A stretch of 64,000 bases of DNA from Ilex aquifolium (taxonomy: Eukaryota; Streptophyta; Magnoliopsida; Aquifoliales; Aquifoliaceae): NCBI GenBank assembly GCA_951799425.1, contig OX637394.1, positions 33,330,001 to 33,394,000 on the forward strand, read 5' to 3'. This document shows positions 1 through 64,000 of this stretch, one piece after another. The position numbers and the translations under genes are program-made. A model generated the notes under the pieces. The model worked only from the letters and a program-made list of their open reading frames with translations, searched no databases and had not been told where the DNA came from. Each line of letters starts with the position of its first letter. Positions within the stretch are counted from its first letter, which is position 1.

Positions 1-377
1 AAGTAGCGAACAAATATGGATATTTCTCCCGCATTTCTTGCTCAGGCTCCCATGTAGCTTCCTCCACTCCATGGTGTTGCCACAAAACCTTCACCAATCT
101 GATAACTTTGTTGCGAAGCACTTTTTCCTGGGCGTCGAGAATTTCTACCGGTTGTTCTGCGTAGGTTGCTCCGTCTTGAATTTCAATCTCCTCCAAGTTC
201 ACGACTAGATTTGCATCCGAGTGACACCTTCTCAACATGGGCACGTGGAACACGTCATGTACGCCGGATAGCTGGGCTGGTAGTCGAAGTTGATATGCCG
301 CCTTGCCTACCGCTTTGATTACCTCAAACGGTCTGGTATATCTTGGCGCTAACTTGCCCTTCTTGCCGAATCTAAAC
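1..377 (-). pseudogene. Integrase C-terminus with chromodomain-like tail (fragment)
   Basis: The minus-strand translation gives the GPY/F-type module (residues RYTGPFEVIK) followed by FHVSMLRRC and the tail HHGVEEATWEPE and EMREKYPYLF. That tail is typical of plant Tekay/Del-like chromoviruses, where it helps direct integration to chromatin. The window begins just before the expected stop codon. The catalytic core is missing because an insert replaces it at about 377/378. A nearly identical segment lies at 44180-44565. Confidence 0.8.
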
Positions 378-1565
378 ACTCATTTCTTAGGCTACCCAAA
401 TCCACTTACATTTTTCCAACGAAATAATTTAAAAAAAATTAACATAATATCATCAAAAATACCATTTTATTGGTCAATACCAATCGTTAGAATTTTGAAT
501 TAAGGAACAAATAAATAATCAAGCTTTGGAATCAAGAACAAAGTAACAATCGAGTCTTGGAGTCAATAACAGATGCATATCAAGCTTTGTAACCAAGAAC
601 TAAAGAGTATCAAGTTTTGAACTCAAGGACAAGGAGAAATCAAGTATTGAAATCAAGAGCAATTGAATGTCAATTCTTGAAATCAAGAACCAATGAATAT
701 CAAGTATTGAATATCAAGAATAAATGAATCACAAGGGTTAGAATCAATAACAAATGAATATTAAATTTGGCAATCAAGAACCAATGGATCATCAAGCCTG
801 GGGAAATTAAAAACAAAGGAACAACCAAGTCTTGAAATCAAGAACCAAAGGATGTCAAGTATTGAATATCAAGAATACATAAATTACAATAGTTAGAATC
901 AATCAAATGAATATCAAATTTGGCTATCAAGAGCAAATGAATATTAATCTTGGAAATCAAGAATAAAGGCGTATCAAGCTTGAAAGTCATGAACAAAGGA
1001 GGAATTAAGATTTAACGGAACAATCATGTATGGAAATCAATAACAAACGACTATCAAGGTGTGAAATCAAGAACAAATGATTATGAAGCTTAGAAATCAA
1101 GACCAAAATAACACTCAAGCCTTGGAACCAAGAATAAAGAATATCAAGTATTGAATATTGAGAATAATTGAATCACAAGGGTTATAGTCACTACCAAGTG
1201 CATATCAAATTTAGATATCAAGAACAAATGAATATTAAGCTTGGAAATCAAGAACAAAGGAACAATCACTTCTTGAAATCCATAACAACGAATATCAAGC
1301 TTAGAATTAAAAATAAGGAACAATCAGGTATTGAAATCAATAACAAACAAATATCAAGGGTGGAAATCAAGAACAAATGAGAAATCAAGAGAAAAACACA
1401 TTTTCCTTGAAAACTAGGGTTTGGTAGCAAGCAAGGCGATTTAAGGGTTACCCAACCATCACATTATTTTCCACATGGCATTAATTTCAAGAATAGCAAG
1501 AATCAAGGATTGAATAGCATACATATAACATTTAGAGTCAAAGAAATACATATAAGTAAACCTAC
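378..1565 (-). repeat. LTR-leader-like insert with expanded ~25-35 bp minisatellite replacing pol core
   Basis: The segment is built of degenerate units with the word AATCAAGAACAAATGAATATCAAG broken into variants (ATCAAGAAC, AAATGAATATC, AAGCTTGG). On the minus strand it starts with GTAGGTTTACTT directly after the protease fragment. It includes the block CCCTAGTTTTCAAG and a TGATTTC stretch that also occur in the LTRs about 150-200 bp after their GTAGG motif. It is therefore probably LTR leader sequence in which a short unit has expanded. No coding potential is credible. Confidence 0.75.
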
Positions 1566-1870
1566 TGGTAACTGAAATGTAATCCGCTAGCACGTAACCC
1601 TTACAGACCAGCCTGGTATCCCCCTGTTCTCCGTAGGCAAGTCAACATATAAAGCATGTTCTAGCTCCTCGGAATCCAATCCCAATTCCACAGCGTCCGC
1701 AGTACGTATAAAAGAATGAGTCGCATAGGAATCCAATAAAATTCGGGCCCAAGAATGGTAGAGAAGAACAATACCTTCCACAACGGCGTTGGAGGCATCT
1801 TCCTCCGGTTGAGTCAAAGCAAAAACCCTTCCTTGATTGGCGCCGCCGGGGGCATGAGCTTGTAACGGTG
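1566..1870 (-). pseudogene. Gag end and protease N-terminus (fragment)
   Basis: The minus strand encodes [17 protein letters not shown], the linker between gag and protease seen in the full element at 9300, then WARILLDSYATHSF. The aspartic protease signature D-S/T/P-G-A is here D-S-Y-A, so the glycine of the active-site loop is lost. The frame ends a few dozen codons later at the junction with the minisatellite insert. The copy near 42900-43140 has the same DSYA change, so the change predates the separation of the two copies. Confidence 0.8.
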
Positions 1871-2040
1871 ACTCATGTGTGTATCAGAACTAGCTGTTGT
1901 TTTGTTGTAAGAGTTGGGATTCCAGTGTAGACGACCTGAGTTTCAAAAGTTTACCTAGCAAAAATAATGTTATCCCAACATTAAAATATCTAACATGATT
2001 ACCTGGAGAGAAAGGCAGACTGTTTGCGTGAGAGCAAAGT
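1871..2040. other. Unassigned spacer between two retroelements
   Basis: About 170 bases with no reading frame and no recognised match elsewhere in the window. It separates the truncated chimeric element from the 76-bp tandem array and may contain the 3' end of the Tat-like element. Confidence 0.4.
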
Positions 2041-2700
2041 CAGAGCTGTGAACGTCATGTGAGAGGGCCGCATGAGCTGAGGCCGAGCTACTCAGAGTCT
2101 CAAAGGATGGCTGTCGTGGCAGACTACATCGACCGAGCTGCCGTGGTAGAGGCTTACAAGGTGACTACTTGGGCGAGAGCAGAGTCATAGAGGGCGAGCT
2201 ACGTGTAGTCTCGGGAGATGGCTGTCGTAGCAGTGGCTGATTACTTGCGCGAGAGCAGAGTCATAGAGGCTGAGCTACGTGTAGTCTCGGGAAATGGCTG
2301 CCATAGTAGAGGCTGACTACTTGCGCGAGAGCAGAGTCATAGAGGCTGAGCTACGTGTAGTCTCAGGAAATGGCTGCCATAGTAGAGGCTGACTACTTGC
2401 GCGAGAGCAGAGTCATAGAGGCCGAGCTACGTGTAGTCTCAGGAAATGGCTGCCATAGTAGAGGCTGACTACTTGCACGAGAGCAGAGTCATAGAGGCCG
2501 AGCTACTTGTAGTCTCGGGAGATGGCTGTCGTAGCAGTGGCTGATTACTTGCACGAGAGCAGAGTCATAGAGGCTGAGCTACGTGTAGTCTCGGGAAATG
2601 GCTGCCATAGTAGAGGCTGACTACTTGCACGAGAGCAGAGTCATAGAGGCCGAGCTACGTGTAGTCTCGGGAGATGGCTGCCGTAACAGAGGCTAACTCA
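2041..2700 (-). repeat. 76-bp tandem repeat array
   Basis: Units contain GAGCAGAGTCATAGAGG and GTAGTCTCGGGA; the word AGAGTCATAG recurs every 76 bases (2181, 2257 and on). About seven full units are followed leftwards by decayed ones. Variants alternate between GGGAGATGGCTGTCG and GGGAAATGGCTGCCA, which suggests some higher-order pairing. The same array occurs in opposite orientation at 63826-64000. Confidence 0.9.
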
Positions 2701-3062
2701 TTGAAATGGAGATGATGAGGGCGGGCGCCAAAGGTGCTGGGTGCCTGGTGAGAGGGGACGAGATCCATCGTCTAGGCGGCATCATGGGAGGTGCCCAAGG
2801 TGGAGAGGGCGAGACCCCTCGTCTGAGCGCCTGCGCTGCTGGGAGTTGTTTGTAAATTTTAGGAAAACAAGACATTTTAGAAACAATAATCTTTGCATAT
2901 TTTTATTTCATAAAATAATAAATAATAAAATAAATTGACTGAAACAATAAAGGATAGATAAAATCTTTAGATGTCGGTGTCCCATAGGACTTTCCCGGCG
3001 GAGTCGGAGTTGCCTCTTCCTCCTAGCCTTCAGGAGATTGTCTGGATTTCTCCGAGAGGTTG

Positions 3063-5266
3063 CTAGCGTTCTCTGTCGTCCTGGTCCCGGCTAGGTGGCG
3101 GGGCCTGTCCTCTACCAACAATGTACTGCCTTAATTGGCCACGCTGTATGAGCTCCTCAATCTGCCTTTTAAGATCAAAGCAGTCGTCAGTGTCGTGGCC
3201 ATGGTCGCGGTAGAAGCGACAGTACCTACTGGGATTTCTGTGGTTTGGAGCGGACTTCATTTTTTGGGGCCAGCAGAGAGTGGAGTCATCCTATATCTGG
3301 AATAGGATGTGCTCTACCGAGGCATTGAGTGGCGTGAGAGCTTGTCGCTCTCTCAGAGGTGGGGACCAAGACGGTCCCTAAGAGAGATTCTCTCTGTCCT
3401 ATTTCTTTTGTTCTCTACCTCCCACTTGTCTTCACAGGTGTCCTACATTTTCTCTCCTCCTCGGGAAGACTCACCTCGACGGGCCTTGGTGACGTCCTCG
3501 GCATTCATATACTTATGGGCCCTTGACAGCAGCTCGGGCATGCTGGAGGGCGGCTTTTTGAGGACGGAGAACATAAAACTGGAGGAGCGCCGACCAACGA
3601 TAAAGGCGGCCAGAGCTACCTTATCATCTGGCTCCTAAATCTGGAGAGCCTCCTCGTTGAAACGGGCGAGGTAGTCTCTAAGGCTTTCATCCTTGTCCTA
3701 CTTGATGGTGAGCAGGAGAGTTACATGCCTCTGATGTCGGCGTCCCCCAATGAAGTGGGAGACAAAAGATCTACTCAGTTCTGCGAAGGAGTGGAGGGAG
3801 GAGGGCTTGATCTTTGCAAACCATTGGTGAGAAGACCCCTTCAAGGTAATAGGGAAAGCTCTACACATAATCTCTGCAGGCACGTTGTGGAGTTGCATGA
3901 GAGACTTGTATGTGTTAAGGTGGTCGAGAGGGTCCTTGGTACCGTCGAAGATCTCGATGGTAGGCATCTTGAACTCGAGGGTAGGGGATAGTTAACTATA
4001 TCAGCAATGAATGGTGTATCAGTGCGTCTTACCAGGTAGTCCACGGTTTCAGGCGCCTGTGCCTTGATGGCGTTAAGGGCATTACCGAGTTGATTTTGTA
4101 CCTCTCTGATTTAGGGGTGCAACTTGGGTTGGGCAACCCGATTTCAACCCGAGCCCAACCCGAAAAAATTAGGGCTTGGGCTAGGGTTTTTAATACTTGG
4201 GTTGGGCTTGGGTCAAAAAACCTCAACCCGAATTCAATTTGGGCCGGGCTCGGGTTGAGGCATCGACAACCCGATTTCAACCCGAACCCGACAAATTAAA
4301 AAATAATTTTATATATATAAAGCATTAGCACTTTTTTTCATTTTTAATCCATCGTCCTCTGTTTCTTGTTGCTAACTCTGTTATGCGTGATTAGTGGTGA
4401 TAGTGTGATGTTTTAAGTTTAATGTTTTTATGAGTCTAATTTCTATGTTTTCTGAGATTGTGTTTTGAGATCACTAGTTTTTTGGTGTGAAAGCAGATGA
4501 TCAATAATCATGCACTGTTATGAATGAAATATATGGATTGTTTTATGAATTTGTAATTATTCCCCCTCTCTCTGTCTCTCTTGCAATGAACCCGAATTTA
4601 ACCCGAGCCTGCCCGAATTAAACTCGGGCAGTGCTCGGGTTGAGTTCCTCAACCCGAGGTAGGGTTAAGGTCAGGGTTAGGGTTGAAGATTATATACCTA
4701 GGGTTGGGCTAGGGTTGACTGTCTAACCCGTCCAACCCGCCCGAGTTGCACCCCTACTCTGATTTTCTCGTCCTAGTGGTTGGGGACATTCTCCGTCGGG
4801 TGGTGGTACTGGTTTTCATGGTCACTATATTGGTTCTCGCCGTTTTCATTCTCCTGTGCAGGTATATGTGGAGAGGATACACGTGAGCTCCCCGCACGTT
4901 GAGGAGGGACTGTTGGGCGAGGGGGCGCCCTGGTGTGGCCTTGGGGCATTCTAGCGAGGGGGCCCATGGTGAGGGGGCCCATGGTGAGGGGCCCATGGAA
5001 GGGGGGGGTTGCTGCTCCTCTCCCGTTGGAGGGAGTGGGGCTCCTCCTGCAGGGTGAGGGATGGCGCCTCCCTGGGCGAGCATCAAGTGGATGATTTGCT
5101 GGTTTTGTTTTACTAGCAGCTGCATGGTCTGTAAGAGTTGCTGCCCGGCGACAGGAGTCGCAGCGGTGGACGATTCCAAGGGTACAAGGGGAGGGGGAGC
5201 CTCCTCCCAATGGGCCGGGTTGTTATCTCCCGGTTGTTGAAACATTGATCTGGCAGTGATTGTCAT
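3063..5266 (-). pseudogene. Tat-like retrotransposon gag, interrupted
   Basis: Starting from the ATG whose complement ends at 5266, the minus strand encodes a proline- and glutamine-rich N-terminus. The core follows (MPTIEIFDGTKDPLDHL, FPITLKGSSHQWF, SFAELSRSFVSHF), then a C-terminal zinc-knuckle-like stretch YCRFYRDHGHDTDDCFDLK and RQIEELIQRGQL. That last stretch is characteristic of plant Tat-lineage gag, which forms the retroelement particle. Breaks: a frame change in the proline-rich part; TAG before the hAT insertion; TAG after the LLTIK motif; TAG in the stretch before EEPDD; TAG after GGEKM; and one before the zinc region. Several of these stops are shared with the right copy. Confidence 0.85.
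4112..4756. mobile_element. Non-autonomous hAT-type DNA transposon (645 bp)
   Basis: The ends are TAGGGGTGCAACTTGGGTTG on the left and ...CGAGTTGCACCCCTA on the right, so the terminal inverted repeats match perfectly over 12 bases and imperfectly further in. They are flanked by an 8-bp direct duplication CTCTGATT (4104-4111 and 4757-4764). TAGGGGTG ends with 8-bp duplications define hAT elements. Both subterminal regions are crowded with AACCCGA/TCGGGTT words, as expected for transposase-binding repeats, and the centre is AT-rich. No transposase is encoded. Confidence 0.93.
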
Positions 5267-5298
5267 GTATTGAAATAGAACAGGAAAACTAGTCGTTT

Positions 5299-5316
5299 CC
5301 CACAGACGGCGCCAAA
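5299..5316 (-). promoter_or_regulatory. Primer-binding-like site of left Tat-like element
   Basis: The minus strand reads TTTGGCGCCGTCTGTGGG immediately inside the putative LTR end CATCATCA. This is a familiar start of the internal region in plant Tat-like elements. I do not assign the tRNA. The right copy has one change (GGCGCTGTCTG). Confidence 0.65.
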
Positions 5317-5381
5317 CTGATGATGCACAAATCGGTATTGCGCAAAATCAACAGTAAAGAATATGAATGGGTGCGGTTAAT

Positions 5382-5813
5382 AGGTGTCAGTAGCAGCTGC
5401 ACTACACAACAATCATGACAATTGAGATGAGATGATGAGAGAGAATAAAAAAATTTATTATTTTTGTGGTTGATTTATAATTTTTATGGGTATTTTTTAT
5501 CACTATTGTTGATATTTTTATGACATTTGTGATAACTATTTTTATTATTTTTCTTCCATATAAAAAAATTACCACTGTTGTAGATGTTTTATTACATTTG
5601 TGAGTATTTTTAATATATTTGTGGATTTTTTATCACTATTGTAGTAACTATATTTATTATTGTTGTGGGTACTACAACAATAATAAAAATAACTATAAAT
5701 GTGATAAAATAAACCATAAATATGATAAATAGAATTAGGGTAAATTACATTCACATCCCCTGATATTTCGTTTTATTACACGAACGCCCCCTCACGTTTT
5801 AAAAATTACACTG
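5382..5813. other. AT-rich flank with a strong inverted repeat
   Basis: The sequence is low complexity, with repeated TTTTTATCACTATTG and ATTTGTGATAA words. At 5646-5696 TATTATTGTTGT and ACAACAATAATA form a hairpin with a 7-base loop; the stem extends imperfectly on both sides. From about 5736 a different sequence begins (GGGTAAATTACATTCACATC), which resembles ends of plant DNA transposons. It continues across the retroelement insertion at 15024. Confidence 0.5.
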
Positions 5814-8037
5814 TGTAACACCCCGCATTTTATTTTATATATGCATATAGATATATAGTAAATAATTGTTGTAAAAAAGGGGATATGTGTAGTGATGTGT
5901 GTTTGAATTTGGTAGATTGGAAAAGTAGAGATTTAAAATATTAGTGGAAATAATAGTTGAAATTTAGTTTTAATAAGTGAAAATATGAAATTTTAGGTCC
6001 TAGAACTTGTATTAAATAGGTTTGGTGTAAAAATATGTGTTGGAGAGGTTTGGGATGGATTTTTTTGGCTTAGGAATGGATTGGAAATGGAAAAAGGGAT
6101 GAAACAGTGAACAGTGCACGTCAACAGTGCACTGGCTGCAACTTCAAGCCCAATTTAGACCTTGATTCAGTCAATATCTTTCAAAACTCAAAACATGAAA
6201 GTTGTAGAGCTCTTTCTTATCATTCCATAGCATCTTGAATCATCTCAATCGGAGCTCGGATGAGAGAGTTATGCCCCGATAACGAAGTGATGTCGAAACA
6301 GCCCATGAACAGTAAAAAAAAAAAAACGGGACTGCTGTGTTTAAAAACACAGATTTCAGCCCTTTACTCTCATTTCTCTCATTCCACTCTCAACCCACTT
6401 CTCTTAGGACTCTATAGGAAGATCAAGAAGGGAGAAAAGGGAAGGAGGAGATCACAAGAACTTGGGTTCTAAGTTTAAAGTCTTGATTTAAGATAGGGGA
6501 TTTTCTCTCAATCTCTCACATTGAGGCTAGGTATATATATATATATATATATATATGTTTCTTCACTCTCCTTCTCATATATATAATATGAAATACATGA
6601 TTCTTGTTCTATTTGTAATAAATGCCATGTTTCGAACAATATGAAGGGTGGGTAACCACCAAAGCTCTATTTTTTTTTTATCTTCAAAACCCTAGTTTTC
6701 AAGAAAAGGGGATTTTCTCCTAATTTCTTCTTTGTCTTTGATTTCAAAACTTTAGTGTTGAATATTGTATAACAAAATGATATAGATTACGATCTCTTGC
6801 ATATTTTCTTGGATTATTCGATTATATGACAAATGTGAAAAATTGGGGATTTTTACTATATTTGGGAAATTGTTGTGAATTGTGAATATTCTTGGTTTCC
6901 TCATTGTATGGTTGTTGTGATGGACTTGGATTACCTTCGAGAGATGTCGTAGAGTGTTAGAGGTTAGTCTATCCCAGTGGGAGTGAGATGGTTGCCTAAT
7001 ACTTGTAGTGGATCGTTGTTGTGACCGCGATCACTATTATTCACATATATATCGAGGAAAAGAGTTAGTATACTAGACACCTTGGGAGGATTTCGTCAAT
7101 GCCGTAGGATACGGTACACGCCCTTCCTAAAGAGATTTGTGATTGTTGGTTGGAATTGGTGGACTAGGTATGATCGTTTGGTAGATTCACGGGAAGCAAT
7201 CAACATACATGGTACAGGGATGAACCAAAAATACATGGAATCAGGAGTTGGGTCGTTCTTGTCGATGCATTGGTATGGGACAATGCATGGGGAGAAGTCC
7301 TTCTTAAATAGCTTAAATTGGAATTTTGTTTATCGATGCTAAACTCACTTTATTCTTTTAATTGATTATTGCTACTGTTTAAACTTGAGATCTCTTTTAA
7401 AATGTCACTGTTTTCATTCCAAATCTATATATGTGTTAGTTGTGAAATGAGACCGACCGTTTTCTATGTTTTCCAAACCTTGTTTGAGTTGAGAGGATTT
7501 TGCTACAGAGCTTCGTGCTCACCCCCTACAAATAACATTTTCAGATTTCACACTTGAGGAGGAGCTAGGAGCCGAGGAGCCCGCCCATTGGGAGACTCCG
7601 CTTGACGGGAGTGTGGATCCCGAGGTGGACGCTTAGAGCGACACTTTTATTTTGCTCTGGACTAGATTATGCTTAGAATATCCTTTTGAAGTCTAGTTCC
7701 TTTTTGTTATTTTCGCTGCGTTATATTATTACATTTTGGAGATGTAAATGCCAAGATTAGGCCTATTCTTTTGGGATGATAATGTGGATATGATATATGG
7801 TGAATGAAATTTTATTTTATGATGGATAAATGGACCCGGTGTGGTCAATTGTAATATAATTGTACAGGTTGTGTTTTGGGTAGAGCTCCCCGTATAAAGG
7901 AGACTCTGCCCAAATTTTGTTAAAATATGAATGGTTGATGAATGAAACTTTCGTCGTGATGGATTTACTTAGTGCTCTCATGCGATGAATGGTTTGTAGA
8001 ATGTAATGTCACCCAAGGGGGTTTTTGGGGCGTTACA
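5814..8037 (+). repeat. 5' LTR of element 5814-15023
   Basis: It is bounded by TGTAACACCCC and GGGGCGTTACA. Contents in order: palindromic GTGCAC motifs near 6110-6135, a TTTAAAA TATA-like block near 6340, a potential leader intron whose donor is changed to ATAGGG at 6493, an acceptor TTTTCAG ending at 7544, and a stem-loop at 7878-7911. A (TA)n run lies at about 6532-6556. Confidence 0.95.
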
Positions 8038-8041
8038 AATT

Positions 8042-8054
8042 TGGTATCAGAGCC
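8042..8054 (+). promoter_or_regulatory. Primer-binding site, initiator tRNA-Met type
   Basis: TGGTATCAGAGCC is complementary to the 3' end of plant initiator tRNA-Met. It begins four bases after the LTR end, the standard arrangement for minus-strand priming in Ty3/gypsy elements. Confidence 0.93.
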
Positions 8055-8226
8055 TAGGCTTTAGGTCTTACATGGGAGCTGTAGGTTATGGATTACCACT
8101 AGGGAAGTAGGATTAGGTTGAAGGAAATTGTTGGTCTAATTTTAAATGAACCTTATGCTTTAGATTAAAGTGATATTTAGGATGTCTTGTACATCAATGA
8201 AACTAAATTGTGAATTGATGTGCAGG

Positions 8227-9356
8227 ATGGACGGTGAACGGGTACGTGGACGTGGACGTGGGCGTGGTTGTGGTCGTGGAGGTCAAGCAAATCCACCACC
8301 TCCACCACCTCCCGACGCCATACAGGGTATTTACCAATGCTTAAGGGAACTCACCACCCTAGTGCAACAACCAGGTGGGAACAACCACCACAACGGTGGA
8401 GTTCGTCCTTTAGTCCAAGTACCGGGCAACGGCGATGAGAACCGAAGGATGGTGGCTCTTCGAGAATTTCTACGGCAACACCCACCCACCTTCTAAGGGA
8501 GCTCCAATCCCTTAGATGCGGATAGATGGATCCGCCGGGTGAAAAAAAATTTGTGATGGTATGGGGATCGCTGGGGACCTTCGGGTTGGCTTGGCTACCT
8601 ACTTGTTGGAAGGGGAGGCCGATTACTGGTGGGAGTCAGTGAAGAAGAGGAGGGACACTGATACGCTCACTTGGGAGGAGTTTGAGCAAAGCTTCAACGA
8701 CAAATATTTTTCAGAGTCTGTCAGAGATAAGATGAGTGCAGACTTTCTAGCCTTGCGGCAGGGTAGTATGACCGTGGCTGAGTATGAGAGGAGGTTCGAT
8801 GAGCTATCCCGTTATGCTTCAGAGTTCATATCCACCGAGGATAGGAGGGCCAAGCGCTTCGAGCAGGGTTTGAGACCGACCATCAGAGATAAGCTTGTGG
8901 CACTCAGAATCTGGGATTACAGAGATTTGGTTGACAGAGCGGCATTGGTGGAGAGAGACATTGATGACTCTCAGAGGAGACAGAGCTATGCTAGAGGAGG
9001 CCCGATCCGTATAGGTGCCAGTAGCAGTGGAGCACCGAGGGCGTTACCATACCGTCGCCCCGATCAGACGGTGGGGCAGAGACCTCCTACAATCCGAGGA
9101 AAGGGGCATGCCCCGACTAGACCAAGCACTGACCCTCGTCAATGCTTTGCATGTGGAGGTGTAGGGCACTTCCGAAACAACTGCCCGTCGCTTCCACCCA
9201 AGACCAATCAATCAGCCGGGCCATCAAATGCAAATAGGCTCCCTCCACCACCGAGACCATTGAGAGGTCAAGCCCCCGGTGATGCCAATCCGGGGAGGGT
9301 ATTTGCCTTAACCCAACCGGAGGAGGATGCCTCCAATGCCGTTGTGGAAGATATCA
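8227..9356 (+). pseudogene. gag: Gag of Tekay/Del-like element
   Basis: The ATG at 8227 opens an arginine/glycine-rich N-terminus (MDGERVRGRGRG) and a polyproline run. A TAA at 8494-8496 stops it. A one-base gain in the A-run at about 8542-8549 moves the frame. From about 8561 the capsid domain is open (WWESVKKRRDTDTLTWEEF, YERRFDELSRYA, KRFEQGL), followed by one zinc knuckle CFACGGVGHFRNNC at 9143-9184 that binds RNA. The frame then runs into protease until a 13-bp tandem duplication at 9357-9382 breaks it. Gag and pol were originally one continuous frame, judging from the sequence across [11 protein letters not shown]. Confidence 0.92.
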
Positions 9357-9382
9357 TTCTTCTCTACAATTCTTCTCTACAA
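9357..9382 (+). repeat. 13-bp tandem duplication that breaks the protease frame
   Basis: TTCTTCTCTACAA occurs twice in a row. The equivalent sites near 1760 and 42965 have one copy. The extra 13 bases move gag-protease out of frame with RT. Confidence 0.9.
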
Positions 9383-10967
9383 TTCTTGGGCCCGAATCTT
9401 ATTCGATCCCGGTGCTACTCATTCTTTTATATGTACTGCATATGCTATGAATTTGGGATTGGGTTTCGAGAAGTTAGAACATGCCTTGACTGTTGACTTG
9501 CCTACGGGAGAACAGTTGGGTACTAGCCGAGTCTGCAAGGGTTGTGTGCTTCGTATTGGGGAGCACGAATTGATTGTGGATTTGATTGTTTTAGAGATGA
9601 AGGGGTATGACGTGATTTTTGGGATGAACTTGTTATCCGCTTTTCGGGCGGTAATGGATTGTTTCCGCAAGCGGATTACATTTCAATTGCCGGGAGGAGT
9701 CATTTTCAGTTTTGTGAATAACCGAGATTCTTTGCATCCATTTCCTACTACGGGAAGTAAATTCTTAAAAGCTAAGGCAGGGAGCCACTTGAGTTTCTTG
9801 ACTAGCTTGATGGGAGATGATCGAGATAGATCCCAATCGGGTATGATGTTGATTGTATCGGATTTTTCGGATGTCTTCCCAGATGAATTACCCGGGTTAC
9901 CGCCACAGAGAAAGATTGAGTTCGCAATCGATCTTTATCCGGGAACCGAACCTATTTCTATTGCTCCTTATCGGATGGCGCCTTTGGAGTTGAAGGAGCT
10001 AAGGAAGCAATTGGACCACTTGCTGGCAATTGGATTCATCCGTCTGAGCACTTCACCTTGGGGAGCCCCGGTCCTCTTTGTGAAGAAGACGGATGAAACA
10101 CTTCGGTTATGCACAGATTACCAACGGTTGAATCGGGTGACGGTGAAGAACAAGTATCCCTTGCCGCGCATTGATGATTTATTTGATCAGTTGAGGGGTT
10201 CTAAGTTCTACTCCAAGATTGATCTCCGCACCGGGTACCATCAACTGCGTATCAAGGAGGAGGATATTCCTAAGACTGTTTTTCGTACTCGGTATGGTCA
10301 CTTCGAGTATACGGTGATGCCGTTCGGATTGACTAATGCTCCAGCAGCCTTCATGGATTTGATGCACAGGGTATTCCGACCATATCTAGATCAATTTGTC
10401 ATTGTGTTTATTGATGACATATTGATTTATTCCCGGACACAAGAAGAACATACACATCATCTCTCGGTTGTGCTACAAACATTGAGAGAACATAAGTTAT
10501 ATGCGAAGAGGAGCAAGTGTGAGTTTTTGATGAAGGAAGTGAAGTTCCTTGGCCATGTTGTGTCCGAGCAAGGGGTAGCGGTTGATTCCTCGAAGATTGA
10601 GGCCGTGATGCAATGGGAACCACCAAAGAACGTGACAGAAATACGTAGTTTCTTGGGGTTAGCCGGCTACTATCGTAGGTTTGTGGAAGGTTTTTCCAAG
10701 CTTGCGATGCCAATGAATCGCCTTACCAAGAAGGGGGAGAAATTTGTGTGGACTCAAGCGTGTGAATTAGCTTTTCGCACCTTGAAGGAAAAGTTGACGA
10801 CGGCACCGATCCTCATTATTCCGAACAGTGGGGAAGGTTACGATGTTTACACCGATGATTCACTACGAGGCTTGGGATGTGTGTTGATGCAAGGAGGCAA
10901 GGTGGTTGCTTATGGCTCGAGACAACTCAAGATTCATGAGCAGAACTATCCCACTCACGACTTGTAG
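9383..10967 (+). pseudogene. pol: Protease, reverse transcriptase and start of RNase H
   Basis: The protease carries FDPGATHSF, a D-P-G variant of the aspartic active site that is common in this plant lineage, then [13 protein letters not shown] follows: the [14 protein letters not shown] linker, [50 protein letters not shown], the [12 protein letters not shown] motif, and [12 protein letters not shown] carrying the catalytic F-I-D-D (YxDD equivalent). The RNase H start is seen at [15 protein letters not shown] and YGSRQL. The frame stops at TAG 10965-10967, exactly where the RNase H catalytic glutamate of the HDLELA motif is expected. Copies DNA from element RNA when intact; here it is not functional. 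Confidence 0.93.
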
Positions 10968-11408
10968 CTAGCCACTGTGGTTTTTGCTCTTAAGTTGTGG
11001 AGGTGTTACTTGTATGGAGAGAAATTTCAAGTGTTCTCGGATCATAAAAGCCTCAAGTATGTGTTCACACAGAAAGAATTGAATCTTCGGCAGAGAAGGT
11101 GGATTGAGTACTTAGAAGATTACGACTTCACTCTCAACTATCATCCGGGGAAGGCTAATGTAGTAGTGGATGCATTGAGTAGGAAGTCTCAGGGTGAAAT
11201 CAATGTCCTTGCGGCTCAACGGTGGAAAATGATTGATACGTTAGAGGAGTTTGATCTATGGGTCGATGGGCCGGAGGATCGACCATGTTTGTTTAACCTA
11301 GTAGCTCAACCAATTCTCCGACAAAGGATTGTGGAGTTGCAACGGTTAGATCCCGAGTTGACAGAAATTCGGGATAAATTGGAGAGGAATGAGATTGTTG
11401 AGGATTAG
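10968..11408 (+). pseudogene. pol: RNase H C-terminal half and connection region
   Basis: Same frame as the preceding segment, just past its stop. FALKLWRCYLYG, FSDHKSLKY (catalytic aspartate), RQRRWIEYLEDYDF and YHPGKANVVVDALSR (last aspartate) are the standard chromovirus RNase H landmarks. This domain removes RNA from the RNA-DNA hybrid. A second nonsense codon, TAG at 11406-11408, separates it from integrase. Confidence 0.9.
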
Positions 11409-12746
11409 TCTATAAAGAATGAGGAGTTACAGTTTCGGGGAAGATTATGCGTGCCAAACGACGACCAAGTGAGGGAAGAAGTGTTGGGAGAGTGCCACCG
11501 ATCGAAGTTCTCTATACATCTGGGGAGTACAAAAATGTATAGAGATATGAAACGACAATATTGGTGGAGGGGAATGAAGAAGGATGTAGCAAAATTCATT
11601 TCAAGGTGTGCCGTATGTCAGCAAGTGAAGATTGAGCACCAACGACCAGGAGGATTATTACAGTCTCTGCCTATCCCGGAGTGGAAGTGGGATCATATCA
11701 CCATGGACTTCGTGTCGGGTTTTCCACGGACTTCAAGAGGGCATAACGCCGTATGGGTTATCGTAGATCGACTCACCAAGTCAGCTCACTTTTTGGGGAT
11801 GAAGACCACAGACTCGTTAGAGATCTTGAGCAGACTGTACATTCGAGAGATTGTTCGATTGCATGGAGTTCCACTTTCTATCGTGTCGGATCGTGATTCT
11901 CGTTTTGTGGCTCGTTTTTGGCAAAGTCTACAACAAGCTATGGGGACAGAGTTACATTTCAGCACAGCCTTTCACCCTCAAATAGATGGCCAGTCCGAGA
12001 GAGTGATACAGATTTTGGAAGACATGTTACGAGCTTGCGCGTTGGACTTCAAAGGGAGTTGGAGCGATCACTTACCGTTGGTGGAATTTGCGTACAACAA
12101 CAGCTACCAAGCGAGTATCGGGATGGCACCGTATGAAGCTTTGTATGGAAGACCATGTAGATCCCCGACGTGTTGGTTGGAAGCCGGAGAGAGTAGTATG
12201 TTTGGGCCCGAGATTGTGCGGGAGACAACGGAGAAGATTCAGCTCATTCGGGAGAGATTACGCACAGCACAGAGTCGACAAAAGAGCTATGCGGATAGGA
12301 GAAGAAGGCCTTTGGAATTCAAGGAGAGAGATTTTGTATTTCTCAAAGTGTCACCCAAGAAGGGCGTACTTAGATTCGGCAAGAAAGGAAAAATCGCTCC
12401 AAGGTACATCGGTCCATTTGAAGTGATCAAGACAGTGGGCAAAGTAGCATACCAACTTCGGCTACCAGCACCGTTGTCAGGAGTTAATGACGTATTCCAC
12501 GTTTCGATGTTGAGGAAGTGTCAACCAGATACGTCACATGTCGTGGATTTGGAGGATATTGAAGTGCAAGATGGAGTCACCTATGAAGAGCAGCCGGTGA
12601 AGATTCTTGATATCAAGGAGAAAGTGTTTCGCAACAAGGTAATCTAGCTGGTGAAAGTCCTGCGGCAACACCATGGCGTGGAAGAAGCAACTTGAGAAAC
12701 GGAGTGGGAGATGCGAGAGAAATATCCATATTTGTTCGCTACTTGA
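11409..12746 (+). pseudogene. pol: Integrase with GPY/F and chromodomain-like tail
   Basis: The zinc-binding HHCC region is visible (ECHRSKFSIHLG ... CAVCQQVK). The D-D-E core follows: WDHITMDFVSGFP, VSDRDSRFVARFW, and HPQIDGQSERVIQ with the final glutamate. Then come PYEALYGRPCRSP, the GPY/F module RYIGPFEVIK, and VFHVSMLRKC. The chromodomain-like tail (HHGVEEAT, EMREKYPYLF) is split by TAG 12645-12647 and TGA 12693-12695. The natural stop is TGA 12744-12746. All three catalytic acids are retained, so integrase is the least damaged part of the polyprotein. Confidence 0.93.
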
Positions 12747-12773
12747 GGTAAGTTTCGAGGACGAAACTTTCTT

Positions 12774-12787
12774 TAAGGGGGGTGGAT
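12774..12787 (+). promoter_or_regulatory. Polypurine tract of element 5814-15023
   Basis: AAGGGGGGTGGAT sits directly against the 3' LTR start and would prime plus-strand synthesis. The same tract occurs at 44594-44606 and, inverted, at 26916-26930. Confidence 0.9.
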
Positions 12788-15023
12788 TGTAACACCCCGC
12801 ATTTTATTTTATATATGCATATAGATATATAGTAAATAATTGTTGTAAAAATGGGGATATGTGTAGTGATGTATGTTTGAATTTGGTAGATTGGAAAAGT
12901 AGAGATTTAAAATATTAGTGGAAATAATAGTTGAAATTTAGTTTTAATAAGTGAAAATATGAAATTTTAGGTCCTAGAACTTGTATTAAATAGGTTTGGT
13001 GTAAAAATATGTGTTGGAGAGGTTTGGGATGGATTTGGTTGGCTTAGGAATGGATTGGAAATGGAAAAAGGGATGAAACAGTGAACAGTGCACGTGAACA
13101 GTGCACTGGCTGCAACTTCAAGCCCAATTAAACCTTGATGAAGTCAATATCTTTCAAAACTAAAAACATGAAAGTTGTAGATCTCTTTCTTAGAATTCCA
13201 TAGCATCTTGAATCATCTCAATCGGAGCTCGGATGAGAGAGTTATGCCTCGATAACGAAGTGATGTCGAAACAGCCCATGAACAGTAAAAAAAAAAAACG
13301 GGACTGCTGTGTTTAAAAACACAGATTTCAGCCCTTTACTCTCATTCCACTCTCAACCCACTTCTCTTAGGACTCTATAGGAAGATCAAGAAGGGAGAAA
13401 AGGGAAGGAGGAGATCACATGAACTTGGGTTCTAAGTTTAAAGTCTTGATTTAAGGTAGGAGATTTTCTCTCAATCTCTCACATTGAGGCTAGGTATATA
13501 TATATATATATGTTTCTTCACTCTCCTTCTCATATATATAATATGAAATACATGATTCTTGTTCTATTTGTAATAAATACCATGTTTTGAACAATATGAA
13601 GGGTGGGTAACCACCAAAGCTCTATTTTTTTTTTTCTTCAAAACCCTAGTTTTCAAGAAAAGGGGATTTTCTCCTAATTTCTTCTTTGTCTTTGATTTCA
13701 AAAATTTAGTGTTGAATATTGTATAACAAAATGATATAGATTACGATCTCTTGCATATTTTCTTGGATTATTCGATTATATGACAAATGTGAAAAATTGG
13801 GGATTTTTACTATATTTGGGAAATTGTTGTGAATTGTGAATATTCTTGGTTTCCTCATTGTATGGTTGTTGTGATGGACTTGGATTACCTTCGAGAGATG
13901 CCGTAGAGTGTTAGAGGTTAGTCTATCCCAGTGGGGGTAAGATGGTTGCCTAATGCTCGTAGTGGATCGTTGTTGTGACCGCGATCACTATTGTTCACAT
14001 ATATATCGAGGAAAAGGGTTAGTATACTAGACACCTTGGGAGGATTTCGTCAATGCCGTAGGAGACGGTACACGCCCTTCCTAAAGAGATTTGTGATTGT
14101 TGGTTGGAATTGGTGGACTAGGTATGATCGTTGGGTAGATTCACGGGAAGCAATCAACATACATGGTACGGGGATGAACCAAAAATACATGGAATCAGGA
14201 GTTGGGTCATTCTTGCCGATGCATTGGTATGGGACAATGCATGGGGAGAAGTCCTTCTTAAATAGCTTAAATAGGAATTTTGTTTATCGATGCTAAACTC
14301 ACTTTATTCTTTTAATTGATTATTGCTACTGTTTAAACTTGAGATCTCTTTTAAAATGTCACTGTTTTCATTCCAAATCTATATATATGTTAGTTGTGAA
14401 ATGAGACCGACCGCTTTCTATGTTTTCCAAACCTTGTTTGAGTTGAGAGGATTTTGCTACAGAGCTTTGTGCTCACCCCCTACAAATAACATTTTCAGAT
14501 TTCACACTTGAGGAGGAGCTAGGAGCCGAGGAGCCCACCCATTGGGAGACTCCGCTTGACGAGAGTGTGGATCCCGAGGTGGACGCTTAGAGCAACACTT
14601 TTATTTTGCTCTAGACTAGATTATGCTTAGAATATCCTTTTGAAGTCTAGTTCTTTTTTGTTATTTTCGCTGCGTTATATTATTACATTTTGGAGATGTA
14701 AAGGCCAAGATTGGGCCTATTCTTTTGGGATGATAGTGTGGATATGATATATGGTGAATGAAAGTTTATTTTATGATCGATAAATGGACCCGGTGTGGTC
14801 AATAGTTATGCATATGTGGACCCGGTGTGGTCAATTGTAATATAATTGTACATGTTATGTTTTGGGTAGAGCTCCCCATATAAAGGAAACTCTGCCCAAA
14901 TTTTGTTAAAATATGAATGGTTGATGAATGAAACTTTCGTCGTGATGGATTTACTTAGTGCTCTCATGCGGTGAATGATTTTTAGAATGTAATGTCACCC
15001 AAGGGGGTTTTTGGGGCGTTACA
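12788..15023 (+). repeat. 3' LTR of element 5814-15023
   Basis: It has the same boundaries and contents as the 5' LTR. It keeps the donor-like AAG|GTAGGA at 13456 and the acceptor CATTTTCAG ending at 14498. It has an extra copy of the ATGGACCCGGTGTGGTCAAT block near 14787-14830. The stem-loop is at 14864-14897. Confidence 0.95.
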
Positions 15024-15294
15024 CACTGAGACCCCAATAGTTAGACGGAGTTAACTATCTTAATAAAAAGACTATTTTGCCCCTCAGTTTAACACAAACT
15101 CAATCCTACACCCCGAGCCCTATCCTTATTCCTAAACCCAATCCTAATCTTCTTCTTCATCTACACAATGCTCCCAATGTTCTCTCTCTCTCTCTCTCTG
15201 AAGGCAAAGAACTAACTCAAAATTATTGGTCCTCTCTCTCCCTCACATACCAGACCGAAATCATAGAAGAATCAGTGAAAATTACCAGCCTTCT
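15024..15294. other. Pre-insertion flank with CT microsatellite
   Basis: It continues the sequence interrupted at 5813. It holds a (TC)n run at about 15181-15202 and no convincing reading frame. It ends where an F-family LTR begins. Confidence 0.5.
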
Positions 15295-17416
15295 TGTAAA
15301 ACCCGAGAAAATTTCAACCTTTGTGAAAAAGGGCAAAACGGTAAATTGCCACTACAGTACAGGTGGTAAACTTGAAATTTTCTAGAACTCGGATGACGAA
15401 ACGGACCTCACCATTGGATTCGTCTCGCGAAATCTAGTTACCACGTCAAATTTCGTTGAATTCCGAGATAGTCGGATTTTTCGCGTTTTACGAGACGAAC
15501 GGGCCCCGTGTGACCCTGTACACGAATTTTTTTATAAAATTTCCAAGTTTGGGGAAATATTAGAGACAAGTGAAATAAAAATATTTTAAACTTAAATCGG
15601 GACGAAATTTAATCGTTTCGGGGTTAAAACGGACCCGGAAAAGAGAGGCCATGTGGCGCGTTGTGGGCCAAGTGTTCCAAGGGTATATAAAAGGGGGGAA
15701 ATCAGATTTTTCCCCCATTCTTCTTACCGTTCAGCCGATAGAAAAGAGGAGAGGGAGAGAGCTTGAAATCTTCACTTCTCTCTACGATCTAGAAGGCTAC
15801 GAAGCTCGGATCCATTCAATCCAAGAATTAAAGTCGCTCTACTCATCGAGGGCTACGCAGCTATACCAAAAAGCACAAGTTTTACCGAAGGTCAAGGTAC
15901 GGGATTTTCGGGAAGTGAGGGTTTTTGCTTGAATCGGGTCTTGGAACTTCCCTTGGTCGTTCCTCACGCTTCAAGAGGTAGGGTTTCTTCCTACTAAGGT
16001 TTATTCCAAACCTATAATGTTTTTATGGAATGGGTAGAATGATAACCTATGTATCTCTTGCCTATTGTTGTGAAATTGGGTGAATTGGGTATTGAAATGG
16101 GTAAAAGAAATCCTAATTTGGATGGATATTTGGAAGTTACTAAATGTGATTTCTATGATTGGATATGTGAAATGAACCCAATGTGAATTCATGTGTTTTA
16201 TGAAATTGTGGGCATGTTATGTGTTTATATATATGCCTTGAAATTTTAGTATGTTGACGACATGCTTGAAATTTGTATTATGGGAATTATATGCTTTTGA
16301 TATGATTTTGCCATGGAATATGAGAAATGTGTTGAGAAGGTTCATATGTCACTCATACTATATTGAACATTGTGTTGGTGTTGCGATGGAGCACCACATT
16401 GCATATGCACGGGAACATCGCATTTTAGGAGGTGTGTGTGCATGGTTGTTTGTCTTCACCACCCATGGTGGATGACGAGTGAGCTCGGGTGATATGGGTC
16501 GATGACCTAGTCGAGTAGCATGGTTTATATGTTGATAGGGTTGGGGTAGCAAGAAGGGCTAGAAAATCCCTCGGGTGAGAGACCCGGTGATTGGATACGC
16601 ACTCCGTTGGTATAAGAGCCCATAAAGTGTGTCGGTGTACGCGGAACCGTTGGTGGAAGACCATGAATTCCGTGTAGGTTGGGTGACCTTTGGTGTGAGT
16701 CCATGAACATCCACCCCTACAAAGACCCTAGAATGAAATGTCATTTGATGTGGAACATAAATGACGGACTGGTACACATTGGCACTTGCATGTGTAGAGG
16801 AGCCGGGAAGGGCTCGGTTGATGTGCATGAGTGAGTCTCACCTCATTTCATAGCATGGCATTACATGTTTCAACATGGAATATATTCTTGTTGTGGATTG
16901 TTGATTGATAGCATGTGATATTTCATATGCATTTAGGTTGGGGAGTAGCCTCTTTAGGAGATACCCTATTGAGCGTGGCTCACCCTTTATGGGAAAAACA
17001 TTTCAGGTGTGGGTTTTGCTCCGGCGGATGGCTCATTTGGAGAGCATCAAGCATGAAGGGGGCCGGTTTGTGGCCTTAGTTTAAGTTTTGTAAAACCTTT
17101 AACAAAATTCCATTTTGATGTATATATATTATGCAATGAATTGTAATAGAGATTGTATGAGTTGGGTATTATATGGAAAATCTCATTAAACATGTATTGA
17201 ATGAGTTTGGAGTGTATGGGGTAGCTTTAAGGATGGTTTGGAGGGGAAAGAAATCCATTTTTATGCTCACAGTCTGAAAACCTACCGGAAGGTGTATGTC
17301 GGCCTTCCGGAAGGTTTTGCTAAAAACCCCAGCTTGCCTTGTTCACAGCTAATACCTTCCGGAAGGTTTTGCCCACTGGAATGAACCTTCCGGAAGATTT
17401 TAGCTACTGGAGTAAA
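15295..17416 (+). repeat. F-family LTR, plus strand, 3' truncated
   Basis: It starts TGTAAAACCCGAG and follows the solo LTR at 57132-59361: the block GAATTCCGAGATAGTCGGA, the TATA box TATATAAAA at 15684, donor-like AAGAG|GTAGGG at 15978, and acceptor ACATTTCAG ending at 17006. It ends abruptly at 17416 against a minus-strand LTR and lacks the usual GGGGCGTCACA end. The preceding five bases (CTTCT) are not duplicated at either candidate right boundary. Confidence 0.85.
17267..17400. repeat. CCTTCCGGAAGG palindrome cluster
   Basis: About five copies of the 12-bp palindrome CCTTCCGGAAGG or one-mismatch forms lie near the 3' end of the F-family plus LTR. Spacers such as TTTTGCCCACTGGA also recur. 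Confidence 0.9.
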
Positions 17417-20400
17417 TGTGACGCCCCAATTTCCGGGGGTCCTTTATTAACCGTTGACCATCCGTCAACCCGCGGAAATACTCGTGATAGTCGTATAACC
17501 CGACAGCACATCATTCACATGCTTTTAACCGGATTTACCATCCACAAGATCTATTATACCTCAAATTTTGTCCATTTATGTCATAGGAACCAGAGAAAAC
17601 CAAGCCCAAAAGCATGGCTAAGCATTTTGAAAATTTCAAATTTTTGGAAAACCTTCCGGAAGGTTTTCACTCAACCTTCCGGAAGGTTTGCTCACTGGAA
17701 AAGTTCTTCCGGAAGGTTTTTCTTAACCTTCCGGAAGGTTTTGCCTTCTGGAAATAGATTGAAAAAAAATGAAACGTGTCGGCCTTCCGGAAGGTTTTGC
17801 TCACTGGAAAGGTTCTTCCGGAAGGTTTTTCTTCACCTTCCGGAAGGTTTTGCCTTCTGGAAAATAGATTGAAAATGAGACGTGTCGACCTTCCGGAAGG
17901 TGTACTCCACCTTCCGGAAGGTTTTACCTTCTGGACCACAATTCTGCTTTAACCTTCCGGAAGGTGTTAGTGACCTTCCGAAAGGTTTTGCCCAGAATTT
18001 CTTCCTTCCTTAGTTTTTCAATTCGAATCCGTTTCAATTTGCTTCAAAATCATCCAAAACTTATACAATGAAGTTTCTAACATAAAACATTGTTTGTACA
18101 AGTTCTATTACAACCCAATACATATATTTACATGTCAATATCAAATTTCCTTAAAATTTTTACAAACATTCAAAACAAAGCCACATCCGGCTTTCTTCGT
18201 CCTTGAAGCCCGTATGAGGGTCTTCCACCCATGCATATCCCACACCTGAAAATGTTGTCCCACGAAGGGTGAGCCACGCTCAATAGGATATCCTCCTACA
18301 GAGGCTACTCCCCAACCTAAATGCATATGAAATGCGCACATGCAACGATCAACAAGCATCAACCAATCCAACAAGAGTACACACTTCAATGTTAGAAAGC
18401 TACCATGCTATGCTATGTCATGCCATGATATGAGATGTAACTCACTCACGCACCTTATCCCGAGTCTTCCCCGACTCACACAACACAATGCAAAAGCCAA
18501 TGTGTATGAACCCGTCTATTGACGGAAAAACCCTCCCAATGATCGTTTGAATTAAAAGTTATATCTTTATAAAATCAAATCATTGTTTGAGGCTACCCAT
18601 TGAATGGGTGTTTTTATAAAACAAAATCTTGTGTCTTCCTGGGCAACGGATTTTGGAATCGCACCGCCGGCTCCGTGGGCCTATCTACACTTTTTGGACT
18701 TGCACCGTCGGAGTGTATGAACCAGTGGTTCCGGGTTTTTCACCCGAGGGAGTGTCTAGCCCTACTTGCTTTACCCGACACAATTTTTCCTTATGCAATG
18801 CAACCGTGCAACTCAGTCGGATCTTCGATCCCGACTTTCCCGAGTTCACATACCAACCACCAAGATTTGGTGTTTGATCCACAACACATGCACACACCCA
18901 CACTCATGCCTATGACCCATGAATGCGATGTCAACTCACCCACACACACTCATGTCTTATAACCATGAATGTGATGTACCCATGAGAATGCAATGTAATA
19001 TACCCTTGCATCTTCTCCACATGTTCAATATGTATGAATGCTATATGAACAACTCAACAATAAATCCACATATCCATGGTACTTCATATCATATGCATAT
19101 GCATATAAATACCATAATTCAACACTTTGTCAACACCTCGTAAGCATGTGTATATCAACATTTTCCTTAATCACAATATCCAAGCATGTTATACATAGTT
19201 CATGCAAAACATACTTCACATTTTCATCAAAGCATTTACTCAACACCTTCAAAGCATCCAAGATCATGTAATCACATAATATACTCAAATTCATCATAAA
19301 GCTCAAGAAATCATATTAATTGATTTCTACACAATTATACCAAGATAGAATTCATTCTACCCATAACATAACCTCATATGTCATAATTTCTCAAGAAATT
19401 ATCAACAACCATTCCTAATTGTCCATTTCATTTAGGAATTCACTTACCCAATTTCCCATATCAATTTTCTACACTTCAAGTTTCTTTATGAAATTTACCC
19501 ATCAAGTAAATTTATTTACCCATTTCATACCAACCTTGCTTAGCACATTTGGTACTCATTTCCCACACATGAAATGCATTAGTGGCACATTAAACTAGAG
19601 AATGTGATTTAAATCTTGCTACCCATTCTCAATACCCATTTCACCCAAATAACCACAATAGGCAAGTGATACATATATATATACACCTACCCATTCCATA
19701 TAACCTTCCTAGGTTGGAAATAAACCTAAGTAGGAAGAAAACCCTACCTCTTGTAGCGTGTAGAATCGCCGTGGGAAGCTCCTAGAACTCAAAGCAAGCT
19801 TGAATCCTTCACTTCCAAATTTTTGGCCCTCCAACGTTCGGTGAAAACCGTCGTTTTTGGTACCCACGCGTAGCCCTCGACGCGTAGAGCAACTCTTGTT
19901 CTTGGCCCGAATCGATTTGAGCGCTAGAACGGAGTAGATCGTAGAGAGAAGGTGGAGTTTTCTCTCATTTTCCCTCTCTTCTTTTCTCTCGGCTGAAACC
20001 GGCTGAATGGTGAAGGAGAAGTCTGATTTTTCAGACTTTAGGCCCCTATTTATATTTTTAGGATACTTGGCCCACAATTGGCCACATGTCCTATTTAATT
20101 TCGGGTCCGTTTTAATCCCGAAACGACTAAATTTCGCTCCGGTTCGAGTTCAAAATATTTTTATTTTAACTTGCCTCTAATATTTCCCCAAACTTTAAAA
20201 TTTTATAAAAATTTCGTGTACAGGGTCACCCGAGACCCGTTCGTCTCGTAAAACGCGAAAAATCCGACTATCTCGGAATTCAACGAAATTTGACGTGGTA
20301 ACTAGATTTCGCGAGACGAATCCAACGGTGAAATCCGTTTCGTCATTCGAGATCTAGAAAAATTCAGTTTTTCAACTAGTCCCGAAGTGGCAATTCACCT

Positions 20401-20443
20401 ATTGCCCTTGTTCATCAAAGTTTAAATTTTCCGGGGTTTCACA
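17417..20443 (-). repeat. F-family 3' LTR of minus-strand element (about 3.0 kb)
   Basis: In + orientation it starts TGTGACGCCCC and ends GGGGTTTCACA. The element's internal DNA lies to its right, introduced by an inverted polypurine tract (CCCCCCTTAAAA at 20450-20461), so this is the 3' LTR of a minus-strand element. The TATA box complement TATTTATA is at 20047-20054. The donor-like site near 19747 reads CTAC on +. The LTR is longer than its relatives mainly through the CCTTCCGGAAGG array. Confidence 0.88.
17649..17985. repeat. CCTTCCGGAAGG array with ~50-60 bp higher-order unit
   Basis: About a dozen CCTTCCGGAAGG palindromes alternate with TTTTGCCTTCTGGAAA and TTGCTCACTGGAAA spacers. Reading through produces long artificial frames on both strands, rich in FRKV or PSGR, which should not be taken for proteins. 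Confidence 0.92.
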
Positions 20444-20500
20444 TTCTTCCCCCCTTAAAAGAATTTCGTCCCCGAAATTCACACCCTCATGCCCATTCGA

Positions 20501-20945
20501 CTATATGCATAAGTTACAACAATACTGTCTAAATTGTCCCACATGTATCCGTCTCACTCCCGGACTAGGTTCTAGACGCAACCAAGTCCGTCCGTAAAGG
20601 CACCACATATCTCGTGTATACAACCTGCAGAATTCCTCCTGTGTGAAGGTCATCCGCACTGTCAAAGGGCGTGCCGACTTAGTAAGCCGGTCCACTCTCA
20701 CCCACACCGCATCATGTCCCCGCGATGTCCGTGGCAAGTGGGTCACAAAACCCATTGTGACATGCTCCCACTTCCACTCAGCCACCTCCAAGGGCTAGAG
20801 CAGCTCTGTTAGTCTCTAGTGCCCAGCCTTCACCTGTCGACATGCGAGACATCTACTGACAAGGTTTTCAACGTGTCTCTTTATTCTACTCCAATAACAC
20901 TGGTGATGAAGATTATGGTACATCTTCGTGCCACCTAGACGTACC
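20501..20945 (-). pseudogene. pol: Integrase fragment, F-family
   Basis: The minus strand shows LGGTKMYHNLHHQCYW, CLACRQVKAGH (second half of the zinc-binding domain), then EWKWEHVTMGFVTHLP and GHDAVWVRVDRLTKSA. The first catalytic aspartate (TMDF in the intact copy) is glycine here. The second aspartate and the glutamate region are deleted. Two in-frame stops precede EVAEWKW. Confidence 0.85.
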
Positions 20946-20974
20946 CGGTCTCTGATAGATAACAATTCTGGGTC

Positions 20975-21500
20975 CTATCCGTGGGAATCGATCACTCTGC
21001 TCAGTAGGGAAAGCATAGTCACCAAGCTCCCTAAAATACCATGAGTCTGACCCCGATAATACAGCCCGTACTGTCCCACACTCTCAAGCATCCGCCACTC
21101 TCGGTGAGCCATACTAGCCACAACTTCTTGTGACTTCCGGCTAAGTGCATTAGTTACCACATTTGCCTTACCCGGATGATAGTGCAAAGTGAAGTCGTAA
21201 CCCTCCAAATATTTCATCCACCTGCGTTGCCTCATGTTAAGGTCCCGTTGTGTAGAGATATATCTCAGACTTTTGTGGTCTGATAAAGCCTCAAACTTCT
21301 CACCATATACGTAGTGGCGCCAAGCTTTCAAGGCAAGATAATGGCCGCCAACTCCGTGTCACGTATAAGATAATTTTGCTTGTGGTTCTTTAGTTGTCCA
21401 GAACCATAAGCCACCGTTCTCGCGGACTACATTAATACCCATCCATGTCCATCCTTAGAAGCATCACAGTTCACTGTGTACTTCTGTCCCCTCTCCGGAA
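20975..21500 (-). pseudogene. pol: RNase H fragment, F-family
   Basis: The minus strand encodes LVVPERGQKYTV then NCDASKDG. Further on are WRHYVYGEKFEALSDHKSLRY, MRQRRWMKYLEGYDF and YHPGKANVVTNALSRK. The last catalytic aspartate (VADALSR type) is asparagine. Frameshifts separate the two halves around 21330-21420. Confidence 0.82.
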
Positions 21501-22250
21501 CTACTAGAATAAGAGGTGCAGTAAGCTTCCTCCATAAATTTGGTCATTAGTACCAAAGCGCCCCAAGGTGAAGTATTTGGTCTAACGAAGTCCTTGTTAA
21601 ACAATTCTTGTATTCGGACCTAGAGTTTTCACAACTCTACTGGTTCCATTCTATGCAGAGTCATAGAAATGGGCGATGTACCGGGATGCAACTCAATGGT
21701 AATTTCTACATTCCTATGTGTAGGTAATCCCGGTAGTTCATCCGAAAAATATCCCCATACTCACAGACAACCCGAGGTAGACCCAACTCTTGTCTCACCT
21801 CATCCTCCAATATAAGGCTCGCAAGTCAACCCATCTACCGTCCGTGCTAACGGAAGCCATACACGATTTGGGATAAAGAGTCGTGCTTTTCCCCCTGGAA
21901 TTTGAAACAAACACCATTCGGTGTGTAAGCAGTGATCCTCTCACGATCACAATCAACGACGACGCGGTGTGCCGTCAATCAACCCATTCTCAGGATGACA
22001 TCAACTCGACATGTCCACGACCCTAAGGTCCATAGTGAGTAGAGTCCCCGAGATCTCTAACTCACAACCGTCATATCTGATCAATGTAGGCCCTAGTCCC
22101 TAAGGTGGAATTCACCCCTGAGGACTCTTCTAGGGTTATAATATTTAAAACTGTACCATGCACAAAACATGAAAAATACGGTATTTGACACGATCAAGTC
22201 AAATAACACGTGTACCCATAAATAGGGAATAAGTGATGTACCGTGGGTCG
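21500..22250 (-). pseudogene. pol: Protease remnant and start of RT, F-family
   Basis: Pieces in order on the minus strand: DGCELEISG (protease region), RVWLPLARTVDG, YFSDELPGLPTHRNVEITIEL, HPGTSPISMTLHRMEPVEL, and NKDFVRPNTSPWGALVLMTK. The sequence then jumps to the RNase H LVVPERG motif, so everything from the RLC-DYR motif through the YxDD box is deleted. Many stops and frame changes are present. Confidence 0.78.
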
Positions 22251-22272
22251 CTGCCTGATCCCCCGACTCACT

Positions 22273-23043
22273 CTACGGTGCAACGTCAAAGACCGTCTCC
22301 CGGGTCTCCAATGTTGTCGCTTCAAAGTCTTGTTCCTGGCCTTGGCCCATACCTTGGCTCATCCGGTCTGATTGCGGAGTCTCCGCACGTGGCGTACTAG
22401 GGACTTGTACAACGCCCTGTAGTTGGGACTGATTTCTCTGGTCCTTAGTGGAATAGGGAAGAACAACACGTGCCTGTGTGAGTCCCACCGACGACTGGGA
22501 TTGAGAAGTCTCAGAACTCTGTGAGGTTTGCCTCAGGGGGCAATCCTTCCTCCTATGACCCGGTTGTCGACAATAGAAACATGTCTTCTGGCCTCCTTGA
22601 AACGTTCCCTTGAATTTCTTCCCTCCTTGGGACAAAAGATTTTGGGCTTGAACCCCCTCATGTGATCCCTGCCTCTGAGGACAATCCCTCCTCTTATGCC
22701 CCACTTGGCGACAATGATAACATGGCCCCTGCCCCGCTTGGCTGGGAACCCTGAAGTGCCCACTACTTTGGGAGGTTTGTCCTTGGCCTTGGCCTTGATA
22801 GCCGCGGCCCTGCCCCGATGATTCTTGTGGGCTCGATGTCTTTTGCTTTTTCCATGGCCGTTGATGGCCCATGGAACTTAAACTCATTTGGATGGCTTGA
22901 GCCCCTTGGCTCAAATTGGCGCTTGCCTGTGCTAGGTTAGCAGCCATCGTACTCATAGCCTCCATATAGGCTTGTTGGTCCAAAGTCGGTAGTGGTTGGT
23001 TGTTCCGTCCACCGCCTAGACGTCCCCTTCCTCTATATGACAT
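22273..23043 (-). pseudogene. gag: Gag with two zinc knuckles, capsid domain deleted
   Basis: A 256-codon frame starting at MSYRGRGRLGGG is open. Residues 1-65 are the N-terminal arm (QQAYMEAMSTMAANLAQAS). The conserved capsid domain should follow but is missing: the sequence passes directly to a Q/G/S-rich linker with two CCHC knuckles, CYHCRQVGHKRRDC and CFYCRQPGHRRKDC. Linkers around both knuckles are similar, suggesting an internal duplication. The open frame is notable in an otherwise dead element, but without the capsid domain it is unlikely to form particles. Confidence 0.85.
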
Positions 23044-23302
23044 CTACACACATGTCAAATAGCAATGGTACAACGGCTTAGTATCCCTAGATAGGGACCA
23101 AAGTTAAAACGTTCAAATCTTTCTCACTGTCTCACTAGTAGGGCGTATGCCTCCAATAGTGGACCCCTACGCTTTGAACTTTCCCGTTCATTTGTTTTCC
23201 CACTCCCAAGGTTAAGTTCTCTAAACACTAGGGTTAGAATACTTTTCACTATGCACATTCATCATGCATACAAGTCACACAACAAGTAACACATAACATG
23301 TA

Positions 23303-23482
23303 CCAACTATCTCGGAATTCGACGAAATTTGACAGAATGACTAGATTTCGCGATACAAATCCAATGGCGAACTCTTTTTCCTCATCCGAGATCTAAAGTA
23401 TGAGTATTTCAAATATGCATTAGGATGGCAAATGACCATTTTGCCCTTATTCACAGAAATTCAAATTTACCCGGGTTTCACA
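23303..23482 (-). repeat. Remnant of F-family 5' LTR (first ~180 bp only), minus strand
   Basis: It matches the complement of the first part of the F LTR (compare 57132-57320), ending CCGGGTTTCACA at 23482. The rest of this LTR and the primer site are missing between it and the gag leader. Confidence 0.8.
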
Positions 23483-23795
23483 TACGTACCAAAAACAAGA
23501 TAGTTCACCGAAGATCCAAAAGGGTGATCTTGGAGAAATCAAGTCTTGGAGGCTTTCTTTGGTGTTTTTGGGAATTCTATCATTCCCTTCACGCTACTAG
23601 AGGTAGGGTTCTTCATACTTTGGTTCATTTCCTACCTAGCATGTTCATAAGGGGTGGTTAAGTGTATGTTGATGTATATCACTTGTGTATTGTTAAGGAA
23701 AATGAAGAATTGAGTGTAGGAATAACTTAAGCTAAATTCTAGCTTGCAATTGATACATGGAAGTTACTTGTATATCTTCTTGTAAGTGAATGAAA

Positions 23796-23975
23796 TTGCG
23801 GACTATTTTTAAATTGTTTTGGACTGAAATTGCGGACTGTTTTTGGACTGATTTGGAGCTGAAATTGCGGACTGTTTTTAAGTTGTTTTGGACTGAAATT
23901 GTGGACTATTTTTGGACTGATTTGGAGCTGAAATTGCGGACTGTTTTGGGTTGAATTTATGGACTGTTTTGGGCT
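23796..23975 (+). repeat. GGACTGAAATTGCGGACTG tandem repeat
   Basis: Units of GAAATTGCGGACTGTTTT, some followed by TGGACTGATTTGGAGCT, recur about five times inside the F-family LTR. They lie downstream of its GTAGG motif, so they are in the putative leader intron. Confidence 0.8.
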
Positions 23976-24655
23976 TATTCCATTCTATGATGTTCATGTG
24001 AAAGGGGTTGATGTATGAGACCTTGTATAGGACTCTTACCTATTGTTGGTGACTTGATTAAATGGGTGTTGGAAGTGGAGAGAATATATTCCATCTTGAA
24101 ATAGTGGAGTAGAAATTACTTAGAATAAATTTTTGTGTTATATGATACTTGTAGGATTCTTCCTATTTGGGATTATTCCTAACCTAGGTGGTTTATATGA
24201 AATGTTTATATGGGATGAGTAGGGTGTTAGGGACTTAACACTTACTAAATGGTTATGGAAATGGCCTAGATCACTTCCTTGTTTAATTGGATGTAGGGAT
24301 CCTCTTATTTGGGATTATTCCGGTAGAAATGACTTGGAACAAATTCTATCATGAGATTTGGTGTGGAAATTCTTTGTGAAACCACTTAGGACATGGTAGT
24401 GTGTAGGCACTCTAAATGTTAATATTGTGTCTTGTGAATAAAATGGATTGGTGACATGAATTATAGGATGACTTGTAGAGTTTTCCTTCCATTGGGGTTC
24501 CTCCTATTGTGTATAGTTATGGAATTAAGGAAAAATGGTAGATAATTGGCTTAGGCTATCTCTTAGCTTGAGAATGATGCATGATAGTTACTTGTGAATT
24601 TTCTTGTAACTTAGTGGAATTTGGGCATGATTTGTGTTCAACATGAAGGTTGCCT

Positions 24656-26915
24656 TGTAACGCCCCCAAAACCCCCTTGGGTGACATTACATTCTAAAAA
24701 CCATTCACCGCATGAGAGCACTAAGTAAATCCATCACGACGAAAGTTTCATTCATCAACCATTCATATTTTAACAAAATTTTGGGCAGAGTCTCCTTTGT
24801 ACGGGGAGCTCTACCCAAAACACAACCTGTACAATTATATTACAATTGACCACACCGGGTCCACATATGCATAACTATTGACCACACCGGGTCCATTTAT
24901 CCATCATAAAATAAACTTTCATTCACCATATATCATATCCACACTATCATCCCAAAAGAATAGGCCAAATCTTGGCCTTTACATCTCCAAAATGTAATAA
25001 TATAACGCAACAGAAATAACAAAAAGGAATTAGACTTCAAAAGGATATTCTAAGCATAATCTAGTCTAGAACAAAATAAAAGTGTCGCTCTAAGCGTCCA
25101 CCTCGGGATCCACACTCCCGTCAAGCGGAGTCTCCCAATGGGCGGGCTCTCGGCTCCTAAATCCTCCTCAAGTGTGAAATCTGAAAATGTTATTTGTAGG
25201 GGGTGAGCACGAAGCTCTGTAGCAAAATCCTCTCAACTCAAACAAGGTTTGGAAAACATAGAAAACGGTCGGTCTCATTTCACAACTAACATATATATAG
25301 ATTTGGAATGAAAACAGTGACATTTTAAAAGAGATCTCAAGTTTAAACAGTAGCAATAATCAATTAAAAGAATAAAGTGAGTTTAGCATCGATAAACAAA
25401 ATTCCTATTTAAGCTATTTAAGAAGGACTTCTCCCCATGCATTGTCTCATACCAATGCATCGGCAAGAACGACTCAACTCCTGATTCCATGTATTTTTGG
25501 TTCATCCCCGTACTATGTATGTTGATTGCTTCCCGTGAATCTACCCAACGATCATACCTAGTCCACCAATTCCAACCAACAATCACAAATCTCTTTAGAA
25601 AGGGCGTGTACCGTCTCCTACGGCATTGACGAAATCCTCCCAAGGTGTCTAGTATACTAAACCTTTTCCTCGATATATATGTGAACAATAGTGATCGCGG
25701 TCACAACAACGATCCACTACTAGCATTAGGCAACCATCTCACCCCCACTGGGATAGACTAACCTCTAACACTCTACGACATCTCTCGAAGGTAATCCAAG
25801 TCCATCACAACAACCATACAATGAGGAAACCAAAAATATTCACAATTCACAACAATTTCCCAAATATAGTAAAAATCCCCAATTTTTCACATTTGTCATA
25901 TAATCGAATAATCCAAGAAAATATGCAAGAGATCGTAATCTATATCATTTTGTTATACAATATTCAACACTAAAGTTGTGAAATCAAAGACAAAAAAGAA
26001 ATTAGGAGAAAATCCCCTTTTCTTGAAAACTAGGGTTTTGAAGATAAAAAAAATAGAGCTTTGGTGGTTACCCACCCTTCATATTGTTCAAAACATGGCA
26101 TTTATTACAAATAGAACAAAAATCATGTATTTCATATTATATATATGAGAAGGAGAGTGAAGAAACATATATATATATATACCTAGCCTCAATGTGAGAG
26201 ATTGAGAGAAAATCCCCTACCTTAAATCAAGACTTTGAACTTAGAACCCAAGTTCTTGTGATCTCCTCCTTCCCTTTTCTCCCGTCTTGATCTTCCTCTA
26301 GAGTCCTAAGTGAAGTGGGTTGAGAGTGGAATGAAGAATGGGGCAAATGAGGGCTTGAGGTGGTGTTTTAAACCCAAAAATCCCGATTTTTTTTACTGTT
26401 TCGGCAAACACTTTCTACTTCAGACCAGTCTTCGTAGAATGGGAATAAATCTCTCATCCGAGCTCCGATTGAGATGATTCAAGATGCTATGGAATTATAA
26501 GAAAGATCTCTACAACTTTCATGTTTTGAGTTTTGAGAGATATTGACTGAATCAAGGTCGAAATCGCGCTTGAAGTTGCAGCCAGTGCACTGTTCACGTG
26601 CACTGTTCCCAGCCTGTTTCATCCCCTTTTTTTTTTCCATTTCCAATCCATTCCTAAGCCAACCAAATCCATCCCAAACCTCTCCAACACATATTTCTAC
26701 ACCAAACCTATTTAATACAAGTTCTAGGACCTAAAATTTCCTATTTTCACTTATTAAAAACCAAATTTCAACTATTATTTCCACTAACATTTTAAATCTC
26801 TACTTTTTCAATCTACCAAATTCAAACACACATCACTACACATATCCACATTTTTACAACAATTATTTACTATATATTTATATACATATATAAAATAAAA
26901 ATGCGGGGTGTTACA
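24656..26915 (-). repeat. 3' LTR of the LARD-like element
   Basis: Complementary strand of the A-type LTR. It carries the stem-loop at 24783-24816, the acceptor complement CTGAAAATG near 25182, and a donor complement CCCTACC near 26216. The right edge is TGCGGGGTGTTACA at 26915, followed by the polypurine tract complement. Confidence 0.93.
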
Positions 26916-29840
26916 ATCCACCCCCCTTAAAGAAAAATTTCGTCCTCGAAACTTAATCGTCGAGATAGTCTCTCAAATTCTCAATAATTTGAGAGACTAG
27001 AATCAAAATACATTCCTTCACTAGAATTCATTTATCACCTCTATTCTTAATAATTGTATACGATTGTTCCAACTAATTTCTTTTCAGACCTAACTACTAG
27101 ATCATAATACTTAATTGTGTACTCATCAAATATCACTTCTCTTTTGAATTTCACCACTCATTTCAATCAACCTCATATTTGCTTCTTACATGTAGCTTCT
27201 TCATAAGCATATCAAAATAACTCAAATGCAATTCCACCATTAGGATTACTCATCTTTCCTATACTAACATCATGGTGTAACACAAAATTTGTTAATGGCA
27301 TCACGGTAAGATTTATCTCAATTCCTGAAAATAGATACAATATTCTTCAAGATTTCATCTCTCACAACCCAAGAGGAATTCACAATCTTGAAATTTATCA
27401 TAATTTCAATTCATAACTACACACTCCACACAAGTCAAGGTTCTAAGATCAACTCTTAGGTTTCACATCAATTTGTACTTTCTCATAATACTCCTTACCG
27501 TCACCATTATAGTCATTAATCCAATAGCTTGCTGCACACTCTGGTATAAATTATAATCCACCGATTCACAAGTCAAAATATGCTACAAGATAAGGACTTC
27601 GCATAGATTTGAAAGTTCTGAGAGAATATCTTAGATTCCACCAAAGTATACAAGTGAAACCTAACCGCACTTGTTTTCCAATTATAGCTTCCAAAATGTG
27701 TACACTAACGATCCATCAAATCCATTCAAAAGGGAATTTTTGGTAATTAACCAGCTATAATACTTAAGCTAAAGATCAAGTTATATCTCCAAGATATTTG
27801 CTCTCGATCTACAATCTTGAGCTAGAACTAATAACCGTTTAATCATTTCTTAGTGACTTTCATTCACATCACAACTCTTTTCATGATACCTATACTTCGA
27901 ATCCTTCTGATACCATTCATTACAATGTACCTCTTGTAACATATCAAAATGTGAGGATAGACTGTCAAGGATCCAAAAACTAAAATAATCTAAACTAAAA
28001 TAGGACTCTCGATGATTCATACCATGTCAAAGCAAATCTTCATAGGCATCATCCTTGATTCTTCAATTTACTTATTTACCATTATCACCATCAACCATAA
28101 GTTCGAATCTTCTATACTCATACTAACATTCCTCAAGTATAAATAATCATTCCGATCTTAACAAGGTACTAAAAGAGACAAGAAGAACAACGTCATATTC
28201 CCACAACACAAATCCAATGACATTAAAAGGTTTCCTAGAACAATAGAAGTTCACCTCAAATTTGGGATATCATCCTCTTTTCATAATTGTCTACTATATA
28301 TGACATCAAGATTTTAACATCTATAATCTTTAATCCTATAATATCAAGGGTCAAAGGTAATTACTACAACTTAGTCATGCTTCTTAGATTTCCCTTTTTC
28401 CATGTCTATAAATTCGTTTCCATAACTTGACCTCAATTTCAAATCCATATTTGTAAATACAAGTCAACTATTAACTACACACTCACCCAATAGATTCTTG
28501 ATTGTTAACATTTTAGAGAGTCTAACTATAGTGAACTAAGTCCACAACAAAATAAGATTACCTAAGTATAACGTCCTCAAGGAGTATCCTATGTATGACC
28601 CATCTAAACCATCAATACTTCCAAAGTAAATTTAATCAACTCTCCGTAATATTTTCAAACTAATATTGGGAACCTCAAGTAAGTGGTTATGAAACAACCT
28701 CCTATAGATTTAATATCTATAACCACAATTCCAATCATGATTCCAAAAATAAGCTCCCATTCGAGGTTACTTCACCACATTCCTTCAATTGCTCGTATTC
28801 GAGAATTATACTATCTCATATTATTGTAATCACCCTAGAGGAAAACATAACACTCCCATGGTTCATATCGTAAACCAAAACTACATTCATTCCTTAATTT
28901 CTATGACTTTTAAGCAACACACATAACCTTCCGTAACCTTATTATTCAAACTTAGTCCATCTTAAAAACATCCAAATAAACCTTATCTCCACACATCCCA
29001 ATTGGGTTATCATATCCCTTGACTTCTAAAATATGAGCAATACTATTTGTGGAAGAGAATACTTAAAGTTGACAAGCACCAAATCATAATCATCTTTTAT
29101 ATTGTTATCCATCAAAAGCACTTCAATCAATATGGGGGTGTCTCTCAATCAAAGCCTAAATAATGTGGAAGTTCACTTAAGGATAGGTCCTTCAGAATCG
29201 AAGAAGATAGTACAACACTTTACTGTCCAAAGAACACCACAGTGCAGATTTTTTTGACCAACTTCGAAGAATAAACTGATTTGACTCGAGTATTTTGAGC
29301 ATGCGTGACCTATATGGTTGGAAAGATATACGAGTTAGGGTTCTAAAAAAAATAACGGTGCACAATTTGGACTTTCCAATGAAGAGTTATGAACAAATTG
29401 GTGCGAGGTAGTCTGCCGGACTGTTTGGTTCCTTTATACTTGTCTAACTCAAGTTTGGGTGTCTTTGTCACACATCCTATCTCATACCTATCTCCAATAT
29501 AAATAATATGACTCGCAATCAAGATCCATGATTAATCTCATTTACAAACCAAAAGCCAAATTATCATCCGTTTCCTAGACTAGTCCCAAAACGACATGAT
29601 ATGAAACTACAATATCCATCCCAAAATTTTCGTCAACTCCTCAAAACTAGATAATCCATGAATTCGAACAAATAATTAATCCCTAACCTAACTAAACAAC
29701 AAATCACACTTATCTTCTAAACATAGAACTTCAAACAAATCAAAACTTAAAGTTTCTTCATCCTAAACTAATACTCCAGTGATAGTCCACCACCTACAGC
29801 TCCCATGTAAGACTTAATTCCTAACCTCTGATACCAAATT
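26916..29840 (-). other. Non-coding interior of the LARD-like element
   Basis: 2.9 kb of AT-rich DNA without open frames of note and without similarity to gag-pol. It begins with a polypurine tract and the block TTTCGTCCTCGAAACTT (complement of the 3' leader seen before other 3' LTRs). It ends with CCCATGTAAGACTTAATTCC and the primer site (complement of the leader following the 5' LTR at 8037). A patch at about 29140-29480 has a different texture and resembles LTR U3 sequence. Confidence 0.8.
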
Positions 29841-32101
29841 TTTAACGCCCCAAAAACCCCCTTGGGTGACATTACATTCTAAAAACCATTCACCGCATGA
29901 GAGCAATAAGTAAATCCATCACGACGAAAGTTTCATTCATCAACCATTCATATTTTAACAAAATTTGGGCAGAGTCTCCTTTGTACGGGGAGCTCTACCC
30001 AAAACACAACATGTACAATTATATTACAATTGACCACACCGGGTCCACATATGCATAACTATTGACCACACAGGGTCCATTTATCCATCATAAAATAAAC
30101 TTTCATTCACCATATATCATATCCACACTATCATCCCAAAAGAATAGGCCAAATCTTAGCCTTTACATCTCCAAAATGTAATAATATAACACAGCGGAAA
30201 TAACAAAAAGGAACTAGACTTCAAAAGGATATTCTAAGCATAATCTAGTCTAGAACAAAATAAAAGTGTCGCTCTAAGCGTCCACCTCGGGATCCACACT
30301 CCCGTCAAGCGGAGTCTCCCAATGGGCGGGCTCCTCGGCTCCTAACTCCTCCTCAAGTGTGAAATCTGAAAATGTTATTTGTAGGGGGTGAGCGCGAAGC
30401 TCTGTAGCAAAATCCTCTCAACTCAAACAAGGTTTGGAAAACATAGAAAACGGTCGGTCTCATTTCACAACTAACATATATATAGATTTGGAATGAAAAC
30501 AGTGACATTTTAAAAGAGATCTCAAGTTTAAACAGTAGCAATAATCAATGAAAAGAATAAAGTGAGTTTAGCATCGATAAACAAAATTCCAATTTAAGCT
30601 ATTTAAGAAGGACTTCTCCCCATGCATTGTCGCATACCAATGCATCGGCAAGAACGACCAAACTCCTGATTTCATGTATTTTTGGTTCATCCCCGTACCA
30701 TGTATGTTGATTGCTTCCCGTGAATCTACCTAACGATCATACCTAGTCCACCAATTCCAACCAACAATCACAAATCTCTTTAGGAAGGGCATGTGCCATC
30801 TCCTACGGCATTGACGAAATCCTCCCAAGGTGTCTAGTATACTAAACCTTTTCCTCGATATATATGTGAACAATAGTGATCGCGGTCACAACAACGATCC
30901 ACTACGAGCATTAGGCAACCATCTCACCCCCACTGGGATAGACTAACCTCTAACACTCTACGGCATCTCTCGAAGGTAATCCAAGTCCATCACAACAACC
31001 ATACAATGAGGAAACCAAGAATATTCACAATTCACAACAATTTCCCAAATATAGTAAAAATCCTCAATTTTTCACATTTGTCATATAATCGAATAATCCA
31101 AGAAAATATGCAAGAGATTGTAATCTATATCATTTTGTTATACAATATTCAACACTAAAGTTGTGAAATCAAAGACAAAGAAGAAATTAGGAGAAAATCC
31201 CATTTTCTTGAAAACTAGGGTTTTGAAGATAAAAAAAATAGAGCTTTGGTGGTTACCCACCCTTCATATTGTTCAAAACATGGCATTTATTACAAATAGA
31301 ACAAAAATCATGTATTTCATATTATATATATGAGAAGAAGAGTGAAGAAACATATATATATATATACCTAGCCTCAATGTGAGAGATTGAGAGAAAATCC
31401 CCTACCTTAAATCAAGACTTTGAACTTAGAACCCAAGTTCTTGTGATCTCCTCCTTCCCTTTTCTCCCGTCTTGATCTTCCTCTAGAGTCCTAAGTGAAG
31501 TGGGTTGAGAGTGGAATGAAGAATGGGGCAAATGAGGGCTTGAGGTGGTGTTTTAAACCCAAAAATCCCGATTTTTTTTACTGTTTCGGCAAACACTTTC
31601 TACTTCAGACCAGTCTTCGTAGAATGGGAATAAATCTCTCATCCGAGCTCCGATTGAGATGATTCAAGATGATATGGAATTATAAGAAAGATCTCTACAA
31701 CTTTCATGTTTTGAGTTTTGAGAGATATTGACTGAATCAAGGTCGAAATCGCGCTTGAAGTTGCAGCCAGTGCACTGTTCACGTGCACTGTTCCCAGCCT
31801 GTTTCATCCCCTTTTTTTTTTTCCATTTCCAATCCATTCCTAAGTCAACCAAATCCATCACAAACCTCTCCAACACATATTTCTACACCAAACCTATTTA
31901 ATACAAGTTCTAGGACCTAAAATTTCCTATTTTCACTTATTAAAAACTAAATTTCAACTATTGTTTCCACTAACATTTTAAATCTCTACTTTTTTTATCT
32001 ACCAAATTCAAACACACATCACTACACATATCCACATTTTTTCAACAATTATTTACTATATATCTATATACATATATAAAATAAAAATGCGGGGTGTTAC
32101 A
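29841..32101 (-). repeat. 5' LTR of the LARD-like element
   Basis: It is nearly identical to 24656-26915. Its left edge reads TTTAACGCCCC, one change from TGTAACGCCCC. The stem-loop is at 29967-30000. Confidence 0.93.
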
Positions 32102-33543
32102 TGCCTTGAAGGTGATTGATCAAACACCTCGAGTGATTGAGATCATGCGTTACATGACTATGTTTAGCATGTTGAATGTTGTGGTGAAATATGTTAATAT
32201 GTTGCTATGATATTAGTTTCATGATGTTTCATGGTAATTGTATGCTTAAGACATATATTGTCATGACATATGTTGATATGTGGTTTAAATTGTTCATAAG
32301 ACATTCATTGCATCTTGAACATGTGGAAAGTGTGCAATGAGGCATTGCATTGCATGTGTATGGGAGCATCACATTCATGAGCATAAGTCATGGGTGTAGG
32401 GGTGTGAGGTGCATGTTTAATCAAACACCTTGTTTGGTGGTTGATATGTGGACTTGGAAATGTGGATCAATGGTCACATGAAGTCGCATGATTGCATGAG
32501 AAAAACTTGTGTCGGGTATAGCAAGCAGGGCTAGACTCTCCCTTGGGTGCAAAGCCCGGTCACATGGTTCAGGCACTTTGCCGGCGGTGAAATTCCAAAA
32601 AAGTGCTGGTGTTTACGGAACCGGAGGTTGAGATACCAAAATCCGTTGCCCAACAAGACACAAGATTTTGTTAATAAAAACATACTCTGTCAATGAGTAT
32701 CATCCCATAATGATCTGATTTATAAAACGCATGACTTTTATTCAAAGCGATCATTGGATGTTTTTCTGTCAATGACGGGTTCATTACATATTGGTACTGC
32801 ATTGTGTTGTGTGAGTCGGGGAGGACTCGGGGAAATCTGCATGAGTGAGTCGCATCTCATTTCATGGCATAACATAGTAGAAGTCCAGCCCTTAATGCAT
32901 GTTCTTTTAAGGAATAGTGGATGTGTGTGTAAATTGTTGCATGTACACTCTTCATGTGCATCTAGGGGGGGAGTAGCCTCTGTAGGAAATTCTCTACTGG
33001 GCGTTGGCTCACCCTATACGGGAAACATTTCAGGTATGGGACATGCGCTGGCGGATGGCTCTCATTCGGAGCCTTTGGGGTGAAGAAAGCCGACTTGTGG
33101 CTTTTCTAACTCTTTTTGTAAACCTTTTGGAGCAAACTAGTTTTGGCATGTAACTTTTATGTAAAGAGTTGTAAGTTGAACTTATATTAACTATGCTTGA
33201 TGCATAGGTGTGATGTGTTTATATGTTACACTTTTACACACCAATGTCATACTTCGTACATTAACATAGGAACCTCGGTTTTAGGGGTATCACAAGTATG
33301 CATAAATGGACCCGGTGTGGTCATTATTTAATATTGGGCCTCGGATGGGTCATATGATTATATATTGCACAGGTTGGGTTTTGGATAGAGCTTCCCGTAC
33401 AAAGGAAACTTTGCCCGGATTTTTTTTAAATTAGGGATCCCGGTAAATGGGACATAACGGTGTGATATCGAGTTACACGATATCCATAGGCATTCCGCGG
33501 ATTGATGGGTGATCAACGGACCCCCGAATTTTGGGGCGTCACA

Positions 33544-36500
33544 TATATATTCAAATTCATCCAATTTACACTCAATTCATCAAATTAACATCCAAAATCA
33601 TCTAATAAAAATTCAATTTATTAAACCAACACCAATGTAATATAAAAATTCATTGAATAAATATTTAATTCATCAAAACAACACTAAATTAGCATTCAAT
33701 TCAACAAATTAACATTCCATTTTGTATAATAAACATTCAGTTCATAAAATTAACATTGAAATTAACTATTTAAAATTAAATTCATCAAATTAATATTCAA
33801 TTTCATCCAATTAATATTCAATTCATCAAATTATCACCAAATTAATATTCACTTCTTCAAATTAACACTAAATTAACTTTGAATTCATAAAATTAACACA
33901 ACATTAATACTCAATTCATCAAACTCACATTCAATTCCATCTAATAAATAATTAATTCATCAAATTAACTTAACATTCAATTTCATCAAATAAATATTAA
34001 ATTAATCAAATTAATACTAAATTAACATTCAATTCATCCAATTTATATTCAAAATCATCCAATTAAAACTCAATTCATCAAATTAACATCCAAAATCATC
34101 TAATAAAATTCAATTTATCAAACCAACACCAATGTAATATAGAAATTTATCGAATAAACATTTAATTCATCAAATCAACATCAAATTAACATTCAATTAA
34201 ACAAATTAACACCAAATTGACATTCAATTCATCAAATCAATACCAAATTAACATTCAATTCATCAAACTAACACCAAATTAATATAAAAAAGTATGAATT
34301 GAATATATATTTGGTATTGATTTCATCAATTGAACATAAATTTGGTGTTAATTTGACGAATGAATATGTATTGGATGAATTTAATGTAAATAGTTGAATT
34401 TAAATGTTAATTTTATTAATTGAATGTCGATTTAGTATTAATTCGATTTAGTGTTAATTTTGAAAAATACTTTGCATCACAAAAATATTTTTTATTTTCA
34501 AACAAGTATATGTACCAATAAAGGGATGGAGGGAAAATAAGTGATTTGGGCGGGAAAAGAAGAAAAAGGTGGGAATGACAAAAAAAGGTGGGAAGAGAGT
34601 AGAGAGATAAGGTTATTGTGGACCTCCAAAATAAATAAATAACTGGATAAATAAACATTGTTATATTTCAGTGGTGTAAATGTAATTTATTAATAAATAA
34701 CTGAATTTGAATATTAATTTGATGAATTAAATGTTTATTAGATGAAGTTGAATTTGATTTGAAGAGTTGAATGTTAATTTAGTGTAAATATAATGAGTTG
34801 AATATTAATTGGATTATTTTATTGGATGATTTTGCATGCTAAAAGTTTATCTGGGACTATTTGAACACAAAATTAAATATTTTAAAGATTAAATTAAAAA
34901 ATTAATATTTTAAGAATCAAATTAATAAATATGGATAATTTTAGGGATGAAAGTGTAAGTCTTCATTTCTAAGCTACGACGATCGTGGCTTCCAAGGGCC
35001 GGTCCTAATATAAAAAAAAAGTTAATTACATTTTTATCCTCAAAGTTATATATATTTATGGTTCCTAAAATATTAATTTATCAATTTTATCCCAAAAATA
35101 TTCAGTATTTAAATAGTCCGAGACGACTTTAAGATCCAAAATCATCCAATAAATGATTGAACTTATCAAATCGACATCAAAATAACATGTAATTTAATCC
35201 AATTAATATTGTATTCACCAAATTTACATTAAATTAACATTGAATTCTTCAAATCAACATTCAATTTTACCAAATAGACAATTAATTCATCAAATTAACA
35301 TTAAAATTCAACTAATAAACATTTAGTTCATCAACTTAACATTCAATTTCATCTACTTAATATTCAATTCATCAAATAAACACCAAATTAAGATTCAATT
35401 CATTCAATTTATATTCAACTTCATTCAATCAACACTTAATTTCTCAAATTAGCATCCAAAATCATCCAATAAATATTCAATTTATTAAATCAACATCAAA
35501 ATAACATGTAATTTCATCCAATTAATACTCAATTCATCAAATTTACACCAAATTAACATTCAATTCTTCAAATCAACATTTCATTTTACCTAATAAAAAT
35601 TTAATTCATTAAATTAACATTAAAATTCAACTAATAAACATTTAATTCATCAACGTAACATTCAATTACATCCAATAAACATTTAATTTTTCAAATAAAT
35701 AACAAATTAACATTCAATTTTTCAAATCAACATTCAATTTCATCTAATAAACATTTAATTCATCAACTTAACATTCAATCACATCCAATTCATCAATTTA
35801 ACACAAAATTAAAATTCAATTCATCTAATTTATATTCAAATTCATTAAATTAACACTCAATTTATCAAATTAGCATCGAAAATCATCCAATAAAGGTTCA
35901 ATTTAACAAATCAACATCAAAGTAACATACAATTACATCCATAAATATTTAATTCATCAAATCAATATCAAATTAATATTCAATTCAACAAATTAACATT
36001 CAATTTCATCTAATAACATTTAATATTTAATTCATCAAATTTATACCAAATAAACATTCAATTCATCATATTAACACCAAATTAAAATTCAATTCATCCA
36101 ATTAATATTAAATTCATTAAATTAACATTCAATTCATCAAATTAAAATACAAAATATCTAATAAAGATTTAATTCATCAAATCAACACTAAATTAACATT
36201 CAATTTAACAAATTAACATTTCATTTCAAATAATAAACATTCAATTCATTAAATTAACATTTAAATTAACTGTTTAACATTCAATTCATCAAATTAACAC
36301 CAAATTAACTTTCAATTCTTCAAATCAACATCAAACTAACATTCAATTCATCAAATTAATACAAAATTAATATTCAATTCATTAAATTCGCATTCAATTA
36401 TACCTAATAAACATTTAATTCATCAAATTAACCTAACATTGAATTCCATCTAATAAAATTTTAATTTATCAAATAAATACTAAATTAACATTCAATTTAT

Positions 36501-36652
36501 ACAATATATAGTCAAATTCATCAAATTTACACTCAATTCATCAAATTAACATCCAAAATCATCTGATAAAATTCAATTTATCAAACCAACACCAATGTAA
36601 TATAGAAATTTATGGAAATAAACATTTAATTCATCAAATCAACATCAAATTA
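33544..36652. repeat. AT-rich degenerate minisatellite, strand-switching
   Basis: It is built almost wholly of variants of ATTCAATTCATCAAATTAACA with CAACACCAAATTAAC. The strand flips at about 34290 (complement words such as GATGAATTGAATGTTAATTT) and flips back at about 35130. A non-repetitive island at 34925-35060 includes GGCCGGTCCTAAT and ATTACATTTTTATCC. No coding signal. Confidence 0.88.
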
Positions 36653-37029
36653 TGTAACACCCCATATTTTTCTTTTATATATGTATATAGATATATAGTA
36701 AATAATTGTTGTAAAAATGGGGATATGCGTAGTGATGTGTGTTTGAATTTGGTAGATTGAAAAAGTAGAAATAAAAATGTTAGGCGGTGTAATAGGGTAT
36801 GTATTAGAAGCTAGGAAGATTTTCGGAATGAAAGCACATTAAGAGAAAACTTGGGTAGAAAGGATTTTGGACACTTCCTATTATTTGGATCATAACTTTT
36901 TATCCTAATGTCCATTTGATCTGAAATTTTTACAGTAGATAGTATACTTCCAGGGCTACAAAAGTGTGTTTCACGAAAATTTTCCAAATCCATCTCTAAA
37001 TAGGCTAAAACTTCACTGGAAGTTTCAGC

Positions 37030-37165
37030 AAAAACAGGAATTCCGTTCGAACGTGAATCGACGTTCAAACGAAAGTGCATTCCAGTACTCTTGTCTGATG
37101 GAAAAACAAAAGTACTGGGAGCAATGAACGTTCGAACGCCAATGACGTTCGAACGCGAGTTACGA
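37030..37165. promoter_or_regulatory. CGTTCGAACG palindrome cluster upstream of TATA box
   Basis: Motifs GTTCGAACG and CGTTCAAACG occur four times, with ACGTTCGAACGC twice at the right end, 45-180 bp upstream of the TATAAATA at 37209. Position suggests promoter elements of the LTR. Confidence 0.6.
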
Positions 37166-37847
37166 ATTCTGGGTTTCAGAACCGCGCAAAGGAGGCCATT
37201 TCTTCCACTATAAATACATAAGGACGCCTCTCTTTGCATCATTTCAACATTTCTAACCCTAGGAAGATTTAGAGAGAAGGAAAGAAGGGGAAAACACACA
37301 AGATCAAGAGAGGATTTACACATTGAAGAGGATCAAAACTTCAAGTTTTTCAAGAAGACTAAGGAAGAAGAAGGTAGGGGTTTTCTCTCATTCACTTACA
37401 TTGAGGCTAGGGTATTTATATATGTATGCTTTGGCTATCAATGGTATATATATGCTATGAAATCATCATCTATTAGGCTTTTTGGCAAAGATTACATGTT
37501 TTGAACAAAGTTAGGGTTTAATACCCATGAAATCTCTTCTCTAGTTTTAAAACCCTCATTTTTGGAGAGTGATGTATTTCCTTCTTAAATGTTTTCTTTA
37601 TTATGGATTTTCAAAACCTTAGTGCTTTGTGTGGGTAGAAAAATGATGTTATTGTGATCTCATGTATTTTTCTTTGTTGGTTGTGGAATTGTTACATGAT
37701 ATATTTTGGGGATTTTGGATAGATGCTTGTAAATTGAGTTAAATGTTGGAATTGTATGTTTGGTTGGCTTGTGGTGATGCACATGAGTGAGACGTTCCAT
37801 GTAAGGATGCTCACCCATTCTCAAGAGGTTCCCGGTAAGGATGCTTG

Positions 37848-38095
37848 AGAATCAAAGATGACCTAAAGGGGGGTGGAGGTTACCACAAAGTATGCCACCT
37901 ACCGAAAGAATCAAATATGACCTAAAGGGGGGTGGAGGTTACCACAAAGTATGCCACCTACCGAAAGAATCAAAGATGACCTAAAAGGGGTGGAGGTTAC
38001 CACAAAGTATGCCACCTACCGAAAGAATAAAAGATGACCGAAATGGGGGGTGGAGGTTACCATAAAGTATACCACCTACCGAAAGAATTGTTGGG
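37848..38095 (+). repeat. ~60-bp tandem repeat in solo LTR
   Basis: Four units containing GATGACCTAAAGGGGGGTGG and GCCACCTACCGAAAGAAT lie between the donor-like and acceptor-like sites of the LTR. Confidence 0.9.
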
Positions 38096-38755
38096 AATTA
38101 TTTATGACAATTAATGGTGATTATTTGTATGTGATGCTTGTTTATGCATTTAAGTAATGTTTTTACATAAACTTGAGATCCTTTTTAAAGGTCACTGCTT
38201 TATTTTAAATTATGTATCTATGTTATGTTAAAAATGAGACCGACCGTTTTAAATGCTTTTCTAAACCTTGTATGGGTTTGAGGGAATTTTCTACAGAGCT
38301 TCGTGCTCATCCCCTACCGCTAACATTTTTCAGATTACCCGCTTGAGGAGGACGTAAGAGTCGATGAGCCCGCTACTTGGGAGACTCCACTTGAAGTGAG
38401 TGTGGATCCCGAGGTGGACGCATAGAGCGACCTCCTTTCCTTTTGTACTAGACTAAGACATTCTTTTGGAACATTGTGTAGTCTAGTTTCTTTTGTTTAT
38501 TCCGCTGTGCTACTTTAATTAATTTTTGAGATGTAATAGCCATAATTTGGGCTTATTCTTTTGGATCACTTTGTAAATATTTGTGGATGACAAATGGAGT
38601 CTCGTTTCTTAAGGAATTATATTAGTGCTCTCATGATATGAATGATTTTAGAATGTAATGCCGTCCAGGGTGTGTTTTGGGGCGTTACAAATTAACATTC
38701 AATTCAATAAATTAACATTTCGTTTCGTATAATAAACATTCAATTCATTAAATTA

Positions 38756-41356
38756 TGTAACACCCCGCATTTTATTTTATATATGTATATATATATATAG
38801 TAAATAATTGATGTAAAAATGTGGATATGTGTAGTGATGTGTGTTTGAATTTGGTAGATTGGAAAAGTAGAGATTTAAAATGTTAGTGAAAATAATAGTT
38901 GAAATTTGGTTTTTAATAAGTGAAAATATGAAATTTTAGGTCCTAGAATTTGTATTAAATAGGTTTGGTGTAGAAATATGTGTTGGAGAGGTTTGGGATG
39001 GATTTGGTTGGCTTAGGAATGGATTGGAAATGGAAAAAGGGATGAAACAGGCTGTGAACAGTGCACTGGCTGCAACTTCAAGCGCAATTTCGACCTTAAT
39101 CCAGTCAATATCTCTCAAAACTCAAAACATGAAAGTTGTATAGATCTTTCGTATAATTCCATAGCCTTTTGAATCATCTCAATCGGAGCTTGGATGAGAG
39201 AGTTATGCCCAGATAAAGAAGTGATGTCAAAACAGCCCAATTAGCTTGAACAGTGCACGTGAACAGTGCACTGGCTGCAACTTCAAACCCGATTTAGATC
39301 TTGATTCAGTCAATATCTCTTAAAACTCAAAACATTAAAGTTTTAGAACTCTTTCTTAGCGTTTTATATCATCTTGAATCATCTCAATCGGAGCTCGGAT
39401 GAGAGAGTTATGCCCAGATAACGAAACGATGTCAAAACAACCAATAAACAGTAAAATTCGGGGCAGCTGTGTTTAAAACCCCATTTACATTACATTTTCT
39501 CTCATTTCATACATTCCACTCTCACCAAAAACCTCTTAGAGCCCTAGGAGAAGATAAATCGAAGAAGAAAAGGGAGAAAGAGAGTCTCTAAAGCTTGCGC
39601 TTTGGTTTGAAATTCTTGATTTCAAGGTAGGGGTTTTCTTCCATTCTTGTCCATTAAGGTTAGGGCATAAATATATGTATGTTTTCACTCTCATTCATAT
39701 ATATATATGGTATGAAATACTTGATTCTTGACATTCTTGCAATGATTATAATGTTTTAAACAAATCTATGGTGGAATAACCATTAAATCCTTTTTTCTCA
39801 TCTTCAAACCCTAGGTTTCAAGAGAAAGAGGTTTTTCTTTTGATTTCTCCCATGTTCTCGATTTCAAAACTTTAGTGTTTCATATTGAACAACAAAATGA
39901 TATTTATGATGATCTCTTGTACATTTTCTTATATTGCCCTTTTACAACTATTTGAGAAAATTGGGGGTTTATGGAATTGTTTGTTAATTGAGGAAATTGT
40001 GGATATCGTATTTTTTGTATGGTTGTTTGGAGGAACATGGGTGAGAGGTTCCTTGTAAGGATGCTCATTCCTTCTCAGGAGGTTCCTTGTAAGGATGTTT
40101 TTTTCTTGAATTTGGTCCGTTGGAGATATCACTTGTGAGAATTGGAGATTTTTTTTGGGAATTGCTTGTAAATTGGGGACTTGTGTAATTGTTGGGTATT
40201 TGAGAGAATAGTTGATATTGTATTTATTGTATGGTTGTTGGACGAACATGGGTGAGAGGTTCCTTGTAAGGATGCTCATATCAACGAAACTAAACCTTGA
40301 GGATGAGAGGTTCCTTGTAAGGATGCTCATGCCAAAAGAGGACAGTATGTGATTTTCTCAAGAGGTTCCTTGTAAGGATGCTTGAGAAACCAAACCTTGA
40401 GGGTGAGAGGTTCCTTGTAAGGGTATTCATGCCAAAAGAGGACAGTATGTGATTCTCTCAAGAGGTTCCTTGTAAGGATGCTTGAGAAACCAAATCTTGA
40501 GGGTGAGAGGTTCCTTGTAAGGATGCTCATGCCAAAAGAGGACAGTATGTGATTTTCTCAAGAGGTTCCTTGTAAGGATGCTCGAGAAACCAAACTTTGA
40601 GGGTGAGAGGTTCCTTGTAAGGATGCTCATGCCATGGAGGATAATATTATATCATGTGTGAGAAATGGTTTATATTTTGAAAATGGATGTTTATTAGAAT
40701 TGGTTGTTATTGTTCATTTCTAGTACTATTGCTACTTAAACTTGAGATCTGTTGTAAAATGTCTTTGTTTTACTTCAAAGATTATATATGCTATTTGTGA
40801 AATGAGACTGACCATATTATATGTTTTTATAAACCTTGTTCGAGTTTGGGAGGAATGTTGCTACAGAGCTTAGTGCTCACCCCCTACAAACAACATATTT
40901 CAGGTCTTTGTCTAGAGGAGGAGCTCGGAACTGACGAGCCAGGACATTGGGAAGCTCCCATAGAAGGGAACGTAGATCCCGAGGGAGACGCTTAGTGTTT
41001 TATTTTCTTTTGTGATAAACTAGGAAGTTCCTTTTGAGGCAATGTAAAGTCTAACATTATTTTTATGTTTCCGCTGCCAAGTGTAATTTAATTCTTTTGG
41101 GATGTAGATGCCATTGTTTGACATATTCTTTTGGATAATGCTGTAAGTATTTTTATGAATCAATGGACCCGGTGTGGTCAATGTAGTATAATTGCACAGG
41201 TTGTGTTTTGGGTAGAGCTCCCCGAACAAAGGAGACTCTGCCCGAATTTCGTTAAATTAAGGAACCCCGGTTATTTATGGATTTTTATTAGTTGCTCTCG
41301 TGGTATAAATGGTTTTGGAATGTAATGTCGTCCAGGGTGGTATTTGGGGCGTTACA
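38756..41356 (+). repeat. 5' LTR of chimeric element
   Basis: 2.6 kb. It contains a duplicated GTGCACGTGAACAGTGCAC module (near 39050 and 39255), donor-like AAG|GTAGGGG at 39627, a 100-bp minisatellite (40038-40636), acceptor ATATTTCAG ending at 40903, and the stem-loop at 41210-41243. Confidence 0.94.
40038..40636 (+). repeat. ~100-bp minisatellite with GAGGTTCCTTGTAAGGATGCT core
   Basis: Units contain GAGGTTCCTTGTAAGGATGC about every 50 bases; alternate half-units carry CCAAAAGAGGACAGTATGTG, giving a 100-bp period. The complement reads as a repeated MSILTRNL phrase, which is a by-product of the repeat and not a protein. The same array lies at 45880-46478 and, inverted, at 52350-52770. Confidence 0.93.
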
Positions 41357-41360
41357 AAGT

Positions 41361-41372
41361 TGGTATCAGAGC
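41361..41372 (+). promoter_or_regulatory. Primer-binding site of chimeric element
   Basis: TGGTATCAGAGC, initiator tRNA-Met type, four bases after the LTR end. Confidence 0.92.
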
Positions 41373-41544
41373 CTAGGCTTTAGGTCTTACATGGGAGCTG
41401 TAGGTTATGGATCACCACTAGAGCCTTAGGACTAGGTTGGATAAAAATTCTTGAGTTAGATTTTCACACGTCCTATGTTTTAGATTAAAGTGATAGTGGG
41501 ATGTCTTGTACATCAATGAACTAAGTTGTATATTGATGTGTAAA

Positions 41545-43110
41545 ATGGACGGTGAACGAGGACGAAGACGTGGACGTGAACGAGGACGTGGACGTGAACG
41601 TGGACGTGGACGTGAATGAGGACGAGGACGTGGACGTGTACGTGAACGTGGAAGTGTACGTGAACGTGGATGTGGGTGTGGTCGTGGAGGTTAAGCCAAT
41701 CCACCACCACCGCCACCTCCCGATGCCTTGAATGGCATATATCATTGCTTGAGGGAGCTCACCACTTTGGTACAAAACCAAAATGGGAACAATAACCATA
41801 ATGGTGGAGCTCATCCACTCGCTCAAGTACCAGGCAATGGGAACGGAGACCAAAGGATGATAGCTCATCGGGAATTCTTGAGGTAACGTACACCCAATTT
41901 CCAAGGGAGCTCCAATTATTTGGATACGGATAGGTGGATACGGCGGGTGAAGAAAGTGTGTGACGGCATGGGAGTTGCCGAAGACTTGAGGGTTGGCTTG
42001 GCGACCTCCTTGTTAGAGGGGGAGGCCGACTATTGGCGGGATTCGGTTAAGAGACGGAGGGACACCGATGCTCTCACTTGGGAGGAGTTCGACCGAATCT
42101 TCCAATACAAGTACTTCCCTGAATCAGTCAGAGACCGAATGAAGGCTGATTCCTGCACTACGACAGGGCAGTATGACAGTGGCCGAGTAAGAGAGGAGGT
42201 TTGACGAGCTCTCCCGTTATGCTATGGGATTTATATCTACTGAGGCCGACAGGGCCAAACGCTTTGAGCAGGGATTGAGGCCTGTCATCCGGGAGAAGTT
42301 GGTGCCCCTCAAGATCCAGGAGTATGGGGACCTGGTTGACCTAGCTGCATTGGTGGAGAGAGATATAGAGGACAGCCAGCGGCGACAGAGCTTCCAGAGA
42401 GGAGGTCCGATCAGGACGGACCCTAGCACCAGTGGAGTGCAGCGAGCAGCACCATACCGAAGTCCAGACCAGGCAAGTGGACAGAGACTTCTGACAGCTC
42501 GAGGAGATGAAGTGACTCAGACTAGAACAAGCACTGACCCGCGCCAATGCTTTGCATGCGGAGAGTATGGGCACTTCAAACATAGATGCCCCTCGTTTCC
42601 CCCAAGGACCAAACAAGCAACCGAGCAAGTACCAGCAAACAAGCCACCTCTACAAAGGCCAGCACAGCAGAGACCTCAGATAGCTCGAGGAGCGGGAGGC
42701 GTACCAGAGAGAGTAGGCACGAATGCATGCCAATGCTTTGCCTGTGGAGGTGTTGGGCACTTCAAAGATAATTGTCCATTGCTTTCCACCAAGACCAACC
42801 AAGCAACTGGGCGAGTGAATGCAAACAGGCCACCGCTACGACAGTCATTACCACCACAGAGACTGTTACAAGCTCATGCCCCCGGCGGCGCCAATCAAGG
42901 AAGGGTTTTTTGCTTTGACTCAACCGGAGGAAGATGCCTCCAACGCCGTTGGGGAAGGTATTGTTCTTCTCTACCATTCTTGGGCCCGAATTTTATTGGA
43001 TTCCTATGCGACTCATTCTTTTATACGTACTACAAACGCTGTGGAATTGGGATTGGGTTCCGAGGAGCTAGAACATGCTTTATATGTTGACTTGCCTACG
43101 GGAGAACAGG
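41545..43110 (+). pseudogene. gag: Gag of chimeric element with duplicated zinc knuckle
   Basis: The ATG at 41545 is followed by an expanded GAR/GER codon run (CGTGGACGTGAACG words to about 41690) containing an in-frame TGA. A TAA follows near 41884. The capsid region is readable from 41920 (WIRRVKKVCDGMG, EADYWRDSVKRRRDT) to a one-base loss near 42150 and a TAA in AEYERRF. From 42224 it continues (RAKRFEQGLRPV) through two knuckles, CFACGEYGHFKHRC and CFACGGVGHFKDNC, where the 5814 element has one. A T-run gain at about 42907 shifts the frame into protease. Confidence 0.9.
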
Positions 43111-43167
43111 GGGATACCAGGCTGGTCTGTAAGGGTTACGTGCAAGCGGATTACATTTCAGTTACCA
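42905..43167 (+). pseudogene. Protease N-terminal fragment
   Basis: Reads [32 protein letters not shown] and [14 protein letters not shown], then stops matching protease after ADYISVT at the junction with the insert. The active site is DSYA instead of D-S/T/P-G-A, as in the left copy at 1566-1870. Confidence 0.85.
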
Positions 43168-44180
43168 GTAGGTTTACTTATATATATTTCTTTGACTCTA
43201 AATGTTATATGTATGCTATCCAATCCTTGATTCTTACTATTCTTGAAATTAATGCCATATGGAAAATAATGTGATGGTTGGGTGACCCTTAAATCGCCTG
43301 GCTTGCTACCAAACCCTAGTTTTCAAGAGAAATGTGTTTTTCTCTTGATTTCTCCTTTGTTGATATTTGTTTGTTATTGATTTCAATACGTGATTGTTCC
43401 TTATTTTTAATTCTAAGCTTGATATTCGTTGTTATGGATTTCAAGAAGTGATTGTTCATTTGTTCTTGATTTTCAAGCTTAATATTCATTTGTTCTTGAT
43501 ATCTAAATTTGATATGCACTTGGTAGTGACTATAACCCTTGTGATTCAATTATTCTCAATGTTCAATATTGGATATTCTTTATTCTTGGTTCCAAGACTT
43601 GAGTGTTCTTTTGATCTTGATTTCTAAGCTTCATAATCATTTGTTCTTGATTTCACACCTTGATAGTCGTTTGTTATTGATTTCCATACATGATTGTTCC
43701 GTTAAATCTTAATTTCTCCTTTGTTCATGACTTTCAAGCTTGATACGCTTTTATTCTTGATTTCCAAGCTTAATATTCATGTGTTCTTGATAGCCAAATT
43801 TAATATTCATTTGTTGTTGATTCTAACCCTTGTGATTCATTTATTCTTGATATTCAATACTTGATATTCATTGGTTCTTGATTTCAAGACTTGACATTCA
43901 ATTGCTCTTGATTTCAATACTTGATTTCTCCTTGTCCATGAGTTCAAAACTTGATACTCTTTAGTTCTTGGTTACAAATCTTGATATGCATCTGTTATTG
44001 ACTCCAAGACTCGATTGTTACTTTGTTCTTGATTCCAAAGCTTGATTATTTATTTGTTCCTTAATTCAAAATTCTAACGATTGGTATTGACGAATAAAAT
44101 GGTATTTTCGATGATATTATGTTAATTTTTCTTAAATTATTTCGTTGGAAAAATGTATGTGGATTTGGGTCGCCTAAGAA
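43168..44180 (+). repeat. LTR-leader-like insert with minisatellite in place of RT-RNaseH-integrase core
   Basis: It begins GTAGGTTTACTTATATATATTTC and continues in the order found in LTRs after their GTAGG motif: an AT stretch, TTGATTCTT, a TGGTTGGGTGACCC block, CCCTAGTTTTCAAGAGAAA, then TTGATTTC. Then come about 25 units of TTGTTCTTGATTTCAAGCTT-like words to about 44050. A tail AATAAAATGGTATTTTCGATGATAT resembles the LTR block AACAAAATGATATTTATGATGAT. The inserted DNA is thus LTR leader sequence with an expanded unit. Confidence 0.8.
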
Positions 44181-44565
44181 ATGAGTGTTTAGATTCGGCC
44201 AAAAGGGCAAGTTAGCGCCAAGATATACCGGACCGTTTGAGGTAATCAAAGCGGTAGGCAAGGCGGCATATCAACTTCGACTACCAGCCCAGCTATCCGG
44301 AGTACATGACGTGTTCCACGTATCCATGTTGAGAAGGTGTCACTCGGATGCAACTCCAGTCGTGAACTTGGAGGAGATTGAAATTCAAGACGGAGCAACC
44401 TACGCAGAACAACCGGTAGAAATTCTCGACGCCCAGGAAAAAGTGCTTCGCAACAAAGTTATCAGATTGGTGAAGGTTTTGTGGCAACACCATGGAGTGG
44501 AGGAAGCTACATGGGAACCGGAGCAAGAAATGCGGGAGAAGTATCCATATTTGTTCGCTACTTGA
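44181..44565 (+). pseudogene. Integrase C-terminus with chromodomain-like tail
   Basis: A 126-codon frame can be read: MFRFGQKGKLAPRYTGPFEV, FHVSMLRRC, EIQDGATYAEQPVEILDAQE, and the intact tail HHGVEEATWEPEQEMREKYP, ending TGA at 44563-44565. Unlike the copy at 12647 there is no internal stop. The core with the catalytic D-D-E residues is missing. The reading may survive only because this region overlaps the cis signals needed near the 3' LTR. Confidence 0.85.
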
Positions 44566-46963
44566 GGTAAGTTTCGAGGACGAAACTTTCTTTAAGGGGG
44601 GTGGATTGTAACACCCCGCATTTTATTTTATATATGTATATAGATATATAGTAAATAATTGATGTAAAAATGTGGATATGTGTAGTGATTTGTGTTTGAA
44701 TTTGGTAGATTGGAAAAGTAGAGATTTAAAATGTTAGTAGAAATAATAGTTGAAATTTGGTTTTTAATAAGTGAAAATATGAAATTTTAGGTCCTAGAAT
44801 TTATATTAAATAGGTTTGGTGTAGAAATATGTGTTGGAGAGGTTTGGGATGGATTGGAAATGGAAAAAGGGATGAAACAGGCTGTGAACAGTGCACGTGA
44901 ACAGTGCACTGGCTGCAACTTCAAGCGCGATTTCGACCTTGATGCAGTCAATATCTCTCAAAACTCAAAACATGAAAGTTGTATATCTCTTTCTTAGAAT
45001 TTCATAGCCTTTTGAATCATCTCAATCGGAGCTTGGATGAGAGAGTTATGCCCAGATAAAGAAGTGATGTCAAAACAGCCCAATTAGCTTGAACAGTGCA
45101 CGTGAACAGTGCACTGGCTGCAACTTCAAACCCGATTTAGACCTTGATTCAGTCAATATCTCTCAAAACTCAAAACATGAAAGTTGTAGAACTCTTTCTT
45201 AGCGTTTTATATCATCTTGAATCATCTCAATCGGAGCTCGGATGAGAGAGTTATGCCCAAATAACGAAACGATGTCAAAACAGCCAATGAACAGTAAAAT
45301 TCGGGGCAGCTGTGTTTAAAACCCCATTTACATTACATTTTCTCTCATTTCATACATTCCACTCTCACCACAAACCTCTTAGAGCCCTAGGAGAAGATAA
45401 ATCGAAGAAGAAAAGGGAGAAAGAGAGTCTCTAAAGCTTGCGCTTTGGTTTGAAATTCTTGATTTCAAGGTAGGGGTTTTCTTCCATTCTTGTCCATTGA
45501 GGTTAGGGCATAAATATATGTATGTTTTCACTCTCATTCATATATATATATGGTATGAAATACTTGATTCTTGACATTCTTGCAAAGATTATAATGTTTT
45601 AAACAAATCTATGGTGAAATAACCATTAAATCCTTTTTTCTCATCTTCAAACTCTAGGTTTCAAGAGAAAGGGGTTTTTCTTTTGATTTCTCTCATGTTC
45701 TCGATTTCAAAACTTTAGTGTTTCATATTGAACAACAAAATGATATTTATGATGATCTCTTGTACATTTTCTTATATTGCTCTTTTACAACTACTTGAGA
45801 AAATTAGGGGTTTATGGAATTGTTTGTTAATTGAGGAAATTGTGGATATCGTATTTTTTGTATGGTTGTTTGGAGGAACATGGGTGAGAGGTTCCTTGTA
45901 AGGATGCTCATTCCTTCTCAGGAGGTTCCTTGTAAGGATGTTTTTTTCTTGAATTTGGTCCGTTGGAGATATCACTTGTGAGAATTGGAGATTTTTCTTG
46001 GGAATTGCTTGTAAATTGGGGACTTGTGTAATTGTTGGGTATTTGAGAGAATAGTTGATATTGTATTTATTGTATGGTTGTTGGACGAACATGGGTGAGA
46101 GGTTCCTTGTAAGGATGCTCATATCAACGAAACTAAACCTTGAGGATGAGAGGTTCCTTGTAAGGATGCTCATGCCAAAAGAGGACAGTATGTGATTTTC
46201 TCAAGAGGTTCCTTGTAAGGATGCTTGAGAAACCAAACCTTGAGGGTGAGAGGTTCCTTGTAAGGGTATTCATGCCAAAAGAGGACAGTATGTGATTCTC
46301 TCAAGAGGTTCCTTGTAAGGATGCTTGAGAAACCAAATCTTGAGGGTGAGAGGTTCCTTGTAAGGATGCTCATGCCAAAAGAGGACAGTATGTGATTTTC
46401 TCAAGAGGTTCCTTGTAAGGATGCTCGAGAAACCAAACTTTGAGGGTGAGAGGTTCCTTGTAAGGATGCTCATGCCATGGAGGATAATATTATATCATGT
46501 ATGAGAAATGGTTTATATTTTGAAAATGGATGTTTATTAGAATTGGTTGTTATTGTTCATTTCTAGTACTATTGCTACTTAAACTTGAGATCTGTTGTAA
46601 AATGTCATTGTTTTACTTCAAAGATTATATATGCTATTTGTGAAATGAGACCGACCATTTTATATGTTTTTATAAACCTTGTTCGAGTTTGGGAGGAATG
46701 TTGCTACAGAGCTTAGTGCTCACCCCCTACAAACAACATATTTCAGGTCTTTGTCTAGAGGAGGAGCTCGGAACTGACGAGCCAGGACATTGGGAAGCTC
46801 CCATAGAAGGGAACGTAGATCCCGAGGGAGACGCTTAGTGTTCTATTTTCTTTTGTGATAAACTAGGAAGTTCCTTTTGAGACAATGTAAAGTCTAACAT
46901 TATTTTTATGTTTCCGCTGCCAAGTGTAATTTAATTCTTTTGGGATGTAGATGCCATTGTTTG

Positions 46964-49227
46964 TGTAACACCCCAAAACACACCCTGACCGGCATTACAT
47001 TCTAAAACATTCACATCATGAGAGCACTAAAATAATCCATCAATAAATAAGACTTCATAAAGTCATCCATAAAATTTACAGCATTAACCCAAAAGAATAG
47101 GCCCATTTTGGCCTTTACATTCCAAAACCAGCTAATGTAGCACAGCGGAAATAACAAAAGAAAACTAGGCTTTACAATGTTCAAAATGAATATCCTAGTC
47201 TAGAACAAAAGAAAGTGTCGCTCTAGACGTCCACCTCGGGATCCACACTCCCGTCCAGTGGAGTCTCCCAAGTAGCGGGCTCCTCGACCCCTACGTCCTC
47301 CTCTTGTAGGAAATCTGAAAAATGTTAGCGGTAGGGGGTGAGCACAAAGCTCTGTAGAACAATTCTCTCAAACCCATACAAGGTTTAGAAAAAAAAAAAC
47401 ATTCAAAACGGTCGGTCTCATTTCACAAATATCATACATAAAGATTTTGAATGAAAATAGTGACATTTGAAAAAAGATCTCAAATTTAAACAGTAGCAAT
47501 AATCCATTAAAAGAATAAAGTGAGTTTAGCATCGATAAACAAAATTCCAATTTACGCTATTTAAGAAGGACTTCTCCCCATGCATTGTCCCATACCAATG
47601 CATCGGCAAGAACGACCCAACTCCTGATTTCATGTATTTTTGGTTCATCCCCGTACCATGTATGTTGATTGCTTCCCGTGAATCTACCCAACGATCATAC
47701 CTAGTCCACCAATTCCAACCAACAATCACAAATCTCTTTAGGAAGGGCGTGTACCGTCTCCTACGGCATTGACGAAATCCTCCCAAGGTGTCTAGTATAC
47801 TAACCCTTTTCCTCGATATATATATGTGAACAATAGTGATCGCGGTCACAACAACGATCCACTACGAGCATTAGGCAACCATCTCACCCCCACTGGGATA
47901 GACTAACCTCTAACACTCTACGGCATCTCTCGAAGGTAATCCAAGTCCATCACAACAACCATACAATGAGGAAACCAAGAATATTCACAATTCACAACAA
48001 TTTCCCAAATATAGTAAAAATCCCCAATTTTTCACATTTGTCATGTAATCGAATAATCCAAGAAAATATGCAAGAGATCGTAATCTATATCATTTTGTTA
48101 TACAATATTCAACACTAAAGTTTTGAAATCAAAGACAAAGAATAAATTAGGAGAAAATCCCATTTTCTTCAAAACTCGGGTTCGATTGTGAAAAAGAATG
48201 GTTCCATGGTTACCCAACCACCAAAATGTTTGAAACATGCCCTTTATTGCAAAAATATCAAGAATCATGTACTACATATCATATATATGAGAAGACAAGT
48301 GAGAGACATACATAAATATACAACCCTAGCCTCAATGTGTGAGAAATGAGAGAAAACTCCTACCTCTTAGTTGTAGCTTTAAATACAAGACCCAACCTTC
48401 AAAACATTTTTATTCTCCTTCCTTTTCCTCTTAATTTCCTCCTCCTAGGGTTTCAAGAGATTTGAGTGAGATTGGGTGAAGAAGGGAAGAAAAGGAAATG
48501 GGTATAGAAGTGGAATCTTGAGGAATTGAGGGTTTTGATCTTCACAATTGATGTAAATCTCTCTCTTGGATGTGTTTTTCTCTTCCTCTCTTCTCCTCTC
48601 AAGCTATCTAGGGTTTGGAGTGGTGTAATGAAGACTAAGGAGGTGACAAAAATGTATTTATAGTGGAGGAAAAATCGAGGGTTCGCGAACAGAAAAATTC
48701 GGATTTTTACAGTGGCTACCGGTAGCTGATTTTGGCTACCGGTAGCTCGGACACACGGGACCCTCGACTACCGGTTGGCTACCGGTAGCTGATTTTTACT
48801 GGACCATCGGCTACCGGTTGGCTACCGGTAGCTGATTGTTACTGGACCATCGGCTACCGGTATCTGAATTTGGCTACCGGTAGCTGATTTTGGCTACCGG
48901 TAGTCACTACCCAGATTTTTTTTCTACTTCCACTTCCAATGCAATTTTTGACCCATTTAGAGGTCGAATTGGAAAATTTTCATTAGATACACTTTTGTAG
49001 CTCTAGATGTCTACTATCTACTGTCCAAATTTCAGGTCATTTGGAATTAAGACTAAAAATTTATGTCCAAAGTACTAAGAAGTATTCAATACCCATTTTT
49101 CCCCAATTCTCGCTAAAGTGTATTTTAACTCCAGGACACTTCCTAACTTCCAATACATCTTTACAAATATTGTTTACTATATATATATATATATATACAT
49201 ATATAAAAGAAAATTCGGGGCGTTACA
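46964..49227 (-). mobile_element. Nested solo LTR (subfamily C)
   Basis: 2.26 kb, TGTAACACCCC...CGGGGCGTTACA on +, with target duplication GTTTG (46959-46963 and 49228-49232). Orientation follows from the AAAGAAAATTCGGGGCG end, which is an LTR start inverted. The TATA box complement TATTTATA is at 48655-48662. The leader-intron-like pair on the minus strand is GTAGGA at 48363 to TTTTTCAG at 47315. It lacks the stem-loop block, like the solo LTR at 36653. Confidence 0.93.
48710..48912. promoter_or_regulatory. GGCTACCGGTAGCT palindrome array upstream of TATA box
   Basis: About nine copies of GCTACCGGTAGC or near matches (CTACCGGTTGG, CTACCGGTATC), within 50-250 bp of the TATA box on the minus strand. 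The array lies on the upstream side of that box. Confidence 0.65.
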
Positions 49228-49468
49228 GTTTGGCATATACTTTTGGATAATGTTGTAAGTATTTTTATGAATCAATGGACCCGGTGTGGTCAATGTAGTA
49301 TAATTGCACAGGTTGTGTTTTGGGTAGAGCTCCCCGAACAAAGGAGACTCTGCCCGAATTTCGTTAAATTAAGGACCCCCGGTTATTTATGAATTTTTAT
49401 TAGTTGCTCTCATGGTATAAATGGTTTTAGAATGTAATGCCGTCTAGGGTGGTATTTGGGGCGTTACA

Positions 49469-51604
49469 AATTAACACCAAATTAACATTCAATTCATCAA
49501 TTAATACCAAATTAACATTCAATTCATCAAACTAGCACCAAATTAATATAAATTGTATGAATTGAATATATATTTGTTATTGATTTCATCAATTGAACAT
49601 AAATTTGGTGTTAATTTGACGAATGAATATGTATTGGATGAATTTAATGTTTATAATTGAATTTAAATGTTAATTTTATTAATTGAATGTTTATTAGATG
49701 AAATGTAATGTTAATTTAGAGTTGAGTTAATGAATTAAATGTTTATTTGATTAATTTTCATATTACTTTGGTTTGGTGTTGATTTGATAAATTAAATTTT
49801 TTTTGGATTATTTTGGATGTTAATTTTGATAAATTGAGTGGTAATTGGATGAATTGAATGTCGATTTAGTATTAATTTGATGAATTGTATATTAATTGGA
49901 TGAATTAAATGTTAACTTGATATTAATTTGATGAATTAAATATTAATTTCACGAAATTGAATGTTAATTTAATTATGTTTGGTTAGATTGGGAACAAAAT
50001 AAAAATAGTGTTATAGTTTAGGGGTGTAAATATAATTTAAACTAAGACCGGTCCTAGGAATGGTAGACCAAACATGGGTATAATTACACTTACTTCTCCT
50101 ATCATATTACACTTTTATCCCTTTGATATTACACTTTTAACCTTTTGATATTATAATTCATCAAATTAACATCCAAACTCATCCAATAAATACTTAATTT
50201 ATTAAATCAACAAGTAACATGCAATTAATACTCAATTCATCAAATTTACACCAAATTAACATTCAATTCTTCAAATCAACATTTAATTTTACCTAATAAA
50301 CATTTAATTCATCAACGTAACATTCAATCTCATCCAATTTATATTCAAATTCATTCAAGTAACATTCAATTCATAAAATTAACATCGAAAATTCTCGATT
50401 TAACAAATTAACACCAAAATAACGTGCAATTTCATCCAATAAACGTATAATTTTTCAAATAAATAACAAATTAACATTCAATTCTTCAAATCAACATTCA
50501 ATTTCATGTAATAAACATTTAATTCATCAACTTAACATTCAATCACATCCAATTAATATTCAATTCATCAAATTAACATAAAATTAACATTCAATTCATT
50601 TAATTTATATTCAAGTGCATTAAATTAATACTCAATTTATCAAATTACCATCGAAAATTTTATTAATTGAATGTTTATTAGATGAAATGTAATGTTAATT
50701 TAGAGTTGAGTTAATGAATTAAATGTTTATTTGATTAATTTTCATATTACTTTGGTTTGGTGTTGATTTGATAAATTAAATTTTTTTTGGATTATTTTGG
50801 ATGTTAATTTTGATAAATTGAGTGGTAATTGCATGAATTGAATGTCGATTTAGTATTAATTTGATGAATTGAATATTAATTAGATGAATTAAATGTTAAT
50901 TTGATATTAATTTGATGAATTAAATATTAATTTCATGAAATTGAATCTTAATTTAATTTTGTTGGGTTAGATTGAGAACAAAATAAAAATAATGTTATAG
51001 TTTAGGGGTGTAAGTGTAATTTAAACTAAGACCGGTCCTAGGAATGGTGGACCGATCGTGTGTATAATTACACTTACTTCTTCTATCATATTACACTTTT
51101 ATCCCTTTGATATTACACTTTTAACCTTTTGATATTATAATTCATCAAATTAACATTCAAACTCATCCAATAAATACTCAATTTATTAAATCAACAAGTA
51201 ACATGCAATTAATACTCAATTTATCAAATTTACACCAAAGTAAAATTCAATTCTTCAAATCAACATTTAATTTTACCTAATAAACATTTAATTCATCAAC
51301 GTAACATTCAATCTCATCCAATTTATATTCAAATTCATTCAAGTAACATTCAATTCATAAAATTAACATCGAAAATCCTCGATTTAGCAAATTAACACTA
51401 AAGTAACGTGCAATTTCATCTAATAACATTTAATATTCAATTCATCAAATATATGCAAACTAAACATTCAATTTCATCAAATAAACATTCAAATCATCAT
51501 ATTAACAGCAAATTAAAAAAATAAGATCAACACAAATAATTTAGCATTTAGATTTAAAAAAATCTCCCACTAGTAAAAAAGCCAGGAGGTTGTTGGGCGA
51601 GATG
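49469..51604. repeat. AT-rich fold-back repeat with ~984-bp tandem duplication
   Basis: The same words as 33544-36652. Strand changes occur near 49555, 50150, 50650 and 51130. A block starting TTTTATTAATTGAATG at 49674 recurs at 50658, an offset of 984 bp. Each block has the order complement-strand array, a GGGGTGTAAGTGTAATTTAAAC centre, then forward-strand array. The centres are at about 50015-50148 and 50997-51130. Confidence 0.85.
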
Positions 51605-52349
51605 TGTAACGCCCCAAATACCACCCTAGACGGCATTACATTCTAAAACCATTTATACCATGAGAGCAACTAATAAAAATTCATAAATAACCGGGGGTCC
51701 TTAATTTAACAAAATATGGGCAGAGTCTCCTTTGTTCGGGGAGCTCTACCCCAAAACACAATCTATGCAATTATACTACATTGACCACACCGGGTCCATT
51801 TACACATCACAAAATAAAATTTCATTCACCATAAGTAATATCCACAATATCATCCCAAAAGAATAGGTCAAGTTATGGCAATTACATTCCAAAAGAATTA
51901 CACTCAAACTTAGCAGCGGAATAAACAAAATACTAAACTATACATGATCTCAAAATAAATTCTCTAGTCTAGTGCAAAAGAAGCTATATCTCTATATGTC
52001 CACCTCGGGATCTAGATTTCCCTCGAATGAGGCCTCCCAATACCCCTGCTCGTCAACTCCGAGGTTCCCCTCTAGCACCGTATCTGAAAAATGTAATTTG
52101 TAGGGATGAGCACTAAGCTCCGTAGCAACATTCCTCCCAAACTCGAACAAGGTTTATAAAAACATATAAAATGGCCGGTCTCATTTCACAAATAGCATAT
52201 ATAGTCTTTGAAGTAAAACATGAGACATTTTACAACGGATCTCAAGTTTAAGTAGCAATAGTACTAGAAATGAACAATAACAACCAATTCTAATAAACAT
52301 CCATTTTCAAAATATAAACCATTTCCCACACATGATATAATATTGTCCT

Positions 52350-52770
52350 CCATGGCATGAGCATCCTTACAAGGAACCTCTCACCCTCAAGGTTTGGTTT
52401 CTCAAGCATCCTTACAAGGAACCTCTTGAGAAAATCACATACTGTCCTCTTTTGGCATGAGCATCCTTACAAGGAACCTCTCACCCTCAAGGCTTGGTTT
52501 CTCAAGCATCCTTACAAGGAACCTCTTGGGAAAATCACATACTGTCCTCTTTTGGCATGAGCATCCTTACAAGGAACCTTTCACCCTCAAGGCTTGGTTT
52601 CTCAAGCATCCTTACAAGGAACCTCTTGGGAAAATCACATACTGTCCTCTTTTGGCATGAGCATCCTTACAAGGAACCTCTCACCCTCAAGGCTTGGTTT
52701 CTCAAGCATCCTTACAAGGAACCTCTTGAGAAGGAATGAGCATCCTTACAAGGAACCTCTCACTCATGTT
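52350..52770 (-). repeat. Inverted 100-bp minisatellite (AGCATCCTTACAAGGAACCTC)
   Basis: Complement of the array at 40038-40636: four 100-bp units and a half-unit. Spurious MSILTRNL-type frames occur here on the plus strand. Confidence 0.93.
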
Positions 52771-52793
52771 TGTCCAAACAACCATACAAGAAT

Positions 52794-55051
52794 TGTAACG
52801 CCCCAAAAACCACCCTGGAAAGCATTACCTTTTAAAACCATTCATACCATGGGAACAACTAATAAAATCCATAAATAACCGGGGGTCCTTAATTTAATAA
52901 AATTCGGGCAGAGTCTCCTTTGTTCAGGGAGCTCTACCCAAAACACAACATGTGTAATTATACTTCATTGACTACACCGGGTCCATTTATCCATAAAATA
53001 TTTACAACATCATCCAAAAGATTATGCCAAACAATGGCATCTACATCCCAAAAGAATTAAATTACACTTGGCAGCGAAAACATAAAAATAATGTTAGACT
53101 TTACATTGCCTCAAAAGGAACTTCCTAGTTTATCACAAAAGAAAATAGAACACTAAGCGTCTCCCTCGGGATCTAGGTTCCCTTCTATGGGAGCTTCCCA
53201 ATGTCCCGGCTCGTCAGTTCCGAGCTCCTCCTCTAGACAAAGACCTGAAATATGTTGTTTGTAGGGGGTGAGCACTAAGCTCTGTAGCAACATTCCTCCC
53301 AAACTCGGACAAGGTTTATAAAAGCATATAAAATGGCCGGTCTCATTTCACAAATAACATATATAATCTTTGAAGTAAAATAAGGACATTTTACAACCGA
53401 TCTCAAGTTTAGATAGCAACAGTAATTGAAATAGATAAATAAACACAATATACCATTGGTAATCCATTCTACCATAAACCGTTTCCAACAAGTTCTCGCG
53501 GAATCCCATACTTCCCGAAACTCTTGTCGAAACCATTTCTGGTACAATGCACGATAACCCACACTGTATGTCCGACACAACCCACGTTACTAATCCGTGA
53601 TCATTAGTGATAGGAAAAGTTCATACCCATACGGCGTACAAAGGCGTCTTCCCACTCCATGTGGTCGGAAAAGTTCATACCCGCGTGGCATATAAAGACA
53701 TCTACCCACTACATGATACCCGGTCAATAGTAATTCATGTTCGTATCGTACAACCACGCAAGAGATAAAATACCAAAAAATATCTCACATAACCAACAAT
53801 TACACAAGTCCCCAATTTACAAGCAATTTCCAAGAAAAATCTCCAATTCTCACAAGTGATATCTCCAACGGACCAAATTCAAGAAAAAAAACATTCTTAC
53901 AAGGAACCTCCTGAGAAGGAATGAGCAAACTTACAAAGAACCTCTCACTCATGTTCCTCCAAACAACCATATAAGAAATACGATATCCACAATTTCCTCA
54001 ATTAACAAACAATTCCACAAACCCCAATTTTCTCAAGTAGTTGTACAATGAGCAATATAAGAAAATGTACAAGAGATCATCATAAATACCATTTTGTTGT
54101 TCAATATGAAACACTAAAGTTTTGAAATCAAGAACATGGGAGAAATCAAAAGAAAAACCCCTTTCTCTTGAAACTTAGGATTTGAAGATGAGAAAAAGGA
54201 TTTAATGGTTATTCCACCATAGATTTGTTTAAAACATGATAATCTTTGCAAGAATGTCAAGAATCAAGTATTTCATACCATATATATAAGAATGAGAGTG
54301 AAAACATACATATATAATAACCCTAGCCTCAATGTAAGTGAATGGAAGAAAACCCCTACCTTGAAATCAAGAATTTCAAACCAAAGCCCAAGCTTTAGAG
54401 ACTCTCTTTCTCCATTTTCTTCTTCCCTTTATCTTCTCCTAGGGCTTTAAGAGGTTTGTGGTGAGAGTGAAATGGAAGAATGGGACAAATGGGGCTTAAA
54501 ATGGTGTTTTAAAACACAAAAATCCCGATTGTTTTTACTGTTTCGACAAACACCAGACCAGTCTTCGTAGAATGGGAATAACTCTCTCATCCGAGCTCCG
54601 ATTGAGATGATTCAAGATTCTATGGAATTCTAAGAAAGAGCTCTACAACTTTCATGTTTTGAGTTTTGAGAGATATTAACTTCATCAAGGTCAAAATCGC
54701 GCTTGAAGTTGCAGTCAGTGCACTATTCACGTGCACTGTTCACAGACTGTTTCATTCCTTTTTTTTTTTTTCCATTTCCAATCCATTCCTAAGCCAACCA
54801 AACCCATCCCAAACCTCTCCAACACATATTTCTACGCCAAACCTATTTAATACAAGTTCTAGGACCTAAAATTTCCTATTTTCACTTATTAAAAAAACCA
54901 AATTTCAACTATTATTTCCACTAACATTTTAAATCTCTACTTTTCCAATCTACCAAATTCAAACACACATCACTACACATATCCACATTTTTACAACAAT
55001 TATTTACTATATATCGATATACTTATATAAAAGAAAATGCGGGGTGTTACA
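52794..55051 (-). mobile_element. Nested solo LTR with AGAAT duplication
   Basis: TGTAACGCCCC...GCGGGGTGTTACA, 2.26 kb, AGAAT at 52789-52793 and 55052-55056. The stem-loop is at 52906-52939. In its middle (about 53480-53760) it has no 100-bp array; instead a pair of TAGGAAAAGTTCATACCCAT-like units lies at about 53610-53690. Confidence 0.93.
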
Positions 55052-55837
55052 AGAATACAATACCAACTATTCTCTCAAATACCCAACAATTCCACAAGTC
55101 TCCTATTTACAAGCAATTTCCAAGAAAAATCCCCAATTCTCATAAGTGGTTGTACAAAGAGTAATATAAGAAAATGTACAAGAGATCATCATAAATACCA
55201 TTTTGTTGTTTAATATGAAACACTAAAGTTTTGAAATCAAGAACATAGGAGAAATCAAAAGAAAAACCCTTTTCTCTTGAAATCTAGGGTTTGAAGATGA
55301 AAACAAAAAGGATTTAATGGTTATTCCACCATAGATTTGTTTAAAACATAATAATCTTTGCAAGAATGTCAAGAATCAAGTATTTCATATCATATATATA
55401 TAAGAATGAGAGTGAAAACATACATATATTTATGCCCTAACCTCAATGGACAAGAATGAAAGAAAACCCCTACCTTGATGTTCTTGAAAATCGAGGGTTT
55501 GATCTTGAATCACTCTTAAATCCTTTGTTTTTCCCTTTTGATATTGTGTTTTCTCCTTCTTTATTCTTTTCTAAGACTCTCTCTAGGATTCCAAGAGGTG
55601 TGGGTAAGGGTGTAGTGAAAGTGTAGAAGAAGAGAGTAGAAGAATGGTGTTCTTGAGGAATTTCGGTTTTGATCTCTATAAGGGGTAACTCTCTCAAGAT
55701 CTTTGTGTTTTTCTCTCATTTTCTCTTCTCTTAGGGCTCTAAGATGTTTGGGGGGAGAGTGGGATGGAAGAATGGGTCAAATGAGGCTAAAAATGGTGTT
55801 TTAAAACACCAAAATCCCGACTTTTACTGTGCCAAAC

Positions 55838-55885
55838 TTCGGACGTACCGGTACGCTGTACCGGTACGGTACTGTGTTCTGGTAC
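55838..55885. promoter_or_regulatory. GTACCGGTAC palindromes
   Basis: CGTACCGGTACG and GTACCGGTACGGTAC stand side by side, in the LTR position that holds CTACCGGTAG in the solo LTR at 46964 and CGTTCGAACG in that at 36653. Confidence 0.55.
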
Positions 55886-56815
55886 ACTTCGGCTACTTCG
55901 ACTTCCAGGGCAGTTTTGACCCATTTAGAGGTTGAATTGGAAAATTTTGTAGCCCTAGATGTATACTATCTACTGTAAAATTTTCAGATCAATTGGACAT
56001 AAGGATAAAAAGTTATGTCCAAAATACTAAGCAGTGTCCAAGATCCATTTTTACCCAACTCTCTCTAAATGTGTCTTTACTCCAAAATACTTCATAACTT
56101 CCAATACACCTCATATTACCTCTCCGAAGGTTGTTCGACCTTCCGGATTCAATGGACACCTTATTTTGACCTAAAAATATTTAGAAATTAATCTAATCAC
56201 CCTTTCCAAGTTTAAACGTCTTTGAAACTCAAACTTCCCAATCAATATGCATCTCTAGCATTTCTCCTACTATTACAATCTTTATAGTTCATTCTTACAT
56301 CATTACACATATCAAAATTTTTACAACAATTATTTACTATATATCTATATACATATATAAAAGAAAATGCGGGGTGTTACAAGATGACTTAATATCTTCA
56401 GCTTCAGCTTTATGTTCCTTCATCACCCTAATAGCTTCAGCTTCCTTCTTCACCCTAAACATAAAATAAACCATTAACCACAAAAATGGCTTCATCATAT
56501 AAATTACAATATTAACTAAAAAAAATGTTCACTTACATTAGAACAAGTCAAGACTTGGATCACCAAGGTAAGCAACGGAGGATTATCAAAGACAAAGTCA
56601 GCAAAGGAGTTTCACGTCGCGGACTCAACAGGGAAGGCAAGACCAGTAACCACAGTGAAAGAGATGAAGGGAAGGCAAGTAACCAGTCGTTTAGGCGGGA
56701 AAGTGGTTAGAGGGAGAAGATAAGGTTTTTGTGATTTGTGGACAACAATATTCACAAGAAAAAAAAATATATTGTAATATGTTATAGTGTTATAGTGTTA
56801 TGGGAACAAAATAAA

Positions 56816-56950
56816 AATAGTGTTATAGTTTAGGGGTGTAAGTGTAATTTAAACTAAGACCGGTCCTAAGAATGGTGGACCGATCGTGTGTATAATTACA
56901 CTTACTTATCCTATCATATTACACTTTTATCCCTTTGATATTACACTTTT
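56816..56950. repeat. Fold-back centre GTAAGTGTAATT/AATTACACTTAC
   Basis: A 12-bp perfect inverted repeat (56838-56849 and 56894-56905) encloses TAAACTAAGACCGGTCCT and GGTGGACCGATCG. Equivalent centres are at 51010-51077, 60553-60619 and, decayed, 50029-50093. Confidence 0.8.
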
Positions 56951-57131
56951 AACCTTTTGATATTATAATTCATCAAATTAACATCCAAAATCATCCAATA
57001 AATATTCAATTTATTAAATCAACAATTAACATGCAATTTCATCAATTTAATACTCAATTCATCAAATTTACACCAAATTAATATTCAATTCTTCAAATCA
57101 ACATTTAATTTTACCTAATAAACATTTAATT
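56951..57131. repeat. AT-rich minisatellite remnant
   Basis: Forward-strand ATTCAATTCATCAAATT words, interrupted at TAATT by the following solo LTR and resuming at 59362. Confidence 0.85.
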
Positions 57132-59361
57132 TGTAAAACCCGGGAAATTTTGAATTTTTTGTAAATAAGGGCAAAATGGTCATTTGCCATCCTAATGCTT
57201 ATTTAAAATACTCATGCTCTAGACCTCGGATGAGGAAACGGAGTTCGCCTTTGGATTCGTATCGCGAAATCGAGTCACCCTCTCAAATTTCGTCGAATTC
57301 CGAGATAGTCAAATTTTTGCACGTCGTTCGAGGCGACTTAAATTCCAGGGGTCCCTAAAAACACTTTTTTTTAAAAAATATCCTAAATAAAAAGTGAAAG
57401 TTCAAATAAAATTAATTTGAACTTAATCCGAGTTATAATGAACCGTTTTGGGGCGAAAAACGGACCCGGAAGTCGAAAATATGCGGTGCGATGTGGACCG
57501 CTCATTTGCGACTATAAATATGGGCCTAAATTAGATATTTTACACAAAATATCATTCAAAACCAGTGCTGGACGTTTTTGGAGAGAGAAGAGAGAAAAAG
57601 TGGGTTTTTAAGTTTTCTTTCGCCGATTCCGGGAGTTCCGTCCGTCGGAATTCGTCAGTCCAGAAGTCAAAGTTCATCTACGAGACAAGGGCTACGCGTA
57701 CATACCAAAAAGAGCTGATTTCACCGAAGATCCAAAGACGGAATTTTGGGAAAATAAAATATTTGGACTTAAATTTTGTTCTTTGAGGTTCTACTGGTTG
57801 TTTTACGCTCCAAGAGGTAGGGTTCCCTCCTACCTTGGTTCATTTCTAACCTATGGTGTCATAAGTAATGGTTAGATGTATAGAGTTGTTATGACTTGTC
57901 TATATTCATGGGAATCATGAAAGGAATATAGAAATGGCCTAGATAAATTCCTTGTTAAATTTGGTCTAGGGAAGTTACTTGTGAAATTTTCTTGTAACTT
58001 GTTATTATGTGGGCAAATTGTGTGATAACATGATGATTGCCTTGATGGTGTTTGCTAAATGCCTATGTGTGGATAAAGTTTGTTATGACACAATGATGTA
58101 TAGCATGCTTGGATATTGTAGTGAAGGAATTGTTGATATATGCATGTTTTAATATATTAACATTGTGACAAAATATGATATTTATATGTTTGTAATATAA
58201 ATTGCCATGGATATGTTGAAATTGTTCGTATGACACCCATTACATATTGAACATGTGATAAAATTTCTCATTGGGCATGATTGCATATTGAGCATTATGT
58301 TGTGTGCAATGTGACATGGCATTGCATATGCACGGAAGCATCTCATCACATGGGTGTGTGCATGGTTAACGTCAACACCACACTTGGTGATTGATGGTAT
58401 GGCTTGGGGAAAAGTTGGGTCGAAGACCTAGCTAAGCCGCTTGGTTGCATGATAAATTGGGTTGGGGTTAGCAAGAAGAGGCATGACGACCTCTCGGGTG
58501 CAAGACCCGGTGATTTGGGAGATGCACTCCATTGGTGTAAGAGTCCATAAAGTGTGCGGGTATGGATGACCCTTGGTGTAAGTTCATGAATATCCAACCC
58601 CAAGAAAGACCCTAGTTTTGAAAATGTCATTTGATATGAACATAAATGATGGAATGAAACACTTTGGCATTGTATCGTGTAGTGGGAGTCGGTGAGGACT
58701 CGGGTTGAAGTGCATGAGTGAGTGTCATCTCATTTCATGACATTGTATTGTTGCATTCCAACTTAGAATGCATATCCTTAGAAGGAATGATTGTTTATAT
58801 GTTGCATGAGCATGAGCATTTAGGGGGGAGTAGCCTTTGTAGGATCTACTCTACTGGGCGTTGGCTCACCCTATACGGGAAACATTTCAGGTGTGGGGTT
58901 TGCACCGGTGGATGGCTCACTTGGAGAGCATCAGGCATGAAGGGGGCCAACTTGTGGCCTTATTTTGAGTTTTTGTAAAAGAGTTATGAAAACTTGGTCT
59001 TTGGCATGTAAATTATGCAAATTAATTGTAATAGACATTATATAGGCTAATGTTAAAGTAACCTTGCATGTTTTGATATAAGTATGGATAATTGGACCCG
59101 GTGTGGCCAATGTTTACTTATAAATGGACCCGGTGCGGTCATTTTTTTTATATTGGGCCTCGGATGGGTCATGTGAAGTTAAATTGCACAGGTTGAGTTT
59201 TGGGTAGAGCTCCCTGTACGAAGGAGACTCTGCCCAAATTTTGTTAAGTTATGGAACCCGGTAAATGGGGCATAACAGTGTGATATCGAGTTACTCGGTA
59301 TCTACGGGTGTTTCGCGGGTTGATGGGTAATCAACGGACCCCCGGATTTTGGGGTGCCTCA
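57132..59361 (+). mobile_element. F-family solo LTR with TAATT duplication
   Basis: TGTAAAACCCGGG at the left, GGGGTGCCTCA at the right, 2.23 kb, TAATT at 57127-57131 and 59362-59366. The TATA box TATAAATA is at 57513-57520. Donor-like AAGAG|GTAGGG is at 57817 and acceptor ACATTTCAG ends at 58890. The stem-loop is at 59202-59235. It is the reference for recognising the truncated F copies at 15295 and 23483. The right end is mutated relative to GGGGCGTCACA. Confidence 0.93.
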
Positions 59362-60254
59362 TAATTCATTAAATTAACATTAAAATTCACCTAATAAACA
59401 TTAAAATTAACATTAAAATTCAACTAATAAACATTTAATTCATCAACGTAACATTCAATCTCATTCAATTTATATTCAAATTCATTCAATTAACATTCAA
59501 TTCATAAAATTAACATCGAAAATCCTCGATTTAACAAATTAACACCAAAGTAACTTGCAATTTCATCCAATAAACGTTTAATTTTTCAAATAAATAACAA
59601 ATTAACATTCAATTCTTCAAATCAACATTCAATTTCATCTAATAAACATTTAATTCATCAACTTGATATTCAATCACATCCAATTAATATTCAACTCATC
59701 AAATGAACATTCAATTCATCTAATTTATATTCAAATTCATTAAATTAACACTCAATTTATCAAATTAGCATCGAAAATCATTCAATAAAGGTTCAATTTA
59801 ACAAATCAACATCAAAGTAACATACAGTTACATCCAATAAACATTTAATTCATCAAATCAATACTAAATTAATATTCAATTCATCAAATTTATACCAAAT
59901 AAACATTCAATTTCATCAAATAAACATTCAAATCATCATATTAACACCAAATTAAAATTCAATTCTTCAAATTAATATTTAATTCATTAAATTAACATTC
60001 AATTCATCAAATTAAAATATAAAATCATCTAATAAAGATTTAATTCATCAAATCAATACCAAATTAACATTCAATTTAACAAATTAACATTTCATTTCGA
60101 ATAATAAACATTCAATTCATTAAATTAACTATTTAACATTCAATTCATCAAATTAACACCGAATTAACTTTCAATTCTTCAAATCAACACCAAACTAACA
60201 TTCAATTCATAAAATTAATACAAAATTAATATTCAATTCATAAAATTCGCATTC
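59362..60254. repeat. AT-rich minisatellite, forward strand
   Basis: Continuous ATTCAATTCATCAAATTAACA-type words up to a sharp edge at CGCATTCAATCCTGACCCC. Confidence 0.88.
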
Positions 60255-60660
60255 AATCCTGACCCCTAAAAAAAATGTTCACTTACATTAGAACGATTCA
60301 AGACTTGGATCACTAAGGTAAGCAACAGAGGATTATCAAAGACAAAGTCAGCAAATAAGTTTCACGTCGCGGACTCAGCAGGGAAGGAAAGACCAGTAAC
60401 CACAGTGAAAGAGATGGAGGGAAGGCAAGACCAGTAACTAGTCGTTTAAGCGGGAAAGTGGACCACAATATTCACAAGGAAAAAAAAATATATATTGTAA
60501 TATGTTATAGTGTTATGGGAACAAAATAAAAATAGTGGTATAGTTTAGGGGTGTAAGTGTAATTTAAACTAAGACCGGTTCTAGGAATGGTGGACCGATC
60601 TGTGTATAATTACACTTACTTATCCTATCATATTACACTTTTATCCCTTTGATATTACAC
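60255..60660. repeat. Second copy of the exon-like segment and fold-back centre
   Basis: 60282-60480 repeats 56525-56710 (TTCACTTACATTAGAAC, TTTCACGTCGCGGACTCA, CCACAGTGAAAGAGATG) with small indels. It is followed by the fold-back centre at 60553-60619. It lacks the lysine/glutamate-rich second exon. Confidence 0.75.
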
Positions 60661-60780
60661 TTTTAACTTTTTGATATTATAATTCATCAAATTAACATCC
60701 AAAATCATCCAATAAATATTCAATTTATTAAATTAACAATTAACATGCAATTTCATCAATTTAATACTCAATTCATCAAT
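60661..60780. repeat. AT-rich minisatellite, last piece
   Basis: Same words as before, ending where the G-rich minisatellite begins. Confidence 0.8.
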
Positions 60781-61640
60781 TATGGGTAATAGTTCCAACT
60801 CTTTTGGTAGGGGTTCCAACTGTTGGGGTAGGGGTTCCAACTCTTGGGGGAGGGGTTCTAACTTTTTTGGGTAGGGGTACCAACTTTTTTTGGGTAGGGG
60901 TTCCAACTTTTTGGGGTAGGGGTTCCAACTCTTGGGGGGAGGGGTTCCAACTCTTGTGGGAGGGGTTCCAACTTTTTTGGGTAGAGGTTCCAACTTTTTT
61001 AGGTAAGGGTTCCAATTTTTATGGATAGTGGTCCCAACTTTTTTGGGCAAGGGTTCCAACTTTTGGGGGGGTTCTAACTTTTTTGGGTTTGGGTTCCAAC
61101 TCTTGGGGGAGGGGTTCCAACAATTTTAGTAGGGGTTCCAACTGTTGGGGGGTAAGAGTTTCAACTCTTAGGGGGAGGGGTTCCAACTTTTTTGGGTAGG
61201 AGTTTCAAAATTTTTGGGTAGAGGTTCCAACTTTTTTGGGTAAGGGTTCTAATTTTTATAGTTAATAGTTCCAACTCTTTTGGGTAAGGATTTCAACTTT
61301 TATGGGTAATAGTTCCAACTCTTTTGGGTAGGGGTTCCAACTCTTAGGGTGAGGGGTTCCAACATTTTTGGGTAAGGGTTCCAACTTTTTTGGGTGGGGG
61401 TTTCATCTTTTTTGGTTAGGGGTTCCAACTCTTGGGAGGAGGGGTTCCAACTCTTGTGGGAGGGGTTCCAACTTTTTTGGGTAGATGTTCCAACTTTTTT
61501 GGGTAAGGGTTCCAACTTTTGGGGAGGTTCTAACTTTTTTGGGTTTGGGTTCCAACTCTTGGGGGAGGGGTTCCAACAATTTTAGTAGGGGTTCCAACTG
61601 TTGGGGGGTAAGGGTTCCTACTCTAAAGGGGAGGGATTAT
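60781..61640 (+). repeat. G-rich ~22-bp minisatellite (GGGTAGGGGTTCCAACTYTT)
   Basis: About forty units of GGTTCCAACTCTTGGGGGAGG-like sequence, with runs of three to six G. Longer blocks repeat with a period of several hundred bases (compare 60900-61140 and 61430-61610). It abuts the R/U5-like part of the Tat-like element, so it may form the U3 part of that LTR. Long proline- and lysine-rich frames on the minus strand are by-products. Confidence 0.88.
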
Positions 61641-61862
61641 CTCCCGGTAACATTGTTCATCAATAAAGATCTCCGACCACCGCAGTCGTTCCCAAGAGTA
61701 GAGTAGGTCACCCGGACCGAACCACTATAAATCTTTGTGTTGACTCTATATTTACTGTTTTGCCATTGATCTGTCACTAATTATCTGTTTATTGCTCATT
61801 AACCGCACCCATTCATATTCTTTACTGTTGATTTTGCGCAATACCGATTTGTGCATCATCAG

Positions 61863-61880
61863 TTTGGCGCTGTCTGTGGG
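61863..61880 (+). promoter_or_regulatory. Primer-binding-like site, right Tat-like element
   Basis: TTTGGCGCTGTCTGTGGG follows the LTR end CATCATCA directly. Confidence 0.65.
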
Positions 61881-61912
61881 AAACGATTAGTTTTCCTGTT
61901 CTCTTTCAATAC

Positions 61913-63457
61913 ATGACAATCACTGCCAGATCAATGTTTCAACAACCGGGAGATAACAACCCGGCCCATTGGGAGGAGGCTCCCTCTCCCCTTGTACCGT
62001 CGGAATCGTCCACCGCTGTGACTCCTGTCGCCGGGCAACAACTCTTACAAACCATGCAGCTGCTAGTAAAACAAAACCAGCAGATCATCCAGTTGATGCT
62101 CGCCCAGGGAGGCGCCATCCCTCACCCTGCAGGAGGAGCCCCACTCCCTCCAACGGGAGAGGAGAAGCAACCCCTCCCTTTCGGGCGCCAGAAAGCCCCT
62201 CACCATGGGGCCCCTCGCTAGAATGCCCCAAGGCCACACCAGGGCGCCCCCTCGCCCAACAGTCCCTCCTCAACGTGCGGGGAGCTCACGTGTATCCCCT
62301 CCACACATACCTGCACAGGAGAGTGAAGACGGCGATAACCAATATGGTGACCATGAAAACCAGTACCACCACCCGACGGAGAATGTCCCCAACCACTAGG
62401 ACGAGAAAATCAGAGAGGTACAAAATCAACTCGGTGATGCCCTCAATGCCATCAAGGCACAGGGGCCTGAAACCGTGGACTACCTGGTAAGACGCACTGA
62501 TACACCATTAATTGCTGATATAGTTAACTATCCCCTACCCTCGAAGTTCAAGATGCCTACCATCGAGATCTTCGACGGTACCAAGGAACCTCTCGACCAC
62601 CTTGACACATACAAGTCTCTCATGCAACTCCACAACATGCCTGCAGAGATTATGTGTAGAGCTTTCCCTATTACCTTGAAGGGGTCTGCTCACCAATGGT
62701 TTGCAAAGATCAAACCCTCCTCCATCCACTCCTTCGCAGAACTGAGTAGATCATTTGTCTCCCACTTCATTGGGGGACGCCGACATCAGAGGCATGTAAC
62801 TCACCTGCTCACCATCAAGCAGGACAAGGATGAAAGCCTCAGAGACTACCTCGCCGTTTCAACGAGGAGGCTCTCCAGATTGAGGAGCCAGATGATATGG
62901 TAGCCCTGGCCGCCTTTATCGTTGGTCTGCGCTCCTCCAGTTTTATGTTCTCCGTCCTCAAAAAGCCGCCCTCCAGCATGCCCGAGCTGCTGTCAAGGGC
63001 CCAGAAGTATATGAATGCCGAGGATGTCACCAAGGCCCGTCAAGGTGAGTCCTCCCGAGGAGGAGAGAAAATGTAGGACACCTGTGAAGACAAGTGGGAG
63101 GTAGAGAACAAAAGAAATAGGACAGAGAGAATCTCTCTCAGGGACCGTCTTGGTCCCCCACCTCTGAGAGAGCGACAAGCTCTCACGCCACTCAATGCCT
63201 CGGTGGAGCACATCCTATTCCAGTTATAGGATGACCCCGCTCTCTGCTGGCCCGAAAAAATGAAGTCTGCTCCAAACCGCAGAAATCCCAGAAGGTACTA
63301 TCGCTTCCACCGCGACCATGGCCACGACCCTGACGACTACTTTGATCTTAAAAGGCAGATTGAGGAGCTCATACAGCGTGGCCAATTGAGGCAGTACATT
63401 GCTGGTAGAGGAAAGGCCCCGCCACCTAGCCGAGACCAGGACGACAGAGAACGCTAG
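61913..63457 (+). pseudogene. gag: Tat-like gag, right copy
   Basis: ATG at 61913 (MTITARSMFQQPGDNNPAHW). There is a frame change in the proline-rich part and a TAG at 62397-62399. The core is readable from 62475: MPTIEIFDGTKEPLDHL, FPITLKGSAHQWFAKI, SFVSHFIGGRRHQRHV. A one-base loss near 62853 breaks it, where the left copy is intact. The core resumes with VALAAFIVGLRSSSF to TAG after GGEKM. The zinc-like region reads YYRFHRDHGHDPDDYFDLK, with both zinc cysteines changed to tyrosine; the left copy keeps them. The uninterrupted site of the hAT insertion is seen at about 62403-62420. Confidence 0.87.
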
Positions 63458-63825
63458 CAACCCCTCGGAGAAATCCAGACAATCTCCTGATGGCTAGGAG
63501 GAAGAGGCAACTCCGAATCCGCCGGGAAAGTCCTATGGGACACCGACATCTAAAGATTTTATCTATCATTTATTGTTTCAGTCAATTTATTTTATTATTT
63601 ATTATTTTATGAAATAAAACTCTGCAAAGATTATTGTTTCTGAAATGTCTTGTTTTCCTAAAATTGACAAACAGCTCCCAGCAGCGCAGGCGCTCAGACG
63701 AGGGGTCTCGCCCTCTCCACCTTGGGCGCCTCTCATGATGCCGCCTAGACGATGGATCTCGTCCCCTCTCACCAGGCACCCAGCACCTTTGGCGCCCGCC
63801 CTCATCATCTCCATTTCAATGAGTT
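63458..63825. other. Spacer between gag and 76-bp array
   Basis: A short GC-richer piece, an AT-rich stretch (TTTATTATTTATTATTTTATG) and another GC-rich block containing GCGCAGGCGCTCAGACGAGG. The same spacer lies at 2700-3062 inverted. No supported gene. Confidence 0.6.
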
Positions 63826-64000
63826 AGCCTCTGTTACGGCAGCCATCTCCCGAGACTACACGTAGCTCGGCCTCTATGACTCTGCTCTCGCGTAAGTAGT
63901 CAGCCTCTGCTACGGCAGCCATCTCTCGAGACTACACATAGCTCGACCTCTATGACTTTACTCTCGCGTAAGTAGTCAGCCTCTGATACGGTAGCCATCT
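63826..64000 (+). repeat. 76-bp tandem array, right copy (continues beyond window)
   Basis: Two units and part of a third of the repeat seen inverted at 2041-2700 (GTAGTCAGCCTCTG, CCTCTATGACTCTGCTCTCG). Confidence 0.9.

Follow-up and report, generated by a model that had tools for sequence, protein, structure and literature searches.

TR-GAG elements encode gag only, as does the mosaic element described here, and LTR swapping has reportedly taken place in soybean elements; both are likened to the mosaic here by description.

In wheat, the RLG_Quinta/RLG_Cereba system includes a gag-only non-autonomous gypsy element with PBS, PPT and LTR ends in common with its autonomous partner, and its divergent gag types between conserved flanks are ascribed to template switching (PMC11302176). 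For the wheat families Angela and Wilma/Sabrina/WHAM, trees of the LTRs and of the internal regions conflict, and switches of partner are attributed to gene conversion or template switching (PMC9744471). Sabot and Schulman (2007) described two parents fused in reverse transcription and inserted with target duplications (PMC1950507), and Onsen shows high intra-family recombination during transposition (PMC5668417). Gag-only partners, gag exchange and discordance between LTR and internal region are already known (PMC11302176, PMC9744471), and template switching has been proposed or reported for plant elements in all four sources (PMC1950507, PMC5668417, PMC11302176, PMC9744471).

The window analysed here is a stretch of 64 kb from an 800-Mb plant genome (G000:C4:33330001-33394000). 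It holds element C, a Ty3/gypsy retrotransposon with about 1 kb in place of RT, RNase H and the integrase core (self-comparison, Pfam). The absent segment is the counterpart of ~9690-12350 in the autonomous-type element A of the same window, and the gag/protease start and the integrase tail remain (self-comparison, Pfam, alignment), as a first-pass annotation of this DNA had proposed. C resembles Quinta in keeping gag, in being without RT and the IN core, in its partner-like PBS, PPT and LTR ends, which are common to C and the autonomous family A, and in its divergent gag types; the part of that source used here gives Quinta a domain of unknown function, whereas in C a second family, which is non-coding, supplied the replacement, made up of leader, minisatellite and internal sequence (PMC11302176). 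Unlike C, Angela and Wilma/Sabrina/WHAM are presented, in the portion of the source considered, with no LTR leader of one family in another's pol (PMC9744471). Sabot-Schulman complex elements have three LTRs and two cores, and C, with two LTRs and one fused core, is not one of them (PMC1950507). In the sections drawn on, Onsen recombines within its family, whereas C has taken blocks from a second family too (PMC5668417). Among open-licence literature, at the level of title and start of abstract, we found no description of the leader of one LTR family inside another's pol. The mosaic illustrates part-swapping between retrotransposons and is a variant of known behaviour. In the usual picture non-autonomous elements are deletion products of one parent, whereas here the breakpoints show assembly from two families.

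Table 1. Features of the 64-kb window, with positions numbered from its first base.
Feature	Position	Strand	Basis or remark
Element A, autonomous type (gag, PR, RT, RH, IN)	5814..15023	+	Pfam; duplication CACTG
Element M, 7.4 kb, non-coding, A-type LTRs 98.1% alike	24656..32101	-	duplication TGCCT
M internal stretch present in older insert tails, two pieces	27491..27704	-	alignment
Element C, complete non-autonomous mosaic	38756..49468	+	AATTA on both flanks; LTR pair 97.0-97.4% identical
5' LTR of C	38756..41356	+	compared with LTR of A by 100-bp bins
Primer binding site of C, TGGTATCAGAGCC	41361..41373	+	common to A and C; M carries TGGTATCAGAGG
gag open frame of C, 288 aa, two CCHC knuckles	42224..43090	+	frame list, Pfam
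Protease remnant frame of C, continuing into insert	42819..43274	+	DSYA, against DPGA in A
Left junction of insert, ACCAG/TAGG	43164..43172	+	break 43168/43169; 259 genome-wide places
Insert of C, leader block type 1	43169..43362	+	alignment to LTR leaders
Insert of C, ~30-bp minisatellite	43360..44059	+	repeat detection, unit-core counts
Insert of C, last LTR-like stretch	44060..44145	+	alignment to LTRs
Insert of C, M-internal residue	44146..44168	+	named solely via alignment with older copies
Integrase C-terminal tail of C	44169..44566	+	right junction 44168/44169; 111 genome-wide places
Polypurine tract of C, AAGGGGGGTGGAT	44594..44606	+	identical in A and M
3' LTR of C, interrupted by solo LTR N	44607..49468	+	self-comparison
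Nested solo LTR N	46964..49227	-	target duplication GTTTG
Second mosaic copy, truncated, same two junctions as C	1..1870	-	self-comparison, alignment

The near-identical LTRs and the clean AATTA duplication claimed for C were confirmed, and alignment also bore out that the copy on the minus strand shares both junctions with it (Table 1). The first ~690 bp of the LTR of C are 88-97% identical to that of A in well-filled 100-bp bins; beyond this point identity is 70-84%, with a single bin at 93%. The drop falls directly after a TATA-like TTTAAAA, and this step would fit an exchange at the border of U3 and R when the first strand was transferred. Within gag, self-comparison showed a tandem duplication (42482-42653 and 42668-42839). 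A 205-bp tandem duplication lies in the first third of both C LTRs (39054-39442 and 44885-45285) and is unaligned in the 5' LTR of A. C is flanked by A+T-rich, degenerate array sequence with units of ~20 bp.

Element A has Gag, PR, RT, RH and IN in the order of Ty3/gypsy elements, with a 5-bp duplication (Pfam). Among the 120 matches listed, relatives of its protease-RT frame came from flowering plants wherever the organism was named. The autonomous family is plentiful: an uninterrupted frame of >1,500 aa was present in 27 of 79 scored places (the best 79 of 28,022 candidates).

The left junction was found where the first-pass annotation had it, at CCAG/TAGG. Protease sequence runs to ACCAG and is followed by TAGGTTTACTTATAT; A reads CAAGCGGATTACATTTCAATTGCCGGGAGG at the matching place, so the protease side of this junction is genuine. 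Protease homology reaches the junction, with about 120 bp missing inside the protease. The insert had been thought to start exactly at the splice-donor-like GTAGG of the LTRs, which did not hold at base level: the LTRs read (C/T)TAGG at the point matching the insert start, about 34 nt past their GTAGGGG, and the G of GTAGG at the junction derives from the protease side. The insert also seemed to share LTR homology further upstream, as far as 43151. This was rejected: for 43143-43200 alone, 2 to 135 of 200 shuffles were as good, by LTR, and comparison with A 9641-9740 accounted for the LTR-like look by protease sequence. The right junction had been placed near TGTTTAG; the break is GGATTTGG/GTCGCC, about 17 bp before that motif, with GTCGCCTAAG on its integrase side. 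In older copies the insert is about 130 bp longer at the right and joins integrase near A 12216; the window copies are without most of the M-internal part that older inserts keep. A second type of left junction is 48 bp shorter than the first, between ACCAG repeats. Later deletions at short repeats, namely these 48 bp and the right-side deletion, probably happened.

Part of the insert does follow the order of LTR leader blocks. Block 43143-43360 beat 200 of 200 shuffles against seven of eight LTRs (the miss being M3o), which supports the earlier description for the left part; the tail 44040-44165 did so against two of eight only (C5 and M3i). The LTR closest to the insert lies at the edge of locus L032 and is 88-95% identical to the insert of L023 across nine bins of leader and array; the two filled bins that follow are at 76-83%, and the L023 array stretches 4842-4961 and ~5201-5440 have no counterpart in it. 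The own LTR of C is about 70% identical to the insert. LTRs of the L032 type are numerous: all 40 scored places (the best 40 of 5588 candidates, query locus included) were 96-100% identical over all or almost all of the 701 bp.

This LTR subfamily flanks M. At L043 (C16), the 1.2-kb stretch between an L032-type LTR pair is M internal sequence (96% over 1200/1200 bp); M internal sequence at C13:7004118-7006962 lies inside another such pair, and that at C18:1551728-1554358 adjoins a third L032-type LTR place. The tail of the L026 insert past ~5515 had shown no clear match to seven LTRs or to the pol of A before M was recognised. M internal positions 2142-2206 and 2275-2336 match the insert tail of L023 at 80-81%, with order and sense kept, and the L028 counterparts of both pieces each beat 300 of 300 shuffles. 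The residue left in the window copy is too short for significance by itself, 227 of 300 shuffles being as good. Since the leader and array of the insert match the LTR subfamily flanking M, and older inserts hold collinear M-internal pieces, C is a mosaic, its gag-protease and its integrase tail coming from a gypsy element and its middle from M: the insert is a condensed M, made of leader, array and two internal pieces, and M is the donor family. The first-pass annotation had named the element's own LTR leader as donor; this was rejected, the M-type LTR being closer and M internal pieces being present.

A minisatellite is indeed present in the leader-derived insert, as had been noted, and was probably already present in the donor LTR: we counted nine unit-core matches in the LTR of L032 and six in that of L037; 14 inserts had 23-35 each, and ten other LTR leaders 0-2. 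LARDs have two LTRs, a PBS, a PPT and a long internal region without coding capacity. M answers to this description, with no length threshold applied; its internal region is 2.9 kb, with a longest ATG/GTG/TTG frame of 59 aa, and was matched at all 40 scored places, the window copy among them (the best 40 of 1991 candidates).

To see how far the mosaic has spread, we searched for its junctions genome-wide, allowing up to three mismatches. The left junction was found at 259 places in its first type and 554 in its second, and the window-type right junction at 111; controls gave 0 in each case. Part of these places lie in regular tandem arrays, and insertions are therefore fewer than junctions. 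The insert used as query gave 88 matches (best 40 of 2671 candidates scored), and 22 regions were taken as 10-kb loci; these were selected by the insert, and proportions among them are not genome frequencies. Integrase-tail sequence followed the insert in 22 of 22, and gag-protease sequence, often shortened, preceded it in 21, L038 being the exception. By exact string, the left junction was of type 1 in nine loci, type 2 in 12 and neither in L038; the right junction was of the window type in six, the older type in 14 and neither in L031 and L042.

Of the first 20 loci, 16 had a pair of LTR repeats; L037 and L038 among these are tandem arrays, and in the other 14 the pair was 95.5 to 99.6% identical. 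L041 and L042 had pairs as well. No LTR pair was found in L021, L023, L024 and L027 of the 20. Exact 5-bp duplications were present in five of the 20 (L029, L031, L035, L039 and L040) as well as in C; the remaining loci were cut, rearranged or unmatched by the simple duplication test. These results support the claim that a chimeric non-autonomous lineage transposed as a unit. The gag-only lineage has reached hundreds of junction-bearing places, and its captured piece and LTRs were probably exchanged further; with many copies, some with duplications and LTR pairs, a statistical study of recombination breakpoints and of the leader's packaging role becomes possible. A protein search with the junction frame gave two matches, to the protease half only, and this brought up no mosaic from any other genome. 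The LTR-internal units arrayed in L037 and L038 are 99.9% identical, with spacings of about 5.57 kb and 4.55 kb, respectively; further tandem LTR-internal arrays lie at G000:C10:34015150-34059414 (5.53 kb spacing) and G000:C9:24186814-24228396 (4.8 kb in parts).

The 22 loci are themselves mosaic. The 5' halves of gag fall into two types, about 71-86% identical between and mostly 92-98% within types. Identity in gag 3' and protease mostly exceeds 90%, apart from lower bins in L023, L024, L025, L036 and L040. The left part of the insert also has two types, which are 63-69% identical to each other, with 94-97% among type 1 loci, and L022 joins one gag type to the other insert type. Many array bins are 90-98% identical; values drop where loci have different numbers of units (e.g. 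L027, L032-L034 and L039). Between flanks that are mostly >90% identical, the first 200 bp of the insert come in no fewer than two leader types, which suggests replacement. In L027, L029, L038 and L039, part of a third leader type stands behind the second. M-like sequence of 160-180 bp from the PBS on was present in L023, L024, L025, L036, L038, L039 and L040.

A leader-block tree was built from 78 matches, of which 22 insert and 45 LTR rows were used; seven partial matches and four from the repeated units of L037 and L038 were left out. The inserts formed two clades, one including the LTR of L032 (100/100) and the other sister to the LTR of L037 (95/90). A single clade of all inserts was rejected when they stood alone (p = 0.004), and inserts plus the two LTR rows as one clade were not rejected (p = 0.155), which would suit either one capture or two. 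The inserts grouped weakly (82/67) once the two LTR rows were removed.

Two CCHC knuckles were found in the Gag of C and one in that of A. Between C and L028, gag differs at 10.6/6.7/19.0% of codon positions 1/2/3 (479 codons); within lineages the corresponding values are 3.6/4.0/5.5 (L034/L035) and 4.6/4.0/6.0 (L026/L028). The Gag of the mosaic lineage looks constrained between sublineages, and the codon pattern may mean that gag evolves under constraint as long as copies are mobile and decays neutrally once they are not. Against uniform constraint, L025, L036 and L040 have more differences from L026 at all three codon positions. Among the first 20 loci, L026 alone had an open frame as long as 501 aa. 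From what is known of aspartic proteases, DSYA in place of DPGA would inactivate the protease of C. The mosaic is presumably moved in trans by the autonomous family that shares its PBS, PPT and LTR ends.

We consider it probable that this gag-encoding, pol-less gypsy lineage acquired its middle from a condensed M RNA by template switching. RNAs of M and of an autonomous-type element would have been packaged in one particle, and reverse transcriptase would have switched from the integrase tail to M internal sequence, to the M leader and to protease, the breakpoints falling at short matches, TAGG for example. The resulting element kept its Gag but has an altered protease motif and is without RT and the integrase core; the autonomous family would supply mobility. 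Later switches probably exchanged the first 200 bp of the insert for other leaders, because the insert resembles LTR leaders, and gag and LTR blocks were exchanged as well. The insert is sense-oriented and collinear, is confined to transcribed sequence, has its breakpoints at short matches and shows tracts that were later replaced, all of which favours template switching. The donor matches of 76-95%, short of identity, and the 73-74% between the gag of A and that of the mosaic count against this account. The template switching suggested by the first-pass annotation thus stays plausible, with a donor other than the element's own LTR leader. A single switch copying the own leader into pol would explain leader homology in order, but the own LTR is far from the 88-95% that the M-type LTR reaches in leader and array bins, and the older insert also holds M internal sequence; we regard that version as very improbable.

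The identical end product could also arise at the DNA level, from an M copy nested in an autonomous pol that lost U3, U5, PBS, most of its internal region and flanking pol by deletion, the remnant then transposing. Nesting is common in the window (solo LTR N within C and the LTRs nested at 51602-56381), and short-repeat deletions probably occurred later, as described above. However, this route requires deletions at both ends and inside that spared just the sense-oriented leader-to-internal part, and maps of the 22 loci showed no LTR end or PBS of at least 60 bp inside any insert; we think it unlikely, while giving it some weight. For Ogre elements, an intron spliced out between PR and the remainder of pol has been proposed. 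A comparable intron between protease and integrase tail would suit the GTAGG at the left junction and TTTATATCAG in the older insert tail, but the acceptor-like part is gone from the window sublineage with its 111 places, and splicing would fuse gag to an isolated integrase tail, which leaves this reading a shade less credible than a copied own leader. That the two window copies share both junctions might reflect one segmental duplication; the junctions recur at hundreds of places on many contigs and are not unique to the two copies, so the window copies are no local duplication, and the chance of one segmental duplication is practically nil.

The insert might, rather doubtfully, be a portable leader module, in which a 5' leader captured from M, as an efficient parasite, aids packaging or dimerisation and, through its homology to the group's LTR leaders, offers a docking site for repeated RT switching. 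Such a module might, again doubtfully, let the lineage trade its leader, gag and LTR with any autonomous family that happens to be active. The presence of the insert in the gag-less L038 and of different leader types at one site, among loci selected by the insert, is consistent with this idea.

Other repeats were noted in the window. At 51602-56381 on the minus strand, a full C-type LTR interrupts a different LTR, itself mosaic, around LTR position 1469. A+T-rich degenerate arrays with ~20-bp units such as CAAATTAACATTCAATTCAT occupy 33550-36600, 49467-51507, 56976-57098 and 59363-60250. Consensus units compared by eye suggest that a 76-bp repeat at 2162-2698 and one at 63822-64000 are the same, apparently in opposite orientations. 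A minisatellite with the 22-bp unit GTTCCAACTTTTTTGGGTAGGG, in about 38 copies, lies at 60792-61622.
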